Shown: one piece after another, positions 1-58,518 of the stretch
Numbering within the stretch: position 1 is the first letter of the stretch
How the letters are laid out: every line of letters begins with the position of its first letter
Source of the DNA: Verrucomicrobiia bacterium
GTDB taxonomy: Bacteria > Verrucomicrobiota > Verrucomicrobiia > Limisphaerales > UBA8199
Direction: 5' to 3'
Length of the DNA stretch: 58,518 nt
Assembly: GCA_035946615.1 (NCBI GenBank)
Contig: DASYZB010000087.1
Location: 1-58,518, forward strand
Notes under the pieces: model-generated
Seen by the model: only the letters and a program-made list of their open reading frames with translations
Databases searched by the model: none
Told to the model about the DNA's origin: nothing
Translations under genes and position numbers: made by a program

Positions 1-80
1 AACAGACACCAACAGACACCAACAGACACCAACAGACACCAACAGACACCAACAGACACCAACAGACACCAACAGACACC
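1..80. repeat. 10-bp tandem repeat, 8 perfect copies
   Basis: Eight uninterrupted identical copies of AACAGACACC begin at the first base of the window and stop at position 80. The array may extend leftwards beyond the window. It contains no open frame of note. It could be a real minisatellite-like array or an assembly-edge artefact; the sequence alone cannot tell. Confidence 0.95.
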
Positions 81-600
81 AATTCGCGTATAAAAATGAA
101 CCGCCCTCACTTCCAATTCATTCACTCGAACCGCCCCTGCAGAACGCCTATGCAAAAAACGCCAATCCACCCCCGTACCCCCCCCCATCCGGCGCCACCC
201 CCACCAATAACGCCTGCTAACACCTAATCACGGTTACTAACACCTACTCACGCCAAATCACACTTCGCACATTTTGACTCTAACTGTTACTCCAGAAAGC
301 CCAATTCCACGCAGCCTTGCCCTGCCCTTTCCAGCTCCTTTCAAAACCATGCCGTAATTTTGTCATTCTCCCCGCTTTTGGCTCTCCAGGCCCCGCGCGC
401 CCTCGGACGTGCCCCGCTCTTTGACATAACTACTCGGATTCCAATCGCGACTCAGGCCGCCGCCGCCTCAGCGGGGGTGCGCACTTTCCGGTTGCGCCCC
501 CCGCTCCCCGGATCAGAGCGAAAAAGGCGTCATCAGTCGCGGGTTTTGATCTTGTGGGGCTGGGGGGCGGCTGTCATTCTGGGCGCAGAAAGCAAGGCCT
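81..600. other. gene-free leader region upstream of the SPFH/MCE operon
   Basis: No reading frame here has recognisable homology. The left part is C-rich and A-rich with few G on the plus strand and holds two near-identical 15-mers, TAACACCTAATCACG and TAACACCTACTCACG, around 217-255. The right part (about 360-600) is ordinary GC-rich sequence. The promoter of the operon starting at 601 should lie here, but no convincing -35/-10 pair was found. Confidence 0.5.
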
Positions 601-1611
601 ATGAATATCCTGATGGGAGTCGCTATTGGATGCATCGCGTGGTTCCTGGTCCGTTATTTGGTGGCCGGCCTGTTTACGATTAACCAGAACGAGCGGGCGG
701 TGAAGACGAGTTTCGGGCGGGCTGAGCGAGTGGGCAACGCGACGACACTCCAAGACCCGATGGCCGAGGCCTTGCTCGACGAGGAAAAGGAACGCTATAA
801 TTATCCCCAGGTGCGCGTGATTCCACCGGGCGGGCCGTATTTTAAATGGCCGTGGGAAAAGGTGTATAAGGTGTCGATTGCGACGCAGACGATCAACATG
901 GCTTACGACCCGGAAACACCGTCGGCGAACCAGGGTGGCCAGGTGCTCGAAGCGGTGACCAAGGACCAGCTCAATACGGGGCTGACGGGCCAAATCCGCT
1001 ACCGGATTTCGGAAAAGAATCTCTATGCGTACCTCTTCGGGGTGAAACGGCCCATCGTTCACGTGATGGGTTATTTCACCTCGGTCCTGCGGGAACGCAT
1101 TGCGAATTTTGAAGCGCCGGCGGTGGTCACGCCTGTGCCGCAGAGCGGGGCGCCCATTCCACCGCCGGAGGTCGCCACGGCGGCCATTGGGGTTTCCATC
1201 AATGATCTGCGCAAGAATCTTCGCGATATTAACGAGCACATGGACCGCGAGTGCAAATCCTCGGAAGCCCGCTACGGGATTGCCCTGGATGCCTCGCTCA
1301 TCACGGGCATCGATCCACCCGGTGAGGTCGAATCCGCACTGGCCGCCATCAATACCGCCTATAACCAGGTATCCTCCGACATCAGCCTGGCCCAGGCCGG
1401 GGCGGACCAAAAGATGGTGCAATCCAAAACGGCCGTCGAAATTGAGACCTTGAAGGCCCAGGCGGAAGTGGAGCCGCTCAAGGCGCTGGCTGCCCAATTG
1501 CGCGAACTCAAGAAGAGCGGGCCGGATGCCCTCGGCGCCTATGTCCGCAACGTGCGTTTGAAGTTGTTTAACCAGGCGCGCCGCGCCGTCCTGGAGGTGC
1601 CGCATGATTAA
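601..1611 (+). CDS. SPFH/band-7 domain membrane protein
   Basis: A 336-residue protein with one N-terminal membrane segment (about residues 4-26, ending VAGLFTINQNERAV), followed by an SPFH (stomatin/prohibitin/flotillin) domain and an Ala/Glu/Lys-rich helical tail (about 250-330, including KTAVEIETLKAQAEVEPLKA) typical of the coiled-coil region of these proteins. SPFH proteins form oligomeric scaffolds in the membrane. The SPFH core carries an insertion rich in Pro near residues 180-200 (VTPVPQSGAPIPPPEV). It is the first gene of a three-gene operon: its last codons overlap the start of a second SPFH gene by 8 nt, and an MCE protein follows. The family call is firm; its cargo or partner is not known. 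Confidence 0.85.
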   Translation: MNILMGVAIGCIAWFLVRYLVAGLFTINQNERAVKTSFGRAERVGNATTLQDPMAEALLDEEKERYNYPQVRVIPPGGPYFKWPWEKVYKVSIATQTINMAYDPETPSANQGGQVLEAVTKDQLNTGLTGQIRYRISEKNLYAYLFGVKRPIVHVMGYFTSVLRERIANFEAPAVVTPVPQSGAPIPPPEVATAAIGVSINDLRKNLRDINEHMDRECKSSEARYGIALDASLITGIDPPGEVESALAAINTAYNQVSSDISLAQAGADQKMVQSKTAVEIETLKAQAEVEPLKALAAQLRELKKSGPDALGAYVRNVRLKLFNQARRAVLEVPHD

Positions 1612-2524
1612 TTTCCTTATCGCGGCGGCCGCGGCCTTTTTCGGGTTGTTTATCGTCGGACCCATCATCTCGGGCCTGTGCCGCGGGTTTGGTTTTTACA
1701 CGATTGTCCCGGAGCGCCAGTGCAAGGTGTATATGCTTTTCGGCAAAGTCGCCCTGGTCCTGGACGAACCGGGGATGCACATGCTTTGGCTAAAGCTGGG
1801 CTGGAAAGCGCCGATCGTGAACTGGCTTGGGCATTGTCATGTGCTGGATATGCGCCTGGACCAGGAGTATCTCCGCAGCCAGCCGGTGAACTCGGAGGAA
1901 GGCGCCCCGATGGGCATAGGAATTTGGTATGAGATGTTCGTGAGCGACCCGGTGTCGTATCTGTTCAAGAATGCCGATCCGCGGGGGTCGCTGGCGGCCA
2001 ACGTCAGCAACTCGACGGTGCGCTGCCTGAGCAACCTGAAACTGGGCAATATGCTCGAGAATCGCCACGCCATGAGCCAGACTGTCCGCGCCGAAGTCTC
2101 GCCGAAATCGCATGAGTGGGGTTATCAGCTCGGCTCGGTCTATATCCGCAAGGTGCATTTTCGGGATGCGAACATGATCAAGCAGATCGAGGAGAAGGTG
2201 GTCAACCGGCTGCGCCAGGTGACATCGGCCATCAAACAGGACGGGGCCAACCAGGTGAGCATCATCACCAGCACCGCCGAGCGCCAGGCGGCCATCGAAT
2301 TTGCCAAAGCCGGCGCCATGCGCCCGCGAATTGTCGGAGCAGGTCTGCAGGAGATTGCGCGCGACCCGGATATCGCTCAGGCCATGTTTGATATTTTGGA
2401 AGCCCCGCAATTGCTGGATGGCCAAACCGACATTACCTTGGTGCCCAAAGGGAACGATCTGCTGAAACAACTCGCGGCGCTTGAACCGGCGCCCAGAGCG
2501 ACAGCGCCTCCGGCGAGGATGTAA
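1604..2524 (+). CDS. second SPFH/band-7 domain membrane protein
   Basis: A 306-residue paralogue-like partner of the preceding gene. It has a single N-terminal membrane helix (residues 2-24), then GFYTIVPERQCKVYMLFGKV, which is the usual entry to a band-7 domain, with the domain running to about residue 240. It ends in a short Pro/Ala-rich tail. The ATG lies inside the last codons of the upstream gene (8-nt overlap), so the two are probably translationally coupled and may hetero-oligomerise, as prohibitin-like HflK/HflC pairs do; that analogy is inference. No protease gene is adjacent. Confidence 0.85.
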   Translation: MINFLIAAAAAFFGLFIVGPIISGLCRGFGFYTIVPERQCKVYMLFGKVALVLDEPGMHMLWLKLGWKAPIVNWLGHCHVLDMRLDQEYLRSQPVNSEEGAPMGIGIWYEMFVSDPVSYLFKNADPRGSLAANVSNSTVRCLSNLKLGNMLENRHAMSQTVRAEVSPKSHEWGYQLGSVYIRKVHFRDANMIKQIEEKVVNRLRQVTSAIKQDGANQVSIITSTAERQAAIEFAKAGAMRPRIVGAGLQEIARDPDIAQAMFDILEAPQLLDGQTDITLVPKGNDLLKQLAALEPAPRATAPPARM

Positions 2525-2546
2525 TAGCGGAATTCTCAGGGGCCGC

Positions 2547-3833
2547 ATGGCGTTACAGGATTTAACTCCCCAATTGCGCACCCGGCTGAGCCGAATGGAA
2601 CGGGCGGTCGGCTGGTTCGTGATTCTGGCGATGGTGTTGCTGGGAGTTGGGTTTGCTTATTACATCTACAACACCGCCGAGCGCAAGGGCTGGTTTGTTA
2701 CCAAGGCCCCTTACTTCCTTTACGTCAGCACCGCTACGGGACTTAAAGTGGGCGACCCGGTGATGTTGATGGGCTTCGACGCCGGGGCGATCACCGCCAT
2801 TAAACCAATGGCCGCCGATCAATTCACTTACAACGTCTTTATCGAGTTCGAACTCAAGGCGCCCAATTACGGTTACATCTGGACCCAAGGCTCGCGGGCC
2901 AAGGTGAATGCGGCCGATCTGCTTGGCAAACGCGTGCTCGAAGTGACCAAAGGCACCAATGGCTATCCGAGCTATGTGTTTTACCCGCTGGAGGTCGTCA
3001 ATGCCGGCGAGGCGCCTAACTTGCCCGATTTTGCCCATTGGGTTTTTGGCGAAGAAATCTTCGCGCCAGACGGGACAAATTACCTGGCCCGCCCCCTATG
3101 GCCGCTGACCAACCTCACGGCGGTGCTCGCGGCCGGTTACACCAATATTGTGGTCCTCAATGCCGCCCCGGGCAAGGAACGCAGCACGATCAGCGGGATG
3201 TGGAACGACCAGGAAGGCCGCTACGACCCCTTCACCAATGGGGTGAGCAAGTACTGGCTGATTTCGGACGAATCGCCGGCCGTCACCGAGCAAATCCAGC
3301 AGATGATTGGCCAGGTCCAACAGGCCCTGCCCAACATCTTGCGCCTGACCAATCAACTGGCGACTGTTCTGGGCAATAGCGCCGCCTTGACCTCAAACCT
3401 GAACGTCGTGGCCCTGGCGGCCCGGCCTGCCGTGAGCAACCTGGCTGCCGCTACGACCCACCTGGACCATCCGGGCGCCCTCGGGGAATGGCTCCTGCCC
3501 ACCAACCTCAACCAGCAACTCTCGGGCACTCTCACCCAAGCCAATGCCACCCTCGCCGGCGTCAATACAAACCTGGATTCGCTGGTTGGGAACCTGAATC
3601 GGACGCTCGATAACCTGGCCGATATCACCAGCAACCTTAATAACCAGGTCGAGGCCAATACGAACCTGCTCAGCTCCATTTCCGGCACCGTCACCCATTC
3701 GGATGAATTCGTGCAGGGCCTAAAGCGTTTCTGGCTCTTCCGGCGCCTGTTCAAATCCAAACAAACCAACGTCCCCCCGGCGCCGCCACCCCAACCGGTG
3801 CTTTCGCCCAAAGAAAAAAGCGCGCAGCCGTAA
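2547..3833 (+). CDS. MCE/MlaD-family lipid-transport protein
   Basis: From the ATG at 2547 (MALQDLTPQ) the protein has 428 residues. One membrane helix (about residues 22-44) is followed by an MCE (MlaD) domain: FLYVSTATGLKVGDPVMLMG and later LLGKRVLEVTKG are the characteristic beta strands. The rest is periplasmic, with many Asn/Leu/Thr repeats (TSNLN, NTNLDSLVGNLNRTLDNL) likely forming a long helical or needle-like segment, and ends in a Pro-rich tail. MCE proteins shuttle phospholipids or other hydrophobic molecules across the periplasm. It follows the second SPFH gene after a 22-nt gap. No MlaE permease or MlaF ATPase is nearby. A longer start at 2481 would lie within the previous gene and is less likely. 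Confidence 0.85.
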   Translation: MALQDLTPQLRTRLSRMERAVGWFVILAMVLLGVGFAYYIYNTAERKGWFVTKAPYFLYVSTATGLKVGDPVMLMGFDAGAITAIKPMAADQFTYNVFIEFELKAPNYGYIWTQGSRAKVNAADLLGKRVLEVTKGTNGYPSYVFYPLEVVNAGEAPNLPDFAHWVFGEEIFAPDGTNYLARPLWPLTNLTAVLAAGYTNIVVLNAAPGKERSTISGMWNDQEGRYDPFTNGVSKYWLISDESPAVTEQIQQMIGQVQQALPNILRLTNQLATVLGNSAALTSNLNVVALAARPAVSNLAAATTHLDHPGALGEWLLPTNLNQQLSGTLTQANATLAGVNTNLDSLVGNLNRTLDNLADITSNLNNQVEANTNLLSSISGTVTHSDEFVQGLKRFWLFRRLFKSKQTNVPPAPPPQPVLSPKEKSAQP

Positions 3834-3891
3834 CGCGTTCTGGACTCCCAGTCTTAATCGCGCTACGCTGAAACGGAAAAACTGCAACTCC

Positions 3892-5220
3892 ATGAGCAAC
3901 CGCAACAGTTCTCGCTGTACCCGGCGCCAGTTCCTGACGCGCACAACGATGGCGGCCAGTGCGCTGGCGCTGCCCTATTACATTCCCGCATCCGCTCTGG
4001 GCCGTGATGGGGCGGTTGCGCCCAGCGAACGCATTGTGATGGCCGGAATAGGCATCGGCGGTCGCGGTTCCTATGATTTGAGGACCATGTTGGCTCAACC
4101 AGATGCGCATTGGGTCGCCGTCTGTGATGTCCTGAAACACCGGCGGGAAGCCGCCAAAAACGTGGTCGATAGTAAATATGGCAATACAGACTGTGCCATG
4201 TTTGGCGATATGCGCCAACTCCTGGCGGAGCGGCCCGATGTCGATGCCGTGCTGATTGCCACCGGCGACCGCTGGCATGCGCTGGCGGCCACCCTGGCGA
4301 TGCGGGCCGGCAAGGATGTGTATTGTGAGAAACCAGCCTGTCTGACGATGGCGCAGGGGCAGATGGTTGTGGAAACCGCGCGGCGCTATGGCCGGGTTTA
4401 TCAAACGGGCGCTCAGCGGCTCAGCGAGCCCAATCACGTGTTTGCCATCGAACTGGCCCGCTCTGGCCGATTGGGCCAGATTCATACTGCCTACGCGGAT
4501 TGCCGCTGGCGCGACGGGATGCGCCACGACTGGCTCGCGGCGGAACCGGAACCGCCCAAGGATGAACTGGATTGGGACCTCTGGCTGGGTCCGTCTCCGT
4601 GGCGGCCCTACAACCCGGGCTACGTCAATGGCGGCGGGTGGTATCATTATTATGATTTCGCGACGGATGTCGCGATGTGGGGCGCGCACTCGATTGCCCA
4701 GGCCCTCGCCGGACTCGACATGTCGAACGTCTCTTTCATCGAATTTGAGTATGCCGGCCCGGATGCGACGATGATGACGCGCTTGTCTAACGGGATAAAA
4801 CTGGTCCTGTTCCGAACCGCGGGCTCGGTTTGGCAACCGTGCAAATACTGGCATGGCGCTTGTGGGGAGCGGTTCGATGGTCCCGAAGGATGGGCCGCGG
4901 CGGCCGATGGTTATTCAGAACCCGATGTCTCATCGCCCGCGCTGCTGCGCGATTACAGCAATATTCTGGCGGATTACACGGCCCGGACTCAACGACCCCT
5001 GAGCCACGTGCGCGATTTCTTCGAATGCATCCGCTCGCGACAGCCTACGGTCGCCAATCCTGGGGTCATGTATCGGTCGATGAGCATCTGCCTGGCCGCC
5101 GACATCTGCGAGCAAGCACAGCGAAATCTCAAATTCGATCTGCGCAAGTCTGAGTTTCTCGACGATCCGGAAGCCAACCGCATGCGGTCCCGCGCCATGC
5201 GAGCCCCGTATATGGTCTGA
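3892..5220 (+). CDS. Tat-exported Gfo/Idh/MocA-family oxidoreductase
   Basis: A 442-residue NAD(P)-dependent sugar-type dehydrogenase family member. The N-terminus has a twin-arginine signal (CTRRQFLTRTT, then a hydrophobic stretch ending PASALG). The nucleotide-binding fold starts near VMAGIGIGGRGSYD, and the family motif CEKPACLT follows. The C-terminal alpha/beta domain contains RYGRVYQTGAQRL and WDLWLGPSPWRPYNPGYVNG, typical of the Verrucomicrobia/Planctomycetes secreted subgroup. Such proteins usually act on sugars or inositols with a tightly bound cofactor delivered by Tat export. The substrate cannot be predicted. It converges with the alcohol dehydrogenase gene on the other strand, only 16 nt away. 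Confidence 0.9.
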   Translation: MSNRNSSRCTRRQFLTRTTMAASALALPYYIPASALGRDGAVAPSERIVMAGIGIGGRGSYDLRTMLAQPDAHWVAVCDVLKHRREAAKNVVDSKYGNTDCAMFGDMRQLLAERPDVDAVLIATGDRWHALAATLAMRAGKDVYCEKPACLTMAQGQMVVETARRYGRVYQTGAQRLSEPNHVFAIELARSGRLGQIHTAYADCRWRDGMRHDWLAAEPEPPKDELDWDLWLGPSPWRPYNPGYVNGGGWYHYYDFATDVAMWGAHSIAQALAGLDMSNVSFIEFEYAGPDATMMTRLSNGIKLVLFRTAGSVWQPCKYWHGACGERFDGPEGWAAAADGYSEPDVSSPALLRDYSNILADYTARTQRPLSHVRDFFECIRSRQPTVANPGVMYRSMSICLAADICEQAQRNLKFDLRKSEFLDDPEANRMRSRAMRAPYMV

Positions 5221-5230
5221 CGTTAGGGAC

Positions 5231-5245
5231 CCCTCGCTACGAGGG
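5231..5245. terminator. short hairpin between convergent genes
   Basis: CCCTCG-CTA-CGAGGG forms a perfect 6-bp stem with a 3-nt loop. It lies in the gap between the convergent dehydrogenase genes, and its loop is the stop codon of the minus-strand gene. It could serve as a bidirectional terminator, but no U-tract follows on either strand. Confidence 0.4.
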
Positions 5246-6247
5246 AAGGCTGGAGATTGTCTTGTCCGGGACCAGGACGGCAGCGCCGGTTATGTTGCCC
5301 GAGCGCAGCCGGTTCAGGGCCTCGTTGGCTTGAGTCAACGGGAATATCTGCACGGTTGTGCGCACCGGCACACGCGGGGCAATGGCGAAGAACTCCTCGC
5401 CGTCGTTGCGTGTCAGATTGGCCACCGAACAAATCATGCGCTCCTGCCACAAAATCTCATACGGAAAGGCCGGTATGTCGCTCATGTGAATGCCACCGCA
5501 GACGACAATGCCGCCTTTTGTAACGGCCCGGAGAGCCTGGGGCACCAGAGCGCCGACCGGCGCGAAGAGGAGCGCGGCGTCCAGCGGGTGCGGTGGAAGG
5601 GAATCCGAGGGCCCGGCCCAGGCAGCGCCCAGCGAGCGGGCAAACTCCTGGCCTTGTGTATCACCCGCGCGCGTGAAGGCATAAACCTCGCGGCCCTGGA
5701 ACCGGGCGACTTGGGCGATGATGTGCGCCGCCGCGCCAAAGCCGTAAATCCCAATGCGTTTTGCCTCGCCGGTTTTGGCCAGTGATCGGTAACCAATCAA
5801 GCCGGCGCAGAGCAAGGGAGCGGCTTCGGCATCCGAATAACCGGCGGGGACCGCAAAGCAGAAGCGCTCGTCGGCGACAGTATATTCGGCGTAACCTCCG
5901 TTCAGGGTGTAGCCGGTGAACCGGGCGTTGTCGCAGAGGTTCTCGCGTCCGGAGGCGCAGTAAGGGCATTGCCCACAGGTCCAGCCCAGCCATGGCACAC
6001 CCACGCGCGCGCCCAACGGGAAACGCGCGGCCCCTGCGCCCCGCTCCGCGACGAGCCCGACGATCTCATGTCCGGGCACCAGCGGCAGTTTGGGATGGGG
6101 CAACTCGCCATCGACAACATGCAGGTCCGTCCGGCACATGCCACAGGCGCGCACCTGAATGAGGACTTCGCCCGGACCGGGTTTGGGGCGCGGCAACTCG
6201 GCAGGGATAAATGCCTGGCCGGGGGTTTCCAGGACCATCGCGCGCAT
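5237..6247 (-). CDS. zinc-dependent alcohol dehydrogenase
   Basis: A 336-residue medium-chain dehydrogenase/reductase. The catalytic zinc ligands are visible as ACGMCRTDLHVVDG (Cys38) and VPGHEIVG (His60-Glu61). The structural zinc site is the four-cysteine lobe CGQCPYCASGRENLC (Cys91, 94, 97, 105). The Rossmann motif is IGIYGFGAAAH. The length and the GYTLNGGYAEYTV segment fit the alcohol dehydrogenase AdhA/YjgB-like class that reduces aldehydes or oxidises primary alcohols with NAD(P)H. It starts 27 nt downstream of a prepilin stub on the same strand and is probably monocistronic. The substrate is unknown. Confidence 0.9.
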   Translation of the reverse strand: MRAMVLETPGQAFIPAELPRPKPGPGEVLIQVRACGMCRTDLHVVDGELPHPKLPLVPGHEIVGLVAERGAGAARFPLGARVGVPWLGWTCGQCPYCASGRENLCDNARFTGYTLNGGYAEYTVADERFCFAVPAGYSDAEAAPLLCAGLIGYRSLAKTGEAKRIGIYGFGAAAHIIAQVARFQGREVYAFTRAGDTQGQEFARSLGAAWAGPSDSLPPHPLDAALLFAPVGALVPQALRAVTKGGIVVCGGIHMSDIPAFPYEILWQERMICSVANLTRNDGEEFFAIAPRVPVRTTVQIFPLTQANEALNRLRSGNITGAAVLVPDKTISSLPS

Positions 6248-6274
6248 GATAAAACTGAACCCCCAAATGGGCGT

Positions 6275-6439
6275 TCAGGGCATTGGCAGCCCGGGGCTGA
6301 GAGCCGGAAGCAACAGGCTGGCGAGCAACCCGATAATGGCGATCACCACTAACAACTCAATCAAGGTGAAAGCTATGCGCGCGCAAACCCGCTCCCCGGA
6401 TCGGGTGCTCCGGTTTCTCGGCCAGCCCTGTGTAGTCAT
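6275..6439 (-). pseudogene. truncated prepilin-like gene (54 codons)
   Basis: Reading the minus strand from ATG at 6439 gives 54 codons. After a basic leader the product contains [20 protein letters not shown], the hallmark N-terminal methylation helix of type IV prepilins and pseudopilins, and then stops after LLPALSPGLPMP. All of the C-terminal globular part (normally 80-250 residues) is missing. The residue before the cleavage Phe is Ala instead of the usual Gly. It is probably the remnant of a secreted DUF1559-type or GspG-like protein; expression as a short membrane peptide cannot be excluded. An intact member of this class is encoded at the other end of the window (57269-58048). Confidence 0.75.
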
Positions 6440-6570
6440 GGGCGCCTCTGCTTTCGCGTGCGATCCGCTCGGGTTTTACGTGTTTGGGTTTACTCAATTA
6501 GCTTAACGCTGTTCCATCAACCTGGCAATCTGGTTTTCGGCAACACGAGTAATGCCTCAGTGACTACGGG

Positions 6571-6626
6571 GCTGCCGGCTGAAGCCGGCGTTCCGGACGC
6601 GCGGAACGCCGCATTTATGCGGCAGC
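6571..6626. repeat. REP-like twin hairpin
   Basis: Two 24-nt arms in inverted orientation, 6571-6594 and 6603-6626, separated by GGACGCGC. Each arm is itself a hairpin: GCCGGCT-GA-AGCCGGC in the left arm and GCCGCAT-TT-ATGCGGC in the right. The arms share the outer sequence GGAACGCCG...CGGCAGC but differ in the inner stem (GCT/AGC versus CAT/ATG), with both strands changed so pairing is kept. This is the architecture of bacterial REP/BIME elements. The left arm, reverse-complemented and with two flanking bases, recurs exactly at 8662-8687. Confidence 0.8.
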
Positions 6627-6697
6627 GGCTCCAAAGTGAGAATTGCTGTGGCAGCACTGCACACAGCAAAACCCCTGATGCGAACTCGCGAGAGCCT

Positions 6698-8647
6698 TCA
6701 CGGGGGCTCGTTCCTGCGAAGTAGCTTGTAGCTGTAGAGATGGGAGCCGTTGCCAAAGTAGATGCGGCCATCGAGCCAGTCGCCGCCAAGACCGATGGGG
6801 ACGGGGCTCGGGGCGAGCAGGTTGATGGTAAAGGTGTCTGGATCGAGGCGCGCGATGGCTTTAGTGAAAAGGATGTAGATGGCGCCCTCCGGCGCCAGAA
6901 CGAAGACACGCGGGGACTGCTGGGAGGTCGTGGCTCCAAACGTGGCGCCAGTCTCTTGCTGGTGCAGCACTTTTCGCTGCTTCGAATCAAAGACGAAGAA
7001 TCTCTTGCGGTCCACGAAGCCGAAGACCAGGCCCTTTGGCCCTGGGCAAAGGTCGGTGTACTCCTGAGCGCCGGGAAAGATCGCCTGGTGCCACTCGATG
7101 CGCCTGGACGCCAGGTCCAGGATGTAAAGCTCGGCCTGCCTGGCCTTTTTCTCGCCGCCGGTGCCCGGGCTGGTGGTGGTGCCGCCCAGCGCCTTCCCCT
7201 CAGGAAGCGCCGCGAGGCTGATGGTGGATTGCTCCGGCAGAAGCTGCGTGTGCTCCAGCAGCGCGCCGGAGCGCGTTTTCCGGTCCCAGATGAGGAGTCC
7301 ACCGCCGGTCAGGCCGTAATCGGGGGTGCCGGCCAGCAGGAGCCTCCTGCCGTCAGGATAGGGCAGCAGGCGGTGTGGGCGGTAGATTGAAGGGGCGCAC
7401 TCGGTCAGGAACAGGGGGTTGCTGCCGGGTTTGTCCTTCACGGTGGCTACCCAGGGCCGCGAGGGATTCCACTCCAGCAGGAATCCGGCGGTGTAGCCGC
7501 CGACAAAGAAGCGGTCCCCCTGCGTCGCCACCGCGTTCCACTGCCCGTAGGCGGCGCGGTTGGCCCAGCGGTCGGTCTTGGGGTCGTAGCTGAAAAAGCG
7601 CATCGGGAAGGCGGTCCCGCCGCAGATCGCGCCGTCTGGCGCTGTTGCCACCCCCATAATGTCCGCCCCTTCGCTGGTGTAATCGAAGCGAAGCTCCTTG
7701 GTCTCTTTGGTGCGCGGGTCCGCCACCACCAGCCGGCGCTCGACCAGGTCGCATGTCTGGAGCACTTTGCCGCTGGGGAACTGGCGATAGAAGAGGGCCT
7801 GGCTGCCGGCGATGATCGGCTTGGGGCGGGGCTCATAATCGCCGAGCTTGCGCGCCCGCCCATGGTCGAGTTCGAGCCAATCGTGCCGGCCCCTGGCGGC
7901 TAACCCATAGACTTTGCCGTCCAGATCGCACACGACGTAAGCGGTGCCGTGGGCGCGCTCGTTCTCGGGTACCAGGGGCGCGCCCTTGCCGGTCGTGGGG
8001 TCGAAGGCGATGATCTGGCTGGCGGTGTTCCCAACGGCGAAGTAGAGCCAGCCGGTGGCATCGGCCGCCACGCTGCGCTGGTACTGCGCCCAGTTCTGCT
8101 GATAAACGTGGCCGTAATCCTTCAACTGGCCCGTCGCGGGGTTGAAACAGACAACCCCGCTCTGAGGGTACGTGACCGACCAGATGACCCCGTTATTATC
8201 CTCGGTCATACTCATGGCCATCTGCGGGGCGGTTTTGTGAAAAAAGGTGAACCCCGGTTTGGCGGGGTCGAACTCGCAGAAGTAACTGTTGAAATGGGTG
8301 TAGTAGCGGTTATGGCTTGAGAGGATGGAGGCGTAGGGACAGTCGCCGCCTGGCGGGAAAGGCGTCGGGAACTGGCGGCTCTTGCCTGTCTGGGCGTCGA
8401 TCATCAGCAGGGCATAACCGCCCCGGTGGTCGAAGAGCCAGACCAGAACCACATCGCGCCCCTGCCCGTCACGGGTGGCAACAGTGCCGCGGTGGTTGCT
8501 GACCGGCGTGGCCACACCGTGGTCGAAGAAGCCGTTCCCAAGGTCTTCGGTAACAGCCACGGCCGAGCTGGACATCAGGCAGAGCAGCGAGCCACCGATG
8601 ACAAGCAACTTCCACAAGATGTAGCCCGTATATTTCACACACCGCAT
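6698..8647 (-). CDS. secreted beta-propeller-like protein
   Basis: From ATG at 8647 the protein has 649 residues with an N-terminal signal peptide (hydrophobic core YILWKLLVIGGSLLCLM, cleavage near SSAVA). The body is made of repeated short beta motifs such as VVCDLDGKVYGLAARG, GVIWSVTYPQSGVVCFNPATG, GWLYFAVGNTASQIIAFDPTTG and GAIYILFTKAIARLDPDT. These resemble NHL/PQQ-type propeller blades in which a value is read and tied to a FDPTTG-like turn. No catalytic motif is evident. Similar proteins in this phylum sit with glycoside hydrolases, so a role in carbohydrate or lyase-like chemistry at the cell surface is possible but unproven. A longer frame to 8824 would run through the repeat upstream and is rejected. 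The start codon itself lies inside an inverted repeat. Confidence 0.75.
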   Translation of the reverse strand: MRCVKYTGYILWKLLVIGGSLLCLMSSSAVAVTEDLGNGFFDHGVATPVSNHRGTVATRDGQGRDVVLVWLFDHRGGYALLMIDAQTGKSRQFPTPFPPGGDCPYASILSSHNRYYTHFNSYFCEFDPAKPGFTFFHKTAPQMAMSMTEDNNGVIWSVTYPQSGVVCFNPATGQLKDYGHVYQQNWAQYQRSVAADATGWLYFAVGNTASQIIAFDPTTGKGAPLVPENERAHGTAYVVCDLDGKVYGLAARGRHDWLELDHGRARKLGDYEPRPKPIIAGSQALFYRQFPSGKVLQTCDLVERRLVVADPRTKETKELRFDYTSEGADIMGVATAPDGAICGGTAFPMRFFSYDPKTDRWANRAAYGQWNAVATQGDRFFVGGYTAGFLLEWNPSRPWVATVKDKPGSNPLFLTECAPSIYRPHRLLPYPDGRRLLLAGTPDYGLTGGGLLIWDRKTRSGALLEHTQLLPEQSTISLAALPEGKALGGTTTSPGTGGEKKARQAELYILDLASRRIEWHQAIFPGAQEYTDLCPGPKGLVFGFVDRKRFFVFDSKQRKVLHQQETGATFGATTSQQSPRVFVLAPEGAIYILFTKAIARLDPDTFTINLLAPSPVPIGLGGDWLDGRIYFGNGSHLYSYKLLRRNEPP

Positions 8648-8750
8648 GGAATGCCAACACACCGGAACGCCGGCTTCAGCCGGCAGCGACCCCCGAGGAC
8701 CCAAGTCTGTGGGCTGAATCCGGCGTTCCAGTCTCGTGGGTGTGAAATAT
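8630..8750. repeat. nested inverted repeat containing a REP-like arm
   Basis: The outer arms ATATTTCACAC (8630-8640) and GTGTGAAATAT (8740-8750) are perfectly complementary. Inside them GGAACGCCGGCTTCAGCC (8664-8681) pairs with GGCTGAATCCGGCGTTCC (8712-8729) at 17 of 18 positions. The 24-mer at 8664-8687 is the exact reverse complement of the left arm of the twin hairpin at 6571-6594. The element overlaps the start codon (8647) of the minus-strand propeller gene, so its folding in RNA could affect translation initiation; this last point is inference. Confidence 0.75.
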
Positions 8751-8820
8751 CCAGCAGGGTAGCGCCTGAGAAGCCACCCTGGCCGGGCCAGCCGAATCGT
8801 CCTGGTGTTTCTCATTATAT

Positions 8821-8943
8821 ACACGGGGCCGTCGGATAGACAGGGAGGGACCCCTCTCCCCGACCCTCTCCCCTTCGGAAGAGGACAGGGAGAAACATCG
8901 GCAGATTAAAGATGTAGTTCATGCTGGGGACTCCTCAGTAAAC
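8821..8943 (+). repeat. dispersed repeat of about 115 bp, copy A
   Basis: One of three related intergenic sequences (others at 17929-18040 and 20467-20592), all in the same orientation. Shared landmarks in order are GGGCCGT(G)G.ATAGAC, CCCCTCTCCC, CTCTCCCCTTCGGAAG, a GGGAGA purine run, GGCAGATT, GATGTAGTTCATG and CTC.TCAGTAA. The pyrimidine and purine runs form a hairpin around CTT-CGG-AAG, imperfect in this copy. It lies between two minus-strand genes. No protein is encoded. Confidence 0.85.
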
Positions 8944-8979
8944 TCTCAGGAGGTTAACCTGCACCAAAGCGCGCGCGCT

Positions 8980-10674
8980 TCATTTGGGTAGATTGGCTCT
9001 TTCTCCCCATGCTTTCCTGGCCCAAGGCTGCATGGCGGCGTATTTGTCTTCCCAGGTGGTGTACATGGCGCCGACAATTCCGGGGATGTCCTTTGTGTTC
9101 GCCAGCCACTGGGCGATGCCCGAGCCGTCCTCGTCGGAGTCGTAATAGCCGGACAGGATTTGGCGCAAGCCCAGGTCTGCGAAGAACCGGCAGTTCTTGC
9201 CCTTAAGCCCACCATGCCAATTGACGATGCCGACATCTTTATCGAGGCCCTTCCATGACGCCGCCAGGCTTCCGTTGACGGCATAATAGTGGTCCACCGC
9301 GTTGTGCATCGGGTCGAACATATCACTCCAGACCCAGATTTCTGCATCCGGGCGGAGTTTGCGGATAATGCCGGCGGCCTGGTGGACGTTCCAGGCCAGC
9401 AATTCGCCTGGGGTCATGTGCTTGGCCTGGCAGGCCGCGCACCAATTCATGACGCGTAGTTCGTCATGTGACATCAAGAAGGCCGCTGGGTGCAGCAGGG
9501 CGTCGGCCTGCTTTACCTCGTCCTCCCAATCGGCGAATATCTTCGGCTCACTCAGACAACTGTTGATCCGGTCTTCATAGACGATGAGAGGATGATAATA
9601 GCTGACGCGCAGGCGGGTGCCTTCGTGGATGCGGGAGGAAGGGGTGAGCTTGATGAGCGGGGCTTGGTGAAAGGCGACCCAGGGATGGAGCTGTGGGTCC
9701 ACGATGCGCTGGTAATCGCGCCCTTCTTCATAAGAGGCGCCATCCTCACCGCGCACGGTGACCGGGCATCCGGGCCGGCGCAGCACGTTGACCAGGCCGA
9801 TTTCCTCGATAAGCAAATCGTCCCACCACATTCGACCGCTCTTGCCCGACCAGGTGCCCAGATAGACCCGGCCATTGGTGTGATCGAGACTGTTGAATAC
9901 CAGGTCATAATGCTTCCAGTCCTGTGTCGCATCCACATGGAAACTCTGAAAACTAATTGACCGTGAGGCCTCGGTATCGAGCACCTTCACCTCGGCATCG
10001 GCGGGAGAGAGATTCTCCGTCTTGAGCCAAAACGAAAGATGATACTGCCGGAAGGGCTGGAGGCTGATCGCTTGGGCGAGGCGGCAATGTTGGTATCGGT
10101 TCCTGCTGATGTCCTGCATCCGGAGCGACGTCTTGCCGCTATGGACGACATCGTGATCGGCGAAGGTCGTCAGGCCCTCGTCGTCCTGCATGCCCCAGCC
10201 CGAGAAATGATTCCCATTCGCCGTCTCGAAATCCCCATTGGCCACGCGCGCTGTGGTGTCAGGTTCGAGCGCCGCCCGCCCATCATGCGCCACGAAGACG
10301 GCGTCTTTGACCGGCACCCCCTCGACGTAATTGTGGTCGTGCGCGCCGCCCATCACGATGGCGACCAGGTCCAGGCCATTTTCCTTCGCCGCCTGCTTAA
10401 ATTCCGCCGCTTTCCCCGGGGCTACGTTCCACGAGAAGGCCACGCCGTTGTAGCCGCCGGCTTTGGCTTGCGGGAACCGGGCGATCACCCGCTCGACCTC
10501 TTTTGGGTCATCCATGTTGCGCCAGACGAAGAGCCAGCGCTTTTGCAGCCTCTGTTCAGGGGCCGCATTCGCGGAATCCCCCGTGGCGGACCACACGGCT
10601 CCGATCAGGGCGAAAAGGGTGAAAACAGCCGGGGTGAGGTGAAGTTTGGCGAGTTGCTTTAGGGCGGGTTGCAT
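8980..10674 (-). CDS. secreted glycosidase-like protein with a central carbohydrate-binding-like module
   Basis: From ATG at 10674 the protein has 564 residues, beginning with a signal peptide (LHLTPAVFTLFALIGAVWS). The first part resembles a TIM-barrel opening (RWLFVWRNMDDPKEVERVI, then GGYNGVAFSW and NGLDLVAIVMGG). A beta-sandwich module follows (about residues 160-280: NGDFETANGNHFSGWGMQDD, LSFWLKTENLS, VYLGTWSGKSGRMWWDDLLI), typical of carbohydrate-binding folds. The barrel seems to resume with FLMSHDELRVMNWC, where Asp-Glu is placed as in GH20-like hexosaminidases, and EIWVWSDMFDP. The enzyme class is inferred from layout only. The larger frame to 10848 overlaps the divergent GAF gene and is rejected. 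Confidence 0.7.
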   Translation of the reverse strand: MQPALKQLAKLHLTPAVFTLFALIGAVWSATGDSANAAPEQRLQKRWLFVWRNMDDPKEVERVIARFPQAKAGGYNGVAFSWNVAPGKAAEFKQAAKENGLDLVAIVMGGAHDHNYVEGVPVKDAVFVAHDGRAALEPDTTARVANGDFETANGNHFSGWGMQDDEGLTTFADHDVVHSGKTSLRMQDISRNRYQHCRLAQAISLQPFRQYHLSFWLKTENLSPADAEVKVLDTEASRSISFQSFHVDATQDWKHYDLVFNSLDHTNGRVYLGTWSGKSGRMWWDDLLIEEIGLVNVLRRPGCPVTVRGEDGASYEEGRDYQRIVDPQLHPWVAFHQAPLIKLTPSSRIHEGTRLRVSYYHPLIVYEDRINSCLSEPKIFADWEDEVKQADALLHPAAFLMSHDELRVMNWCAACQAKHMTPGELLAWNVHQAAGIIRKLRPDAEIWVWSDMFDPMHNAVDHYYAVNGSLAASWKGLDKDVGIVNWHGGLKGKNCRFFADLGLRQILSGYYDSDEDGSGIAQWLANTKDIPGIVGAMYTTWEDKYAAMQPWARKAWGERANLPK

Positions 10675-10794
10675 AACGCTCCAAGCTAATGCTGCCGTGC
10701 CAATGGAGGCGAGAGAGAAAATCGCGCCTGAAACCGAAAGGCGTTGCGTTCGATGCGCGAAACGATATGATGCGGCCCAGGAAACAAACGACCC

Positions 10795-11451
10795 ATGAGC
10801 CAACCGACTCTTCAGAACGAAAAGAAGCGACTGACGGTGCTCTGGCAATACGAGGTGCTGGACACCGTTCCCGAGGAACTCTTCGATGATCTAACGGAAC
10901 TGGCGGCCCGCATTTGCGAGGCGCCCATCGCCCTGATCTCGCTGGTCGATGAAAAACGGCAGTGGTTTAAATCGAAGGTCGGAACCACTGTAACCGAAAC
11001 CTCGCGAGACGTTTCCTTCTGCGCCCACGCCATCCAGCAATCGGGTCTGTTTATCGTGCCGGATGCCAGCAAGGACCCCCGGTTCGCCCGCAACCCGTTG
11101 GTCACCTCAGACCCGAAAATCCGCTTTTATGCCGGCGCCCCATTGGTGACGCCAGACGGCTATGCGTTGGGGACCCTTTGCGTTATCGATACGGTTCCGC
11201 GCCAATTGCGGCCCGACCAGCAAGAGGGCCTGCGCATCCTTGCCCGGCACGTCGTTTCGCAGCTCGAATTGCGGCGGCGTTCACGCGAATTAGCCGACGT
11301 CCGGCAGGCAAACGCCAAATCGCAAAGCAAACTCGAGCAATTGCGCGCAGAATTAGCCGCCGCGCGCCTGGAATTGGCGAAGAGGAAATCCGGGAAATCT
11401 CCGCGCGCCAACGGGAAGGTGAGGCGTTCACTCAAGGCGCGCCGTCTCTAA
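10795..11451 (+). CDS. GAF-domain signalling protein
   Basis: A 218-residue soluble protein. Residues about 20-165 form a GAF domain of the class often placed in front of histidine kinases or diguanylate cyclases (RLTVLWQYEVLDTVPEELFDDL, then CEAPIALISLVDEKRQWFKS, RDVSFCAHAIQQ, FYAGAPLVTPDGYALGTLCVID). The C-terminus is a coiled coil (residues 165-205: LELRRRSRELADVRQAN...KLEQLRAELAAARLELAKR) ending in a basic tail. No kinase, GGDEF or helix-turn-helix domain is attached, so it is a stand-alone sensor or a truncated one; the ligand is unknown. It is followed after 3 nt by the broken iron-alcohol-dehydrogenase start. Confidence 0.85.
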   Translation: MSQPTLQNEKKRLTVLWQYEVLDTVPEELFDDLTELAARICEAPIALISLVDEKRQWFKSKVGTTVTETSRDVSFCAHAIQQSGLFIVPDASKDPRFARNPLVTSDPKIRFYAGAPLVTPDGYALGTLCVIDTVPRQLRPDQQEGLRILARHVVSQLELRRRSRELADVRQANAKSQSKLEQLRAELAAARLELAKRKSGKSPRANGKVRRSLKARRL

Positions 11452-11454
11452 GGC

Positions 11455-11628
11455 GTGGTGGGTCTAACAACTTTTTCCTTTCCCACAAGAACCCTGTTCG
11501 GTTCGGGTGCTCTGGAGGAGTTATCCGCCCGCCTCACCGGATTTGGTATTGGGCGGCCACTGGTGGTCACGGACGCCGGCTTGCTTGCTTCGGATGCTCA
11601 CAGGTCCTTGGCAAAGGCTTTGGGCGAA
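11455..11628 (+). pseudogene. iron-containing alcohol dehydrogenase, N-terminal fragment
   Basis: The frame starting at 11455 reads VGLTTFSFPTRTLFGSGALE, then RPLVVTDAGLLAS and SLAKALGEG. This is the N-terminal NAD-binding segment of group III iron-containing alcohol dehydrogenases (normally about 380 residues). Homology ends after about 58 codons; the frame continues with unrelated sequence and stops at 11733. From about 11629 another frame carries the end of a glutamine synthetase gene. This is direct evidence of a deletion joining two genes. The right boundary given is approximate. Confidence 0.75.
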
Positions 11629-11796
11629 GGAAACATTACGGGACGCAGCCGATTTGATGAGCGGTTCAAAACTCGCCCGCCCTGCATTCGGAGATGGGGT
11701 GGTGGATTTCTATGTCCATCACGCGCGGCTTGAGCTTGAGGCATTCAATAACGCCGTAACGGATTGGGAGAGATTCGCTATTTCGAGCGAATCTGA
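11629..11796 (+). pseudogene. glutamine synthetase family, C-terminal fragment with frameshift
   Basis: In the frame two bases on from the dehydrogenase fragment, codons read TLRDAADLMSGSKLARPAFG, then DGVVDFYVHHARLELEAFNN and AVTDWER. This is the C-terminal end of glutamine-synthetase-like ligases (gamma-glutamyl-polyamine synthetase/FluG type). After WER the frame must shift by one base to give RYFERI followed by TGA at 11794-11796, the usual family ending. Both the truncation (about 400 residues missing) and the frameshift mark it as dead. Iron alcohol dehydrogenase and this ligase class often lie together in amine/amino-alcohol catabolic clusters, which would explain how one deletion produced this scar. 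Confidence 0.75.
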
Positions 11797-11806
11797 GTGG
11801 GCGTGG

Positions 11807-12772
11807 TTATTGGGGCGCCAGCTCGGCCCGTTTATCGATGAACTGCGCCATAATGCTCACCGCAATCTCCATGACGCTTTTCGAGCGAATCTTGATTCCC
11901 ACGGGACAGGCCAGGCGCTCGAGTTGCTCCGGGCTGGCGATGTGTTCCTCGATGAAATGTTCGCGAATGGTTCTGGCTTTTCGGGCGCTTCCGATCATGC
12001 CTACAAAGAGGAACGGCTGATGAATCCAATCACGCAAGACCAGGGCATCATGGCGATGGCCTCGAGTGACTATCAACGCGAACGTGGGCACCGGCGGCAA
12101 TGGGACCTTCAGCAACTTCTCCCAGACATCGGTTTGCAGCGCGACTGCAGGTGGAAAAAATTGGCGGCTGGCCAGGGCCGGACGGTCATCGAAGACGGTC
12201 ACAGCAAAATCCAATTGCAAGGCGAGAGGGGCTACGGCTTGAGCGATATGGCCTGCGCCCGCTATCCATAGAGCGCCGGGTGGGGCGATGATTTCGCGGT
12301 AAAATGACTCCGCGATAGCTGTCGAACTCATGGTTTGACCAGAACGGCTGCGCGAGACCTCCGCCGGCAGCAATTGAATCGAAAAGTCATTGCGCACGCC
12401 CCATGCCAGAGGAGTGCGCCGTTGCGCCAGGTCGCGCCAAAAGGATTCACCGGCCCTTTGGGCATTGGGTAGAATCACTCCTTGCACTTTCCCGCCGCAG
12501 ATCAAGCCGTCATCCCAACCGAAATCGTGGTCGAGCAGGAGGTCGAAAGTCGAGGGCCGGTCTGTGCGCAGGGCTTTGATTGCGCGGTGCTGGATTTCGG
12601 CTTCGAGACAGCCGCCGCCCAGGGTGCCGGTGATACGGCCATCGGCATAAAAGAGCGCTTTGGCTCCCACCTTTTGCGGGCTCGACCCCTTCACCCCGCA
12701 AATGATGCCCAGAGTGACTGGCTCCGCGACGCGGGCCGCCTCTGCGAGGGCCTCAAAAACGGGATTGTTCAT
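11807..12772 (-). CDS. XdhC-family molybdenum cofactor chaperone/insertase
   Basis: From ATG at 12772 the product has 321 residues in the usual two parts. The N-terminal XdhC/CoxI domain starts NPVFEALAEAARVAEPVTLG and carries SSPQKVGAKALFYADGRITG, then GGGCLEAEI. The C-terminal Rossmann domain has LWIAGAGHIAQAVAPLA and GMIGSARKARTI. XdhC proteins handle Moco for xanthine-dehydrogenase-type enzymes and help sulfurate it. No xdhAB gene is in the window, but moaD and moaE at 47.2-47.8 kb show that Moco is made. The stop lies 10 nt from the end of the convergent glutamine synthetase remnant. The upstream extension to 12877 lacks homology. Confidence 0.88.
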   Translation of the reverse strand: MNNPVFEALAEAARVAEPVTLGIICGVKGSSPQKVGAKALFYADGRITGTLGGGCLEAEIQHRAIKALRTDRPSTFDLLLDHDFGWDDGLICGGKVQGVILPNAQRAGESFWRDLAQRRTPLAWGVRNDFSIQLLPAEVSRSRSGQTMSSTAIAESFYREIIAPPGALWIAGAGHIAQAVAPLALQLDFAVTVFDDRPALASRQFFPPAVALQTDVWEKLLKVPLPPVPTFALIVTRGHRHDALVLRDWIHQPFLFVGMIGSARKARTIREHFIEEHIASPEQLERLACPVGIKIRSKSVMEIAVSIMAQFIDKRAELAPQ

Positions 12773-12812
12773 AAGTGAGCCGGCCAAGCCGAAGCGGCGG
12801 GTCAGCAATGCC

Positions 12813-12983
12813 TTACCGGGTGCTGATGAGGTAAAGGATACAGGCCAGGATGGCCGATGCAAACAGTCCGGCCACAATTGCCCACTGCAGAATCAGTCTT
12901 CGCTTGCGTCGCAGGTTCCTGCCGCCCATCCCAGGCAGCAGATAAAACCGCTCTTTTTCTTTCGGCTTACCAAACAAGGCCAT
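12813..12983 (-). CDS. small membrane protein, unknown function
   Basis: A 56-residue product from ATG at 12983 (MALFGKPKEKERFYLLPGMG). A basic, soluble first half (GRNLRRKRRLILQW) is followed by one hydrophobic helix (AIVAGLFASAILACILYLI). The positive-inside pattern suggests a single-pass inner-membrane protein with the N-terminus in the cytoplasm. It sits between xdhC and ribE on the same strand. I do not recognise a named family. The regular FGKPKEKERFYLLPGMGG motif and good placement between genes support it being real, but its shortness keeps confidence moderate. Confidence 0.5.
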   Translation of the reverse strand: MALFGKPKEKERFYLLPGMGGRNLRRKRRLILQWAIVAGLFASAILACILYLISTR

Positions 12984-13024
12984 AAACCTGAGGATCGGCA
13001 AAGTGAGCTACCCGGGTGCGGCAG

Positions 13025-13642
13025 TCAAGCTGAAGAACTTTGGCGCGCGGACACGAATCGTTCGACGTACTTGCCAATGAGGTCTGCTTCGAGGTTGACC
13101 GCATCGCCCACCTTGCGTTCGCGCAGCGCGGTGACCTCGTAGGTATGCGGAATGATCCAAATCCGGAAGCCCTTGTCGAGGATGCCTGCCACGGTAAGGC
13201 TGATGCCATCAACGGCAATCGAGCCTTTGGGGACGACATAGCGCATTACCTCAGGCGGCGCCGCGATGTCCAGCACGTGGTCCTGCCCAGCCCGTTCCCA
13301 GCGCGTTATTGTTCCCACTCCGTCGATGTGGCCGGTGACAAAGTGGCCGCCCAGATTGCCATCTGCGCGCAGGGGCCGTTCGAGGTTGACCAGGGCCCCC
13401 GGCTTGGCGAACTGCAGGTTGGTGCGTTTCCAGGTTTCCTGAAGCAGATCAAACCGGGCCAGCTTTTGCGCGGCGCGGGAAGCGACTTTCACGGCGGTCA
13501 GGCAGCAGCCGTTGATGGCCAGGCTGCCCCCGAGCTTTAACCCGCGCCCGCATACGCGAGTTCGCACCGTCAGCTCGATGGATTTTTCACCTGGCTTGAT
13601 GCGTTCGATCTTGCCGGTTTCTTCCACAATGCCTGTAAACAT
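13025..13642 (-). CDS. ribE: riboflavin synthase, alpha subunit
   Basis: A 205-residue protein with the two tandem lumazine-binding halves of riboflavin synthase, which converts two molecules of 6,7-dimethyl-8-ribityllumazine to riboflavin. The first half starts with the invariant MFTGIVEETGKI and contains GGSLAINGCCLTAV. The linker is NLERPLRADGNLGGHFVTGH. The second half contains KGSIAVDGISLTVA and ends LIGKYVERF. The length matches the family. No other riboflavin gene is adjacent, and I saw no FMN riboswitch upstream. Confidence 0.95.
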   Translation of the reverse strand: MFTGIVEETGKIERIKPGEKSIELTVRTRVCGRGLKLGGSLAINGCCLTAVKVASRAAQKLARFDLLQETWKRTNLQFAKPGALVNLERPLRADGNLGGHFVTGHIDGVGTITRWERAGQDHVLDIAAPPEVMRYVVPKGSIAVDGISLTVAGILDKGFRIWIIPHTYEVTALRERKVGDAVNLEADLIGKYVERFVSARQSSSA

Positions 13643-13731
13643 GAGCGCGGAGTACGCGGATTACTGCCCGAAAGAAAGGAAAAACTTGACCTGGGTTACG
13701 GACTTTACCGTGCCCTATCGAGCAGGAAGTT

Positions 13732-14628
13732 TCACGCCGAGGCAGTGGGACCGCTGCGGAGGCTGGAGCGAAACTCGCTTGGGGCCATGCCGACATGCTG
13801 TTTGAAAACGCTATTGAACCGCGGGATGGAGCCGAAACCGGCCGCAAACACCACCTCGGAAATCCGCCGGGAAGGGTCCACCAGCAGTGTCTTGGCCTTT
13901 TCAACCCGCACCCGGGCGATGTATTCGGTGAGAGTCAGCCCGGTGACTTTCTTGAAGAGCTTGCAAAAATAGAAACGGCTGACATGAACGTGATCGACTA
14001 CCTGGGCCAACGTAATTGGCTCCTCGACATGGGCCTGCACGAACTCCTTGGCGTTCGTCACCGCATCCGGTTCACATTCCGATGAGGCAATCGCCTGTTT
14101 GCTGGCGAAGTCAGAGAGATATTGCGAGAAGACTTCCAATAATTGGAGGACGGCTTGAAATCGGTCGGCTGGGAGGACTGGAGTTTCAAAGTAGGACTTG
14201 CGCACCTTTTGAACCCATTCTGTGTCGGGCCCATCGCCCAGCATCTTGAGCACCAGCAGAAAGTCCCGCTCGGTCGGTTCGCGCCGGAACACCTGGCCCC
14301 CGAGAAGTGTGGCGACGTGCCTTTTGCCGACCAGAACCGGCGCAGCGACAACCGTCAGCCCGGCGTAGCAATGGATCTGCACCGGAGTCAGTTTGCGCGC
14401 GACCCGTTGCTGAACCCCGCGTTCGTTCTCGTTGCAGGCGGCGCACCCTGCGGAGGTCGAGCCCGCCAGCGAGCAGAAGCGGTTGCCCATCGCGGCAAAA
14501 CGATGCAGTTGAGCATCGCCGTCCGGCGGGGCCACCATGAGCGAGACGCCCGTGGCTTTGCGAAAAGCCGCCTCGAAATATTGAATCACGGGCAGCTTCG
14601 CCAGGTCCTCGAAGTCCAGAGGCTTCAT
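13732..14628 (-). CDS. AraC-family regulator with PocR sensory domain
   Basis: A 298-residue transcription factor. Residues about 10-170 are a PocR ligand-binding domain with its cysteine pattern (FCSLAGSTSAGCAACNENE, then QIHCYAGLTVVAAPVLV and LGGQVFR). Residues about 190-290 form an AraC/XylS DNA-binding domain with two helix-turn-helix units: EPITLAQVVDHVHVSRFYFC followed by KLFKKVTGLTLTEY, and ISEVVFAAGFGSIPRFNSVF followed by KQHVGMAPSEFR. PocR domains sense small hydrocarbon derivatives or other metabolites. It starts downstream of the respiratory cluster on the same strand and could regulate that cluster or the nearby dehydrogenase scar; neither is shown. Confidence 0.9.
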   Translation of the reverse strand: MKPLDFEDLAKLPVIQYFEAAFRKATGVSLMVAPPDGDAQLHRFAAMGNRFCSLAGSTSAGCAACNENERGVQQRVARKLTPVQIHCYAGLTVVAAPVLVGKRHVATLLGGQVFRREPTERDFLLVLKMLGDGPDTEWVQKVRKSYFETPVLPADRFQAVLQLLEVFSQYLSDFASKQAIASSECEPDAVTNAKEFVQAHVEEPITLAQVVDHVHVSRFYFCKLFKKVTGLTLTEYIARVRVEKAKTLLVDPSRRISEVVFAAGFGSIPRFNSVFKQHVGMAPSEFRSSLRSGPTASA

Positions 14629-14701
14629 TAATGCCTAACATTCCTCTAATAAGAGAGTTGTGACAAGGAACATTTCACGAAGCTGCGCAGCCATGTCCAA
14701 A

Positions 14702-14729
14702 GCGGCGGGAGCGTTGCGCTTGCCGCCGC
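14702..14729. terminator. GC-rich hairpin downstream of the respiratory cluster
   Basis: GCGGCGG (14702-14708) pairs with CCGCCGC (14723-14729), and the loop contains a further AGCG-TTG-CGCT stem. It lies 59 nt beyond the stop of the hexaheme cytochrome gene, the last gene of the minus-strand cluster. It could terminate that transcript or be a palindromic repeat; no U-tract follows. Confidence 0.4.
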
Positions 14730-14787
14730 ATTTCCAAGTACGCGCCTTCACGCTGGCTGGCGAGGAGAAGGCGCGCAATCCGTTGTT

Positions 14788-16179
14788 CTAGAAATCGAGC
14801 TTTTCGCCTTTGGGTGTGAGGCTGTTGAGAAAGGCGACCAAGTCATTGAGTTCGCCTTCAGCAATCTTTCCCCGCCAGGGCGGCATGTAGAGCGGGGGCG
14901 CCGGCTTGTTGGGGTCCAGGGCGGGGATTTCGCGCTGGCCGTCCAGGATGCGCTTTTTCAATTCGTCCTTGGTATAACCTTCGGAGACGAACTTCAGGCC
15001 GGGGACTTGTTGAGCCGTCTTGGCGTTTGGATTGGGAACGCCGCCCTGACCGTTCTGGCCATGACAGCCGGCGCAGCCGTATTTTTTAAAGACGGCTTTG
15101 CCGCGGTCCAGAGGCGTCATCAAAGCGGGAATATTCAGGAATCCAATGACATTCGTGTCGCTGATAGAGAGGAGGAACTCGGTTAATGCCCGGGTTTCCT
15201 GGTCAGTGAAATTGAATTGAGGCATCAGCGAGCCCGGAGAAAGGGCGGTGGGGCTTTTGAAATGGGCGATAATCCATTGCGCATCGCGACGCTGGCCGAC
15301 CTTATCGAGGGCCGGCCCGACAACGCCGCCTTTGCCGCCAAGACTATGGCAGCCCAGGCAGCCCTTTTCGGCAAAGAGGCGGCGTCCGGCCTGCGGCCCG
15401 GGGATGGTCTTCATGGAGACATAATAGGCGCTCAAGGGTTCGTCGGTGAAGCTCAGGACGTAAAGGGTCAGCGCCTCCAGCTCGGCATCACTGGCCTGAA
15501 TGGGGGGCATGGCGGAGCCGGGAGTAACCGCCGCCGGGTCTTTGAAATGTTTCATCAACCACTCAGGGCTGCGGCTGGCTCCCACTTTGTCCAACTCGGG
15601 GCCAATGACGCCGCCGGCGCCCTGGAGTTTATGGCAGCCGATACAGCCGGAGCGCTCGAAGACCTCGCGGCCCTGGGCGAGTTTGGGGGCATCGGGCACA
15701 TCGGTGGGCAGATGGCATTTACCGCAAGCCGATTGGATGTATTTCATCGCGAGCATTGGTCGGTCCCAATGTTCGACTTCTCCATGAGCGGCGTCGCGGG
15801 TGGTGGCGCGGCCCTGGCCCTGGTGACAGATGGTGCAGCCGAATTTGTTGAAGGGGTGGCGGTCGTGGTTGGGATGATAAGCCAAGGGCTCGGGCATGCC
15901 GGCGTAGCTTGGGTCCTCGACGGCGACATGGCAACTGGTGCAGCGGTCCACCCGTTCGGGATCGTTTAACAAAATCTGGCGCACCTCGATGGGGAGCCGG
16001 GTGGCCTCGGAGCGTTGCTCTGGCGTGGTGGCGCGCGCCAGCTCCTGCTTATTGTACTTGGCCTGCCATTCTTTCCATTCGCGGAACTGATCTTTATAGA
16101 ATGCGACAATGACCAGGCTGCCGATAATCAAGCCCAGCAGGGTGAACCAAGGGTAAAGCTTGCGGAGGGAAGAGTCCAT
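14788..16179 (-). CDS. membrane-anchored hexaheme cytochrome c
   Basis: A 463-residue protein with one N-terminal membrane helix (residues 10-28) and six CXXCH heme sites: CTSCH (Cys80), CTICH (Cys115), CGKCH (Cys152), CIGCH (Cys179), CLGCH (Cys274) and CAGCH (Cys369). The last three belong to class-I-like domains, and two of them are clear internal duplicates (GCIGCHKLQGAGGVIGPELD versus GCLGCHSLGGKGGVVGPALD, each ending in a LYVLS/EFLLS helix). Axial Met candidates are in GSAMPP and GSLMPQ. It follows cytochrome b after 5 nt, so it probably replaces cytochrome c1 as the electron exit of a bc-type complex facing the periplasm. Its length and heme number are unlike canonical c1. Confidence 0.9.
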   Translation of the reverse strand: MDSSLRKLYPWFTLLGLIIGSLVIVAFYKDQFREWKEWQAKYNKQELARATTPEQRSEATRLPIEVRQILLNDPERVDRCTSCHVAVEDPSYAGMPEPLAYHPNHDRHPFNKFGCTICHQGQGRATTRDAAHGEVEHWDRPMLAMKYIQSACGKCHLPTDVPDAPKLAQGREVFERSGCIGCHKLQGAGGVIGPELDKVGASRSPEWLMKHFKDPAAVTPGSAMPPIQASDAELEALTLYVLSFTDEPLSAYYVSMKTIPGPQAGRRLFAEKGCLGCHSLGGKGGVVGPALDKVGQRRDAQWIIAHFKSPTALSPGSLMPQFNFTDQETRALTEFLLSISDTNVIGFLNIPALMTPLDRGKAVFKKYGCAGCHGQNGQGGVPNPNAKTAQQVPGLKFVSEGYTKDELKKRILDGQREIPALDPNKPAPPLYMPPWRGKIAEGELNDLVAFLNSLTPKGEKLDF

Positions 16180-16184
16180 TTGGG

Positions 16185-17459
16185 CTAGTGAGAAGTTTCC
16201 TCGATATGGAGCGGTTTCCAGGGCAACTGGAAAGACCAGTTAGGCCCCCGAAAGGCGGTTCCGATGACCGTCAAAATGACGGCCACGCTGAGGCAAAGGC
16301 TGAAGAGGGTCAGAGCCACTTTGCGCTCGCCCGAAAACCAGACGCCCACGCCCCGGCGCTTGCGGTCGATGTATGGCAAGACAACCAGCGCGGTAACCAC
16401 CAACCCGGGTACGACGACTCCTCCCCAAAAGGCGGAGTAAGCCACCAATTCCTGGAGGCCCAGGAAGTACCATGGGGCCTTGGCCGGATTGGGCGGATGG
16501 ACCGGGTTGGCGATTTGTTCGAGAGGCGCGTTCCAGCAAATTGCCAGAAGCAAGACCACGGCGATGGTGATCATCAACAATAGAATCTCACGGAAGATAA
16601 GGTTCGGCCAGGTGAACACTTCGTCCTCGGGCAGGATTCCCACGGCCGGGGTTGTCCCACGGGCCAGTTCCATCAACCCGTAGGTTTTGGCGGAAGGCAA
16701 TTGGGCGGCAGCAAATTCCTCCTGTGTAATTTGCGGCTCGGCTGGATGCGCCAGGCCGCCGTCTTTGCGCACGCGCCACAGATGGACAGCCACCAGGCCC
16801 AGCGCGACCAGAGGCAAAACGATCACGTGCAGGACATAAAAGCGGATGAGGGCTGACTCGCCCACGATGTGGCCGCCCAGGAAAAGGAATTTAAGTTTTT
16901 GGCCAACGAGCGGGGCGTAACCGGCGATGCTGGTACCCACGGTGATGGCCCAATAGGCAAGCTGGTCCCAAGGCAGCAGGTAACCGGTAAAGGACAACGC
17001 GAGGGTCAGCAGGAATAAGCTGACACCGATGACCCAGTTGAACTCACGCGGTGGTTTGTAGGCTGCGGTATAAAATGCGCGGCACATGTGAAGCACAACA
17101 AACAGGACCATCAGATGGGCCGCCCAGCGGTGCATGTTGCGCAGGACCTGGCCGGCGGTGACCACAAACTCCAGGTCCTTCATGTTTTGATAGGCGTAGT
17201 CCGTGGCCGGCACGTAATAAAACATCAGCAGCACCCCGGTCGCGATCAGGATGAGGAACAGGTACAGGGTGATCAGACCCAGGCCCAAGGTTGTGCGGAA
17301 TTGCAATGTGCGCCGGTTAACCTTGGCGGGCTGCATATGGAGCAAAAAGCTGGATATGGCGGCCTGCGCGCGTTCGAGGTTGCTCTCGGGCAGGCCAACG
17401 CGGAAGACCGAGCGGCCAACCCGGGTCAGGCGAAAGGTGTTCCAAAGATTCTTGAGCAC
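16185..17459 (-). CDS. cytochrome b of a bc-type quinol:cytochrome c oxidoreductase
   Basis: Starting from GTG at 17459, one nucleotide after the Rieske stop, the product has 424 residues. Its eight or so membrane helices cover both the b6-like and subunit-IV-like halves. Heme-binding His pairs are visible in [20 protein letters not shown] and [16 protein letters not shown]...VHLWRV. The quinol-site motif is [14 protein letters not shown] in place of PEWY, as in several non-proteobacterial bc complexes. Translational coupling to the Rieske gene and the following hexaheme gene mark an operon. An ATG at 17522 would overlap the Rieske gene by 62 nt and add residues lacking homology, so the GTG is preferred. 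Confidence 0.9.
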
Positions 17460-17460
17460 G

Positions 17461-17925
17461 TTACACCACCAGGTACTTGTCAGCCTTGACCGGTTGAGAG
17501 GTATCGATAACCAGGTAGCCATCCCGGCTCAGAGAAAGTTGGAACCAGGCCAAGGAGGCGGGAGCAGGGCCGCTGATGACCGCGCCGCTTTGGTCGAAGA
17601 CGCTGCCATGGCAGGGGCAATGGAACCCGTTGCCAGCGAGGTTAACCGTGCAACCCAGGTGCGTGCAGACCGCCGAAGCGACCCGGAAACTGTTGCCTTT
17701 GCGGAACAGGAACACGCGCAGATTGGGCATAAAGGTCGGTCCCTCGGGATAATCGTCCGGCTTTAGGGCCTTGAAGCGGCGGCTGGGTTCGTACAGGACA
17801 TTGGGGACCAGAAATCGGCCAGCGGCGGCCAGGGAAGCCCCGGCCGCAAATAGGGCCGAACACCAGCCGAGCGACAGGCTCAGAAAGGCGCGGCGTTGAA
17901 GTTTCTCGTTAGGCGTTTGAATCAT
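17461..17925 (-). CDS. Rieske iron-sulfur protein
   Basis: About 154 residues from ATG at 17925 ([20 protein letters not shown]); a second ATG two codons upstream (17931) is possible. The N-terminus has a twin-Arg followed by a hydrophobic helix, as in Tat-inserted Rieske subunits. The [2Fe-2S] ligands are in CTHLGCTV and CPCHGSVFD. The protein takes electrons from quinol bound to cytochrome b and passes them to the cytochrome c subunit. Cytochrome b follows directly. The whole 120-nt gap upstream, towards the flavoprotein gene, is taken up by a copy of the dispersed 115-bp repeat, and no clear Shine-Dalgarno sequence is left. Confidence 0.92.
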
Positions 17926-17928
17926 AAA

Positions 17929-18040
17929 CATGGGGCCGTGGCATAGACTGCCGGGAGGCACCCCTCTCCCCTTCGGAAGGGGGAAGGGAGAAGCAAGGCA
18001 GATTCAAGATGTAGTTCATGTTAGAGACTCTTCAGTAAAC
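17929..18040 (+). repeat. dispersed repeat of about 115 bp, copy B
   Basis: Shares with copies A and C the series GGGCCGTGGCATAGAC, CCCCTCTCCCCTTCGGAAGG, GGCAGATT, AAGATGTAGTTCATGTTAG and CAGTAAAC. It is the shortest copy, lacking one CGACCCTCTCC unit. It fills the gap between the flavoprotein stop (18046) and the Rieske start inside an otherwise tightly spaced operon. Confidence 0.85.
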
Positions 18041-18045
18041 GGAAA

Positions 18046-19992
18046 CTAGGCGGCCACCCACTCGACCTTTTCCATGGTGATCGCGCCGGTGGGACAGCGC
18101 AGGGCGCAAAGACCGCACCGGATGCAGCGCGTTTCGTCTTTGATGATTCCCCCCTGCTGGCCTGGTTGCGGGAGGTGACCGTATCGGGCCAGGATTGCAG
18201 ATTGGAGTTTTTCATCGGCGCGAATGGAGGCGACATCAACCAGGCGCAAACAACTTTCCGGGCAGATATCGGCGCAGCCGCCGCAGAGAATGCATTTGTC
18301 GCCGTTAAAAACCGGGCTAACGTGACACTTCAAACAACGCAATGCCTGGGCGGAGGCATTCGTTTGAGGGTAAACCTGCTCGACTTCGGCAATGCCAATG
18401 CGGCGGTCCAGAGGCAGAGTCGGCGGAGTGCGGCGGACGATTTTTTCGTATCCGACGGCCATCCGGTAGGTCTGGGTTGGAAAGGATGTGACACGCGCTT
18501 TGCGGGGGGGTTCGGGGGCCCTTCCGGTGAGGAATTTGGCAATCGAGCGGGCGGCGCGCTGGCCTTCGGCGACTGCAGAGATAATGATACGCGGACCAAA
18601 AGCCAGGTCGCCGCCGGCAAAGATGTCGGGACGGGAGGTGGCCAGAGACTGGGGGTCGGTTTGGACCAGGCCCCGGGCCGACACCTTGAGGTTGTCTTCG
18701 GGACGAACCCAGGAGAGGTCGGGGGCTTGGCCGATGGCCAGGACCACCGTATCGCACGGGACGGTCTCCTCGCTCCCCTCGATGAATTGCGGGTTGAATC
18801 GCCGGTTTTCATCAAACACACGGCTGCAGCGAACCAACTCGATGCCAGTGACCTTGCCCTCCTGGCCCACGATGCGTTTGGGACCGTAGCGCGTGTGCAG
18901 GCGGATGCCTTCTCTCTCGGCTTCTTCAATCTCCTCGCGCGCAGCGGGAATCTCGTTGAGGTTCTCGAGACAAAACATGTGGACTTCGGGCACGCCCTTG
19001 CGAATGGCCTCGCGGGCGACATCCAATGCCAGGCGCACCTCGTCTGGCGCTTCGGGTTCGCGGGCCGTTAATTGTTCGAGCGCGGCGGCGGCGTGGTGGA
19101 GCGCGGCGCGCAGTTCGGCCTCGCTCATGCCGGCCAACTGTTCGGCCTGGCGAACCACCGAGCGTGCCACATCGAAGGCGACATTGCCGCCGCCAATGAC
19201 CACCACCTTGCGCCCCAGTGACACGCGGAAACCCAAGTTGATGTTGAGCAGAAACTCGATCGCCCGGAGCACCCCGTCCAATTGCACGCCTTCGATGGCC
19301 ATTTCGCGGCTCTTATGGGCGCCGATTCCCAGAAACACAGCCTCGTAACCCTGTCCCTTGAGGTCGGAGAGGCTAAAGTCGCGGCCCAGGCGGCGGTTAT
19401 TGCGAATCTCGACACCCAGGGATTGGATGGCCTCGATTTCGGCCTGGATAATCTCGCGCGGCAGGCGGTATTCGGGAACTCCCAGCACCAGCATGCCCCC
19501 GGAGACATCCTGGGCCTCGAAAACCGTCGGGCAAAATCCCATCAGCGCCAACTCATGCGCGCAGGACAACCCGGCCGGCCCCGCCCCGATGACCGCGACC
19601 TTGCGCCCTGCGCCCAGGCGCTCGCGGTCCTTCTGCTTCAATTGCGGATAGACCCGGCCCAGATCGAAATCGGACGACTCGACCCCGAATTTTTCACAAA
19701 TAAACCTTTTGAGGGCGCGGATGGAAACGGCGGCATCCAAGGCTCCGCGCCGGCACTTGGCTTCGCAGGGTGCGGCGCAAACCCGCCCGCAGATCGAGGC
19801 GAACGGGTTGGGCGCCCGGGCTATCAGGTAAGCATCCTCGTAGCGTCCTTCGGCAATGGCCTGCACGTAGCCGCCGGAGTCCGTCCGGACCGGACAACCT
19901 TCGCGGCAGAGCACCTGCCGCGCGAAGTAGCTCACGTCCGGCAGTTCGACGGCATAACTGGCTTGCATGGCGCCAAAAAGATGATCCGCCAA
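18046..19992 (-). CDS. FAD/iron-sulfur oxidoreductase, glutamate-synthase-small-subunit type with ferredoxin tail
   Basis: A 648-residue soluble protein. The N-terminal domain has the cysteines of a GltD-like [4Fe-4S] region (CREGCP at 29-34, then CGRVCAAPCEAKC at 68-80). Two nucleotide-binding folds follow: VAVIGAGPAGLSCAHELAL (FAD) and VVVIGGGNVAFDVARSVV (NAD(P)H). GGDLAFGPR closes the flavin domain. The C-terminus carries CLKCHVSP and two ferredoxin motifs, CILCGGCADICPESC and CIRCGLCALRCPTG, for further [4Fe-4S] clusters. GltD-type modules oxidise or reduce NAD(P)H and are partners of many complexes. Placement between a cytochrome c gene and the Rieske/cytochrome b genes suggests a link between NAD(P)H or ferredoxin and the bc complex. 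No glutamate synthase large subunit is present. Confidence 0.88.
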   Translation of the reverse strand: MADHLFGAMQASYAVELPDVSYFARQVLCREGCPVRTDSGGYVQAIAEGRYEDAYLIARAPNPFASICGRVCAAPCEAKCRRGALDAAVSIRALKRFICEKFGVESSDFDLGRVYPQLKQKDRERLGAGRKVAVIGAGPAGLSCAHELALMGFCPTVFEAQDVSGGMLVLGVPEYRLPREIIQAEIEAIQSLGVEIRNNRRLGRDFSLSDLKGQGYEAVFLGIGAHKSREMAIEGVQLDGVLRAIEFLLNINLGFRVSLGRKVVVIGGGNVAFDVARSVVRQAEQLAGMSEAELRAALHHAAAALEQLTAREPEAPDEVRLALDVAREAIRKGVPEVHMFCLENLNEIPAAREEIEEAEREGIRLHTRYGPKRIVGQEGKVTGIELVRCSRVFDENRRFNPQFIEGSEETVPCDTVVLAIGQAPDLSWVRPEDNLKVSARGLVQTDPQSLATSRPDIFAGGDLAFGPRIIISAVAEGQRAARSIAKFLTGRAPEPPRKARVTSFPTQTYRMAVGYEKIVRRTPPTLPLDRRIGIAEVEQVYPQTNASAQALRCLKCHVSPVFNGDKCILCGGCADICPESCLRLVDVASIRADEKLQSAILARYGHLPQPGQQGGIIKDETRCIRCGLCALRCPTGAITMEKVEWVAA

Positions 19993-19997
19993 ATGCC

Positions 19998-20462
19998 TTA
20001 CTTATCGTATTTGTCGTGAAGTTCCTTGAACTTGGTCTCCGCGGCCGCCTTTTCCTCCGGCGTCGCCTTGGCCAGCTTCTCATCGACCATGGCCTTTTTG
20101 CGGAGGCTGGAGTCATAGACCAGGAACTCGTAAATCTTTTTGCCTTCTCCGGCGCTGATGCCGCTGCCCGGTTTGTGCATCATCCGTTTGATGTAGCGCG
20201 ACCATTCATCAGGCAGCGCGTAATCCGAGTTGATGGGGCGGCTCAATTTATGGCACTGCGAGCATTTCTGCGAAAACACCTGATAATTGTCCTGAATCGC
20301 ATCGGGATATTTGGAGACATCAACGGTCGCGGGACCTTTTTCGAACCGCTCGATGCGCGCCTTGGTTTGAGCATCCAACGGTTCGTCTGCGCGCGCGGCG
20401 AACGTGGTGAGGGCAGCGACAGCGCCCATGAGCAATGAAGTAAGTACAACTTTTGTTTTCAT
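19998..20462 (-). CDS. periplasmic monoheme cytochrome c
   Basis: A 154-residue protein with a clean signal peptide (KVVLTSLLMGAVAALTTFAARA) and a single heme site (SQKCSQCHKLSRP) around residue 70. Later Met candidates (KRMMHKPGSG) could be axial ligands. The C-terminus is highly charged and helical (EEKAAAETKFKELHDKYDK). It precedes the flavoprotein gene by 5 nt and is separated from the porin gene upstream by copy C of the dispersed repeat. It could be the soluble electron carrier of the cluster. No named cytochrome family is recognised beyond this. Confidence 0.85.
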   Translation of the reverse strand: MKTKVVLTSLLMGAVAALTTFAARADEPLDAQTKARIERFEKGPATVDVSKYPDAIQDNYQVFSQKCSQCHKLSRPINSDYALPDEWSRYIKRMMHKPGSGISAGEGKKIYEFLVYDSSLRKKAMVDEKLAKATPEEKAAAETKFKELHDKYDK

Positions 20463-20466
20463 AGTA

Positions 20467-20592
20467 TAGATTGGGCAGTGGCATAGACTACAGCGAGGGG
20501 CCCCTCTGCCCGATCCTCTCCCCTTCGGAAGTGGAGAGGGAGAAGCATCGGCAGATTAACGGTGTAGTTCATGTTAGGGACTCGTCAGTAAG
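20467..20592 (+). repeat. dispersed repeat of about 115 bp, copy C
   Basis: The most regular copy: GGCAGTGGCATAGAC, then CCTCTCC-c-CTT-CGG-AAG-t-GGAGAGG (7 bp plus 3 bp of stem with one mismatch), CATCGGCAGATTAA, TGTAGTTCATGTTAGGGACT and CAGTAA. It occupies nearly all of the gap between the porin stop (20606) and the cytochrome c start (20462) on the minus strand. Confidence 0.85.
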
Positions 20593-20605
20593 CTTTTGTT
20601 TTTGG

Positions 20606-21994
20606 TTAAAACCCGTAGGAGACTTGGAACAACAGTTCGTTCGATGGGAAAAATGCCGAGCCGGGGCCGGTGCTGTGGAGCCATTCGTAATCGCCTTCGA
20701 AGAGCAGGGTGTTGGAGAAGTAATAAACGAACCCGGCGGTGTAGCGGTCGGCTTTGGTCGCCGGCGCCAGGCCGTCGTTGGACTCGTCATAGCGGCCCAC
20801 CAGTTCGAGGTTGTTGATGAGGGGCCAGTCCCGGTTCAAGCCGGCGAGCTTGTAACTGCCCTGAATCCACCAGCCTCTGGGGTGGATGGTGCCCATGTCC
20901 GTGGTATCCGCCCAGGTGTTGATATACTCGCCTTTGACCTCGACGTTCGGGGTGATGTGCAGGGCGGCATCAACCACCGCGGCTGACCATTGGTTGCCCA
21001 GGTCATTCCACTCGCCCGTCTGGCCCGAAACCCCCAACTCGAGGTCATAATGCGGTTTCAACGGGAAGAACCAGCCAAGCCGCCCGCCACCGCTGGGGTC
21101 GGAATGCAAATTGCCCAGAGCCGAAAAGGTCGTGCCCGGCAAGCCAAAGCCGTATTGCCTCGGCACTGTGGTGGCTTGGGAGAGAACGCCCACGTTCCCA
21201 CCCAGGTCCAGCGAGCCAGAGTTGCCGGTCCCATCGACTGACGACGGACCATTCACGCCATAGGCCGAATAGGTAAGCATTTGGCCGTTGTCCCCGATGG
21301 GAACAGCCCCGCGCCCCTGGATGCCGATGCCATTGCCAGGAAGCAAACCGCGAGGCATGGGGTTATCGGGAATTTTATTGAGCCAGCCGGCGCTGCGTTC
21401 GCTGTAGGTGCCTAGCGGCAGGAGCATGTTGCCCGCCACGACTGTCAGATAGTCGTTGAAGAGATAATCCAGGGTGGCAAAGCTCAGATCAAAACCGTAT
21501 GACGTGCCGGCGGAGGCTGGCGCATTATTGGCCAGGGTGAAATCAAATCCCGCTTCAAACAGGATATTGTCATTGGCCCGAAACAGGAAGATGGGCGCGA
21601 AATCGGCGAAGGCAAAGGCGCTGTGCTGGCCCGGCATGCGTCCGAAGATGGTTTCGGCGTCGCCAACGACCTGGAATTGGTGAGTGGCAGGCGGCCCTGG
21701 CATGGGAGCGACCGGCGCGGCGGCCTGGGCCTTGGCGACCGCCTCGACTTGCTGTGCGGCATTGGTGGCCACGGTCTGGGTTTCGCCCAATTGCTGCTTT
21801 AACTGGTCGATTTGCTGCTTGTCTTGCTGATGGGTTGCCTGGTCTTGTTCGTGGGTTTGTTCGAGGCGTTGCACTTTTTTGCTTAATTCATCGACCATGT
21901 TTTTGAGGTCGTTGAAATCGTTGCTGCTTACCTGCGCCCAGCCGGCTGAGGGCAGAACCACTGCCAATGCCAGCATCAAGGAAAGAGGTTTCAT
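20606..21994 (-). CDS. outer-membrane porin
   Basis: A 462-residue protein with a signal peptide (MKPLSLMLALAVVLPSAGWA), a coiled-coil stretch (residues 27-75: LKNMVDELSKKVQRLEQTHE and a Gln-rich continuation) and then a long beta-barrel domain with alternating strands (FLFRANDNILFEAGFDFTLA, DYLTVVAGNMLLPLGTYSER, GRYDESNDG). It ends in an aromatic Phe (LLFQVSYGF), as outer-membrane barrels do. The coiled coil may anchor it to peptidoglycan or trimerise it. It is embedded between two cytochrome c genes of the respiratory cluster, which raises the question of whether it passes a substrate or an electron carrier for that chain. Confidence 0.85.
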   Translation of the reverse strand: MKPLSLMLALAVVLPSAGWAQVSSNDFNDLKNMVDELSKKVQRLEQTHEQDQATHQQDKQQIDQLKQQLGETQTVATNAAQQVEAVAKAQAAAPVAPMPGPPATHQFQVVGDAETIFGRMPGQHSAFAFADFAPIFLFRANDNILFEAGFDFTLANNAPASAGTSYGFDLSFATLDYLFNDYLTVVAGNMLLPLGTYSERSAGWLNKIPDNPMPRGLLPGNGIGIQGRGAVPIGDNGQMLTYSAYGVNGPSSVDGTGNSGSLDLGGNVGVLSQATTVPRQYGFGLPGTTFSALGNLHSDPSGGGRLGWFFPLKPHYDLELGVSGQTGEWNDLGNQWSAAVVDAALHITPNVEVKGEYINTWADTTDMGTIHPRGWWIQGSYKLAGLNRDWPLINNLELVGRYDESNDGLAPATKADRYTAGFVYYFSNTLLFEGDYEWLHSTGPGSAFFPSNELLFQVSYGF

Positions 21995-22018
21995 AAGGTG
22001 TTGGTCTTTCAGATTGGG

Positions 22019-22360
22019 TTAGCTGCCGCTGTCTTCCTGCAGGTACTTGAGTATCTTTTTGGCTTGTGACGCCGGGAGATTGGCGCGCACCCGCATGTGA
22101 GTCATGAGGGTCTTCCACTGGGAAGCGGTGAACTCGGTGGCGTAACGTTCCGGATGGCAACGGTTGCAGTTGATGCTGTAGAGCTCGGCGCCGGTGAGCT
22201 TTGAGACCTTCTTCGCCTTCTTCTGCGCTTTGGCGGGTTTGTCTGCCTTGGTATCCGCCGCCACTGCGCAGAAGACCGATGCCCCATAGAGCGTCGCCGC
22301 CGACAACGCGAGAATCGCCCCGGGGCGCCGCGCCCATTTGAATAAACTGAGTCGCTTCAT
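22019..22360 (-). CDS. small monoheme cytochrome c
   Basis: From ATG at 22360 (MKRLSLFKWARRPG) the product has 113 residues. A signal peptide or anchor (AILALSAATLYGASVFCAVAA) is followed by a Lys-rich linker (DTKADKPAKAQKKAKKVSKL) and one heme site, SINCNRCHPERYATEF. The end (MRVRANLPASQAKKILKYLQ) resembles the last helix of small photosynthesis- or methanol-type cytochromes. It is the first gene of the cluster; the porin follows after 24 nt. Longer starts up to 22513 run through sequence with no signal peptide and are rejected. Confidence 0.82.
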   Translation of the reverse strand: MKRLSLFKWARRPGAILALSAATLYGASVFCAVAADTKADKPAKAQKKAKKVSKLTGAELYSINCNRCHPERYATEFTASQWKTLMTHMRVRANLPASQAKKILKYLQEDSGS

Positions 22361-22713
22361 GATTTGTTTTGGTTTCGAACGTTTATGTGCCATGACCGGC
22401 CTCAAACAACACCCGTTGTTCGGGGCATTTCCTAGACAGGCCTTCATTTCTCTCTGCCACGCCTGCTTTCGTTTGAAGGCTAGTGGCAAAGGGGATGATC
22501 TGCGCCTGACCAATTCTCAGCATGAGCTTTGTACCTCAATTGGAGTTCAACCGGCTACTTGCCGGTTGGCTATTTGTGATTGCCTATTGGCATCGGCCTC
22601 GGATTGGAAGCGTTGGCGTTCGCGCTCGGGCCTGCATCTTGAGCGGCGGTCGCTCAGCAAAACGTTGGACAAAAATAGTCGCTTTTACGTTTGGCGTCCG
22701 GTAGCTTGGGCGC
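22361..22713. other. divergent intergenic region with one hairpin
   Basis: No gene is recognised between the respiratory cluster (minus strand) and the DUF4160 gene (plus strand). A perfect 8-bp hairpin, CAACCGGC-TACTT-GCCGGTTG, lies at 22548-22568. Promoters for both directions should be here; none is clear by eye. Confidence 0.5.
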
Positions 22714-22947
22714 ATGCCGAAGATTTTCGAGAAGGACGGCTACAGATTCTTTTTTTACAGCAATGAACACCGTCCCATTCACGTTCACGTTCGGTATGGT
22801 GGTGGAGAAGCCGTGTTTGAGGTAGAGCGGCGAGTAGATCTGCGCGAATCGCAGGGACTTAAGGTGCGGGAGTTGGCGAAAGCGGAGGAGCTTGCAAAGG
22901 AGCATCGCGAGCTTATTATTAAACGGTGGAATGAGCGTTTTAACTGA
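22714..22947 (+). CDS. DUF4160 protein
   Basis: A 77-residue protein of the DUF4160 family: the N-terminal MPKIFEKDGYRFFFYSNEH, the central HRPIHVHVRYGGGEAVFEVE and the C-terminal helix ELAKEHRELIIKRWNERF are the family's landmarks. DUF4160 genes are commonly found directly before DUF2442 genes, as here, and the pair is suspected of being toxin-antitoxin-like, though I know of no settled biochemical role. The end overlaps the next ATG by 17 nt, which implies coupled translation. Confidence 0.88.
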   Translation: MPKIFEKDGYRFFFYSNEHRPIHVHVRYGGGEAVFEVERRVDLRESQGLKVRELAKAEELAKEHRELIIKRWNERFN

Positions 22948-23212
22948 TAGTGCGCGCAGAGCCGTCTTCCAGGATGGCCAGATTATTATCGCGATGGAGA
23001 GCGGGGCGGAGATTCGTTTCCCCGTGGCCGAGAACCCGCGCCTGGCGTGTGGTACATCGGAGCAGTTGAGCCGGATCGAGATTTCACCGTATGGCATTCA
23101 CTGGCCCGAGCTCGATGAGGACCTCTCCTTGCGAGGATTGTTGAGAGGCGACTACGGACAGCATCAGAATATCGCCCCAAAGCGTGGAGCCGACAGGGGG
23201 CAGCCGTCGTGA
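22931..23212 (+). CDS. DUF2442 protein
   Basis: A 93-residue protein starting at ATG 22931 inside the end of the DUF4160 gene. The beta-rich first half (FQDGQIIIAMESGAEIRFPV) and the closing motif IHWPELDEDLSLRGLLRGDY are typical of DUF2442, in which WPELDEDISVEGLL is the usual form. The stop follows a short basic tail. It is presumably the partner of the upstream DUF4160 protein; which of the two would be toxic is not known. Codons before 22931 belong to another frame of the DUF4160 gene. Confidence 0.87.
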   Translation: MSVLTDSARRAVFQDGQIIIAMESGAEIRFPVAENPRLACGTSEQLSRIEISPYGIHWPELDEDLSLRGLLRGDYGQHQNIAPKRGADRGQPS

Positions 23213-23269
23213 TCATGACCAGGAATGTCAATAGTTATGACCGCCCCCTTTTCGACCTCAGAAGAGCGA

Positions 23270-23494
23270 TTACCGTTGGATTATCTTCTGCCTTTGCGCC
23301 TGGTACTCATCCTGGGTAATAGCACCCTGGTCGAGGGCCTTCTTGAGGTCAATCAACTCCTGGCCACGAGTCGTTTGCACGACATTGGTTCCCTTTTTGT
23401 CGCCGCCGATTTGCCATGCACATCCGGAGAGCAGAAGGCCCATGAAGCCTGCGGCTGCAACCAAGCGCATCGATTTTGATAATTTCGGTTTCAT
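23270..23494 (-). CDS. SHOCT-domain lipoprotein
   Basis: A 74-residue protein from ATG at 23494, with a good ribosome-binding site (AAGGAAACACG before the ATG). It has a lipoprotein signal with lipobox LLLSGC (VAAAGFMGLLLSGCAW), and a C-terminal short SHOCT domain: LIDLKKALDQGAITQDEYQA. SHOCT segments are short oligomerisation modules. Small envelope lipoproteins with this layout are common in Verrucomicrobia; the function is unknown. It converges with the DUF2442 gene. Confidence 0.8.
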   Translation of the reverse strand: MKPKLSKSMRLVAAAGFMGLLLSGCAWQIGGDKKGTNVVQTTRGQELIDLKKALDQGAITQDEYQAQRQKIIQR

Positions 23495-23623
23495 CGTGTT
23501 TCCTTGCTTAATATCCAATTTCGAAAAGACAAGCTGACCGGGGAAGTGTTAGGCCCTTTGGGCCGAATGTCAAGCAGACTTCAGACGCAGACGCCGGGCA
23601 TGGTTGCTAATGAGAAGACCCTT

Positions 23624-25450
23624 CTATCGCCCGAGCGTTTTCAGGATTACCAATCGCGGTTGCATCAACTCGGCTTCGCTATTCTCCTGGGTCGAAAGTT
23701 TGATCTCGACGCGGCCTGGTTTGAGTGAAACCCGGCCCAATGCCGTGGTTTGAATTGCTCCGGGAGTAATTTGCCCCTTGAGCACCTGCGACCCGAATTC
23801 CACCGTGAACCATTTGCCGGCGGATTGTTCCTGAGCATCGTAGGTCACGGAGACCTCATAGACGGCAGGCTCATTTATGCGCGCGGGCCAGGTAATGCAT
23901 TCGCCCGGGTTGGTCCAGCCCGTCACGTGTGCGTCCCGCGTCTTGCCTGGGCCGAACTTCAAAGCTTTTCCGTGCAACACGGCGTCGAAGACGCGAAGGG
24001 TTTCGGAGCCCATTGCCGGTTGGAGGAGGCGCCTGGGGTCAGATTGAATCTCGCCCGTGCATTCCAGCGCAATGACGGAATCGGCCTGCTCTGGCGGGGC
24101 CGCTGGAAGGCCTGTGATGGTGAGGTCGAGGGGATTGAGCCGGCTGATGGTAAGCGGGCCACAGGGGGAGGCTGAGAGTACGTGCGCGGTTTTTACGGCG
24201 GACATTAACCCGCCGACAACCAGTTTGCCGCTCGCAGGCCAGTCAAAGACATGGAGGTAAAGGGTATTGCCCTTGAGGGTCGATTCGCCCCAAGATTGCA
24301 CCGCCAGTGGAGAGCGCGTTGTGCCGCGGATCGATTCACCGTTTAGCTTCCACCATGCCCCAATCCCATCGAGAATCGCCAGGTCTTTTGGGTCCATCCG
24401 GCCATCACCCATCGGCCCCACATTCATCAGGATGTTGCCGCCGCGCGCAGCGGCTTTGGCGAGCAGCCGGATGAAATGGGAAGGCGGCTTGTGTGAATGG
24501 TCGAAGCGGTTCCAGCCATAGGATTCGTTGGTGGTGGGAATGCCCTCCCAATCGGCCTCGTGGGGCGCGAAATCCGCCGGACGATCGGCGGTCGAGGAGT
24601 AATCGCCCAACCCGCGCACCAGGCGTCCATTAATCACCACACGCGCGCTGGCTGCGCGCACGGCTCGCATGATGCGCAGATTCTCCGATTCAGGCAGCTT
24701 GCTCGAGGTGTCGAACCAGAGAATGTCCGGGTCGTAGCGCCTTATCAATTCCTGCAATTGGGGAATGGCTTTTTGATCGACGTACTTTCTGGCCTTCGGG
24801 AGGAACTCGGGAGTCGTCTCCCACCAGCGCCGCCCGCCAATCAGCTTATCGCCGCCGGGATTGTGGTAATCCCAATCGTTGCCTGGGGCGTTTTCGTCAC
24901 TCCAATCAAATGCCTGAGAATAGTAAAAGCCGAACCTTAAGCCGTATTTGCGGCACGCCGCGCTCAATTCGGCCATGGGGTCACGTTTAAAAGGAGTGCA
25001 ATTGGTGATATTATAGGGGCTGACTGCCGAAGGCCACATGGCAAAACCGTCGTGATGCTTTGCTGTAATAATCATATACCCCATGCCGGCGTCTTTTGCC
25101 GCTCGAACCCAGGCCTCGGCGTTAAAATTCGTTGGATTAAAGTTCCCGGCGACCTCTTTTCGATACGCAGCGATAGGAATCTTCAAGACCCTTTGGATGT
25201 GCTCGGCATAAGTGCCGCCTTTGCGTCCGTGGAATTCATTGCCCAAAGAAGAGTAAACACCCCAATGGATGAACATGCCGAAGCGGGCATCGCGCCACCA
25301 GGCGATGCGCGCATCATGGGTTTTCATCGAATCGCGCCACCACTCCAGCTTCGGGCTGTTCTTTGGCGGAATCGGGAACGGCTGCGCATCGAGGAAGGGC
25401 GCTGCCAGCCACAAGCACCCGGCGGATACAATGATAGGGAGCTGTTTCAT
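23624..25450 (-). CDS. secreted alpha-L-fucosidase, GH29
   Basis: A 608-residue enzyme with a signal peptide (IIVSAGCLWLAAPFLDA). The catalytic barrel covers about residues 35-400: ARFGMFIHWGVYSSLG, IITAKHHDGFAMWPS, LRFGFYYSQAFDW, and DILWFDTSS where Asp247 is the expected nucleophile. GNILMNVGPMGDGRMDP closes the barrel. The C-terminal 200 residues form beta-sandwich modules that may bind glycans (GECITWPARINEPAVYEVSV). It would release terminal L-fucose from fucosylated polysaccharides such as fucoidan or host glycans. The sulfatase at 40.1 kb and the DUF5703 enzyme at 55-57 kb fit the same lifestyle. Confidence 0.93.
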   Translation of the reverse strand: MKQLPIIVSAGCLWLAAPFLDAQPFPIPPKNSPKLEWWRDSMKTHDARIAWWRDARFGMFIHWGVYSSLGNEFHGRKGGTYAEHIQRVLKIPIAAYRKEVAGNFNPTNFNAEAWVRAAKDAGMGYMIITAKHHDGFAMWPSAVSPYNITNCTPFKRDPMAELSAACRKYGLRFGFYYSQAFDWSDENAPGNDWDYHNPGGDKLIGGRRWWETTPEFLPKARKYVDQKAIPQLQELIRRYDPDILWFDTSSKLPESENLRIMRAVRAASARVVINGRLVRGLGDYSSTADRPADFAPHEADWEGIPTTNESYGWNRFDHSHKPPSHFIRLLAKAAARGGNILMNVGPMGDGRMDPKDLAILDGIGAWWKLNGESIRGTTRSPLAVQSWGESTLKGNTLYLHVFDWPASGKLVVGGLMSAVKTAHVLSASPCGPLTISRLNPLDLTITGLPAAPPEQADSVIALECTGEIQSDPRRLLQPAMGSETLRVFDAVLHGKALKFGPGKTRDAHVTGWTNPGECITWPARINEPAVYEVSVTYDAQEQSAGKWFTVEFGSQVLKGQITPGAIQTTALGRVSLKPGRVEIKLSTQENSEAELMQPRLVILKTLGR

Positions 25451-25556
25451 TTGGCGGTCAGTTTAGACCTTCTGGACAGGCTGAGACCAGTTGAACAAAG
25501 TACGTACTGGGTGCTCAAATGAGCGGGGTCAAAAGCGGAGCACGTCCAGAGCGCTG

Positions 25557-26123
25557 TTATTGCAGATTGGGAATGTAACAGCCGATGGATTTGGTCGCGC
25601 GCACTTGGATCGAGTGGTGAGCCAGTATCGCGTTTAGGGCCTCCTCCAAGTCATGGCGGGTGGGCGCTGGCCGTTCCCGTCCGATCTCTGCGAAGCGGTC
25701 GTCGATTCGGCCATGATACAGCAGCTCGCCCTTCATGCCAAAGACGGCGGCCGAAGGCACGGTATCCGTCCTGGCGCGGCGGGCCCAAAGCTGGTGGGGG
25801 TCCAGGAGCGTAGGGAGAGTCAACTTGTATTCGAGATCATGCCTCCGGATGCTGTCCGCCGTTTCCTCCGGGTCAGAATGCACGAGCCAAAACGCCACGC
25901 CCCGTGGGGCGTACTGCTGGCGCAAATGCGAAATGGTGGGGCAGTAGCGATTGGCCAGCGGACAATCATTGCTCACGAAAATCAGGACTCGGGCGACCAG
26001 GTTGGTTGGCAACAACGGATCAGCCGGGCGAGGCCATACCGAGATTACACTATGACGGTTCAAACAGCCTGGGAAGAGGCAACCAAGCGCGGCCAAAGCC
26101 AGAAGCGGAAAGGCTCGCCTCAT
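25557..26123 (-). CDS. thioredoxin-fold (redoxin) lipoprotein
   Basis: A 188-residue protein with a lipoprotein-like signal (FPLLALAALGCLFPGCLNR, lipobox FPGC). The redoxin fold begins at ARVLIFVSNDCPLANRYCPT; the Cys-x6-Cys spacing replaces the classical CxxC. SHLRQQYAPRGVAFWLVHSD, TDTVPSAAVFGMKGELLYHG and the final RHDLEEALNAIL are family features of the AhpC/TSA-like proteins found beside copper-type monooxygenases in this phylum and in Planctomycetes. The ATG overlaps the stop of the upstream monooxygenase gene by 4 nt (ATGA), so the two are translationally coupled and probably act together in the periplasm, perhaps in copper or disulfide handling. Confidence 0.82.
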   Translation of the reverse strand: MRRAFPLLALAALGCLFPGCLNRHSVISVWPRPADPLLPTNLVARVLIFVSNDCPLANRYCPTISHLRQQYAPRGVAFWLVHSDPEETADSIRRHDLEYKLTLPTLLDPHQLWARRARTDTVPSAAVFGMKGELLYHGRIDDRFAEIGRERPAPTRHDLEEALNAILAHHSIQVRATKSIGCYIPNLQ

Positions 26124-27823
26124 TTGGTGGCCGCCTCAGGTGCGGCGCGAAGACGCTCGATTCGCTGCAAGGTTTCACGCGCCAGAGCGTCGGTGGGGTC
26201 CAGCAGAAGGGCCTGCCGGATTTTTTTCTCCGCCTGATCGAGGTCGCCCAGGTCCAGAAACAAGAAAGCGAGGTTGCCAAAAGCGCGCGCGTTTCTTGGG
26301 TTGAGGCGAATAGCCGCCTCCAGCTCAGTGCGGGCGCGGGTCAGGAGGTTTTGGGTGCGGTAGATGACTCCCCTGTAATAATGAGGCTGGTCGTACTTGG
26401 GGTCGTCGGCGCAGGCCTCTCTGAGGGTCTCAAGGGCTTCGGTCGTTTGGCCGGCAGCCCATTGTGCGAAACCCAGTTCGGTGCGCGCGCGAGCATCGCG
26501 CGGGTTGCGGGCCAGCCGAAACTCGGCGTAACGTCGAATGAGCTGTTGGTTTTTCTGGTTGTAAGCTTCCTTGAGCCGCGCGCCGTCGCCCGGATTATTG
26601 AGCCGGACTTGGAACCAAAGCTCGCCCATTTCATCGGTTGTCTGCGGACCGTAGAGAACCTCTTTGGGGGGCTGGTTTGGGTTTCTGGGGTTCGCGGTTG
26701 AATTGTCATAGGTAAAGTGCATCCCAAGCTCTGTCCCGGCGGGCAAATGCACTGGATGGGCATAGCGATAGTCGCCTTGCCAGTTGAAGTCCCAGTCGGG
26801 GATAGTCAGCAGCGGCTGAATGCTGCCGTCGGTTCGACGCGCGAAGCCCTCGAGTCGTTTGCCAAGGTAATGGGCATGGGGCAAAACCGAAAGAACCTCG
26901 ACATCGACCGGCAGGACGAATTGGTCTTCCAAAACCCAGGCGTTATTGCCGGCAGGGATATCGATGTTGAGCGAAGTCAGGACAAGGATCATGGTTGTAT
27001 TGGTGGGGGGCGTATCTGTGAAGAAGAGCCCGACCTGCGCCTGGATCGTCTCAGGTTTTCCCGTCGGCCTCAAATGCGCCTGCACCACCAGGTCCTCGCC
27101 AGGCTTAAGTGTCCAGCCATACCCTGGCGGCTCGGAGGACGGCATCTTGCCCGGCTGATAGCCCAGAAAATAGCCATCAGGGGTTCGGACGCTGTTGGGC
27201 AAATTCATTCCGTCAAACCCGGGTTGGCCATCCGCGCCATCGAAGCTCCCCGCCTGCCCTGATGTGTCCACTTTTACAAAAGCATGGTGAACGATCCGAA
27301 GATTGTCCGGACGAAACTCGACCGCGCGCACATACCGGGGAACCTTGAGGGGAACTGGGATAACAAAGTTTCGGTAAACGTCGCGCCCATCGGCGGCAAG
27401 CGTGAATGGGCGCGGCATCCGGACAACCAAATCGGGCTTGCCCAATTGCCAACCTCCCACAAATCGAGGAAGCGGCGGTAGCTGCGACGGCGCGCCCTCC
27501 GGCGCACCGGCTTGGAACCAGCGCGCAAACAATTCGACCTGCTCCCCGGTTAGCCGGCGGTCTCCCACAAATTCTCCCCTCGCGCCGGCTGGCAGCCACG
27601 GAGGCATGTAACGGCTCCGGGTCACCTGCGCGATTTGCCTCGCCCGCTTCTCGACATCACGAAAGCTCAAGAGCGCAAAGGGTCCCGATTCACCTGGCCG
27701 ATGGCAGATCGAACAATGCGCGAACACAATCGGAGCGATATCCTTATTAAAAGTGACATCCGTGTTGGAGGCGAGCACTGCCTCGCCAACCAGAACCAAT
27801 GATGCAACCGTAGCCAGCTTCAC
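26120..27823 (-). CDS. cytochrome c / copper-monooxygenase-like / TPR multidomain protein
   Basis: From GTG at 27823 (VKLATVASLVLVGEAVLAS signal) the product has 567 residues. First comes a heme domain (FAHCSICHRPGESGPFALLS, one CXXCH). Next is a region like the ascorbate-dependent copper type II monooxygenases (PHM/DBH fold), with copper-type His motifs IVHHAFVKV, VVQAHLRPTG, LPHAHYLGK and MHFTYDNS and a candidate Met ligand in TTDEMGELWF. The last 130 residues are TPR repeats (ARTELGFAQWAAGQTTEALE, ARAFGNLAFLFLDLGDLDQA). Such triple fusions are known in Planctomycetes and Verrucomicrobia, with unknown substrates. An in-frame ATG at 28027 would add 68 residues with no signal peptide at the end, so the GTG start is preferred. 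Confidence 0.8.
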   Translation of the reverse strand: MKLATVASLVLVGEAVLASNTDVTFNKDIAPIVFAHCSICHRPGESGPFALLSFRDVEKRARQIAQVTRSRYMPPWLPAGARGEFVGDRRLTGEQVELFARWFQAGAPEGAPSQLPPLPRFVGGWQLGKPDLVVRMPRPFTLAADGRDVYRNFVIPVPLKVPRYVRAVEFRPDNLRIVHHAFVKVDTSGQAGSFDGADGQPGFDGMNLPNSVRTPDGYFLGYQPGKMPSSEPPGYGWTLKPGEDLVVQAHLRPTGKPETIQAQVGLFFTDTPPTNTTMILVLTSLNIDIPAGNNAWVLEDQFVLPVDVEVLSVLPHAHYLGKRLEGFARRTDGSIQPLLTIPDWDFNWQGDYRYAHPVHLPAGTELGMHFTYDNSTANPRNPNQPPKEVLYGPQTTDEMGELWFQVRLNNPGDGARLKEAYNQKNQQLIRRYAEFRLARNPRDARARTELGFAQWAAGQTTEALETLREACADDPKYDQPHYYRGVIYRTQNLLTRARTELEAAIRLNPRNARAFGNLAFLFLDLGDLDQAEKKIRQALLLDPTDALARETLQRIERLRAAPEAATK

Positions 27824-28191
27824 GTGAATACACCATCCTAGCAGGTCACACAGCGCGAGGCTAGAAAGAAAGGCAACCCGCCCCCAAGGCGTCCCAGGAG
27901 GCGGCTGACCTGCGATGCCTTTCAGACACGAGCAGCTTTCCACGGGAAGCGTTGGAACCACATCTGGGCTCGCGGAGAGGAGAAGCCACGGCTTGACTGG
28001 AGTCTGTGAAACGTACGTGTTTCCCATCGGGACTCTGCCTGGCTTCCTCATCCGTCCCGAGTTGTCCGGGAAACCCCGGATACCTCTTTCCGCATAACCC
28101 CGCATAAAAGCAGGTTGACCAGAACCAGGAGATTGTGTATTCGATAGTCTAAGCCTTTGAATTCATCGTGCTAAACACGTTGTCGCGTATT
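27824..28191. other. divergent region with an extended open frame but no assigned gene
   Basis: This gap between the monooxygenase (minus) and the peptidase (plus) stays open on the minus strand, in frame with the monooxygenase, back to about 28105. The frame reads RKPGRVPMGNTYVSQTPVKP and VESCSCLKGIAGQPPPGTPW, which is unlike any domain I know and not signal-like. It may be a dispersed repeat that happens to be open. No promoter is clear. Confidence 0.4.
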
Positions 28192-30045
28192 ATGAACACA
28201 AGAATCCTGGCCACCCTTGCGCCCATTGCGGGCAGTTTTCTCATCCTCACCGCCGCTGCCACCGCTCAGCCGGTGCGCGTTTTTGGCCCGCCGGCGCGGG
28301 GCACCGCGCGGCCACCGCTTTGGATGAACTTGAATCCCCAGGCCCGGCCCAACAGTTCCACCGGCACGGCCGCGCCGCCTTACACGCCGAAGCAAGTCAG
28401 CAGCGCCTACGGCTTCAACCAGGTGTACGCGAGCGGATTCGACGGCACCGGCCAGGTCATTGGGATCGTTGATGCCTACGATGACAGCGCGAATATTCAG
28501 AACGACCTGAACTATTTCTGCAATCAGTTCGGACTCCCGCCGACCACCGTTCAAATTATTTACGCGCAAGGGGCCAAACCTTCGGCCAACACGGGCTGGC
28601 AACAGGAAGAGTCGCTGGATGTCGAATGGGCCCATGCCATAGCCCCCGGCGCCAAGATTTTGCTGGTCGAGGCCTACAACAACAGCACGGCTTACCTGCT
28701 CCAGGCGGCCCAGGTCGCGGTGCAGAACGGGGCAACCGTCGTTTCCATGAGTTGGGGTGGCGGAGAATCCTCGGGCGAGACTTCTTCGGATGCTTATTTC
28801 ACTTCAAATGCCGTCACCTACGTTGCGTCGGCAGGTGATAGCGGTGAGAGCACCGGTGTGGAATGGCCTGCCGCCTCGCCCAACGTGATCGGGGTCGGCG
28901 GAACAACGCTCGTCATCAACTCGGACGGTACTTACGGCTCCGAATCCGCCTGGGCCAGCAGCGGCGGGGGCATCAGCACAATCGAACCGCTCCCTTCCTG
29001 GCAAACCGGCTGGAGCAGCTACCTGGGCAACCTTCGCGGCGTGCCGGATGTGAGTTACCTGGCCGACCCCAACTATGGGGTTTATGTTCGGTACCATGGA
29101 GGGTGGTATGAATTCGGTGGCACCAGCGTCGGCGCGCCCCAGTGGGCCGCGTTGGTCGCACTGGCTAATGAACAGCGTGGCGCGGGCCTGCCGACACCCG
29201 GCCAGGCCATCTACAGCATCGCGAATAATGGCCAGGTCAACGGCCTTTACACAATCAATCCGAATTACTTCCACGACGTCACCTCAGGCAACAATGGTGG
29301 CGACCCTGACGACCAGGGCATTTTCGGCTACGACCTCGTGACGGGTGTCGGTTCCCCCCTGGCCGGCAGCCTCGTGCCGGCCTTGGCCACGTGGGGCGCG
29401 GCGCCGCCCACGCCTGACTTCAGCCTTTCAATCACTCCCTCCTCCGCCACGGTTTCCGCCACCGGCGGTCAGACCAATTACACCGTCACCGTCACGCCTC
29501 TCAGCGGCTTTAGCGGTACGGTGGACCTTTCTTTAGCTTCCATGCCGTCGGGCGTCACACCGTCGTGGACGGCTACCCAGGTCGATGCCACTGCCACCGT
29601 AGCGACGACTCTGACACTCACGGTGGCCCCGGGCACTTCCGTAGGCTCCTATGGCTTCAGTGTCACCGGGACCTCGACTACGCCTTCGCTCACTCACCAG
29701 GCATCGGCGACTCTGGCAGTTGCCAACACGCCAACTACCATGACGGTTAGTTCCATTAGCTATTCGACCTCCGGACGGCGCAACTCCAATCTGAACATCA
29801 CGTTAACAGTGGTCGATAGTACCGGCAATCCGGTGTCGGGCGCCTCAGTGTCGATCACGCTTGATCTGAACGGCTCGCCCTATGCGAGCGGCACTGCGAG
29901 CACCGGGTCCAATGGTCAGGTTACGTTGCAACTCACCAATGCCCATCGAGGCACCTACCATACAGTTGTCACTTCCGTAACAGCCTCTGGTTTGACATGG
30001 GACAACGGCTACCCGACCGCAAATAGCTTTTACGATCGCTACTGA
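28192..30045 (+). CDS. secreted S53 (sedolisin) peptidase with C-terminal Ig-like domains
   Basis: From ATG at 28192 (MNTRILATLAPIAGSFLILT signal peptide) the protein has 617 residues. The peptidase domain (about 60-400) shows the sedolisin catalytic set: Glu and Asp in QEESLDVEWAHAIAP, the oxyanion Asp in VASAGDSGES, and Ser in FGGTSVGAPQWAAL. The calcium-site region is YDLVTGVGSP. Two beta-sandwich domains follow: one with repeated Ser/Thr strands (PSSATVSATGGQTNYTVTVT) and a bacterial Ig-like (Big) domain at the end (DSTGNPVSGASVSITLDLNG). The usual N-terminal pro-kumamolisin propeptide is absent; only about 45 residues separate the signal from the catalytic domain. It is an acid-acting serine-carboxyl peptidase by family, probably extracellular. 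Confidence 0.9.
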   Translation: MNTRILATLAPIAGSFLILTAAATAQPVRVFGPPARGTARPPLWMNLNPQARPNSSTGTAAPPYTPKQVSSAYGFNQVYASGFDGTGQVIGIVDAYDDSANIQNDLNYFCNQFGLPPTTVQIIYAQGAKPSANTGWQQEESLDVEWAHAIAPGAKILLVEAYNNSTAYLLQAAQVAVQNGATVVSMSWGGGESSGETSSDAYFTSNAVTYVASAGDSGESTGVEWPAASPNVIGVGGTTLVINSDGTYGSESAWASSGGGISTIEPLPSWQTGWSSYLGNLRGVPDVSYLADPNYGVYVRYHGGWYEFGGTSVGAPQWAALVALANEQRGAGLPTPGQAIYSIANNGQVNGLYTINPNYFHDVTSGNNGGDPDDQGIFGYDLVTGVGSPLAGSLVPALATWGAAPPTPDFSLSITPSSATVSATGGQTNYTVTVTPLSGFSGTVDLSLASMPSGVTPSWTATQVDATATVATTLTLTVAPGTSVGSYGFSVTGTSTTPSLTHQASATLAVANTPTTMTVSSISYSTSGRRNSNLNITLTVVDSTGNPVSGASVSITLDLNGSPYASGTASTGSNGQVTLQLTNAHRGTYHTVVTSVTASGLTWDNGYPTANSFYDRY

Positions 30046-30140
30046 AGTTCACTGCGTCGGTTCCGATTCGATAAAACCGCCGTGGACCGGGACCGAGGCC
30101 CCGAGGGGGTCAATAGGCGCCGAGATTGATGGCAATGCTT

Positions 30141-30201
30141 CCCCCTCTCCCATTCCGACTCGCCGCGCTGTCGCGCCGTCGCAGCGGGAGGGGAGAGGGG
30201 G
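30141..30201. terminator. long GC-rich hairpin after the S53 peptidase gene
   Basis: CCCCCTCTCCC (30141-30151) is perfectly complementary to GGGAGAGGGGG (30191-30201), and the 39-nt interval is itself rich in CGC/GCG complementarity. It starts 95 nt after the peptidase stop. It may act as a terminator or be another dispersed palindromic element; the pyrimidine arm recalls that of the 115-bp repeats but the rest differs. Confidence 0.5.
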
Positions 30202-30277
30202 CCCTCGGTGTGTAGTCCGTCCCACGGCCCTCCCCGTAAATGCCGCAAACAATTCTTGCCAAAACTCATTTTGCGTA

Positions 30278-30291
30278 ATACACTAGCGTAT
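30278..30291. promoter_or_regulatory. imperfect palindrome over the antitoxin start codon, possible operator
   Basis: ATACACTAGCGTAT has a CTAG core and ATAC/GTAT arms with a single mismatched pair. It ends in the A and T of the ATG of the ribbon-helix-helix antitoxin gene and overlaps a -10-like TAATAC (30276-30281). Autorepression by the antitoxin through such a site is usual for VapBC modules, but binding here is only inferred. Confidence 0.3.
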
Positions 30292-30556
30292 GTCGCATAT
30301 TCTAACACTTCGAATTTCGCCGGCCAAACTGGCGAAGCTCGATCAGAAAGCCGCTCAGTCGGGCCGTGACCGGTCTGGATACTTAAGGGAACTCATTGAT
30401 CAAGCTCTGCAGGGGCCGCAGAACCCGGACCGGCATAAATTCGCCTCGACGGACCTCATCGGATGCCTTGCTCTTGGTGTTGGGCCAGCAACCAACGAAA
30501 ACATGCGGCGTATCATTCGGCAGAAATTGAAGCAGCGTCATGAAGCGCATCGCTGA
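30290..30556 (+). CDS. ribbon-helix-helix antitoxin (VapB-like)
   Basis: An 88-residue protein. The N-terminus SHILTLRISPAKLAKLDQKA followed by GRDRSGYLRELIDQALQG is a CopG/Arc-type ribbon-helix-helix: a short beta strand for DNA contact and two helices. The rest is a flexible tail for binding the toxin. It overlaps the PIN-domain gene by 17 nt, the standard arrangement of a VapBC operon. A possible operator lies over the start codon. Confidence 0.85.
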   Translation: MSHILTLRISPAKLAKLDQKAAQSGRDRSGYLRELIDQALQGPQNPDRHKFASTDLIGCLALGVGPATNENMRRIIRQKLKQRHEAHR

Positions 30557-30938
30557 TACCGGTCTGCTGCTTGCGGCGCTGGACAGGCGAGACCCGTTCC
30601 ACCAGTGGGGAAGCCGCGAATTCGTCGCCCACGCTCCTTTTGCCACCTGTGAAGCCGTGCTCGATGAACTGGCTTTCCTCACAGAGGACGCCCGCTTGGG
30701 CATCAGGCTTGTGGCTCGGGGTGATCTGGCGCTGGATTTCGACCTCGCTTCTCATATCCCTCGCGTGCTGGAACTGCTCGATAAGTATGCCGATCGCCAG
30801 ATGCAATTGGCTGACGCTTGCCTCGTATGTATGACCGAGTTGAGCGATTCTTGCAAAGTATGGACGATAGATCGGAAGGACTTCAGGGTGTATCGGCGCC
30901 ATGGTCGGCAGGTCATCCCATGTGATTTCCCGGCCTAA
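30540..30938 (+). CDS. PIN-domain ribonuclease toxin (VapC-like)
   Basis: A 132-residue PIN-domain protein. The conserved acidic residues are visible: Asp6 in RIADTGLLLAALD, Glu38 and Glu43 in CEAVLDELAFL, Asp92 in LADACLVCMTE and Asp112 in WTIDRKDF. VapC toxins cleave tRNA or rRNA when freed from VapB. It is translationally coupled to the antitoxin gene. In contrast to the second vapC in this window (39175-39551) the frame is intact. Confidence 0.87.
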   Translation: MKRIADTGLLLAALDRRDPFHQWGSREFVAHAPFATCEAVLDELAFLTEDARLGIRLVARGDLALDFDLASHIPRVLELLDKYADRQMQLADACLVCMTELSDSCKVWTIDRKDFRVYRRHGRQVIPCDFPA

Positions 30939-31102
30939 GCGTTATTTGGCGTGAGCAGGTGTTCGTGACCGTGATTTGGGTTAGCCGCCAATCCCCTAAT
31001 CAAACACCGCAATTCAAAAATCTAAAATCCCATTCAGTCTCAATGAATAAAGCCATTGCCCGCAACCTCCAATCAGATACTCTGTTGCGACTGAATAACT
31101 TC

Positions 31103-32452
31103 ATGGCGAACCAAGACCAATCTGGAAACCCCGCTCCGCCCCAGGGACATGGCGGAACCGGCACTCCAGGCCCGGCTCCGGGGCCCAACATTCGGCGCGG
31201 CTGGGGCGTCATTACACTCTTAGGCATCATCATTGGGGTAGCCGTTTTGGGCTGGTTTTGGACAAAGCGTTCGAGAAATCCTGAGGCTGGGGCCGCGCCC
31301 GGCCCCGGAGGCCGGGCTTCCACGGGCAACTTCCCTGTCCCCATCATCCCGGGGACGGTGGAAACCAAAGATGTGCCGATCTATCTCGATGGCCTGGGCA
31401 CCGTCCAGGCATTCAACACCGTCACGATCCGCAGCCGGGTGGATGGCCAGGTGCAGAAGATAGCCTTTACCGAGGGGCAGGATGTCCATATTGGCGATAT
31501 GCTGGCGCAAATCGATCCGGCCCCCTTCCAGGCAATGCTCGACCAGGATGTCGCCAAAAAAGCGCAGGACGCAGCGCAGTTGGCCGTGGCAAAGCTGACC
31601 CTCAACCGCGACGCCCAATTGCTGGAAAGCAAAATCCTTGCCCAACAGGATTATGACACCCAATCAGCCCTGGTCGATCAGCTCGTCGCCACCGTCAACG
31701 GGGATCAGGCGGCTATTGACAATGCAAAGGTGCAACTCGATTACACCCGGATTACCTCGCCCCTGGACGGGCGAACCGGTATTCGGCAGGTGGACCAGGG
31801 CAACATCGTCCATGCAACCGATTCTAATGGGCTGGTCGTCATCACCCAGCTACGTCCAATCTCCGTCGTCTTCACGTTGCCGGAACAGTATCTATCCGAA
31901 ATCCAGGAACACGCGTTGAAAGGCGAGGGCCTCCAGGTGCTGGCGATGGACCGGGACAATACCAACACGCTCGCGCAAGGGACCCTGGCTGTTATCGATA
32001 ACCAAATCGATACCACCACCGGCACGATCCGCCTCAAAGCGACTTTTCCCAATACCGGTTTAAGCCTGTGGCCAGGCCAGTTCGTCAATGTCCGTCTCCT
32101 GATCGAGGTCCGCAAGGGGGGGCTGGTGGTGCCCGCCTCGGTCGTCCAGCGCGGGCCAGATGGCACGTTTGCTTTCGTCATCAGCAATGGCCTTGCCCAA
32201 GTGCGTCCGATCAAGGTGGGACGCATCGGCCAAAACATGGCGCTGATCGATGAGGGCCTCCAGGCTGGCGAGATGGTGGTGGTGGACGGCCAGTACAAGC
32301 TGCAACCCGGCTCGAAGGTTAAATTGCCCGGCCAGGACGCCAGGCCGCGTCCCCAAAGCCCGCAACAAAAGGCAGACGCCGCCGAGCAGGCCTCTGGACA
32401 GCGCGGGGAGCAGGCCGGCAAAAAGCCCTTGCTGGACCCTGTCACGCGTTAA
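31103..32452 (+). CDS. mdtA: RND efflux periplasmic adaptor (MdtA-like)
   Basis: From ATG at 31103 (MANQDQSGNPAPPQGHGGTG) the protein has 449 residues. A Pro/Gly-rich cytosolic start is followed by a membrane anchor (GVITLLGIIIGVAVLGWFW) and the membrane-fusion-protein domains: barrel-sandwich hybrid (TVTIRSRVDGQVQKIAFTEG), alpha-hairpin (DVAKKAQDAAQLAVAKLTLN and LESKILAQQDYDTQSALVDQ), and beta-barrel (VDQGNIVHATDSNGLVVITQ). The C-terminus is Lys/Gln-rich. It starts the mdtABC-type operon: 11 nt separate it from the first transporter. The outer-membrane channel is not encoded here. An in-frame ATG at 30959 would add residues without homology. Confidence 0.9.
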   Translation: MANQDQSGNPAPPQGHGGTGTPGPAPGPNIRRGWGVITLLGIIIGVAVLGWFWTKRSRNPEAGAAPGPGGRASTGNFPVPIIPGTVETKDVPIYLDGLGTVQAFNTVTIRSRVDGQVQKIAFTEGQDVHIGDMLAQIDPAPFQAMLDQDVAKKAQDAAQLAVAKLTLNRDAQLLESKILAQQDYDTQSALVDQLVATVNGDQAAIDNAKVQLDYTRITSPLDGRTGIRQVDQGNIVHATDSNGLVVITQLRPISVVFTLPEQYLSEIQEHALKGEGLQVLAMDRDNTNTLAQGTLAVIDNQIDTTTGTIRLKATFPNTGLSLWPGQFVNVRLLIEVRKGGLVVPASVVQRGPDGTFAFVISNGLAQVRPIKVGRIGQNMALIDEGLQAGEMVVVDGQYKLQPGSKVKLPGQDARPRPQSPQQKADAAEQASGQRGEQAGKKPLLDPVTR

Positions 32453-32463
32453 GACTCCCGCTC

Positions 32464-35400
32464 TTGAACATCTCCGAGCCATTCATCCGCCGGCCCATCG
32501 CCACTTCCCTTTTGATGGCCGGCGTCGTTCTGATGGGTTTGCTGGGATATTTCCTCCTGCCGGTCTCCGCATTGCCACCCGTCGATTTCCCAACGATACA
32601 GGTGACAGCCCAGTACCCCGGCGCCGGACCGGATGTCATGGCCTCATCGGTCACCACCCCGTTGGAACGGCAGTTTGGGCAAATCAGCGGGCTTTCCCAG
32701 ATGACATCCATTAGCTCGTTCGGCAATTCGAGCATCACGCTCCAGTTTAATCTCGACCGCAACATCGATGCGGCAGCGCAAGATGTGCAGGCCGCCATGA
32801 ACGCGGCCAATGGCGTCCTGCCCCGGATGCCAAACCCGCCCACCTACAGCAAAGTCAACCCCGCCGACACCCCCATCTTAACACTGGCCATTACATCGGA
32901 TACCTTGCCGCTCGAGAAGGTTAACGACCTTGCGGACACCGTCCTGGCGCAGAAACTCAGCGAGGTGACCGGGGTGGGCCTAGTTACGATTGAAGGCAAT
33001 CAAAAGCCCGCCGTTCGTGTTCGCGTCAATCCCCCCGCCCTTGCCGCCCTGGGCCTTGGTTTCGAGGACGTCCGGACCGGCCTGATGCAGAACAACATCA
33101 ACGCCCCCAAAGGCTCCTTTGATGGCCAGCGGCTCTCTTATGCGATTGGCGTTAATGACCAAATCTTCTCTGCCGCGCAATTTGGCGATGTCATCGTCGC
33201 TTACCGGAACGGCTCTCCTGTCCGGTTGCGCGATGTGGGCCAAGTCGTCGATAACGTGGAAAACGTGCGGCTTGCAGGCTGGGTCGGCCAAGGGCCCGCC
33301 GTCATCCTGGACATTCAGCGCCAGCCGGGGGCCAACATCATCGAGACAGCCGATCGAGTAAAAGCTCTCCTGCCGAGGTTGCGCGCGGCTATCCCCCCCT
33401 CGGTCACCATCTCCATCCTAACCGACCGCACCGAAACCATCCGGGCATCGGTCCGCGACGTGCAACTCACGTTGGTGCTCACAGTGGCCCTGGTTGTGAT
33501 GGTCATCTTCGTCTTCCTGCGCAAACTTTGGGCCACCGTTATCCCCAGCATTGCCCTCCCGCTGGCGGTTATCGGCACCTTCGGCCTCATGAAACTCATC
33601 GGCTTCACCCTGGATAACCTCTCGCTGATGGCCCTGACGATCTCGACCGGCTTTGTCGTGGACGACGCCATCGTCATGATCGAGAACATTGTCCGGTTCA
33701 TCGAAGCGGGCGAACCGCCCTTGCAAGCCGCCCTGAAAGGCTCCAAACAGATCGGCTTCACGGTGGTATCGCTGAGCTTTTCACTGGTGGCGGTCTTTAT
33801 CCCGCTGATTTTCATGACCGGCATTGTAGGGCGGCTTTTCCGCGAATTTGCCATCACTCTGAGCATCGCCGTGATGGTCTCGGCCATTGTCTCGCTAACC
33901 CTCACCCCGATGATGTGCGCGCGCCTGCTCCAGCCGGAAGATAAGCAGAAACATGGCCGCCTGTTCCTGGCCTCCGAACGGTTCTTCAAAGGAATGCTGG
34001 ACGCCTATGAACGCGGGCTGCAATGGGTTCTGGCACATCAACTTTTTGTCCTGGGCGTTGCGGCCGTGACCTTGGTGGCGACCATTTGGCTTTATGTTCT
34101 GGCGCCGAAGGGGTTGTTGCCCGAGCAGGACACCGGTCTAATCCTGGGCATTACGGACGCGCCACAAACCATTTCCTTCAAGGGCATGGTCGAACGGCAG
34201 CGGCGCTTGGCGGAGGTAGTCGCCCACGACCCCGATGTGGCGAAGATAGCTTCGTTTGTCGGCGGCGGGACTGTCAACCCGACGATGAACACAGGCCGTT
34301 TGTATATTGGCCTTAAACCGCTTCGTCAGCGAACGGCCAGCGCCAGGGACATCATCGCACGGCTGCGCAAGGCAACCGCCGGTGTGGAAGGCATCTCACT
34401 GTTCATGCAGGCCGTCCAGGATGTGCAAATCGATAGCCGCGTCAGCCGCACCCAATATCAGTACACCCTCCAGGACGCCGACGAGGCCGAGTTGTCCCAA
34501 TGGGCAGGGCGGCTCCTGGAGCGTTTGCGCCAACTGCCCCAACTGACCGATGTGGCCAGCGATGAAGAGCCGGGCGGCCTGACGGCCAGCGTCGTTGTGG
34601 ACCGGGAGCGGGCCTCCCGCCTGAATATCCTGCCTCAGGCCATCGATGATACCCTCTATGACGCCTTCGGGCAGCGCCAGGTCTCGACTATCTTTACCCA
34701 GCTCACGCAATATCGGGTCATACTCGAAGCCGACCCTGCGTTTCAAATGACGCCCGAAACGCTCCAGCGAATCTACGTCCGCTCATCCACAGGCCAGGTT
34801 GTCCCACTGAGCACCTTTGCCCACGTCGAGACCGGGATTGCCCCGCTGACCGTCGTGCATCAGGGCCAGTTCCCCGCTGTCACCCTCTCCTTCAACCTGG
34901 CGTCCGGCTCCTCATTGGGCACCGCCGTTGAGGCCATTCAAACTGCCGAAAAGGGCATCGGCCTGCCCGAAACTGTTGTGACCACCTTTTCCGGCAGCGC
35001 CGCCGAGTTCCGCTCTTCGCTTAAAAGCGAACCGTTCCTGATTCTGGCGGCCATTATTGTCATCTACATTGTCCTGGGGGTCCTCTATGAAAGCTACATT
35101 CACCCCATCACGATTCTCTCGAGCCTGCCCTCGGCCGGGGTGGGCGCCCTGCTGGCGCTGATGTTGACCGGCCAGGACCTTTCCCTTATCTCGCTCATCG
35201 GCATCGTGCTGCTGATTGGCATCGTGCAGAAGAACGCCATCATGATGATTGATTTCGCGCTCGATGCCGAGCGCAACGAGGGTTTGCCTCCCGAACGCTC
35301 GATCTACCAAGCTGCCTTGCTGCGCTTTCGTCCCATCATGATGACCACCATGGCCGCGCTGCTGGGCGCATTGCCCCTGGCGTTGCAGCACGGCGAAGGC

Positions 35401-35583
35401 TCCGAGTTGCGACGGCCCATGGGCATCGCCATTGTCGGCGGCCTGTTGCTCTCGCAGTTCATCACTCTCTATACAACCCCGGTGGTGTATCTGTACCTCG
35501 ACCGGCTCGGCGCCTGGTTCCGGCGCTGGCGTCAGGCAGCACACTTGGCAGAGCCTGCGGGCCTGCCTTCGCCTGAGACCTGA
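32464..35583 (+). CDS. mdtB: RND efflux transporter, MdtB-like
   Basis: A 1039-residue inner-membrane transporter of the hydrophobe/amphiphile efflux family starting with TTG (NISEPFIRRPIATSLLMAGV). It has the family's 12 membrane helices and two large periplasmic loops. Landmarks are PVDFPTIQVTAQYPGAGPDV, the TM4 proton-relay region FVVDDAIVMIENIVRF (with the conserved Asp-Asp), and the second-half LPSAGVGALLALMLTG. It is followed by a second RND gene after 3 nt. In E. coli MdtB and MdtC form a B2C heterotrimer; the same pairing is likely here. Confidence 0.92.
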   Translation: MNISEPFIRRPIATSLLMAGVVLMGLLGYFLLPVSALPPVDFPTIQVTAQYPGAGPDVMASSVTTPLERQFGQISGLSQMTSISSFGNSSITLQFNLDRNIDAAAQDVQAAMNAANGVLPRMPNPPTYSKVNPADTPILTLAITSDTLPLEKVNDLADTVLAQKLSEVTGVGLVTIEGNQKPAVRVRVNPPALAALGLGFEDVRTGLMQNNINAPKGSFDGQRLSYAIGVNDQIFSAAQFGDVIVAYRNGSPVRLRDVGQVVDNVENVRLAGWVGQGPAVILDIQRQPGANIIETADRVKALLPRLRAAIPPSVTISILTDRTETIRASVRDVQLTLVLTVALVVMVIFVFLRKLWATVIPSIALPLAVIGTFGLMKLIGFTLDNLSLMALTISTGFVVDDAIVMIENIVRFIEAGEPPLQAALKGSKQIGFTVVSLSFSLVAVFIPLIFMTGIVGRLFREFAITLSIAVMVSAIVSLTLTPMMCARLLQPEDKQKHGRLFLASERFFKGMLDAYERGLQWVLAHQLFVLGVAAVTLVATIWLYVLAPKGLLPEQDTGLILGITDAPQTISFKGMVERQRRLAEVVAHDPDVAKIASFVGGGTVNPTMNTGRLYIGLKPLRQRTASARDIIARLRKATAGVEGISLFMQAVQDVQIDSRVSRTQYQYTLQDADEAELSQWAGRLLERLRQLPQLTDVASDEEPGGLTASVVVDRERASRLNILPQAIDDTLYDAFGQRQVSTIFTQLTQYRVILEADPAFQMTPETLQRIYVRSSTGQVVPLSTFAHVETGIAPLTVVHQGQFPAVTLSFNLASGSSLGTAVEAIQTAEKGIGLPETVVTTFSGSAAEFRSSLKSEPFLILAAIIVIYIVLGVLYESYIHPITILSSLPSAGVGALLALMLTGQDLSLISLIGIVLLIGIVQKNAIMMIDFALDAERNEGLPPERSIYQAALLRFRPIMMTTMAALLGALPLALQHGEGSELRRPMGIAIVGGLLLSQFITLYTTPVVYLYLDRLGAWFRRWRQAAHLAEPAGLPSPET

Positions 35584-35586
35584 GCC

Positions 35587-38500
35587 GTGAGCGTTTCTGA
35601 GCCATTCATCCGCCGGCCAGTCGGCACGTCGTTGCTGGCGGCGGGACTGTTCCTGGCCGGAATCATCGCCTATCATTTCCTTCCGGTCGCCCCCATCCCG
35701 CGCGTGGATTTCCCGATGATCAGTGTTTCGGCCTCGCTGCCGGGGGCCGACCCTGCGACGGTCGCCTCGACGGTCGCCGCCCCGCTTGAAAAACGCCTGG
35801 GCCAAATCTCCGGCGTCTCCGAAATCACCTCCGTCAGCACCCTGGGCGGGGCGGGCATCACTATCCAGTTCAATTTGGATCGCAACGTCGATGGCGCGGC
35901 GCGGGATGTGCAAGCGGCCATCAATGCCGCCGCAGGCGACCTGCCCATCAACCTGCCCGCCCCTCCCACCTACCGAAAGGTCAATCCCGCCGATGCCCCG
36001 GTCATGATCCTGGCCATGACTTCTCAAACCTTGCCGCCTACACAAATCTACGATTATGGCGACACCATCATCGCCCAACGCCTCAGCCAGGTCGAAGGCG
36101 TCAGCCAGGTCTATATCAGCGGTGCGGCCAAAAATGCCATTCGCGTCCAGGTCAACCCCGCCGTCCTGGCCTCGGCCGGGCTGAGCCTGGAAGACGTCCG
36201 CGCCCTGCTCGGACAGGTCAATGTGGATGAACCCAAGGGCAGTCTGGAAGGAAACGGCCTGGCCTACACTCTGGACAGTAACGATCAACTCCTGGTGGCG
36301 CGCGATTACCAGCGGCTCGTGCTGGCCGAAAAGCCGAAGGGCCCTGTCAAACTCTCCGCCGTTGGCCAGGCCTTTGACGGCCTGGAGAACACCCTCCAAG
36401 CCGGGTGGTCCGGCACCAATGTCGCCGTCCTGGTCATCATCTTTAAACAGGCCGACGCGAATGTACTCGAGACGGTGCAACGCATCAAAACAGAGCTGCC
36501 TCACCTGGCGGAATGGTTGCCGCCGGCAGTCAGGCTCACTGCCATTAGCGATCGGACGCGCACCATCGAGTCCTCGGTTAAGGAAGTCCAGTTTTCCCTG
36601 ATGCTGAGCATCGCCCTGGTCGTGATGGTCATTTTCCTGTTCTTGCGGCGCTTCTGGCCCACCTTCATCGCCAGTATCACCGTCCCGCTCGCATTGGCAG
36701 GGACGTTTGCCGGGATGTACTTCTGCCATTATACCCTGGATAATCTCTCCTTAATGGCGATCACCATTTCCGTCGGGTTCGTTGTCGATGACGCCATCGT
36801 CGTTATTGAAAACATCTATCGCCATATCGAGCACGGCGAAGCGGCATTTCCCGCGGCCCTCAAAGGAGCCAGACAAATCGGCTTCACCATCGTTTCGATG
36901 ACCACCTCGTTGGTGGCTGTGTTTATTCCGTTGCTGTTCATGAGCGGGTTGATTGGCCGTTTGTTTCACGAATTTGCCGTGACGTTGAGCATCGCCGTCC
37001 TGATCTCCGGTGTGCTTTCTCTGACCCTTACCCCGATGATGTGCTCGCGCTTCTTGCGCGCCGAGGCCACATACGGACCCCCGGGCATGTTCTATCGCTC
37101 CGCCGAGCGCGGGTTTAAGTGGATGCTGGGCGGGTACGAATCCGCGTTGCGTTGGGTCCTGCGCTATCAGGCATTTATGCTGGTGGTGTTCTTCGTGACC
37201 ATGGCCACAACTGTCGTGCTGTACTTGTTTATTCCCAAGGGCTTCTTTCCACAGCAGGACACCGGCGGGCTGATGGGCACGACCGAGGCGGCCCAGGACA
37301 TCTCGTTCAAAGCGATGAAGAAGCTTCACCAGCAGGCTCTTTCGATTGTCATGGCTGACCCGGCAGTCGAGTCGATTGGCTCGTTCCTCAGCGGCAGCGG
37401 CAACTCGGTCGTCAATAATGGCCGCATGTTCATTACCCTCAAACCAGTCGAACAACGCAATGTCACGGCGGACCAGGTGATTAACCGCTTGCGCCGCAAG
37501 CTGTCGGTTCTGCCAGGCATCACGCTTTATATGCAGGCCAGTCAGGACATCCGGGTCGGAGGACGCATGAGCAAGGCCCAATATCAGTACGCCCTCCAAT
37601 CGAGCGACCTGGACGAACTCAAACACTGGTCGGCGGTGCTCCTGGATAAATTGCGCCAGGAACCCTTGTTGCGCGACGTGACCAGCGACCAACTCACGGG
37701 CGGATTGCAGTCCAACGTGGTGGTCGATCGCGATGCCGCCGCGCGCCTGGGTATCTCACTGGCCGCTATCGACAACACTCTCTATGACGCCTTCGGGCAG
37801 CGCCAGGTCTCGACAATGTATAAACGATACAACCAGCATTTTGTGGTTTTGGAAGCTGAACCGCGCTTTCTTCTCGACCCTGAGTCTCTCCAACAAATCT
37901 TTGTCAAATCCTCCACGGGCCTGCTCGTCCCTTTATCGGCCGTAGCCAAATTTGAGACGGGCAACACCTACCTCTCGGTGAATCACCAGGGTCAATTCCC
38001 GGCAGTCACCCTTTCATTCAACCTGGCCCTCGGCGCCTCGTTGGGCGCGGCGACGGAAGCCGTGCAGCGCGTGGTGGAGAGCCTCCACATACCCTCGGTG
38101 GTGCAAGGCAGCTTTCAAGGGACGGCGCAGGTATTCCAGGCATCGATGGCGAGCACGCCGGTCCTGGCGCTGGCCGCCTTGATTGCGGTGTATGTCGTCC
38201 TGGGGATGCTTTACGAGAGCCTCATCCATCCCATCACCATCCTCTCGACGCTGCCTTCTGCTGGCGTGGGGGCGCTGCTGGCCTTGCTGGCAACACACCT
38301 CGAACTGTCTCTGGTCTCTTTCATCGGCATCATCCTGCTTATCGGCATTGTGAAGAAAAACGCCATCCTGATGATCGATTTCGCCCTCGAAGCCGAGCGC
38401 AACGACGGCGCCTCGCCGGAGGAGGCCATTTACCAGGCCTGCATCATTCGCTTTCGCCCCATCATGATGACGACAATGGCTGCCTTGTTTGGCGCTGTGC

Positions 38501-38709
38501 CGCTGGCCATCGGACTCGGCGCCGGCTCGGAATTGCGCAAACCTCTGGGCATCGCCATCGTCGGCGGCCTAATCGTTTCCCAGGCGCTCACGCTCTTCAC
38601 AACACCCGTGGTTTATCTCTTATTCGAACACATCCGCCGCTGGTTCGCCCGCTGGCGCCCGCAATGGCCCGCCCTCCGGCGCCGCCGCGCCACAGCCGAG
38701 ACTGCATAA
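35587..38709 (+). CDS. mdtC: RND efflux transporter, MdtC-like
   Basis: A 1040-residue homologue of the preceding protein, starting with GTG (SVSEPFIRRPVGTSLLAAGL). Key features are PRVDFPMISVSASLPGADPA, FVVDDAIVVIENIYRHIEHG with the proton-relay Asp pair, and LLIGIVKKNAILMIDFALEA in the second half. It ends in a basic tail (RRRRATAETA). The two transporters are similar throughout and probably arose by gene duplication. The start lies 3 nt after the MdtB stop. Exported substrates (bile salts or antibiotics in the E. coli system) cannot be predicted here. Confidence 0.92.
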   Translation: MSVSEPFIRRPVGTSLLAAGLFLAGIIAYHFLPVAPIPRVDFPMISVSASLPGADPATVASTVAAPLEKRLGQISGVSEITSVSTLGGAGITIQFNLDRNVDGAARDVQAAINAAAGDLPINLPAPPTYRKVNPADAPVMILAMTSQTLPPTQIYDYGDTIIAQRLSQVEGVSQVYISGAAKNAIRVQVNPAVLASAGLSLEDVRALLGQVNVDEPKGSLEGNGLAYTLDSNDQLLVARDYQRLVLAEKPKGPVKLSAVGQAFDGLENTLQAGWSGTNVAVLVIIFKQADANVLETVQRIKTELPHLAEWLPPAVRLTAISDRTRTIESSVKEVQFSLMLSIALVVMVIFLFLRRFWPTFIASITVPLALAGTFAGMYFCHYTLDNLSLMAITISVGFVVDDAIVVIENIYRHIEHGEAAFPAALKGARQIGFTIVSMTTSLVAVFIPLLFMSGLIGRLFHEFAVTLSIAVLISGVLSLTLTPMMCSRFLRAEATYGPPGMFYRSAERGFKWMLGGYESALRWVLRYQAFMLVVFFVTMATTVVLYLFIPKGFFPQQDTGGLMGTTEAAQDISFKAMKKLHQQALSIVMADPAVESIGSFLSGSGNSVVNNGRMFITLKPVEQRNVTADQVINRLRRKLSVLPGITLYMQASQDIRVGGRMSKAQYQYALQSSDLDELKHWSAVLLDKLRQEPLLRDVTSDQLTGGLQSNVVVDRDAAARLGISLAAIDNTLYDAFGQRQVSTMYKRYNQHFVVLEAEPRFLLDPESLQQIFVKSSTGLLVPLSAVAKFETGNTYLSVNHQGQFPAVTLSFNLALGASLGAATEAVQRVVESLHIPSVVQGSFQGTAQVFQASMASTPVLALAALIAVYVVLGMLYESLIHPITILSTLPSAGVGALLALLATHLELSLVSFIGIILLIGIVKKNAILMIDFALEAERNDGASPEEAIYQACIIRFRPIMMTTMAALFGAVPLAIGLGAGSELRKPLGIAIVGGLIVSQALTLFTTPVVYLLFEHIRRWFARWRPQWPALRRRRATAETA

Positions 38710-38914
38710 AGGGAAGGCGGAAAAATGGAAGCAGAAACATAGATTCTGATAATATTTTTCAGGCTTGGCTTCTGTCTAATAGTTTAATGGTTAATCCTGA
38801 ATGCTCGCCCCTTGCCGGGGCCGAAACTCCGTTTATCTTAGCCGGGCAATCGCAAATTGGCCACTTGCGCCGGGCTAGGGGGCTCTTGTATGTTTCAGCG
38901 CCCGGTAAGGGCAA

Positions 38915-39001
38915 GCCGATGTGGCGGAATTGGCAGACGCGCTAGACTCAAAATCTGGTATCCGTAAGGATGTGTGGGTTCGACCCCCTCCATCGGCACC
39001 A
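38915..39001 (+). tRNA. tRNA-Leu(CAA)
   Basis: An 87-nt class II tRNA. The acceptor stem GCCGATG pairs with CATCGGC, followed by the discriminator A and an encoded CCA. The anticodon arm is CTAGA-CTCAAAA-TCTGG, giving anticodon CAA, and a long variable arm (TATCCGTAAGGATG) precedes the T arm with GGTTCGACC. It decodes UUG. It is followed by decayed toxin-antitoxin genes. Confidence 0.96.
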
Positions 39002-39174
39002 CCGCACAGGAGGCTCCCGAATCCATTTCAAGCGCCGCCGTCTTCCGCGGGATTCAGACTGCCACGATGGCGGTGGCCTGGTGATCGATATCTGATGGGA
39101 CCGCGCGCCGGGCCTTTGTCGCCGCTCGGCGCCCAGCCGTTGCGGCATTGGTCAGACGCGCATTCTCGTTTTCG

Positions 39175-39551
39175 TCACCAACTGATCCGGCGGATGCCAG
39201 GGACGCTGTCGAAGTGGGGATCGGCGCTCAGGATGGATAAATTGTGGTGCCGGGCCAGGGCGGCAATCCAGACATCGTTGGAAAAGATGGGACTGGCGCG
39301 CTCCTTCAAGGTTTGCCGAATTTCGGCGTAAGCGGCAGCGGTGTCCAGGGAGATTTCAAGCACCGTCCGTGCCGGGTCAGTTGCTCCGACCAAGCTAGGC
39401 GGCGTGGACGGTCGCGACCCTCCAGCAGGCCAAACCGATACTCGCCAATGACAATCACAGGAAGATGCGGCCCTGGGCCGGTGGCGATCTTTTCTCGAGC
39501 CGACAGGTTGCCTTCAGCGAAAGCCGTGATCGCGTTCGTGTCCAGGATCAC
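39175..39551 (-). pseudogene. frameshifted PIN-domain toxin (VapC-like)
   Basis: Two overlapping minus-strand frames together make one PIN-domain protein of about 125 residues. The first (from 39551) begins ILDTNAITAFAEGNLSAREK and reaches VIGEYRFGLLEGRDRPRRLA. The second carries LEISLDTAAAYAEIRQTLKE, SNDVWIAALARHHNLSILSA and DPHFDSVPGIRRISW. Homology passes from one frame to the other at about 39355-39375, so a single-base indel separates them. All four acidic positions would be present if repaired. The ATG overlaps the antitoxin stop by 4 nt. A sequencing error cannot be excluded. Confidence 0.8.
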
Positions 39552-39811
39552 AGCGTGTCCTCGGGTTCCAAAACCTCGAACTCCTCGTCAATCCGCTGTT
39601 GGATGCGACGAGTCTCGGCGCGGTCAGATGCGGTCTTGCCGAAGGCGCCTGCCAATTTCATCCAGGCCGGCGGCGCGGAGGGCGTTCCGGCAGTCTTGAG
39701 CTTGTCATCGAGGGCCTCGGTGAAGAACTGTTTGAGGTTGATACCGCGTGAGGCGGCAACGCTCTTGGCGCGTCGGAGCGTCGTGCCTGGAATTTCAATG
39801 GTTGTCTTCAC
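39548..39811 (-). CDS. VapB-type antitoxin
   Basis: An 87-residue protein beginning MKTTIEIPGTTLRRAKSVAA and SRGINLKQFFTEALDDKLK, a ribbon-helix-helix-like N-terminus as found in antitoxins of the DUF2191/VapB group. An Ala/Pro-rich linker follows (TAGTPSAPPAW), then a helix (RAETRRIQQRIDEEFEVLEP) which would bind the toxin. It is coupled to the frameshifted vapC by a 4-nt overlap. If the toxin is dead the antitoxin may persist as an orphan. Confidence 0.82.
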   Translation of the reverse strand: MKTTIEIPGTTLRRAKSVAASRGINLKQFFTEALDDKLKTAGTPSAPPAWMKLAGAFGKTASDRAETRRIQQRIDEEFEVLEPEDTL

Positions 39812-39849
39812 AAGCGCACCCTACCATATTTATGGGTCTGGTCGATAAT

Positions 39850-40008
39850 CTACCTGGCAGATCTTAACGCTACCGGACGGTTGCCGTGCTCTGGTATTTT
39901 GCGATAACGCCGCCCCACCGTGGCGTCGGTCGGGTCTGACAGTTTCAACTCTGGTTCGCGCACCGTCCGCTCCACCCATTCTGCGGGAATGTGACGTTCC
40001 GCCGGCAC
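39850..40008 (-). pseudogene. DUF4258-like remnant (52 codons)
   Basis: A minus-strand frame of 52 codons (GTG at 40008, stop TAG at 39850-39852) reads ERHIPAEWVERTVREPELKL, SDPTDATVGRRYRKIPEHGN and ends RPVALRSAR. This matches the central part of DUF4258 proteins, in which RGIPEEWVERVL...PD..RYFRRIPEFGNRVLRV is the usual pattern. The first helix with its conserved His and the last beta strands (normally VVTVYFDR-like) are missing, and a stop directly precedes the frame. DUF4258 proteins are toxin-like and often sit with small antitoxins, which fits the neighbouring vapBC relic. Confidence 0.55.
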
Positions 40009-40127
40009 ATCGCGCGCCTCACGTGGTCACGGCGTAATCCACGCCTCGCGGGTTTTCCGCCTTGAGTTGATTTGCTTGACCGAGCGGGATTGCGAGAACG
40101 GCGCCCGAGGGGTAGCCTGGGACATCT

Positions 40128-41876
40128 ATGAAACAGGATTTGCGGGCGGCTTTGCTCTGGCAGTGGATGCGCCTCCTAATCGCAGGCGCCATGCTGGGCG
40201 CGGAGTTGAAATCAGGCACTGCTGCAACGCAGGCGCCTCGTCCGAATATTGTTCTGATTTTGGCTGATGATTTGGGTTATTCCGATTTGGGCTGTTTCGG
40301 TTCCGAGATATCGACCCCCAACCTGGACCGCTTGGCGGCGCAAGGGCTAAAAATGACCGAGTTCTATACGACGCCGCGGTGTTGTCCATCGCGGGCGTCC
40401 CTGCTGACCGGGTTGTATCCACAGCAAGCGGGAATGGGCGGGATGATGGAGGACCGTGGCGTTCCTGGCTATCGTGGCGAGCTTGGGACCAATTGTCTCA
40501 CCATCGCCGAAGAGCTGCGCCGGGCGAACTACCACACGCTGATGGTGGGCAAATGGCATCTGTGCCACATCTATTTCGACGGAAAGAAGCAACTAAACTA
40601 CCAGTCGAATGTCCCGTTTTGGGATGATAAACATGACTGGCCGCTTCAGCGGGGATTCGAGAAGTACTATGGCACGATCCATGGCGTGAGCAGCTATTAC
40701 GATCCCTTTTCGCTGACGCAGAATAACACACCCACCCGGCCCCAGAAAAAGCGCTTCTATTATACCGACGCCATCGCTGAACATGCAGTTGCCGACATCG
40801 AAAAGTACGCCGGCAAGGACAAACCGTTTTTTCTCTATGCCGCCTTCACTGCGCCGCATTGGCCTTTGCAAGCGCCGGAAGCGGACATTGCAAAGTATCG
40901 GGAGCGCTACCTGGCAGGGTGGGATGTCATTCGCACAAACCGCTACCAGCGCCAGCTCGCACTGGGCATCATAGACCAGCGCTGGGGATTATCACCCAGG
41001 GACCCACGAGTGCCGGCGTGGACCCAGGTGCGGGACAAAGAATGGGAAGCTAACCGGATGGCGACTTATGCGGCAATGGTCGAGCGGTTGGACCAGGGAG
41101 TCGGGCGCATTCTCAAGGCGCTAAAGGAACAGGGCATCGAGCAGAACACGCTAGTCATCTTCTTTTCAGATAATGGCGCCTGCGCGGAGGTGATTCAGCC
41201 CGAGTGGTATGATGTTCCCAGCCGCACCCGGTCGGGGCAGAGGGTCAAAGTGGGCAATCGCGATCACACCGTATTGGCAGGGCCCGAGGATGTCTGGCAA
41301 AGCTATGGCATTCCCTGGGCGAACGTCAGCGATACACCCTTCCTGCTGTATAAGCATTTTACGCAGGAAGGGGGCATTTCAACGCCATTGATAGTCCGCT
41401 GGCCGGCTCGCATTCAAAAGGGGAGCGTGATGTCGCGCCAAATTGGCCATGTCACCGACATCATGGCCACCCTGGTGGAGGTCGCCGGGGCCACGCACCC
41501 GAAAATGTACAACGGCCAACCGGTTCTCCTCTTGGAAGGCGCCAGCCTCATGCCCATTTTCGAGGGCCGCGAACGCGAGCATCCGGCTCCGATTTTCTGG
41601 GAACACGAAGGCAACCGGGCGGTCCGGCTGGGGCAATGGAAGTTGGTGGCGCTCCATAGGCAAAAATGGGAACTCTACGATACACAAACAGACCGGACCG
41701 AGCTGAACAACGTGGCTTCGAGCCATACCGGCAAAGTGGAGGAAATGTCCGCGCTCTATGACGCCTGGGCCGCGCGTTGCAACGTCCTGCCTCCAGAAGA
41801 GCTTCCGCGTCCACGGCCCATCACGCCGGCCACCGCCGCGTCAGCGATTCAGGAATCGAACAGATTGAAGGATTAA
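40128..41876 (+). CDS. secreted arylsulfatase (formylglycine sulfatase)
   Basis: A 582-residue sulfatase. The signal segment ([19 protein letters not shown]) precedes the metal-binding start [18 protein letters not shown]. The formylglycine motif C-x-P-S-R is [11 protein letters not shown] with Cys85 as the modified residue, followed by the typical MVGKWHL. Calcium ligands lie in [13 protein letters not shown]. The C-terminus ([20 protein letters not shown]) is standard for type I sulfatases of polysaccharide degraders. It would remove sulfate esters from algal or host glycans. An activating formylglycine-generating enzyme is not in the window. Confidence 0.93.
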
Positions 41877-41943
41877 TTGGAAAGAGGTTTTGGGTTTTCC
41901 TGGTGCTCTTGACAGGGGATTTGCTTTGTATTACAAAGTAAAT

Positions 41944-42327
41944 ATGAATATCGTCAAACGCGCCATCGCCACCGCGGAGGTGCTCCTCGTCTTGCCCGCT
42001 ACGCTGTTCATGACCGCGCTGTTCGTGCGGGACATTCAGCCGACGCAGTACGAACCGGCGCACACGGCCCTGCGCCTGGTCGAGTGGTTCAGCGCCCGCA
42101 GGTTTCTTGGCCTCGACATCTTGCTCATCGCGCTGCCCTTTGCAGCATTGGTCATTGGCTGTGCTACGGTGTTGCGCAACTGGCGTGGCGATGCGGAACT
42201 GCGGCAGGCCAGCCTGGAGGCGCTTGCCGCTGTCCGTTCACACCTGGCGATGCTGCTCATCACCGGGGCAACGCTGATGGCCGGAGGCATACTGGCCATC
42301 GTCGCCCTTCACGTGATCACGGATTGA
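41944..42327 (+). CDS. small integral membrane protein, unknown function
   Basis: From ATG at 41944 (MNIVKRAIATAEVLLVLPAT) the product has 127 residues with three predicted membrane helices: about 10-28, 60-80 (FLGLDILLIALPFAALVIGC) and 100-124 (HLAMLLITGATLMAGGILAI). The middle loop is charged (NWRGDAELRQASLEALAAVR). I do not recognise a named family. It lies between the sulfatase and metX-metW on the same strand, with 67-nt and 53-nt gaps, and could be co-transcribed with either. Confidence 0.65.
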   Translation: MNIVKRAIATAEVLLVLPATLFMTALFVRDIQPTQYEPAHTALRLVEWFSARRFLGLDILLIALPFAALVIGCATVLRNWRGDAELRQASLEALAAVRSHLAMLLITGATLMAGGILAIVALHVITD

Positions 42328-42380
42328 CTGGGAAATTAGCTCGCATTGGGTAGCCTAAATGCGTAGAAAGCAGGTCTGTT

Positions 42381-44213
42381 GTGAACGCAACCGCCTTTGA
42401 GAGCAGCGACAGTGTCCGGCACTCCAAGCCTCTGCGCTACGTCCAATCGCTGAAATTGGATGAGCCGCTGGAGATGGAACTTGGCGGCCATTTGCCGAGC
42501 CTGGAAATCGCCTATGAGACATATGGTCGGCTCAATGCGGCTCGGGATAATGCCGTATTGGTCTGCCACGCCATCAGCGGCGATTCCCATGTGGCCAGGC
42601 ACAGCGACCAGGACGATCCCGGATGGTGGGACATTGCAGTCGGTCCTGGGAAAGCGATTGATACGGACAGGTTTTTCGTGGTGTGCCCCAACCTGTTGGG
42701 CGGCTGCCGCGGAACCACGGGGCCGGGCAGCGCCAATCCGATTACGGGCAAGCCTTATGGGCGCGATTTCCCGACCGTCACCGTGGCCGATATGGTGGAG
42801 GTCCAGCGCCGGCTGATTGATTCTCTGGGTATTCGCCAACTCCGCGCGGTTGTCGGGGGCTCCCTGGGGGGACACCAGGCGCTGACCTGGGCGACCCGTT
42901 TCCCAGACCGCCTGCGCGGCGTCATTGCCCTGGCAACCTCGCCGCGCCTGACCAGCCAGGCCCTGGCGTTCGATATTGTGGGGCGCAACGCGATTCTGCG
43001 CGACCCGCACTTCGACGGCGGCCAATACTATGGAAAATCCAACGGGCCGTCGGTGGGCCTGGCGCTGGCTCGGATGATAGGCCACATCACCTACTTGTCT
43101 CCGGAGGCCATGCGCGAGAAATTCGAGGCGGACCGTCTGCACCCGCGGGACGTGGCGATCGAATTCGAGAAGAAATTCTCCGTAGGTTCCTATTTGGGCT
43201 ATCAAGGGGCGAAATTTGTCGAGCGCTTCGACGCCAACAGTTACGTGACCCTTTCGTTGGCGATGGACCTGTTCGACCTGGGGAATACACCTGCCGAACT
43301 GGCCGCCGCGTTTCGTCCAGCCCGCTGCCGCTGCTTGGTGCTGAGTTTTTCCAGTGACTGGCTGTTTCCCCCTGCCCAGTCACGGGACATCGTCAATGCC
43401 CTGGTCGCCAACGGCGCGGCCGTCAGCTACTGCAATGTCCAGAGCGGTTGCGGGCACGACGCCTTCCTTTTGCCGGACGAGATCGAGATTTACGGCGGGA
43501 TGATGCGGGCGTTTCTGGATGACCTGGCGCCAGAGGGCAACTCTCACGCGGCCATCAAAGACGAGCTGCATGGTCCCACCAGCATCTTCCACCAGCATCG
43601 GCTGGATTACGACCGCATCCTGGAGTTGGTGCCCTCCGGGTCGAGCGTGCTGGACCTGGGCTGCGGGTCAGGCGGATTGCTTGCCGGCCTGCAGCGGCGC
43701 AATCCCCGGCGGCTGGTTGGAGTCGAACTGGACGAACGCAAGATTCTCACCTGCATCGGGCGCGGGCTGGACGTCATCCAGGCCGACCTGAACAAAGGGC
43801 TGGCTGCGTTCGGGACGGATGAGTTTGACTGCGTGATATTGTCGCAAACGCTGCAGGCTGTGTTCGATGTGGACGGTCTCCTGACAGAAATGCTCCGGGT
43901 TGGCCGTGAGTGCATCGTGAGCATCCCTAATTTCGGGTATCATCGACTCCGCCGCATGCTGGCGGAGGAGGGCCGGTCGCCCAAATCCGCGGGTGTTTTG
44001 CACAACGAATGGTATAACACCCCGAACATTCGCTTCTTCACCATTGCGGATTTTGAAGATTTTTGCCGCTCAAAAGAGATTCGAGTTCACCGTCAAATCG
44101 CGTTTGACACGGAAGCCGGGGCGGAAGTCTTCAGCGAACCGAACCTCAATGCGGACCTGGCTATCTTCGTCATTAGCCGCAAGGGGCCGGTTTCACCGGC
44201 GAGGCGGGAGTAA
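42381..44213 (+). CDS. metX: MetX-MetW fusion: homoserine O-acetyltransferase with methyltransferase-like domain
   Basis: A 610-residue protein starting with GTG. Residues 1-380 are homoserine O-acetyltransferase (alpha/beta hydrolase): [16 protein letters not shown], the nucleophile elbow [14 protein letters not shown] with Ser, Asp in [11 protein letters not shown] and His in [11 protein letters not shown]. Residues about 390-600 are Met[33 protein letters not shown] as the SAM-binding motif, then [15 protein letters not shown] and [15 protein letters not shown]. In most bacteria metX and metW are adjacent separate genes and MetW activates MetX; here they are one polypeptide. The gene starts the methionine/threonine pair with thrC, one nucleotide apart. 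Confidence 0.93.
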
Positions 44214-44214
44214 C

Positions 44215-45561
<1,347 letters not shown>

Positions 45562-45588
45562 CGCACAGCGAAGAAAGGGAACTCGAAC

Positions 45589-46473
45589 ATGAAAAAGAGC
45601 GAATTGGTCAAACGCTACCGGATTGATAATGGAAAGAAATTCAAGCTCGATGCAATAGCTCCCGGTGACACCTGGAAGCTCAAATCCAAAGAGCACGCGC
45701 AGGAATGGCTTGAAGAGGGCGTGGCCAGGCTCAGCGAATTGCAGGCCAGGCTTTACGCCCAGAACCAATGGGGTCTGCTTCTCATTTTTCAGGCCATGGA
45801 TGCGGCCGGCAAAGACGGCACCATCAAACACGTGATGTCGGGCGTCAATCCCCAGGGCTGCCAGGTCTATTCGTTCAAAGTCCCATCCGATGAGGAACTC
45901 AGCCATGATTTCCTCTGGCGCACCGCCAAGTGCCTGCCTGAGCGGGGCCGGATAGGCATTTTCAATCGGTCGTATTACGAAGAAGTCCTGGTGGTGCGAG
46001 CGCATCCCGAACTGCTGGACCGCCAAAGGCTCCCGCGCCAATGCGTGACAAAGGACATCTGGTCTGAGCGCTTTGAAAGCATCGAATCATTCGAGCGCCA
46101 TCTGCACCGCAACGGTTTCATCGTGCGAAAGTTTTTCCTGCATCTCTCGAAAGAGGAACAGTGCCGGCGTCTGTTGAGCCGGCTGGACGAGCCCGAAAAG
46201 ATGTGGAAGTTCTCCGTAGCTGATGTCGAGGAACGCAAGCTCTGGAAAGATTATCAAAAGGCTTACGAAGAAACCATTCAGCGAACGGCCACGGCAAAGG
46301 CCCCATGGTATGTGGTGCCCGCAGACCATAAATGGTTCACGCGGCTGGTGGTGGCGGAGGTGGTTGTGGATGCCCTCGAAGGCTTGGGATTGTCTTACCC
46401 CAAGGTCCTGCCGTCCCGGCTTAAGGAGTTGGCCGGCATGCGCAAGGCGCTGATGCGAGAGTCGAAGCGATAG
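45589..46473 (+). CDS. polyphosphate kinase 2 family protein
   Basis: A 294-residue PPK2-type phosphotransferase. The P-loop is FQAMDAAGKDGTIKHVMSGV (about residues 68-87), followed by QVYSFKVPSDEELSHDFLWR. The lid and Walker B region carries RIGIFNRSYYEEVLVVRAHP. Length and motifs match the single-domain PPK2 enzymes that use polyphosphate to phosphorylate nucleotides. The start at 45589 has a purine-rich GAAAGGGAA upstream. It is followed after 2 nt by hpt, so a shared role in purine nucleotide economy is plausible; that link is inference. Confidence 0.92.
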   Translation: MKKSELVKRYRIDNGKKFKLDAIAPGDTWKLKSKEHAQEWLEEGVARLSELQARLYAQNQWGLLLIFQAMDAAGKDGTIKHVMSGVNPQGCQVYSFKVPSDEELSHDFLWRTAKCLPERGRIGIFNRSYYEEVLVVRAHPELLDRQRLPRQCVTKDIWSERFESIESFERHLHRNGFIVRKFFLHLSKEEQCRRLLSRLDEPEKMWKFSVADVEERKLWKDYQKAYEETIQRTATAKAPWYVVPADHKWFTRLVVAEVVVDALEGLGLSYPKVLPSRLKELAGMRKALMRESKR

Positions 46474-46475
46474 AA

Positions 46476-47156
46476 ATGCCGCCGCCAATGGATCGTCGCA
46501 AAACAATCACAATGGACCGGCCAAAAAGAATCCTCTCCGGCATGGCATCGAGCGCTCGAAACTCGAACGCGCCTGCCGTTCCACTCCGCTGGCGCGGTGA
46601 AATCGAGCGGGTCCTGATCTCGGCGGAGCAGATTCAACGCCGGTTGCGGACGCTATCCCGTCATATCCAGCGCGACTTTGCGGGACGTGAGTTGGTGGTG
46701 GTTTCCTTGCTTAACGGCACGGTAATGTTTCTGGCGGACCTGGTCCGCTACCTGGATTTGCCCCTGCGCCTGGACTTCATCGGCATCTCCAGTTATGGAG
46801 CAGGCACAGAGTCGGGCGAACTGGTCATCACCAAGGAACTGCGGCTGGATGTGCGCGGGCGCGATGTGCTGCTGGTCGATGACATCCTGGATACGGGCAA
46901 GACCATGCGCCGGGTGCTGGGAAAACTCCGCGCGCTCAAGCCGCGCCGGATCAGAGTCTGCGTGCTGCTGAACAAGCCGGCGCGCCGCATCGGGACGGTC
47001 GAGGCGCACTATGTGGGATTCGACGTCCCGGATTTTTTCGTTGTGGGATATGGGCTGGATTTTGCCGAGCGATTCCGAAACTTGCCTTTCGTAGGGGTCC
47101 TGCACCCCCACGTTTATGCCCAAGGCACTGCGAAGCGCGCAGCAAATGGCGCGTGA
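46476..47156 (+). CDS. hpt: hypoxanthine phosphoribosyltransferase
   Basis: A 226-residue type I phosphoribosyltransferase. The core starts around RWRGEIERVLISAEQIQRRL. It contains LVVVSLLNGTVMFLADLVRY, LDFIGISSYGAGTESG and the PRPP-binding motif DVLLVDDILDTGKTMRRVLG. VGFDVPDFFVVGYGLDFAER near the end is the usual purine-binding region. It converts hypoxanthine or guanine plus PRPP to IMP or GMP. The ATG at 46476 follows ppk2 by 2 nt, but the first 30 residues lack homology, and ATGs at 46512 or 46542 are possible true starts. Confidence 0.92.
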   Translation: MPPPMDRRKTITMDRPKRILSGMASSARNSNAPAVPLRWRGEIERVLISAEQIQRRLRTLSRHIQRDFAGRELVVVSLLNGTVMFLADLVRYLDLPLRLDFIGISSYGAGTESGELVITKELRLDVRGRDVLLVDDILDTGKTMRRVLGKLRALKPRRIRVCVLLNKPARRIGTVEAHYVGFDVPDFFVVGYGLDFAERFRNLPFVGVLHPHVYAQGTAKRAANGA

Positions 47157-47167
47157 AGCGGGAGCGT

Positions 47168-47413
47168 ATGCGCGTAAAGGTCAGTTTTTATTCTTATTTT
47201 AAAGAGCTGGCGGGATGTTCGGAAATAGCTCAGGAACTGCCCGAGGACAGCAAGCTGGAGGAGCTGTTGCAAGCCCTCTGGAAGCGCTTTCCACAATTGA
47301 AACCGATGCAAAGATCGACTCTGGTCGCCGTGGGAATCGAGTACCAGGAACCCGGCTATGTCTTAAAGGAAGGCGACGAGGTCTCGCTCTTCCCACCGGT
47401 GCAAGGAGGGTGA
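47168..47413 (+). CDS. moaD: molybdopterin synthase sulfur carrier subunit
   Basis: An 81-residue ubiquitin-like protein from ATG at 47168 (MRVKVSFYSYFKELAGCSEI). The fold is MoaD-like: the edge strand, EELLQALWKRFPQLK, then GDEVSLFPPVQGG. The terminal Gly-Gly is the site that becomes a thiocarboxylate. It is directly followed by moaE (no gap), its partner in making molybdopterin from precursor Z. A start at 47153 would add five residues (MKRER). Confidence 0.88.
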   Translation: MRVKVSFYSYFKELAGCSEIAQELPEDSKLEELLQALWKRFPQLKPMQRSTLVAVGIEYQEPGYVLKEGDEVSLFPPVQGG

Positions 47414-47848
47414 TTGGGAGAGCGTCTTTCCTTCGATGCGGGCCTTTGCAAAGCAGTGAAACGGGAACTAAAGATCACTAACGAGCCGGTTGATGAACAC
47501 CAGTTGCTCTCAGGGCGCGCGCTCTCCACCGGAATGGGGGCGGTGGTCTGTTTTACTGGTGTGGTGCGCGAGAGCGAGGCGGGACAAAAGATTGCGGCCA
47601 TCGAGTACGAGGCCTTCCAGCGGATGGCCGAACACCAATTCGAATTGCTCTTCGACCAAATGCAACAGCGCTGGCCAATCGAGTCGGTCAGGCTGGTTCA
47701 CCGGACCGGGGTGGTGGCCGTCAACGAGCCGTCTCTTTGGGTGGAGGTCGTCGCGCCCCATCGCGGAGTGGCCTTCGAGGCCTGCCGCTGGTTGATCGAT
47801 GAAATGAAGCGCGTCGTGCCGATTTGGAAGAAACCGGTTAAGAACTAG
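47414..47848 (+). CDS. moaE: molybdopterin synthase catalytic subunit
   Basis: A 144-residue protein beginning with TTG at 47414, immediately after the moaD stop. Family features are GAVVCFTGVVRESEAGQKIA, IEYEAFQRMAEHQFELLF, VHRTGVVAVNEPSLWVEVVA and the C-terminal EACRWLIDEMKRVVPIWKK, which holds the conserved Lys residues of the active site. A Shine-Dalgarno-like AGGAGGG lies just before it. With MoaD it converts cyclic pyranopterin monophosphate to molybdopterin. The remaining moa genes are not in the window. Confidence 0.9.
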   Translation: MGERLSFDAGLCKAVKRELKITNEPVDEHQLLSGRALSTGMGAVVCFTGVVRESEAGQKIAAIEYEAFQRMAEHQFELLFDQMQQRWPIESVRLVHRTGVVAVNEPSLWVEVVAPHRGVAFEACRWLIDEMKRVVPIWKKPVKN

Positions 47849-48067
47849 AGTAGTTTCTTGAACTCATCCACAGGGGTAGATTAGCGCCTGTCGCATGTCG
47901 TAATCTTACCGCACGCTGTTAGATGCGGTCAAAGCTTCCCGCGTCTTTCGCTTGCCCCTTGCAAGTTCTTGGGCAGGGGCTATGGTGGACAAGGCCGCTC
48001 GTGCCGCCAATTTCCCGAGCAATTCGTCCCGGACGAGCGGCTCCTCATCATGCACAAGGTTTAGATT

Positions 48068-50146
48068 GTGAAGACCATTTCGACGACCGCCGAGCGCCCC
48101 CAGGCCAATCGCCTGGCACGGGAGAAATCGCCCTACCTTCTGCAGCACCAATTCAACCCGGTGGATTGGCGCGCTTGGGGGGAGGAGGCTTTTGCCGCCG
48201 CGCGGCGGGAGGACAAGCCCATTTTCCTCAGCATTGGCTACTCGACATGCCATTGGTGCCATGTCATGGAGCGGGAATCGTTCGAGAATGAGCGGGTGGC
48301 GCGGTTTCTCAATCGGCACTTCATCAACATCAAACTGGATCGGGAAGAAAGGCCGGATGTCGATAAGATTTACATGACATTTGTCCAGGCCACCACCGGC
48401 CAGGGCGGTTGGCCGTTGAATGTCTTCCTCACACCGGACCTGAAGCCCTTTTTCGGCGGCACCTATTTCCCACCGGACGCCATTCATGGCCGCGCCGGGT
48501 TTTTGCAGCTCTTGGAACACATCCGGCAGCTTTGGGAATCGCGCCGCGGAGATGTCGCCAATTCGGCGCAGGACATCCATTCGAAGCTCGAACAGGCGAC
48601 CGCTGCCGAGGGGCAGGCTTGCGATGCCGGCCTTTTGCCCGAGGCGGTTCGTTCCGCGGGCGCGCGGCTCAAGCAAAACTATGACCCAGTCCATGGAGGG
48701 TTTGGTGACGCGCCGAAGTTCCCGCAACCGAGCCACCCGCAATTCCTGCTGCGCTATGGCGCCGGCTTTCACGACCCTGAAGCCATCGACATGGTGCTGC
48801 GCACCTGCGAGCACATGGCGGCGGGCGGCATTCACGATCAGCTTGGCGGCGGTTTTGCGCGCTATTCGGTGGATCGAGCGTGGCTGGTGCCGCATTTCGA
48901 GAAGATGCTCTACGACAATGCGCAACTGGCGCAGCTTTACCTGGAGGCCTGGCTGGTCAGCGGCAATCCGCTTCACGCATTTGTGGCACGAGATATTCTC
49001 GACTACGTTTTGCGAGACATGACGCATCCCGAGGGTGGATTTTATTCTGCCGAAGATGCCGACAGCGAAGGCCACGAGGGCAAATTCTATTGCTGGACGA
49101 CGGCAGAACTGTCCAGCCTGCTGAGCAGGGAAGAGTTCAAAGTTGCTGCCCGCTATTTTGGGATGAGCGAAAAGGGCAACTTTGTCGATCATAGTCATCC
49201 GCAGCCGCTGTCGAACCAAAACGTCTTGAGCATCGTCGATCCAAACGTGTCCGATTTGGAGCGTCCGCCGCTGGAATCGGCGAGGCGCAAGATGTTTGCG
49301 GCGCGCGGCCATCGGGTGCGTCCGCATTTGGACGATAAGATATTGGCCTCATGGAATGGGCTGATGCTCGGGGCCATGGCGCGCGCCTATGCCGTGCTGG
49401 GCGAGGAGGTTTATCGCGCCGCGGCCGAGAAGAATTTGGGTTTCCTGCAAAAGAGACTTTGGGACCCAGAGACGCGAACTCTCCATCATCGTTGGCGCGA
49501 GGGCGAGCACGACCAGGCGCAGTTGCTCGAAGGTTACGCCTTCCTCCTTTCCGGGGTTTTGGATTTATACGAAGCGACACTCCTGCCGCGTCATTTGGAA
49601 TTCGCCATTGCCCTGGCGCAAAGCATGATGGCGAACTTCTTTGACTCCGGATCAGGCGGTTTTTGGCAAAGCCCGCTTCAAAGCACGGACCTGATTCTGC
49701 GCCTCAAGGAGTACTACGACGGGGCGGAACCTTCGGGCAACTCAGCGGCCATGATGGGACTCCTGCGACTGGGAAGGCTCACAGGCAACGAAAGCTTCAT
49801 TCAAGCCGCCGAAAAGACCCTCCACTTGTTCGCTGGTCGTTTGCGGCAAATCCCGCAAGCCATGGCTTTTATGTTGCAGGCGCTGGATTTTTGGCTGGTC
49901 GAACCTGTGCGGGCTGTGATCGCGGGAGACCCGGAGCACCCGGAAACAAAGAGGCTCATTCACGCGGCTCATTCGGTTTACCATCCGCACAAAATCATCC
50001 TGGGTTCCGCGGGGCCTGTCGAACCGTTCGCCCGGACTCTGCCCACGACCGAAGGGCCTGTCGCTTATCTCTGCACGGGAACGGCCTGCCAGCCACCTAC
50101 AAACGATTCCCAAAAGCTTTCCCAAATGCTTAAGGAAATAGAATAG
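48068..50146 (+). CDS. DUF255 thioredoxin-domain protein (YyaL/SSP411-like)
   Basis: A 692-residue protein starting with GTG. Residues 15-180 form the DUF255 thioredoxin-like domain: [20 protein letters not shown], the active-site-like [20 protein letters not shown], then [15 protein letters not shown] and [20 protein letters not shown]. The rest is an (alpha/alpha)6-barrel like N-acylglucosamine epimerases ([40 protein letters not shown]). Family members are widespread and of unclear function. Both redox cysteines are present. It stands alone. Confidence 0.9.
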
Positions 50147-50192
50147 TTTGGTTCCGATTGCCAAGCGGAGAGCGCACGGATAGGTTTTAAGC

Positions 50193-50465
50193 ATGACGGC
50201 AAGCAGGAGAGCTTTTTGGGAGCAGCACCCCGGGTTGGTGTGGTCGAATCCGGGCGCCGGGGATTCTGCGCACATTCGAGCGGCGTTGGTGCGGCCTCGT
50301 TTTAGCCAACTGCTGGAGATCGCGCTGGAATTCGGTCTCAAACGCGTGCGCCAGGAATGGGCAATTCTCAGGGCGGAAGGGACGCCCGAGTCTGCGCGCG
50401 CTCAGCCGATTGTCGAGAGAATCCTACAGCATATAGAGGAGGGATTTGCCCGTGTTGCCGCCTGA
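50193..50465 (+). CDS. small helical protein, possible antitoxin-like partner of a lost nucleotidyltransferase
   Basis: A 90-residue mostly helical protein (RPRFSQLLEIALEFGLKRVR, then QEWAILRAEGTPESARAQPI and VERILQHIEEGFARV). Proteins of this shape often precede an AbiEii/AbiGii-type nucleotidyltransferase toxin gene. Here a GTG at 50452 overlaps the stop in the way such pairs do and would start LPPDTERVWHPNDP, which recalls the toxin's first ten residues, but similarity then ends. The toxin gene therefore seems to have been lost by deletion. The reading is tentative. Confidence 0.5.
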   Translation: MTASRRAFWEQHPGLVWSNPGAGDSAHIRAALVRPRFSQLLEIALEFGLKRVRQEWAILRAEGTPESARAQPIVERILQHIEEGFARVAA

Positions 50466-50563
50466 CACTGAGCGGGTCTGGCACCCGAATGATCCGGTTA
50501 GCCCCCGTTTTTATGCAGCTTTAAGCGCTGGTGTTTTTGGCCTGTTCCGAAGAGACTCGGGCC

Positions 50564-50980
50564 TCATATATAGTACATTTTTTTCTCGATGCCTTCGTCG
50601 AGCAACTGCTGGAAATTGATGGCGCCGGCGGTGGCTTGAAGCGTTTGTTGCAGCCGTTGCCAAGCGCGGCGCAATTCCGGCGGGCAGGCGCTGTCGTTGA
50701 GCGCGGGGCTGTCAAAAACCGTTCCGTGGACAGCGTTGAGCACATCGGCCAGGGTGATCTCTGCTGGAGGCCGAGCCAGGAGGTAACCCCCTTCTTTGCC
50801 GCGAAGGCTGCGAACAATGCCTTGCGCTTTGAGTTCGAGTAAAATCTGGACCAGATAATTGGGTGGGAGCCCCTGCTCCGCCGCTAAATGCTCGACCCGC
50901 ATTGCCACGCGCGCAGGATAATGCCGGGCCAAACCCAGAACAGCGCGTGCTGCGTAATCGCTCTTTACGGAAAGCTTCAC
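50564..50980 (-). CDS. Rrf2-family transcriptional regulator
   Basis: A 138-residue protein with the Rrf2 winged helix: MKLSVKSDYAARAVLGLARH, RVEHLAAEQGLPPNYLVQIL, and the wing GIVRSLRGKEGGYLLARPPA. The C-terminus is helical. The three cysteines that bind the iron-sulfur cluster in IscR or NsrR are not present; there is a single Cys (DSACPPELR), so a redox cofactor is unlikely. The start lies 4 nt after the stop of a truncated hydrolase gene on the same strand. Confidence 0.9.
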   Translation of the reverse strand: MKLSVKSDYAARAVLGLARHYPARVAMRVEHLAAEQGLPPNYLVQILLELKAQGIVRSLRGKEGGYLLARPPAEITLADVLNAVHGTVFDSPALNDSACPPELRRAWQRLQQTLQATAGAINFQQLLDEGIEKKMYYI

Positions 50981-50984
50981 CGGT

Positions 50985-51368
50985 TCAAATAATCATCCAT
51001 CCAGGACAAGGTCCGCCGGCAAGCCTTTTGGGAATGATCAAATATCCTGGAACAATCGCCCCGGCGAGATTATCGAACTGGAATTTCTCGACAATATATT
51101 CGGGCCTCTCTTCGCGAGAAACCAGTTGGACCTGCGGTACTTTCGGGCGTGGAGGAAGTTTGCCCAGAAGCTCCCAGAGTTGCGCCCGAATCTGCTTGCG
51201 TTTGAGATTCCAATCGCCTTCGGATTGAGGAGCCGAGAAAGGGGGTGGCAGCTCCGCTTTTGCCAGCCAGCGCGCCGCATCAGTTAGATTGGTTTGCGAC
51301 ATCAGGGGCTGGGCCACCAAACCGGTCAGGGCCGCCAACAGCAGAGCCCGGAATCGGGGTTTTCTCAT
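50985..51368 (-). pseudogene. truncated alpha/beta-hydrolase gene (N-terminal fragment)
   Basis: A 127-residue product with a signal peptide (FRALLLAALTGLVAQPLMS) and the N-terminal region of secreted acetyl-xylan-esterase/dienelactone-hydrolase-like proteins (VEKFQFDNLAGAIVPGYLII, then PKRLAGGPCPGWMII). In intact proteins the next segment is the YCHWHGG-like oxyanion loop and then the nucleophile Ser; these are missing because the frame stops. About 60 percent of the protein is absent. The Rrf2 gene starts 4 nt later, so the deletion end is close to its start. Confidence 0.65.
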
Positions 51369-51386
51369 TTCATCGGCCAGGGGCGG

Positions 51387-51965
51387 TTATTTGGCCCCGC
51401 CGTGTTGGATTTCCGCAGACACGCTTTTGACATCATTCGAGATCGTCACGGCCTTATTTCGGCTCAAGCCGTTTTCCTGGAAGATGGCCTGGATGTCCGC
51501 GAAGATGCCTTCCATTTTGGCCTGCGGATATTTGGCAGGGTTCAGGACCGCATCCAATTCCATCAGAAGGCGGGCGCGGCTCGAAGGGGAAAGCGGCTTT
51601 TCGGCGAAAGCGGCCGCCAGATCATCAACCAGTTTGGCCGCTGCAGCCGGGGAGGGCTTGGCCTGGAGCGCGCCTGCGAGCAATTCCTGAGTGAGCTTTT
51701 GTTTTTGAGCGGCAGTAACTTGGGAATTAGCGGAGATCGCCGTCAAATCAGTTTGAAACCGGCCCAAGGCGGGGGCAAGTGTTGGGGTTGGGGTGGCGGC
51801 ACTGGATGCGGGCGCCGGCGCTGTGGTGGGTGGCGCAACGCCCTGGCGCACGTTGTTCTCATTAGCCAGTTCCTTGGCGCGTTGTTTGATAATCACCTCC
51901 GGCCCGCCGTAAGTAACACCCGCCAGCGCTATGGCCAGACCGGCCACTGCAAAAATCGTTTTCAT
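51387..51965 (-). CDS. secreted protein of unknown function
   Basis: From ATG at 51965 (MKTIFAVAGLAIALAGVTYG signal) the product has 192 residues. A Pro/Ala/Thr-rich linker (VAPPTTAPAPASSAATPTPT) leads to a helical C-terminal domain with two similar halves (TQELLAGALQAKPSPAAAAK and ARLLMELDAVLNPAKYPQAK). No cysteines or known motifs are seen. Soluble periplasmic location is likely. It precedes the truncated hydrolase gene by 18 nt. Confidence 0.6.
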   Translation of the reverse strand: MKTIFAVAGLAIALAGVTYGGPEVIIKQRAKELANENNVRQGVAPPTTAPAPASSAATPTPTLAPALGRFQTDLTAISANSQVTAAQKQKLTQELLAGALQAKPSPAAAAKLVDDLAAAFAEKPLSPSSRARLLMELDAVLNPAKYPQAKMEGIFADIQAIFQENGLSRNKAVTISNDVKSVSAEIQHGGAK

Positions 51966-52207
51966 AGCACGCCTCAGTTTCGATAAAGCGTGGACCCGGG
52001 AGGATTGATTGTCAATGCAGGCTATGGCCCGTTCTGTCCATGCAGCCGGTTTTTCACAATTCATCCTTCCTTCTCCGCCCCTGGCTTGGCGAATGCTCTC
52101 TTAGGGTCGGTTTAGTAGTTCCCGGGTTCTGTATGTAAATAGGGCAATTATGTCCATAAATGCGCCTCGACCAGGCAGCGGAATGACCGAATAAAACGCA
52201 AAATTCA

Positions 52208-54232
52208 GTGGTAAACGAAATTAGAGGATTCGACATCGTGTTCCCGCGTGAGTACCTGCGGGCGGCGGTATTTGTGTCTCTGTTGAGCGTGTGGGTCCTG
52301 GTTGCGCTGTTCCACTATCTGAATCGGTACACCAAGCGCCATTATTTTACAGTTTGGACTGCAGCCTGGCTGTTTTACGCGTTGTGGCTGACTATCGGCG
52401 CGTCCTTTCCCACCCCTGGGCCCGACTCCTTTGTCCTGATTCTCAAACAGTGGTGCGTTTCTATTTCAGCGGTGTTTTTGCTCTGGGGCAGCCTGGCTTT
52501 TCTGGAATTGCGCACGCCCCAAACCCTTTTTGGCCTGTTCATGGCGTTTCTTTTGACCTGGAGCTGCGCGGGCAGGGCTCTCACACACGACTCATTTTAT
52601 ACACAAATTCCCATTTTCTTGCTCATCGGGTTGTCGAGCATGTTTGCCGGGGCGAGCTTTTACCGCTTGCGCAAGCAGCGCCAGTTTGTTGCTGTTGGAA
52701 TGCTCTTTTTGGGGTTTTTCCTCTGGGGCGTTTATCTGATGAGCTACCCCTTTTCCCAGCGATACGAGACCCTGGTCAATGCGGAGTTCCTCTTTTCGGC
52801 GGTGCTGCAACTGTTTATCGCGGTCAGCATGATTGTTCTGGTGCTCGAAGAGGCGCGTCATATCAACGAGGAAATCGAAAAAGAGGTGCAGTCGGTCAAC
52901 GCCGAGAAACGCGAGTTATTGCTCAAAATCCTCTCGACTGAGGAGCAATGTCAAAAACTCTTTCATCAAGCCAATTCCCGGGAAGAACTCCAGTCGGCTT
53001 ATGACGAACTGCGCCAGACGCAACAGTCGGTGGTGCAGGAGGAGCGCCTGCGGGCCGTTGGGCAGATGGCGGGAGGCATTGCGCACGATATCAATAATGC
53101 GCTCTCACCGATCCTGGCCTATTCGGAGATGGTGCTCAGGAAGGAAGGGCGCCTGGCAGAGAACTCGCGCAAGAACCTCGAGTACATCCACACCTCGGCC
53201 GAGGACATCGCCCAAATCGTAGGGCGCATGAGCGAATTTTACCGGCAACGGGACCGCAACGAGCAGTTGCGCCCCGCAGGCATCAACCACCTGGTTCAGC
53301 AAGTGATCGAATTAACTCGTCCACGCTGGCGCGACATAGCCCAGGGCCAAGGCATCTCGATTGACATCAAAACCAATCTGGCTGATGGATTGCCGGACCT
53401 GCACTGCAATGAGTCCGAGCTGCGTGAAGCCCTGACAAACGTGATCATTAACGCCGTAGAGGCTCTGCCCAAAGGGGGGGTAATCACCATCACCACTCGG
53501 ACCGTCAGCCTCACCACCCCTTCCAACGGCGATAGCAAGCCCAGCCATATTATTCTCGAAATCACGGATAATGGCATCGGGATGGACGAAAACACCCGGC
53601 AGCATTGTCTGGAGCCATTCTTTTCCACCAAACGCGAACACGGCGGCTCGGGCCTCGGCCTGGCCATGGTGTACGGCATGATGGAGCGGCACGAGGGCCA
53701 TATCGAAATCCAAAGCGAGCCCGACAAAGGGACCACTATTCGGCTTATTTTTTCCTTCCGCGACCCGCCCAAACCGAGAGATAATCAGCTTAAGCCGCAA
53801 ATCATCCAGAGCTCGCCCCTGCGCCTGCTGTGCATCGATGACGAACCGCTCCTGCGCGAGTTGCTCAAGGAAATCCTCGAATTCTATCACCATCACGTGG
53901 AAACCGCCGATGGCGGGCAGGCTGGCCTGGACCTCTTCGCACAAGCCACCACCCGCGGCAAGCCCTTTGATGTGGTCATTACGGATTTAGGCATGCCCGG
54001 CGTCAACGGACGCCAGGTGGCTCAAGATATCAAGAGCGCCTCACCCAAGACCCCAGTGATTATGCTCACCGGCTGGGGAACGATGCTCGAAGAACAGGAC
54101 CACGCAGTGCCTAACGTCGATGCGGTGTTAAGCAAACCCCCCCGCGTGACGGAGTTGGTGGATGCCCTGACTCAATTGACAGGGGTGCCGGCCGGTAGAG
54201 AGACCTCGTTCTACCAGCGTTTTAACGGCTGA
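52208..54232 (+). CDS. membrane hybrid histidine kinase with receiver domain
   Basis: A 674-residue sensor starting with GTG. The first 220 residues contain about seven membrane helices (VSLLSVWVLVALFHYL, IPIFLLIGLSSMFAGASFYR). A coiled-coil linker (EIEKEVQSVNAEKRELLLKI) leads to the HisKA domain, with the phosphoacceptor His near residue 293 in GGIAHDINNALSPILAY. The ATPase domain has ALTNVIINAVEALPKGG (N box), DNGIGMDENT (G1) and GGSGLGLAMVYGMM (G2). The receiver domain has the phosphoacceptor Asp near 592 in DVVITDLGMPGVNG and the Lys in VLSKPP. No output domain or partner regulator is adjacent. The input may be a membrane or redox signal. Confidence 0.92.
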   Translation: MVNEIRGFDIVFPREYLRAAVFVSLLSVWVLVALFHYLNRYTKRHYFTVWTAAWLFYALWLTIGASFPTPGPDSFVLILKQWCVSISAVFLLWGSLAFLELRTPQTLFGLFMAFLLTWSCAGRALTHDSFYTQIPIFLLIGLSSMFAGASFYRLRKQRQFVAVGMLFLGFFLWGVYLMSYPFSQRYETLVNAEFLFSAVLQLFIAVSMIVLVLEEARHINEEIEKEVQSVNAEKRELLLKILSTEEQCQKLFHQANSREELQSAYDELRQTQQSVVQEERLRAVGQMAGGIAHDINNALSPILAYSEMVLRKEGRLAENSRKNLEYIHTSAEDIAQIVGRMSEFYRQRDRNEQLRPAGINHLVQQVIELTRPRWRDIAQGQGISIDIKTNLADGLPDLHCNESELREALTNVIINAVEALPKGGVITITTRTVSLTTPSNGDSKPSHIILEITDNGIGMDENTRQHCLEPFFSTKREHGGSGLGLAMVYGMMERHEGHIEIQSEPDKGTTIRLIFSFRDPPKPRDNQLKPQIIQSSPLRLLCIDDEPLLRELLKEILEFYHHHVETADGGQAGLDLFAQATTRGKPFDVVITDLGMPGVNGRQVAQDIKSASPKTPVIMLTGWGTMLEEQDHAVPNVDAVLSKPPRVTELVDALTQLTGVPAGRETSFYQRFNG

Positions 54233-54327
54233 GCCGGGGCGCCATTGTCGAAGGGACTCCAGCACGAGCACCCTCGCGGGGTAGCCTTCGAGGGCTGGTC
54301 TCCCCCTGGGAACTACAAACAGTCTCT

Positions 54328-54564
54328 CTATGCCATCGCCTCGAGCTTATAGCTGAGCGTGTTGTAATAACGCCGCTTGAGTCCGCGCTTCTTGCGCTGG
54401 CGCTCGCGGGCTTTGACCAAGTGCTTCAAACAGCGCGAGCCCATGGCCGCCGGTTCGCCGCACTCGGTGCAGCGCCGGTCGCGTTGCATCCGCAATTGGT
54501 ACTTGCGCTGCCGTGAAATCGGCAGGTCCGTGAATTCATCTTTAATCGGTCTTCTCATTTCCAA
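54328..54564 (-). CDS. small basic protein with a cysteine motif, unknown function
   Basis: A 78-residue, strongly basic protein; ATGs at 54564 and 54558 are both possible starts. It contains FTDLPISRQRKYQLRMQRDR, CTECGEPAAMGSRC (three Cys in a CxxC...C pattern that could hold a metal with His49) and then KHLVKARERQRKKRGLKRRY. This looks nucleic-acid-binding. I do not know a named family. It lies alone between the histidine kinase and the DUF5703 gene. Confidence 0.55.
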   Translation of the reverse strand: MEMRRPIKDEFTDLPISRQRKYQLRMQRDRRCTECGEPAAMGSRCLKHLVKARERQRKKRGLKRRYYNTLSYKLEAMA

Positions 54565-54931
54565 CGAATTTTAGTCTGGAATTTGATTGTCTATTAGGTT
54601 CGACATCTTTTGGCGTTCTCCGCTCAAAAAATGTTGAACTTCTTTTTCGCTTCGTAACCCCGCTCGCCTGCGCAGTCGCTGGGGTTGCTTTACTATCGCA
54701 TAGCCCAAAAGAAATTACTAGTCCTGTTTGCAAAAAATGTTTTGGTGGGCCGGCGATGGGGGAATTCTCGGCGGCAGCAAGCGATTCCTGTCTTTGGAGG
54801 CGCTTCTGGCGCTACGGGATCGGGCCGCGAGAACGTGGTGCTTAACCCCTAACCAGCAGGCAAATCCGGGGGAGCTTTTGGGTTGGCATCCCTCTTGTGG
54901 GCCGGCAGAGAAGTGCGTTTTCGCATTCGCA
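54565..54931. other. intergenic region without a recognised gene
   Basis: No frame here shows homology I recognise. A weak inverted pair, AACCCC (54656-54661) and GGGGTT (54681-54686), could form a hairpin upstream of the small basic protein gene and beyond the end of the glycosidase gene. Confidence 0.45.
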
Positions 54932-57220
54932 TCAGAGCGAGCGCTGGAGCACTATAATGTCCTTAGCCCGTCGTTTGGGAGTGACTTCCAGTTCGGTAAT
55001 TTTGCCGTGCTGGACACGGCCTTGGACGGTGGTTTGAAAAGGGGCGTGTAATTTGAAATCCGCCGTCCAATCATTTGGCCAGGCCGGCAGAAGTTGGATG
55101 CGCTTGCCATCGCACTGAACCAGCATGAGTTGGAGGGTTTCCATTCCTGCGCCGCCGTTATCCATATCCGGTATCCAGTCGCTGTTTTTGGACCAGAACC
55201 ATTGAAACCGCTGGTCGCCGTAGGAGGTAAACTCCTGGAGCACGACCTTCTTTGCCTCAGGCGTCAGGCCCAGGAGGGCTGATTCCATGCCGTCTTGACC
55301 CCAACATTTGGCAAAGGGATAAAGGCGGGCGTCGAAGGTTTGCCGTGCCAGGGGCAGGCCAGGTTTGCCGATGCCATAGAGGCGATATGGAAAGACAGTG
55401 TAAAGCTCGGGGTTTTCGTGGTTCTTTGGCCTGCCATATTTTTGAGCGGGCAGGATGGTCTTGGTTCCATCGTGGTCGCCCTGGCCTTCGGGGGGTAGCT
55501 TTCCTGCCGCCGTGGCGCCCATCGGGATCGGCGGAAGCTCCTCGAGGACCTTTTTCCACAGGTCCCGTTGGGTCTGGCTGCCCAAGGTTTGAGGAAGAGA
55601 GAGGAGGCGAGGCAGAACGCTCAACAAACCCGCGATGTCCGGGGTTGGGTTAACCGCATTTTTTTGATAAGTCTCGATGGATTGAGAGGGTTCCATGAGA
55701 ATCTTACCATCGGGTCCGGGTTGCCAATGCTGGGCATAATACTGGATGGTGGCATCGGCCATGGGGAGGAGGGAGTTGCGGGCAAAATCGGCATCCTGGG
55801 TATTGTCGTAGCGGTCGAGCATCTGTGCCAGGACCTCGATGCCACCTTGGATGTGATAGCGCATCCATTCACTCTCGAGTTCGGGGCCGGGGTTGTTCCA
55901 GCCGAAATCGTTCACATTGGGCAACCCCCAGAAGTATATCGTCTCGATGAACGCCCCTCCACCATGATGAAAATACTGACGTGTGCGGTCTTTAGCCAGG
56001 GGAAGGGCCCGCACGTACATATCGAACCAGGGCGCCAGGAGGTCATAATCCCCGGAGGCCAGCAGAGGCCAATAAATCAACCTGGTATTCTGGTTCCAGT
56101 AAGAGGCGCCCCAAGCACGGTAATCGGGGTCGTGAGCGCTCTGCGTCGAGCTGGACCCCCCCGGCAGATTATGCCCAACGGTAAAAAGCGAGCCGTTGAA
56201 CTTAATCGGCTGGGCGCCGCGCCCTGCACAGGCAGTCATGTATCGTTGGATAGCATAGCTTTGGGAAACCTTCTCGGCCTCGGGTGTCCCTTCGACATGC
56301 ACCCAACTGCGGTTCCAGAACGCCCGCCACCATTGCCGATGGGCTTTTTGCGCAGCAGAGAGGCTTACTGCGCTGATGGATACGATGTTTTTATCCAAAG
56401 CGGCCTGCCATGCCTCGGGGCCGCTGGTTTGGCTGGTGAGGGCGAAGAGGTCCAGTCGCCATGAGCGGGAAGCGGTTTTGGCTCGCAGCGTCTGGTTGTC
56501 GCGGCTGGCCAGCCCCGGGCCCTGCATGGTGATGCCGAAGCATCGATGCAGCAGCGGGTCCGGATATTTTGCCAGCAACGACTCCAAATGCTCCCGTTGA
56601 AAAACGAGCGGATAAATGCTGTTGGAGTTAAAGTGGCACCAGGAAACCCGATCCGGGCGCGCCGGCAAAATTGTGTCCGGGCCGAAGGTTAGGCCCTCCG
56701 GATTATTGCCCCATTCAAAGAAGCCGGCGCGAGAGACAGCTTGTTGCTCGAGGTGATAGGTTTTCGCGCGCCAGTGTTCAGAGCTCGCATCGAGTTCAAC
56801 CGGTTGCTCGGTGTGAATCTCCACGTGCGCCACCGGATGGTTGGCATCCACCCAAATGCTGGCGAGGGTTTTGCCTGCTTGAATCCGAACTTCGCCATCT
56901 TCCAGTTTCAGAGTTTGGGTGAATGGACCAGGAGACGTGAATGGATTAGGCGTTAGCCTTACCCGCACTCGTCCCAGCTTGAGCAACTGGCCATTCTCGC
57001 TCCAGGCATCGGCCTTGGCCAGGAGCAGGACGATATCGCCGTTCTGTTCGGTCCAAACGTTGAGGGCGAGGTCGCCGTTGCCCAGCGGCATCGAGCTGTT
57101 TTCGTCGGCGCCGAGGGAATGCCAGGTTACGTCATTCGACGATGCGAAGTCGGTGGGCTGCGCGGCCGGCGCAATTGGGAGCAGAACAAGCAGGAGGGCA
57201 ACACAAGCAGCGGGTTTCAT
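54932..57220 (-). CDS. secreted DUF5703/GH95-like glycosidase
   Basis: A 762-residue protein with a signal peptide (ACVALLLVLLPIAPAAQ). The N-terminal beta-sandwich matches DUF5703 (NDVTWHSLGADENSSMPLGN, GDLALNVWTEQNGDIVLLLA, KADAWSENGQLLKLGRVRVR). The (alpha/alpha)6 catalytic-barrel-like part has GHNLPGGSSSTQSAHDPDYR, AWGASYWNQNTRLIYWPLLA and PLAKDRTRQYFHHGGGAFIE. The C-terminal sandwich ends FKLHAPFQTTVQGRVQHGK. The layout is that of GH95 alpha-L-fucosidases and relatives, but the activity is not assigned. Together with the GH29 fucosidase and the sulfatase it suggests degradation of sulfated fucose-containing glycans. Confidence 0.88.
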   Translation of the reverse strand: MKPAACVALLLVLLPIAPAAQPTDFASSNDVTWHSLGADENSSMPLGNGDLALNVWTEQNGDIVLLLAKADAWSENGQLLKLGRVRVRLTPNPFTSPGPFTQTLKLEDGEVRIQAGKTLASIWVDANHPVAHVEIHTEQPVELDASSEHWRAKTYHLEQQAVSRAGFFEWGNNPEGLTFGPDTILPARPDRVSWCHFNSNSIYPLVFQREHLESLLAKYPDPLLHRCFGITMQGPGLASRDNQTLRAKTASRSWRLDLFALTSQTSGPEAWQAALDKNIVSISAVSLSAAQKAHRQWWRAFWNRSWVHVEGTPEAEKVSQSYAIQRYMTACAGRGAQPIKFNGSLFTVGHNLPGGSSSTQSAHDPDYRAWGASYWNQNTRLIYWPLLASGDYDLLAPWFDMYVRALPLAKDRTRQYFHHGGGAFIETIYFWGLPNVNDFGWNNPGPELESEWMRYHIQGGIEVLAQMLDRYDNTQDADFARNSLLPMADATIQYYAQHWQPGPDGKILMEPSQSIETYQKNAVNPTPDIAGLLSVLPRLLSLPQTLGSQTQRDLWKKVLEELPPIPMGATAAGKLPPEGQGDHDGTKTILPAQKYGRPKNHENPELYTVFPYRLYGIGKPGLPLARQTFDARLYPFAKCWGQDGMESALLGLTPEAKKVVLQEFTSYGDQRFQWFWSKNSDWIPDMDNGGAGMETLQLMLVQCDGKRIQLLPAWPNDWTADFKLHAPFQTTVQGRVQHGKITELEVTPKRRAKDIIVLQRSL

Positions 57221-57268
57221 AAATGAATAAATATGGGGGGCTGGCGCGCTCGCCCCTCCGGCTCGTGA

Positions 57269-58048
57269 TCAATTAATCTTGAAACTTGTGCGGTCTCTCA
57301 GCCACAGGTAATCGGTCGTGGGCGAAGGGACAAATCCACCGCCAACGGCCCCTTTAACCGGAGCCCGGATGGTGTCAGCTATCCAGCGATGGCGCTCGAT
57401 GTGGCCATCCGCCCAGGAGATGTTCGCCGCGCCATTGTGATAGGAGGCAGGCAGGTTGCCCCACTGGATTTGGTCCCAGCGGTTCATGAAATAGCCGTCG
57501 TTGATGGTGTCCGGATGTTCCTCGATGAAAACAAAGAAGGTCGAAGGACGTGGGAACTGAACGATTTTGAGGAACTGGGACCAGTTGGGATTGAACCGGT
57601 TTGGTTTGACCAGCGGATCGCCCACCAACGAATTCATCGAGATGCTGCGCAAGCGTGGCCCGGCCTGGGCCTGGGATAAATCGGAAGGACACTTGTAAAC
57701 GCCCAGGTTGTTATTGACGTAGAGGGCCAATTTTCCGCTCAGCACGTAGGCCGGATTGGTGTTTTCGCTGCTGGCGCCCCAGTCCTCGATGTTATTGACC
57801 CAGCTTTGGCGATAGGTCCGGGTATCGGTCATGCTCGTGTTGTTGACCAGCAGGCCGAGGTTGTCATCCGAATAAATCAGCCAGGCCACAGCCAGTTGCC
57901 TGACGTTATTCGCGCAAGTGGTGGCCTGGGCGGTCGTCTTTGCCCGGGAGAGGCTGGGCAAAAGCATGGCGGCGAGGATGGCGATAATGGCGATAACGAC
58001 CAGCAACTCGATTAAAGTGAAGCCGTGACGTTCGCCTGTGTCTTTCAT
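57269..58048 (-). CDS. prepilin-type N-terminal cleavage/methylation domain protein
   Basis: A 259-residue protein. The leader MKDTGERHG and cleavage site [19 protein letters not shown] are textbook for type IV prepilin-like proteins. After the N-terminal helix comes a DUF1559-like exported domain of the Verrucomicrobia/Planctomycetes type ([38 protein letters not shown]: the H-x-G-x-x-x-WADGH pattern is the family marker). These proteins are abundant in the phylum and are thought to be processed by a prepilin peptidase and exported by a type II-like route. It is 48 nt downstream of the DUF5703 gene start on the same strand, so the two may be co-transcribed. Confidence 0.9.
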
Positions 58049-58327
58049 TAGGGGCCTTGCTGATATGATCCGCAGGCTGAGTATTGGTTTGGAATTGGGG
58101 CGGGGTCAATGGCGAAGTTGCCCTGCCGTCCGAAACGGGCGCATCTCAGTTTTCAGACGGGTCCATCACGTGCCGCCCCGCTCAATCCTTCCACCAGGCT
58201 TTGCAGGGTGGAAATCACCTGGCTGCCTCGGTCGCGCTCCAGATACCTGAGCAATGGTTTCACCCGGGCTTCAGCCGCTTGTGGGTGGAGCGGGTTAGGA
58301 GTGGGAGTGGCAGGGTCGGGTGGACGA

Positions 58328-58518
58328 TTACGTAAGTGCCATTTTTGCCCGGATAGAATCGGATGGGCTCCAGCGAAACTCCCGCAACTGCCGCAAGCGC
58401 TCCGCCACAAGCCCACCCCCGGGAGCCCGGATGGCCCCCGCTCGCGCAGCAGCCCGCTGAGACTTGTTCAGGCCCAGACCGCCCACTCGCACCGGGTTGA
58501 GGTGAACGTATCGGGCCA
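58328..58518 (-). pseudogene. REP-associated tyrosine transposase (IS200-like) fragment
   Basis: The minus strand, entering from beyond the window end, reads ARYVHLNPVRVGGLGLNKSQ, then LVAERLRQLREFRWSP, and stops at 58328-58330. R-Y-V/I-H-L-N-P-V-R is the signature near the catalytic-helix end of Y1/RAYT transposases, and RLREYRWSSYR.Y.G is their next conserved block. Here the block breaks: after RWSP a one-base shift gives RFYPGKNGTY, which fits YRAYAGY-type sequence, so the gene is frameshifted near 58383-58395. The rest of the C-terminus is not recognisable. Only the last third is in the window. RAYT enzymes mobilise REP hairpins like those at 6.6 and 8.7 kb. Confidence 0.75.

What the first reader, a model, noticed from the sequence alone, without database searches (positions are those of the whole stretch)
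14788..22360. Respiratory cluster joining a GltD-type flavoprotein to a Rieske/cytochrome b complex, with a porin
Seven co-oriented genes encode two periplasmic monoheme cytochromes, a porin, an FAD/NAD(P)H/FeS protein with ferredoxin clusters, Rieske, cytochrome b and a hexaheme cytochrome. NAD(P)H-oxidoreductase modules associated with bc complexes have been described in anammox planctomycetes; a version with its own porin and two extra cytochromes could be a distinct electron-transfer system, possibly coupling quinol oxidation to NAD(P) or ferredoxin reduction, or passing electrons towards the outer membrane. Function is inferred from gene order and motifs.
Basis: partly seen in the sequence, partly recalled or inferred. 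Interest (0 to 1): 0.8.

Follow-up and report, generated by a model that had tools for sequence, protein, structure and literature searches.

The report
NAD(P)H-linked Rieske/cytochrome b respiratory complex
A verrucomicrobial gene cluster encodes a respiratory complex in which a pyridine-nucleotide flavoprotein is paired with a Rieske/cytochrome b core, a compact relative of puzzling complexes known from anammox bacteria that are thought to make NAD(P)H from quinol.

Summary
In detail: seven co-oriented genes (monoheme cytochrome, porin, monoheme cytochrome, GltD-like flavoprotein with C-terminal ferredoxin clusters, Rieske, cytochrome b, hexaheme cytochrome) lie where stated, and a conserved PocR-AraC regulator follows them. 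The flavoprotein is not a stray glutamate synthase. In all 13 other window-type genomes found, Rieske follows the flavoprotein, and cytochrome b and the hexaheme cytochrome follow wherever the contig goes on (12 of 12; two loci have inserted genes). Related flavoprotein-Rieske-cytochrome b clusters recur elsewhere in Verrucomicrobiota and in 14 of 20 stretches from a second phylum. One genome with two such clusters keeps a matched pair in each. The Rieske's best solved relatives are the two anammox Rieskes of the NAD(P)-oxidoreductase complexes. Best mechanism: quinol oxidation split between a high-potential branch (Rieske, hexaheme, monoheme c, acceptor) and a low-potential branch (b hemes, Fe-S chain, FAD, NAD(P)+). 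This is by analogy; direction, quinone and acceptor are untested. The porin is accessory (9 of 14 window-type loci), although a porin-cytochrome-flavoprotein arrangement recurs in the second phylum. A conduit to the outside is not supported. New variant of a known, unproven kind.

The parts
22019..22360 (-). monoheme cytochrome c (A), probably exported; ORF opens at 22513, probable start 22360
   Evidence: one CXXCH; weak TorC C-terminal similarity; linked in 9 of 14 window-type loci
20606..21994 (-). outer-membrane porin (B): signal-like start, predicted long helix, beta-strand-rich part; weak Porin_O_P
   Evidence: AlphaFold model poor (mean pLDDT 38.4); 9 of 14 window-type loci
19998..20462 (-). 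monoheme cytochrome c (C), probable soluble electron carrier
   Evidence: CSQCH and conserved KRMM; 12 of 14 window-type loci; paralogue next to the genome's canonical Rieske/cytochrome b cluster
18046..19992 (-). FAD/NAD(P) flavoprotein with N-terminal DPYD-type Fe-S domain and C-terminal ferredoxin clusters (D)
   Evidence: 16 Cys invariant in 38 of 38 linked homologues aligned
17461..17961 (-). Rieske [2Fe-2S] protein (E), probable start 17931
   Evidence: CPCHGSVF motif
16185..17522 (-). cytochrome b with b6 and subunit-IV parts in one chain (F), probable start GTG 17459
   Evidence: in ORF numbering His62, Arg252-Lys253, no heme-cN Cys, APWY in place of PEWY
14788..16179 (-). hexaheme cytochrome c with an N-terminal hydrophobic anchor (G)
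   Evidence: six CXXCH, invariant in the seven sequences aligned; C-terminal domain 51% identical to the monoheme c of the genome's canonical cluster
13732..14628 (-). PocR-domain AraC-type regulator, conserved neighbour
   Evidence: Pfam PocR + HTH_18; linked in 10 of 14 window-type loci

Best explanation
The cluster encodes a quinol-oxidising Rieske/cytochrome b complex with a cytoplasmic NAD(P) oxidoreductase subunit. Quinol is oxidised at the positive-side site of cytochrome b. One electron goes through the Rieske cluster to the hexaheme cytochrome, on to the monoheme cytochrome(s) and then to a high-potential acceptor, most likely a terminal oxidase. The other goes through the two b hemes, possibly an extra heme at the dimer interface, and the chain of Fe-S clusters to FAD, where NAD(P)+ is reduced. 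The favourable branch thus pays for making reduced pyridine nucleotide. The porin and the first cytochrome are envelope accessories; the PocR-AraC protein probably controls expression. Shown: gene content, conserved linkage, shared ancestry of the pairs, conserved cofactor motifs. Inferred: complex formation, electron path, direction, quinone, acceptor, regulation.
For: Window-type loci: Rieske follows the flavoprotein in 13 of 13 others, cytochrome b and hexaheme in 12 of 12 with enough contig. Related clusters in other Verrucomicrobiota and in 14 of 20 stretches from a second phylum. Flavoprotein and cytochrome b identities rise and fall together (Spearman 0.79 over 24 Verrucomicrobiota loci, pairs not independent); G116 carries two linked clusters, each with its matched pair. 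Rieske best PDB hits are 9rk4 and 9rk3 (2e-20, 1e-17; next 2e-14), the anammox Rieskes of the NAD(P)-oxidoreductase complexes. The Rieske carries the potential-raising Ser (S/F, the pair reported for Kustd1480), while both own canonical Rieskes have Gly. 16 Cys invariant in 38 of 38 linked flavoproteins, enough for about four clusters, the number in the published models. His62 and Arg252-Lys253 resemble the residues proposed for the interfacial heme in Kustd1481. Three hexaheme domains have class I matches and conserved Met-Pro motifs, and the genome has six COX1-family matches.
Against: No biochemistry that I saw shows such a complex acting on NAD(P). His62, Arg-Lys and the Rieske Ser also occur in relatives without an adjacent flavoprotein (L094-L097; Ser in 11 of 16 unlinked rows), so they mark the wider clade, not the flavoprotein link. 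Window-type cytochrome b lacks the heme-cN cysteine, whereas the anammox models have heme cN. L094 and L095, close cytochrome b relatives, have no flavoprotein in the fetched stretch. L146 and L147 are linked but lack the Rieske Ser. The quinone type is unknown: a menA search found nothing. Complex I-family genes give the cell another route between quinone and NAD.
Confidence: 0.55

Rival explanations
1. The complex runs the other way: NAD(P)H donates to FAD, the Fe-S chain and cytochrome b, reducing quinone or, with quinol, the periplasmic cytochromes (an NAD(P)H dehydrogenase built on a Rieske/cytochrome b frame).
For: Same parts and wiring; the relatives (NfnL, GltD, DPYD) include enzymes that oxidise NADPH or work reversibly (recalled).
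Against: Complex I-family genes are present in the genome, so this route would waste energy; Hauser et al. argue likewise for Kuenenia. It gives no clear need for a Rieske branch.
Confidence: 0.2
2. An ordinary Q-cycle complex whose flavoprotein is a loosely attached, co-regulated ferredoxin/NADP oxidoreductase.
For: Close cytochrome b relatives have no flavoprotein nearby (L094, L095); positive-side quinol site and the four b-heme histidines are retained.
Against: The flavoprotein precedes Rieske in all window-type loci and co-diverges with cytochrome b; its eleven C-terminal cysteines are invariant in 38 of 38 linked rows.
Confidence: 0.15
3. A porin-cytochrome conduit that passes electrons through the outer membrane to an extracellular acceptor.
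For: A porin and two monoheme cytochromes in the cluster; the same set recurs in a second phylum (L139, L140).
Against: Known conduits use large MtrB-like barrels with multiheme proteins (passages); none found by PF11854 in this genome (which no control genome passes at cut-off either); porin missing from the fetched stretch in 5 of 14 window-type loci.
Confidence: 0.05

Closest known systems
Anammox Rieske/cytochrome b complexes Kustd1480-1485 and Kuste4569-4574 of Kuenenia stuttgartiensis (PMC12954380)
   Same: Rieske + b6-type cytochrome b + NAD(P) oxidoreductase with Fe-S chain + multiheme cytochrome c in one cluster; closest solved Rieske relatives
   Different: Here b6 and subunit IV are one chain, no heme-cN cysteine, hexaheme with class I domains, no HAO-like octaheme gene in the cluster, plus porin, two monoheme cytochromes and a PocR-AraC regulator
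Geobacter extHIJKLMNOPQS cluster (PMC5877670)
   Same: Phosphate-porin-like ExtI next to Rieske (ExtO), b-type cytochrome (ExtP/ExtQ) and multiheme cytochromes; ExtP is the best NCBIfam match of the cytochrome b
   Different: No flavoprotein listed in that cluster; ExtP, ExtQ and ExtS models all score below cut-off here
Octaheme b6/subunit IV operon of Nitrospina, Kuenenia and Methylomirabilis (PMC3578206)
   Same: Rieske, b6-type cytochrome b, multiheme c
   Different: Split cytochrome b and octaheme; similar separate clusters occur in G327, G273 and G116 (L034, L096, L097)
NfnL / GltD flavoproteins
   Same: DPYD-type Fe-S + FAD + NAD(P) domains
   Different: Extra C-terminal ferredoxin region; gene linked to Rieske/cytochrome b; no glutamate synthase large subunit among the cluster genes

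Membership tests
anammox-type NAD(P)-oxidoreductase Rieske/cytochrome b complex | NAD(P) oxidoreductase gene in the Rieske/cytochrome b cluster | tested here: met
anammox-type NAD(P)-oxidoreductase Rieske/cytochrome b complex | Rieske of the same lineage, with Ser near the cluster | tested here: met
   best PDB hits 9rk4, 9rk3; CPCHGSVF; Ser is shared by unlinked relatives
anammox-type NAD(P)-oxidoreductase Rieske/cytochrome b complex | multiheme cytochrome c in place of cytochrome f | tested here: met
   six CXXCH
anammox-type NAD(P)-oxidoreductase Rieske/cytochrome b complex | separate b6 and subunit IV, heme cN | tested here: not met
   single 445-codon chain, no Cys at the cN position
anammox-type NAD(P)-oxidoreductase Rieske/cytochrome b complex | interfacial heme-b site (His plus basic residues) | tested here: inconclusive
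   His62 and Arg252-Lys253 conserved, also in unlinked relatives; Kuenenia sequences not available
anammox-type NAD(P)-oxidoreductase Rieske/cytochrome b complex | produces NAD(P)H from quinol | not testable with these tools
   a proposal for Kuenenia too
glutamate synthase small subunit (GltD) | scores above the GltD equivalog cut-off and stands as a separate ~480 aa protein | tested here: not met
   TIGR01316 276 bits against 471.75; 648-codon ORF with C-terminal ferredoxin; GltD-size proteins elsewhere
Geobacter Ext cluster | ExtP/ExtQ/ExtS equivalog scores | tested here: not met
   270.2 of 290, 73.8 of 150, 66.1 of 100 bits
porin-cytochrome extracellular conduit | MtrB/PioB-type barrel with a multiheme partner | tested here: inconclusive
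   no PF11854 hit in the genome, but no control genome passed the cut-off either; cluster porin matches Porin_O_P weakly
canonical cytochrome bc1/b6f | negative-side quinone reduction (Q cycle) | not testable with these tools
   heme histidines kept, PEWY is APWY, cN Cys absent

The most novel reading that the evidence does not exclude
A widespread class of Rieske/cytochrome b complexes outside anammox bacteria, including one in this oxidase-bearing verrucomicrobial genome, bifurcates quinol electrons so that half go to a high-potential acceptor such as oxygen and half are driven uphill to NAD(P)H: reverse electron transport without reversed complex I.
Probability: 0.35. Interest if true: 0.85.

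Novelty: new variant of a known kind. Interest (0 to 1): 0.62.

Why it matters
The proposed NAD(P)H-making Rieske/cytochrome b complexes have been discussed for anammox bacteria, which are hard to grow and lack handy genetics (recalled). Related, simpler complexes in other phyla, with one cytochrome b gene and one hexaheme cytochrome, may give more tractable material, and the paired phylogeny suggests that the flavoprotein is a true subunit. If confirmed, it would show that the quinol bifurcation site can feed NAD(P)+ and not only quinone.

Tried and rejected
GltD as a separate enzyme: rejected. Rieske Ser and cytochrome b His/Arg-Lys as marks of the flavoprotein link: tested and rejected, since unlinked members of the clade have them too. 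C581 of the flavoprotein as a mark of linked proteins: not usable, because only one of the five controls (L019) reaches that region. Porin as a defining part: rejected (9 of 14; remnant next to a canonical cluster). Porin structure: AlphaFold model too poor (mean pLDDT 38.4) to search with. Quinone type: menA search empty, left open. undercounts distant flavoproteins (it scored at most three candidates per genome): clusters in family f75 and in G273 came up only through cytochrome b. The flavoprotein tree does not put all linked rows in one clade: three (L034 second copy, L146, L147) fall outside the 35-row clade, and several branches are long. The 20 stretches come from 19 of the 58 genomes with hits.

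Literature: PMC12954380 read in parts 1, 2, 4, 5, 6 of 7; PMC5877670, PMC3578206, PMC5317091, PMC2825233, PMC13053071, PMC6037941, PMC8862662 passages only; Dibrova 2013 not held; ten Brink 2013 not sought. No report of this cluster in Verrucomicrobiota was seen in the listings of searches; subscription journals are mostly missing from that library.
Full report
WHAT IS THERE. The seven genes named lie on the minus strand, transcribed from 22360 to 14788. Domain scans confirm the flavoprotein, Rieske, cytochrome b, hexaheme and (barely) the porin; the two monoheme cytochromes are recognised by their single CXXCH. The flavoprotein (648 codons) carries a DPYD-type Fe-S domain, an FAD/NAD(P) domain and C-terminal ferredoxin motifs. 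Cytochrome b holds b6 and subunit-IV parts in one chain. The hexaheme protein begins with a hydrophobic stretch and has six CXXCH, invariant in the seven sequences aligned. The next gene, a PocR-AraC regulator at 13732-14628, is also part of the unit (below).

OWN GENOME. The genome (5.6 Mb, 161 contigs) has five Rieske hits. Besides the window, C34 holds a canonical Rieske / cytochrome b (heme-cN Cys, PEWY) / monoheme c set without flavoprotein, preceded by a paralogue (61-63%) of the window's second monoheme cytochrome and by a short match (35 residues) to the porin's N-terminus. C58 holds a Rieske and a cytochrome b-c fusion next to oxidase genes. Six COX1-family matches, complex I 49-kDa-family matches on four contigs and three other Fer4_20 proteins of GltD size were found. 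So relatives of the second cytochrome and of the porin occur beside another kind of Rieske/cytochrome b complex, and the flavoprotein is not the cell's only GltD-like protein.

LINKAGE. Flavoprotein orthologues at 67-84% identity were found in 5 of 57 relatives besides the window's genome (6 of 58 with it), in 4 others of a 387-genome phylum sample (5 at that level with the own genome, 7 at the cut-off) and in 7 of 8 loci of a genome-collection scan. Window-type clusters are then known from 14 genomes (window, L012-L018, L027, L028, L029, L031, L032, L033). Rieske follows the flavoprotein in all 14; cytochrome b and the hexaheme cytochrome follow in 13 of 13 with enough contig, the window included. 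Two loci have inserted genes: L028 about 0.9 kb between flavoprotein and Rieske, L029 about 2 kb between Rieske and cytochrome b. Within the fetched stretches cytochrome C is present in 12, cytochrome A and porin in 9, the PocR regulator in 10; the two loci without cytochrome C (L029, L033) have another monoheme cytochrome directly before the flavoprotein.

A cytochrome b search in Verrucomicrobiota (18 of 288 genomes) uncovered further flavoprotein-linked types: heptaheme (L086-L093), decaheme (L034, L035) and, in G327, a second cluster with split cytochrome b and octaheme, like Kustd1480-1485 in layout. It also gave unlinked relatives: L094 and L095 (pentaheme), L096 and L097 (octaheme), and the more distant L098-L100. 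In the phylum of G443 (the genome of L019, a Syntrophorhabdaceae MAG, Thermodesulfobacteriota by NCBI), 58 of 247 genomes matched; of 20 stretches fetched, 14 are flavoprotein-linked (two of them, L146 and L147, in another order), 5 show no flavoprotein and 1 is cut. Two of the 14 (L139, L140) have porin, two monoheme cytochromes, flavoprotein, Rieske, cytochrome b and a tetraheme cytochrome.

SHARED ANCESTRY. In the flavoprotein tree (midpoint root) 35 of 38 linked rows form one clade (99/98) across both phyla, and the 14 window-type rows form a clade (100/99). In the cytochrome b tree the linked types group much as in the flavoprotein tree, within a clade (100/99) that also contains 10 unlinked rows; both own canonical proteins lie outside. 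Identities of the two proteins correlate (Spearman 0.79, 24 loci; pairs are not independent), and G116 carries two linked clusters whose flavoprotein and cytochrome b each match their own type. The two therefore seem to travel as a unit, which is hard to reconcile with an unrelated neighbour enzyme.

COFACTORS. Sixteen flavoprotein cysteines are invariant in 38 of 38 linked homologues (N-terminal five: C29, C33, C72, C76, C80; C-terminal eleven). That suffices for about four clusters, as in the published anammox models. Three of the five control proteins end before the C-terminal region and only L019 spans it, so no cysteine can be called specific to linked proteins. Arg520 and Arg552 are also invariant in the 38. 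Cytochrome b keeps four histidines at the heme-ligand positions (H131, H145, H232, H247) and a positive-side quinol motif changed from PEWY to APWY; it lacks the heme-cN cysteine. His62 and Arg252-Lys253 (ORF numbering; 21 lower with the probable start) resemble, by place and motif only, the residues proposed to hold an extra heme in Kustd1481 (His62, Arg266, Lys267); the equal number of the His is chance. They are present in the linked rows aligned and also in unlinked L094-L097, and absent from the canonical rows. The Rieske motif CPCHGSVF has the Ser reported to raise the potential: 34 of 36 linked rows have Ser (L146 and L147 have Ala); 11 of 16 unlinked rows have it, and the five lacking it are the canonical ones, both own paralogues included. 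These are marks of the clade, not of the link.

COMPARISON. The Rieske's best hits among solved structures are 9rk4 (2e-20) and 9rk3 (1e-17), ahead of b6f Rieskes (2e-14). Hauser et al. (PMC12954380) deposited these two, measured +303 and +335 mV for them and favour the earlier proposal of NAD(P)H production by bifurcation. The Geobacter Ext cluster (PMC5877670, passages) has a similar kind of porin with Rieske/cytochrome b genes; deleting the porin gene lowered selenite and tellurite reduction; no flavoprotein is listed there.

MECHANISM. By analogy, quinol oxidation sends one electron to Rieske, the hexaheme and the monoheme cytochromes, and the other by the b hemes and Fe-S clusters to FAD and NAD(P)+. 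The hexaheme's C-terminal domain resembles the monoheme c of the canonical cluster (51%), which suggests a similar downstream carrier, and oxidase genes are present, so oxygen is the likely end acceptor. The genes cannot show the direction, and the reverse reading stays open. The PocR domain is recalled as a sensor of small organic molecules; no call tested that.

VERDICT. Real, conserved and related to a known but unproven class; new in its compact layout, hosts and accessory genes. Interest 0.62.

Noticed in passing
G000:C34, locus L037 about 8060-10681: Second Rieske/cytochrome b cluster of the same genome, canonical, with a cytochrome C paralogue and a short remnant of the porin gene's start.
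   Followed up: partly
L034 (G327) 4246-18074: Two different flavoprotein-Rieske-cytochrome b-multiheme clusters back to back, one with split cytochrome b and octaheme.
   Followed up: partly
L033 1105-4475 and L018 5142-6425: NrfD-type membrane proteins lie near the cluster in loci without the porin, in L033 together with a tetraheme cytochrome; in L033 the NrfD part is fused to a cNMP-binding domain.
   Followed up: partly
L017 6204-8360 and L018 892-3384: Large multiheme proteins (11 and 13 CXXCH) fused to a cytochrome b561-type membrane domain near the cluster.
   Followed up: no
L029 5957-7857: Two genes inserted between Rieske and cytochrome b; one looks like a cysteine desulfurase (read by eye, not scanned), which would fit Fe-S supply.
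   Followed up: no
window 26120-28105: TPR-rich protein whose N-terminal part holds one CXXCH (CSICH), on the same strand a few kb upstream of the cluster; function not settled.
   Followed up: no
window 32464-38709: Two adjacent ORFs of about 1040 aa that look like RND-type transporters (recalled, not scanned).
   Followed up: no
L146, L147: A further flavoprotein-cytochrome b-Rieske arrangement with split cytochrome b, Ala in place of the Rieske Ser and several multiheme cytochromes.
   Followed up: no
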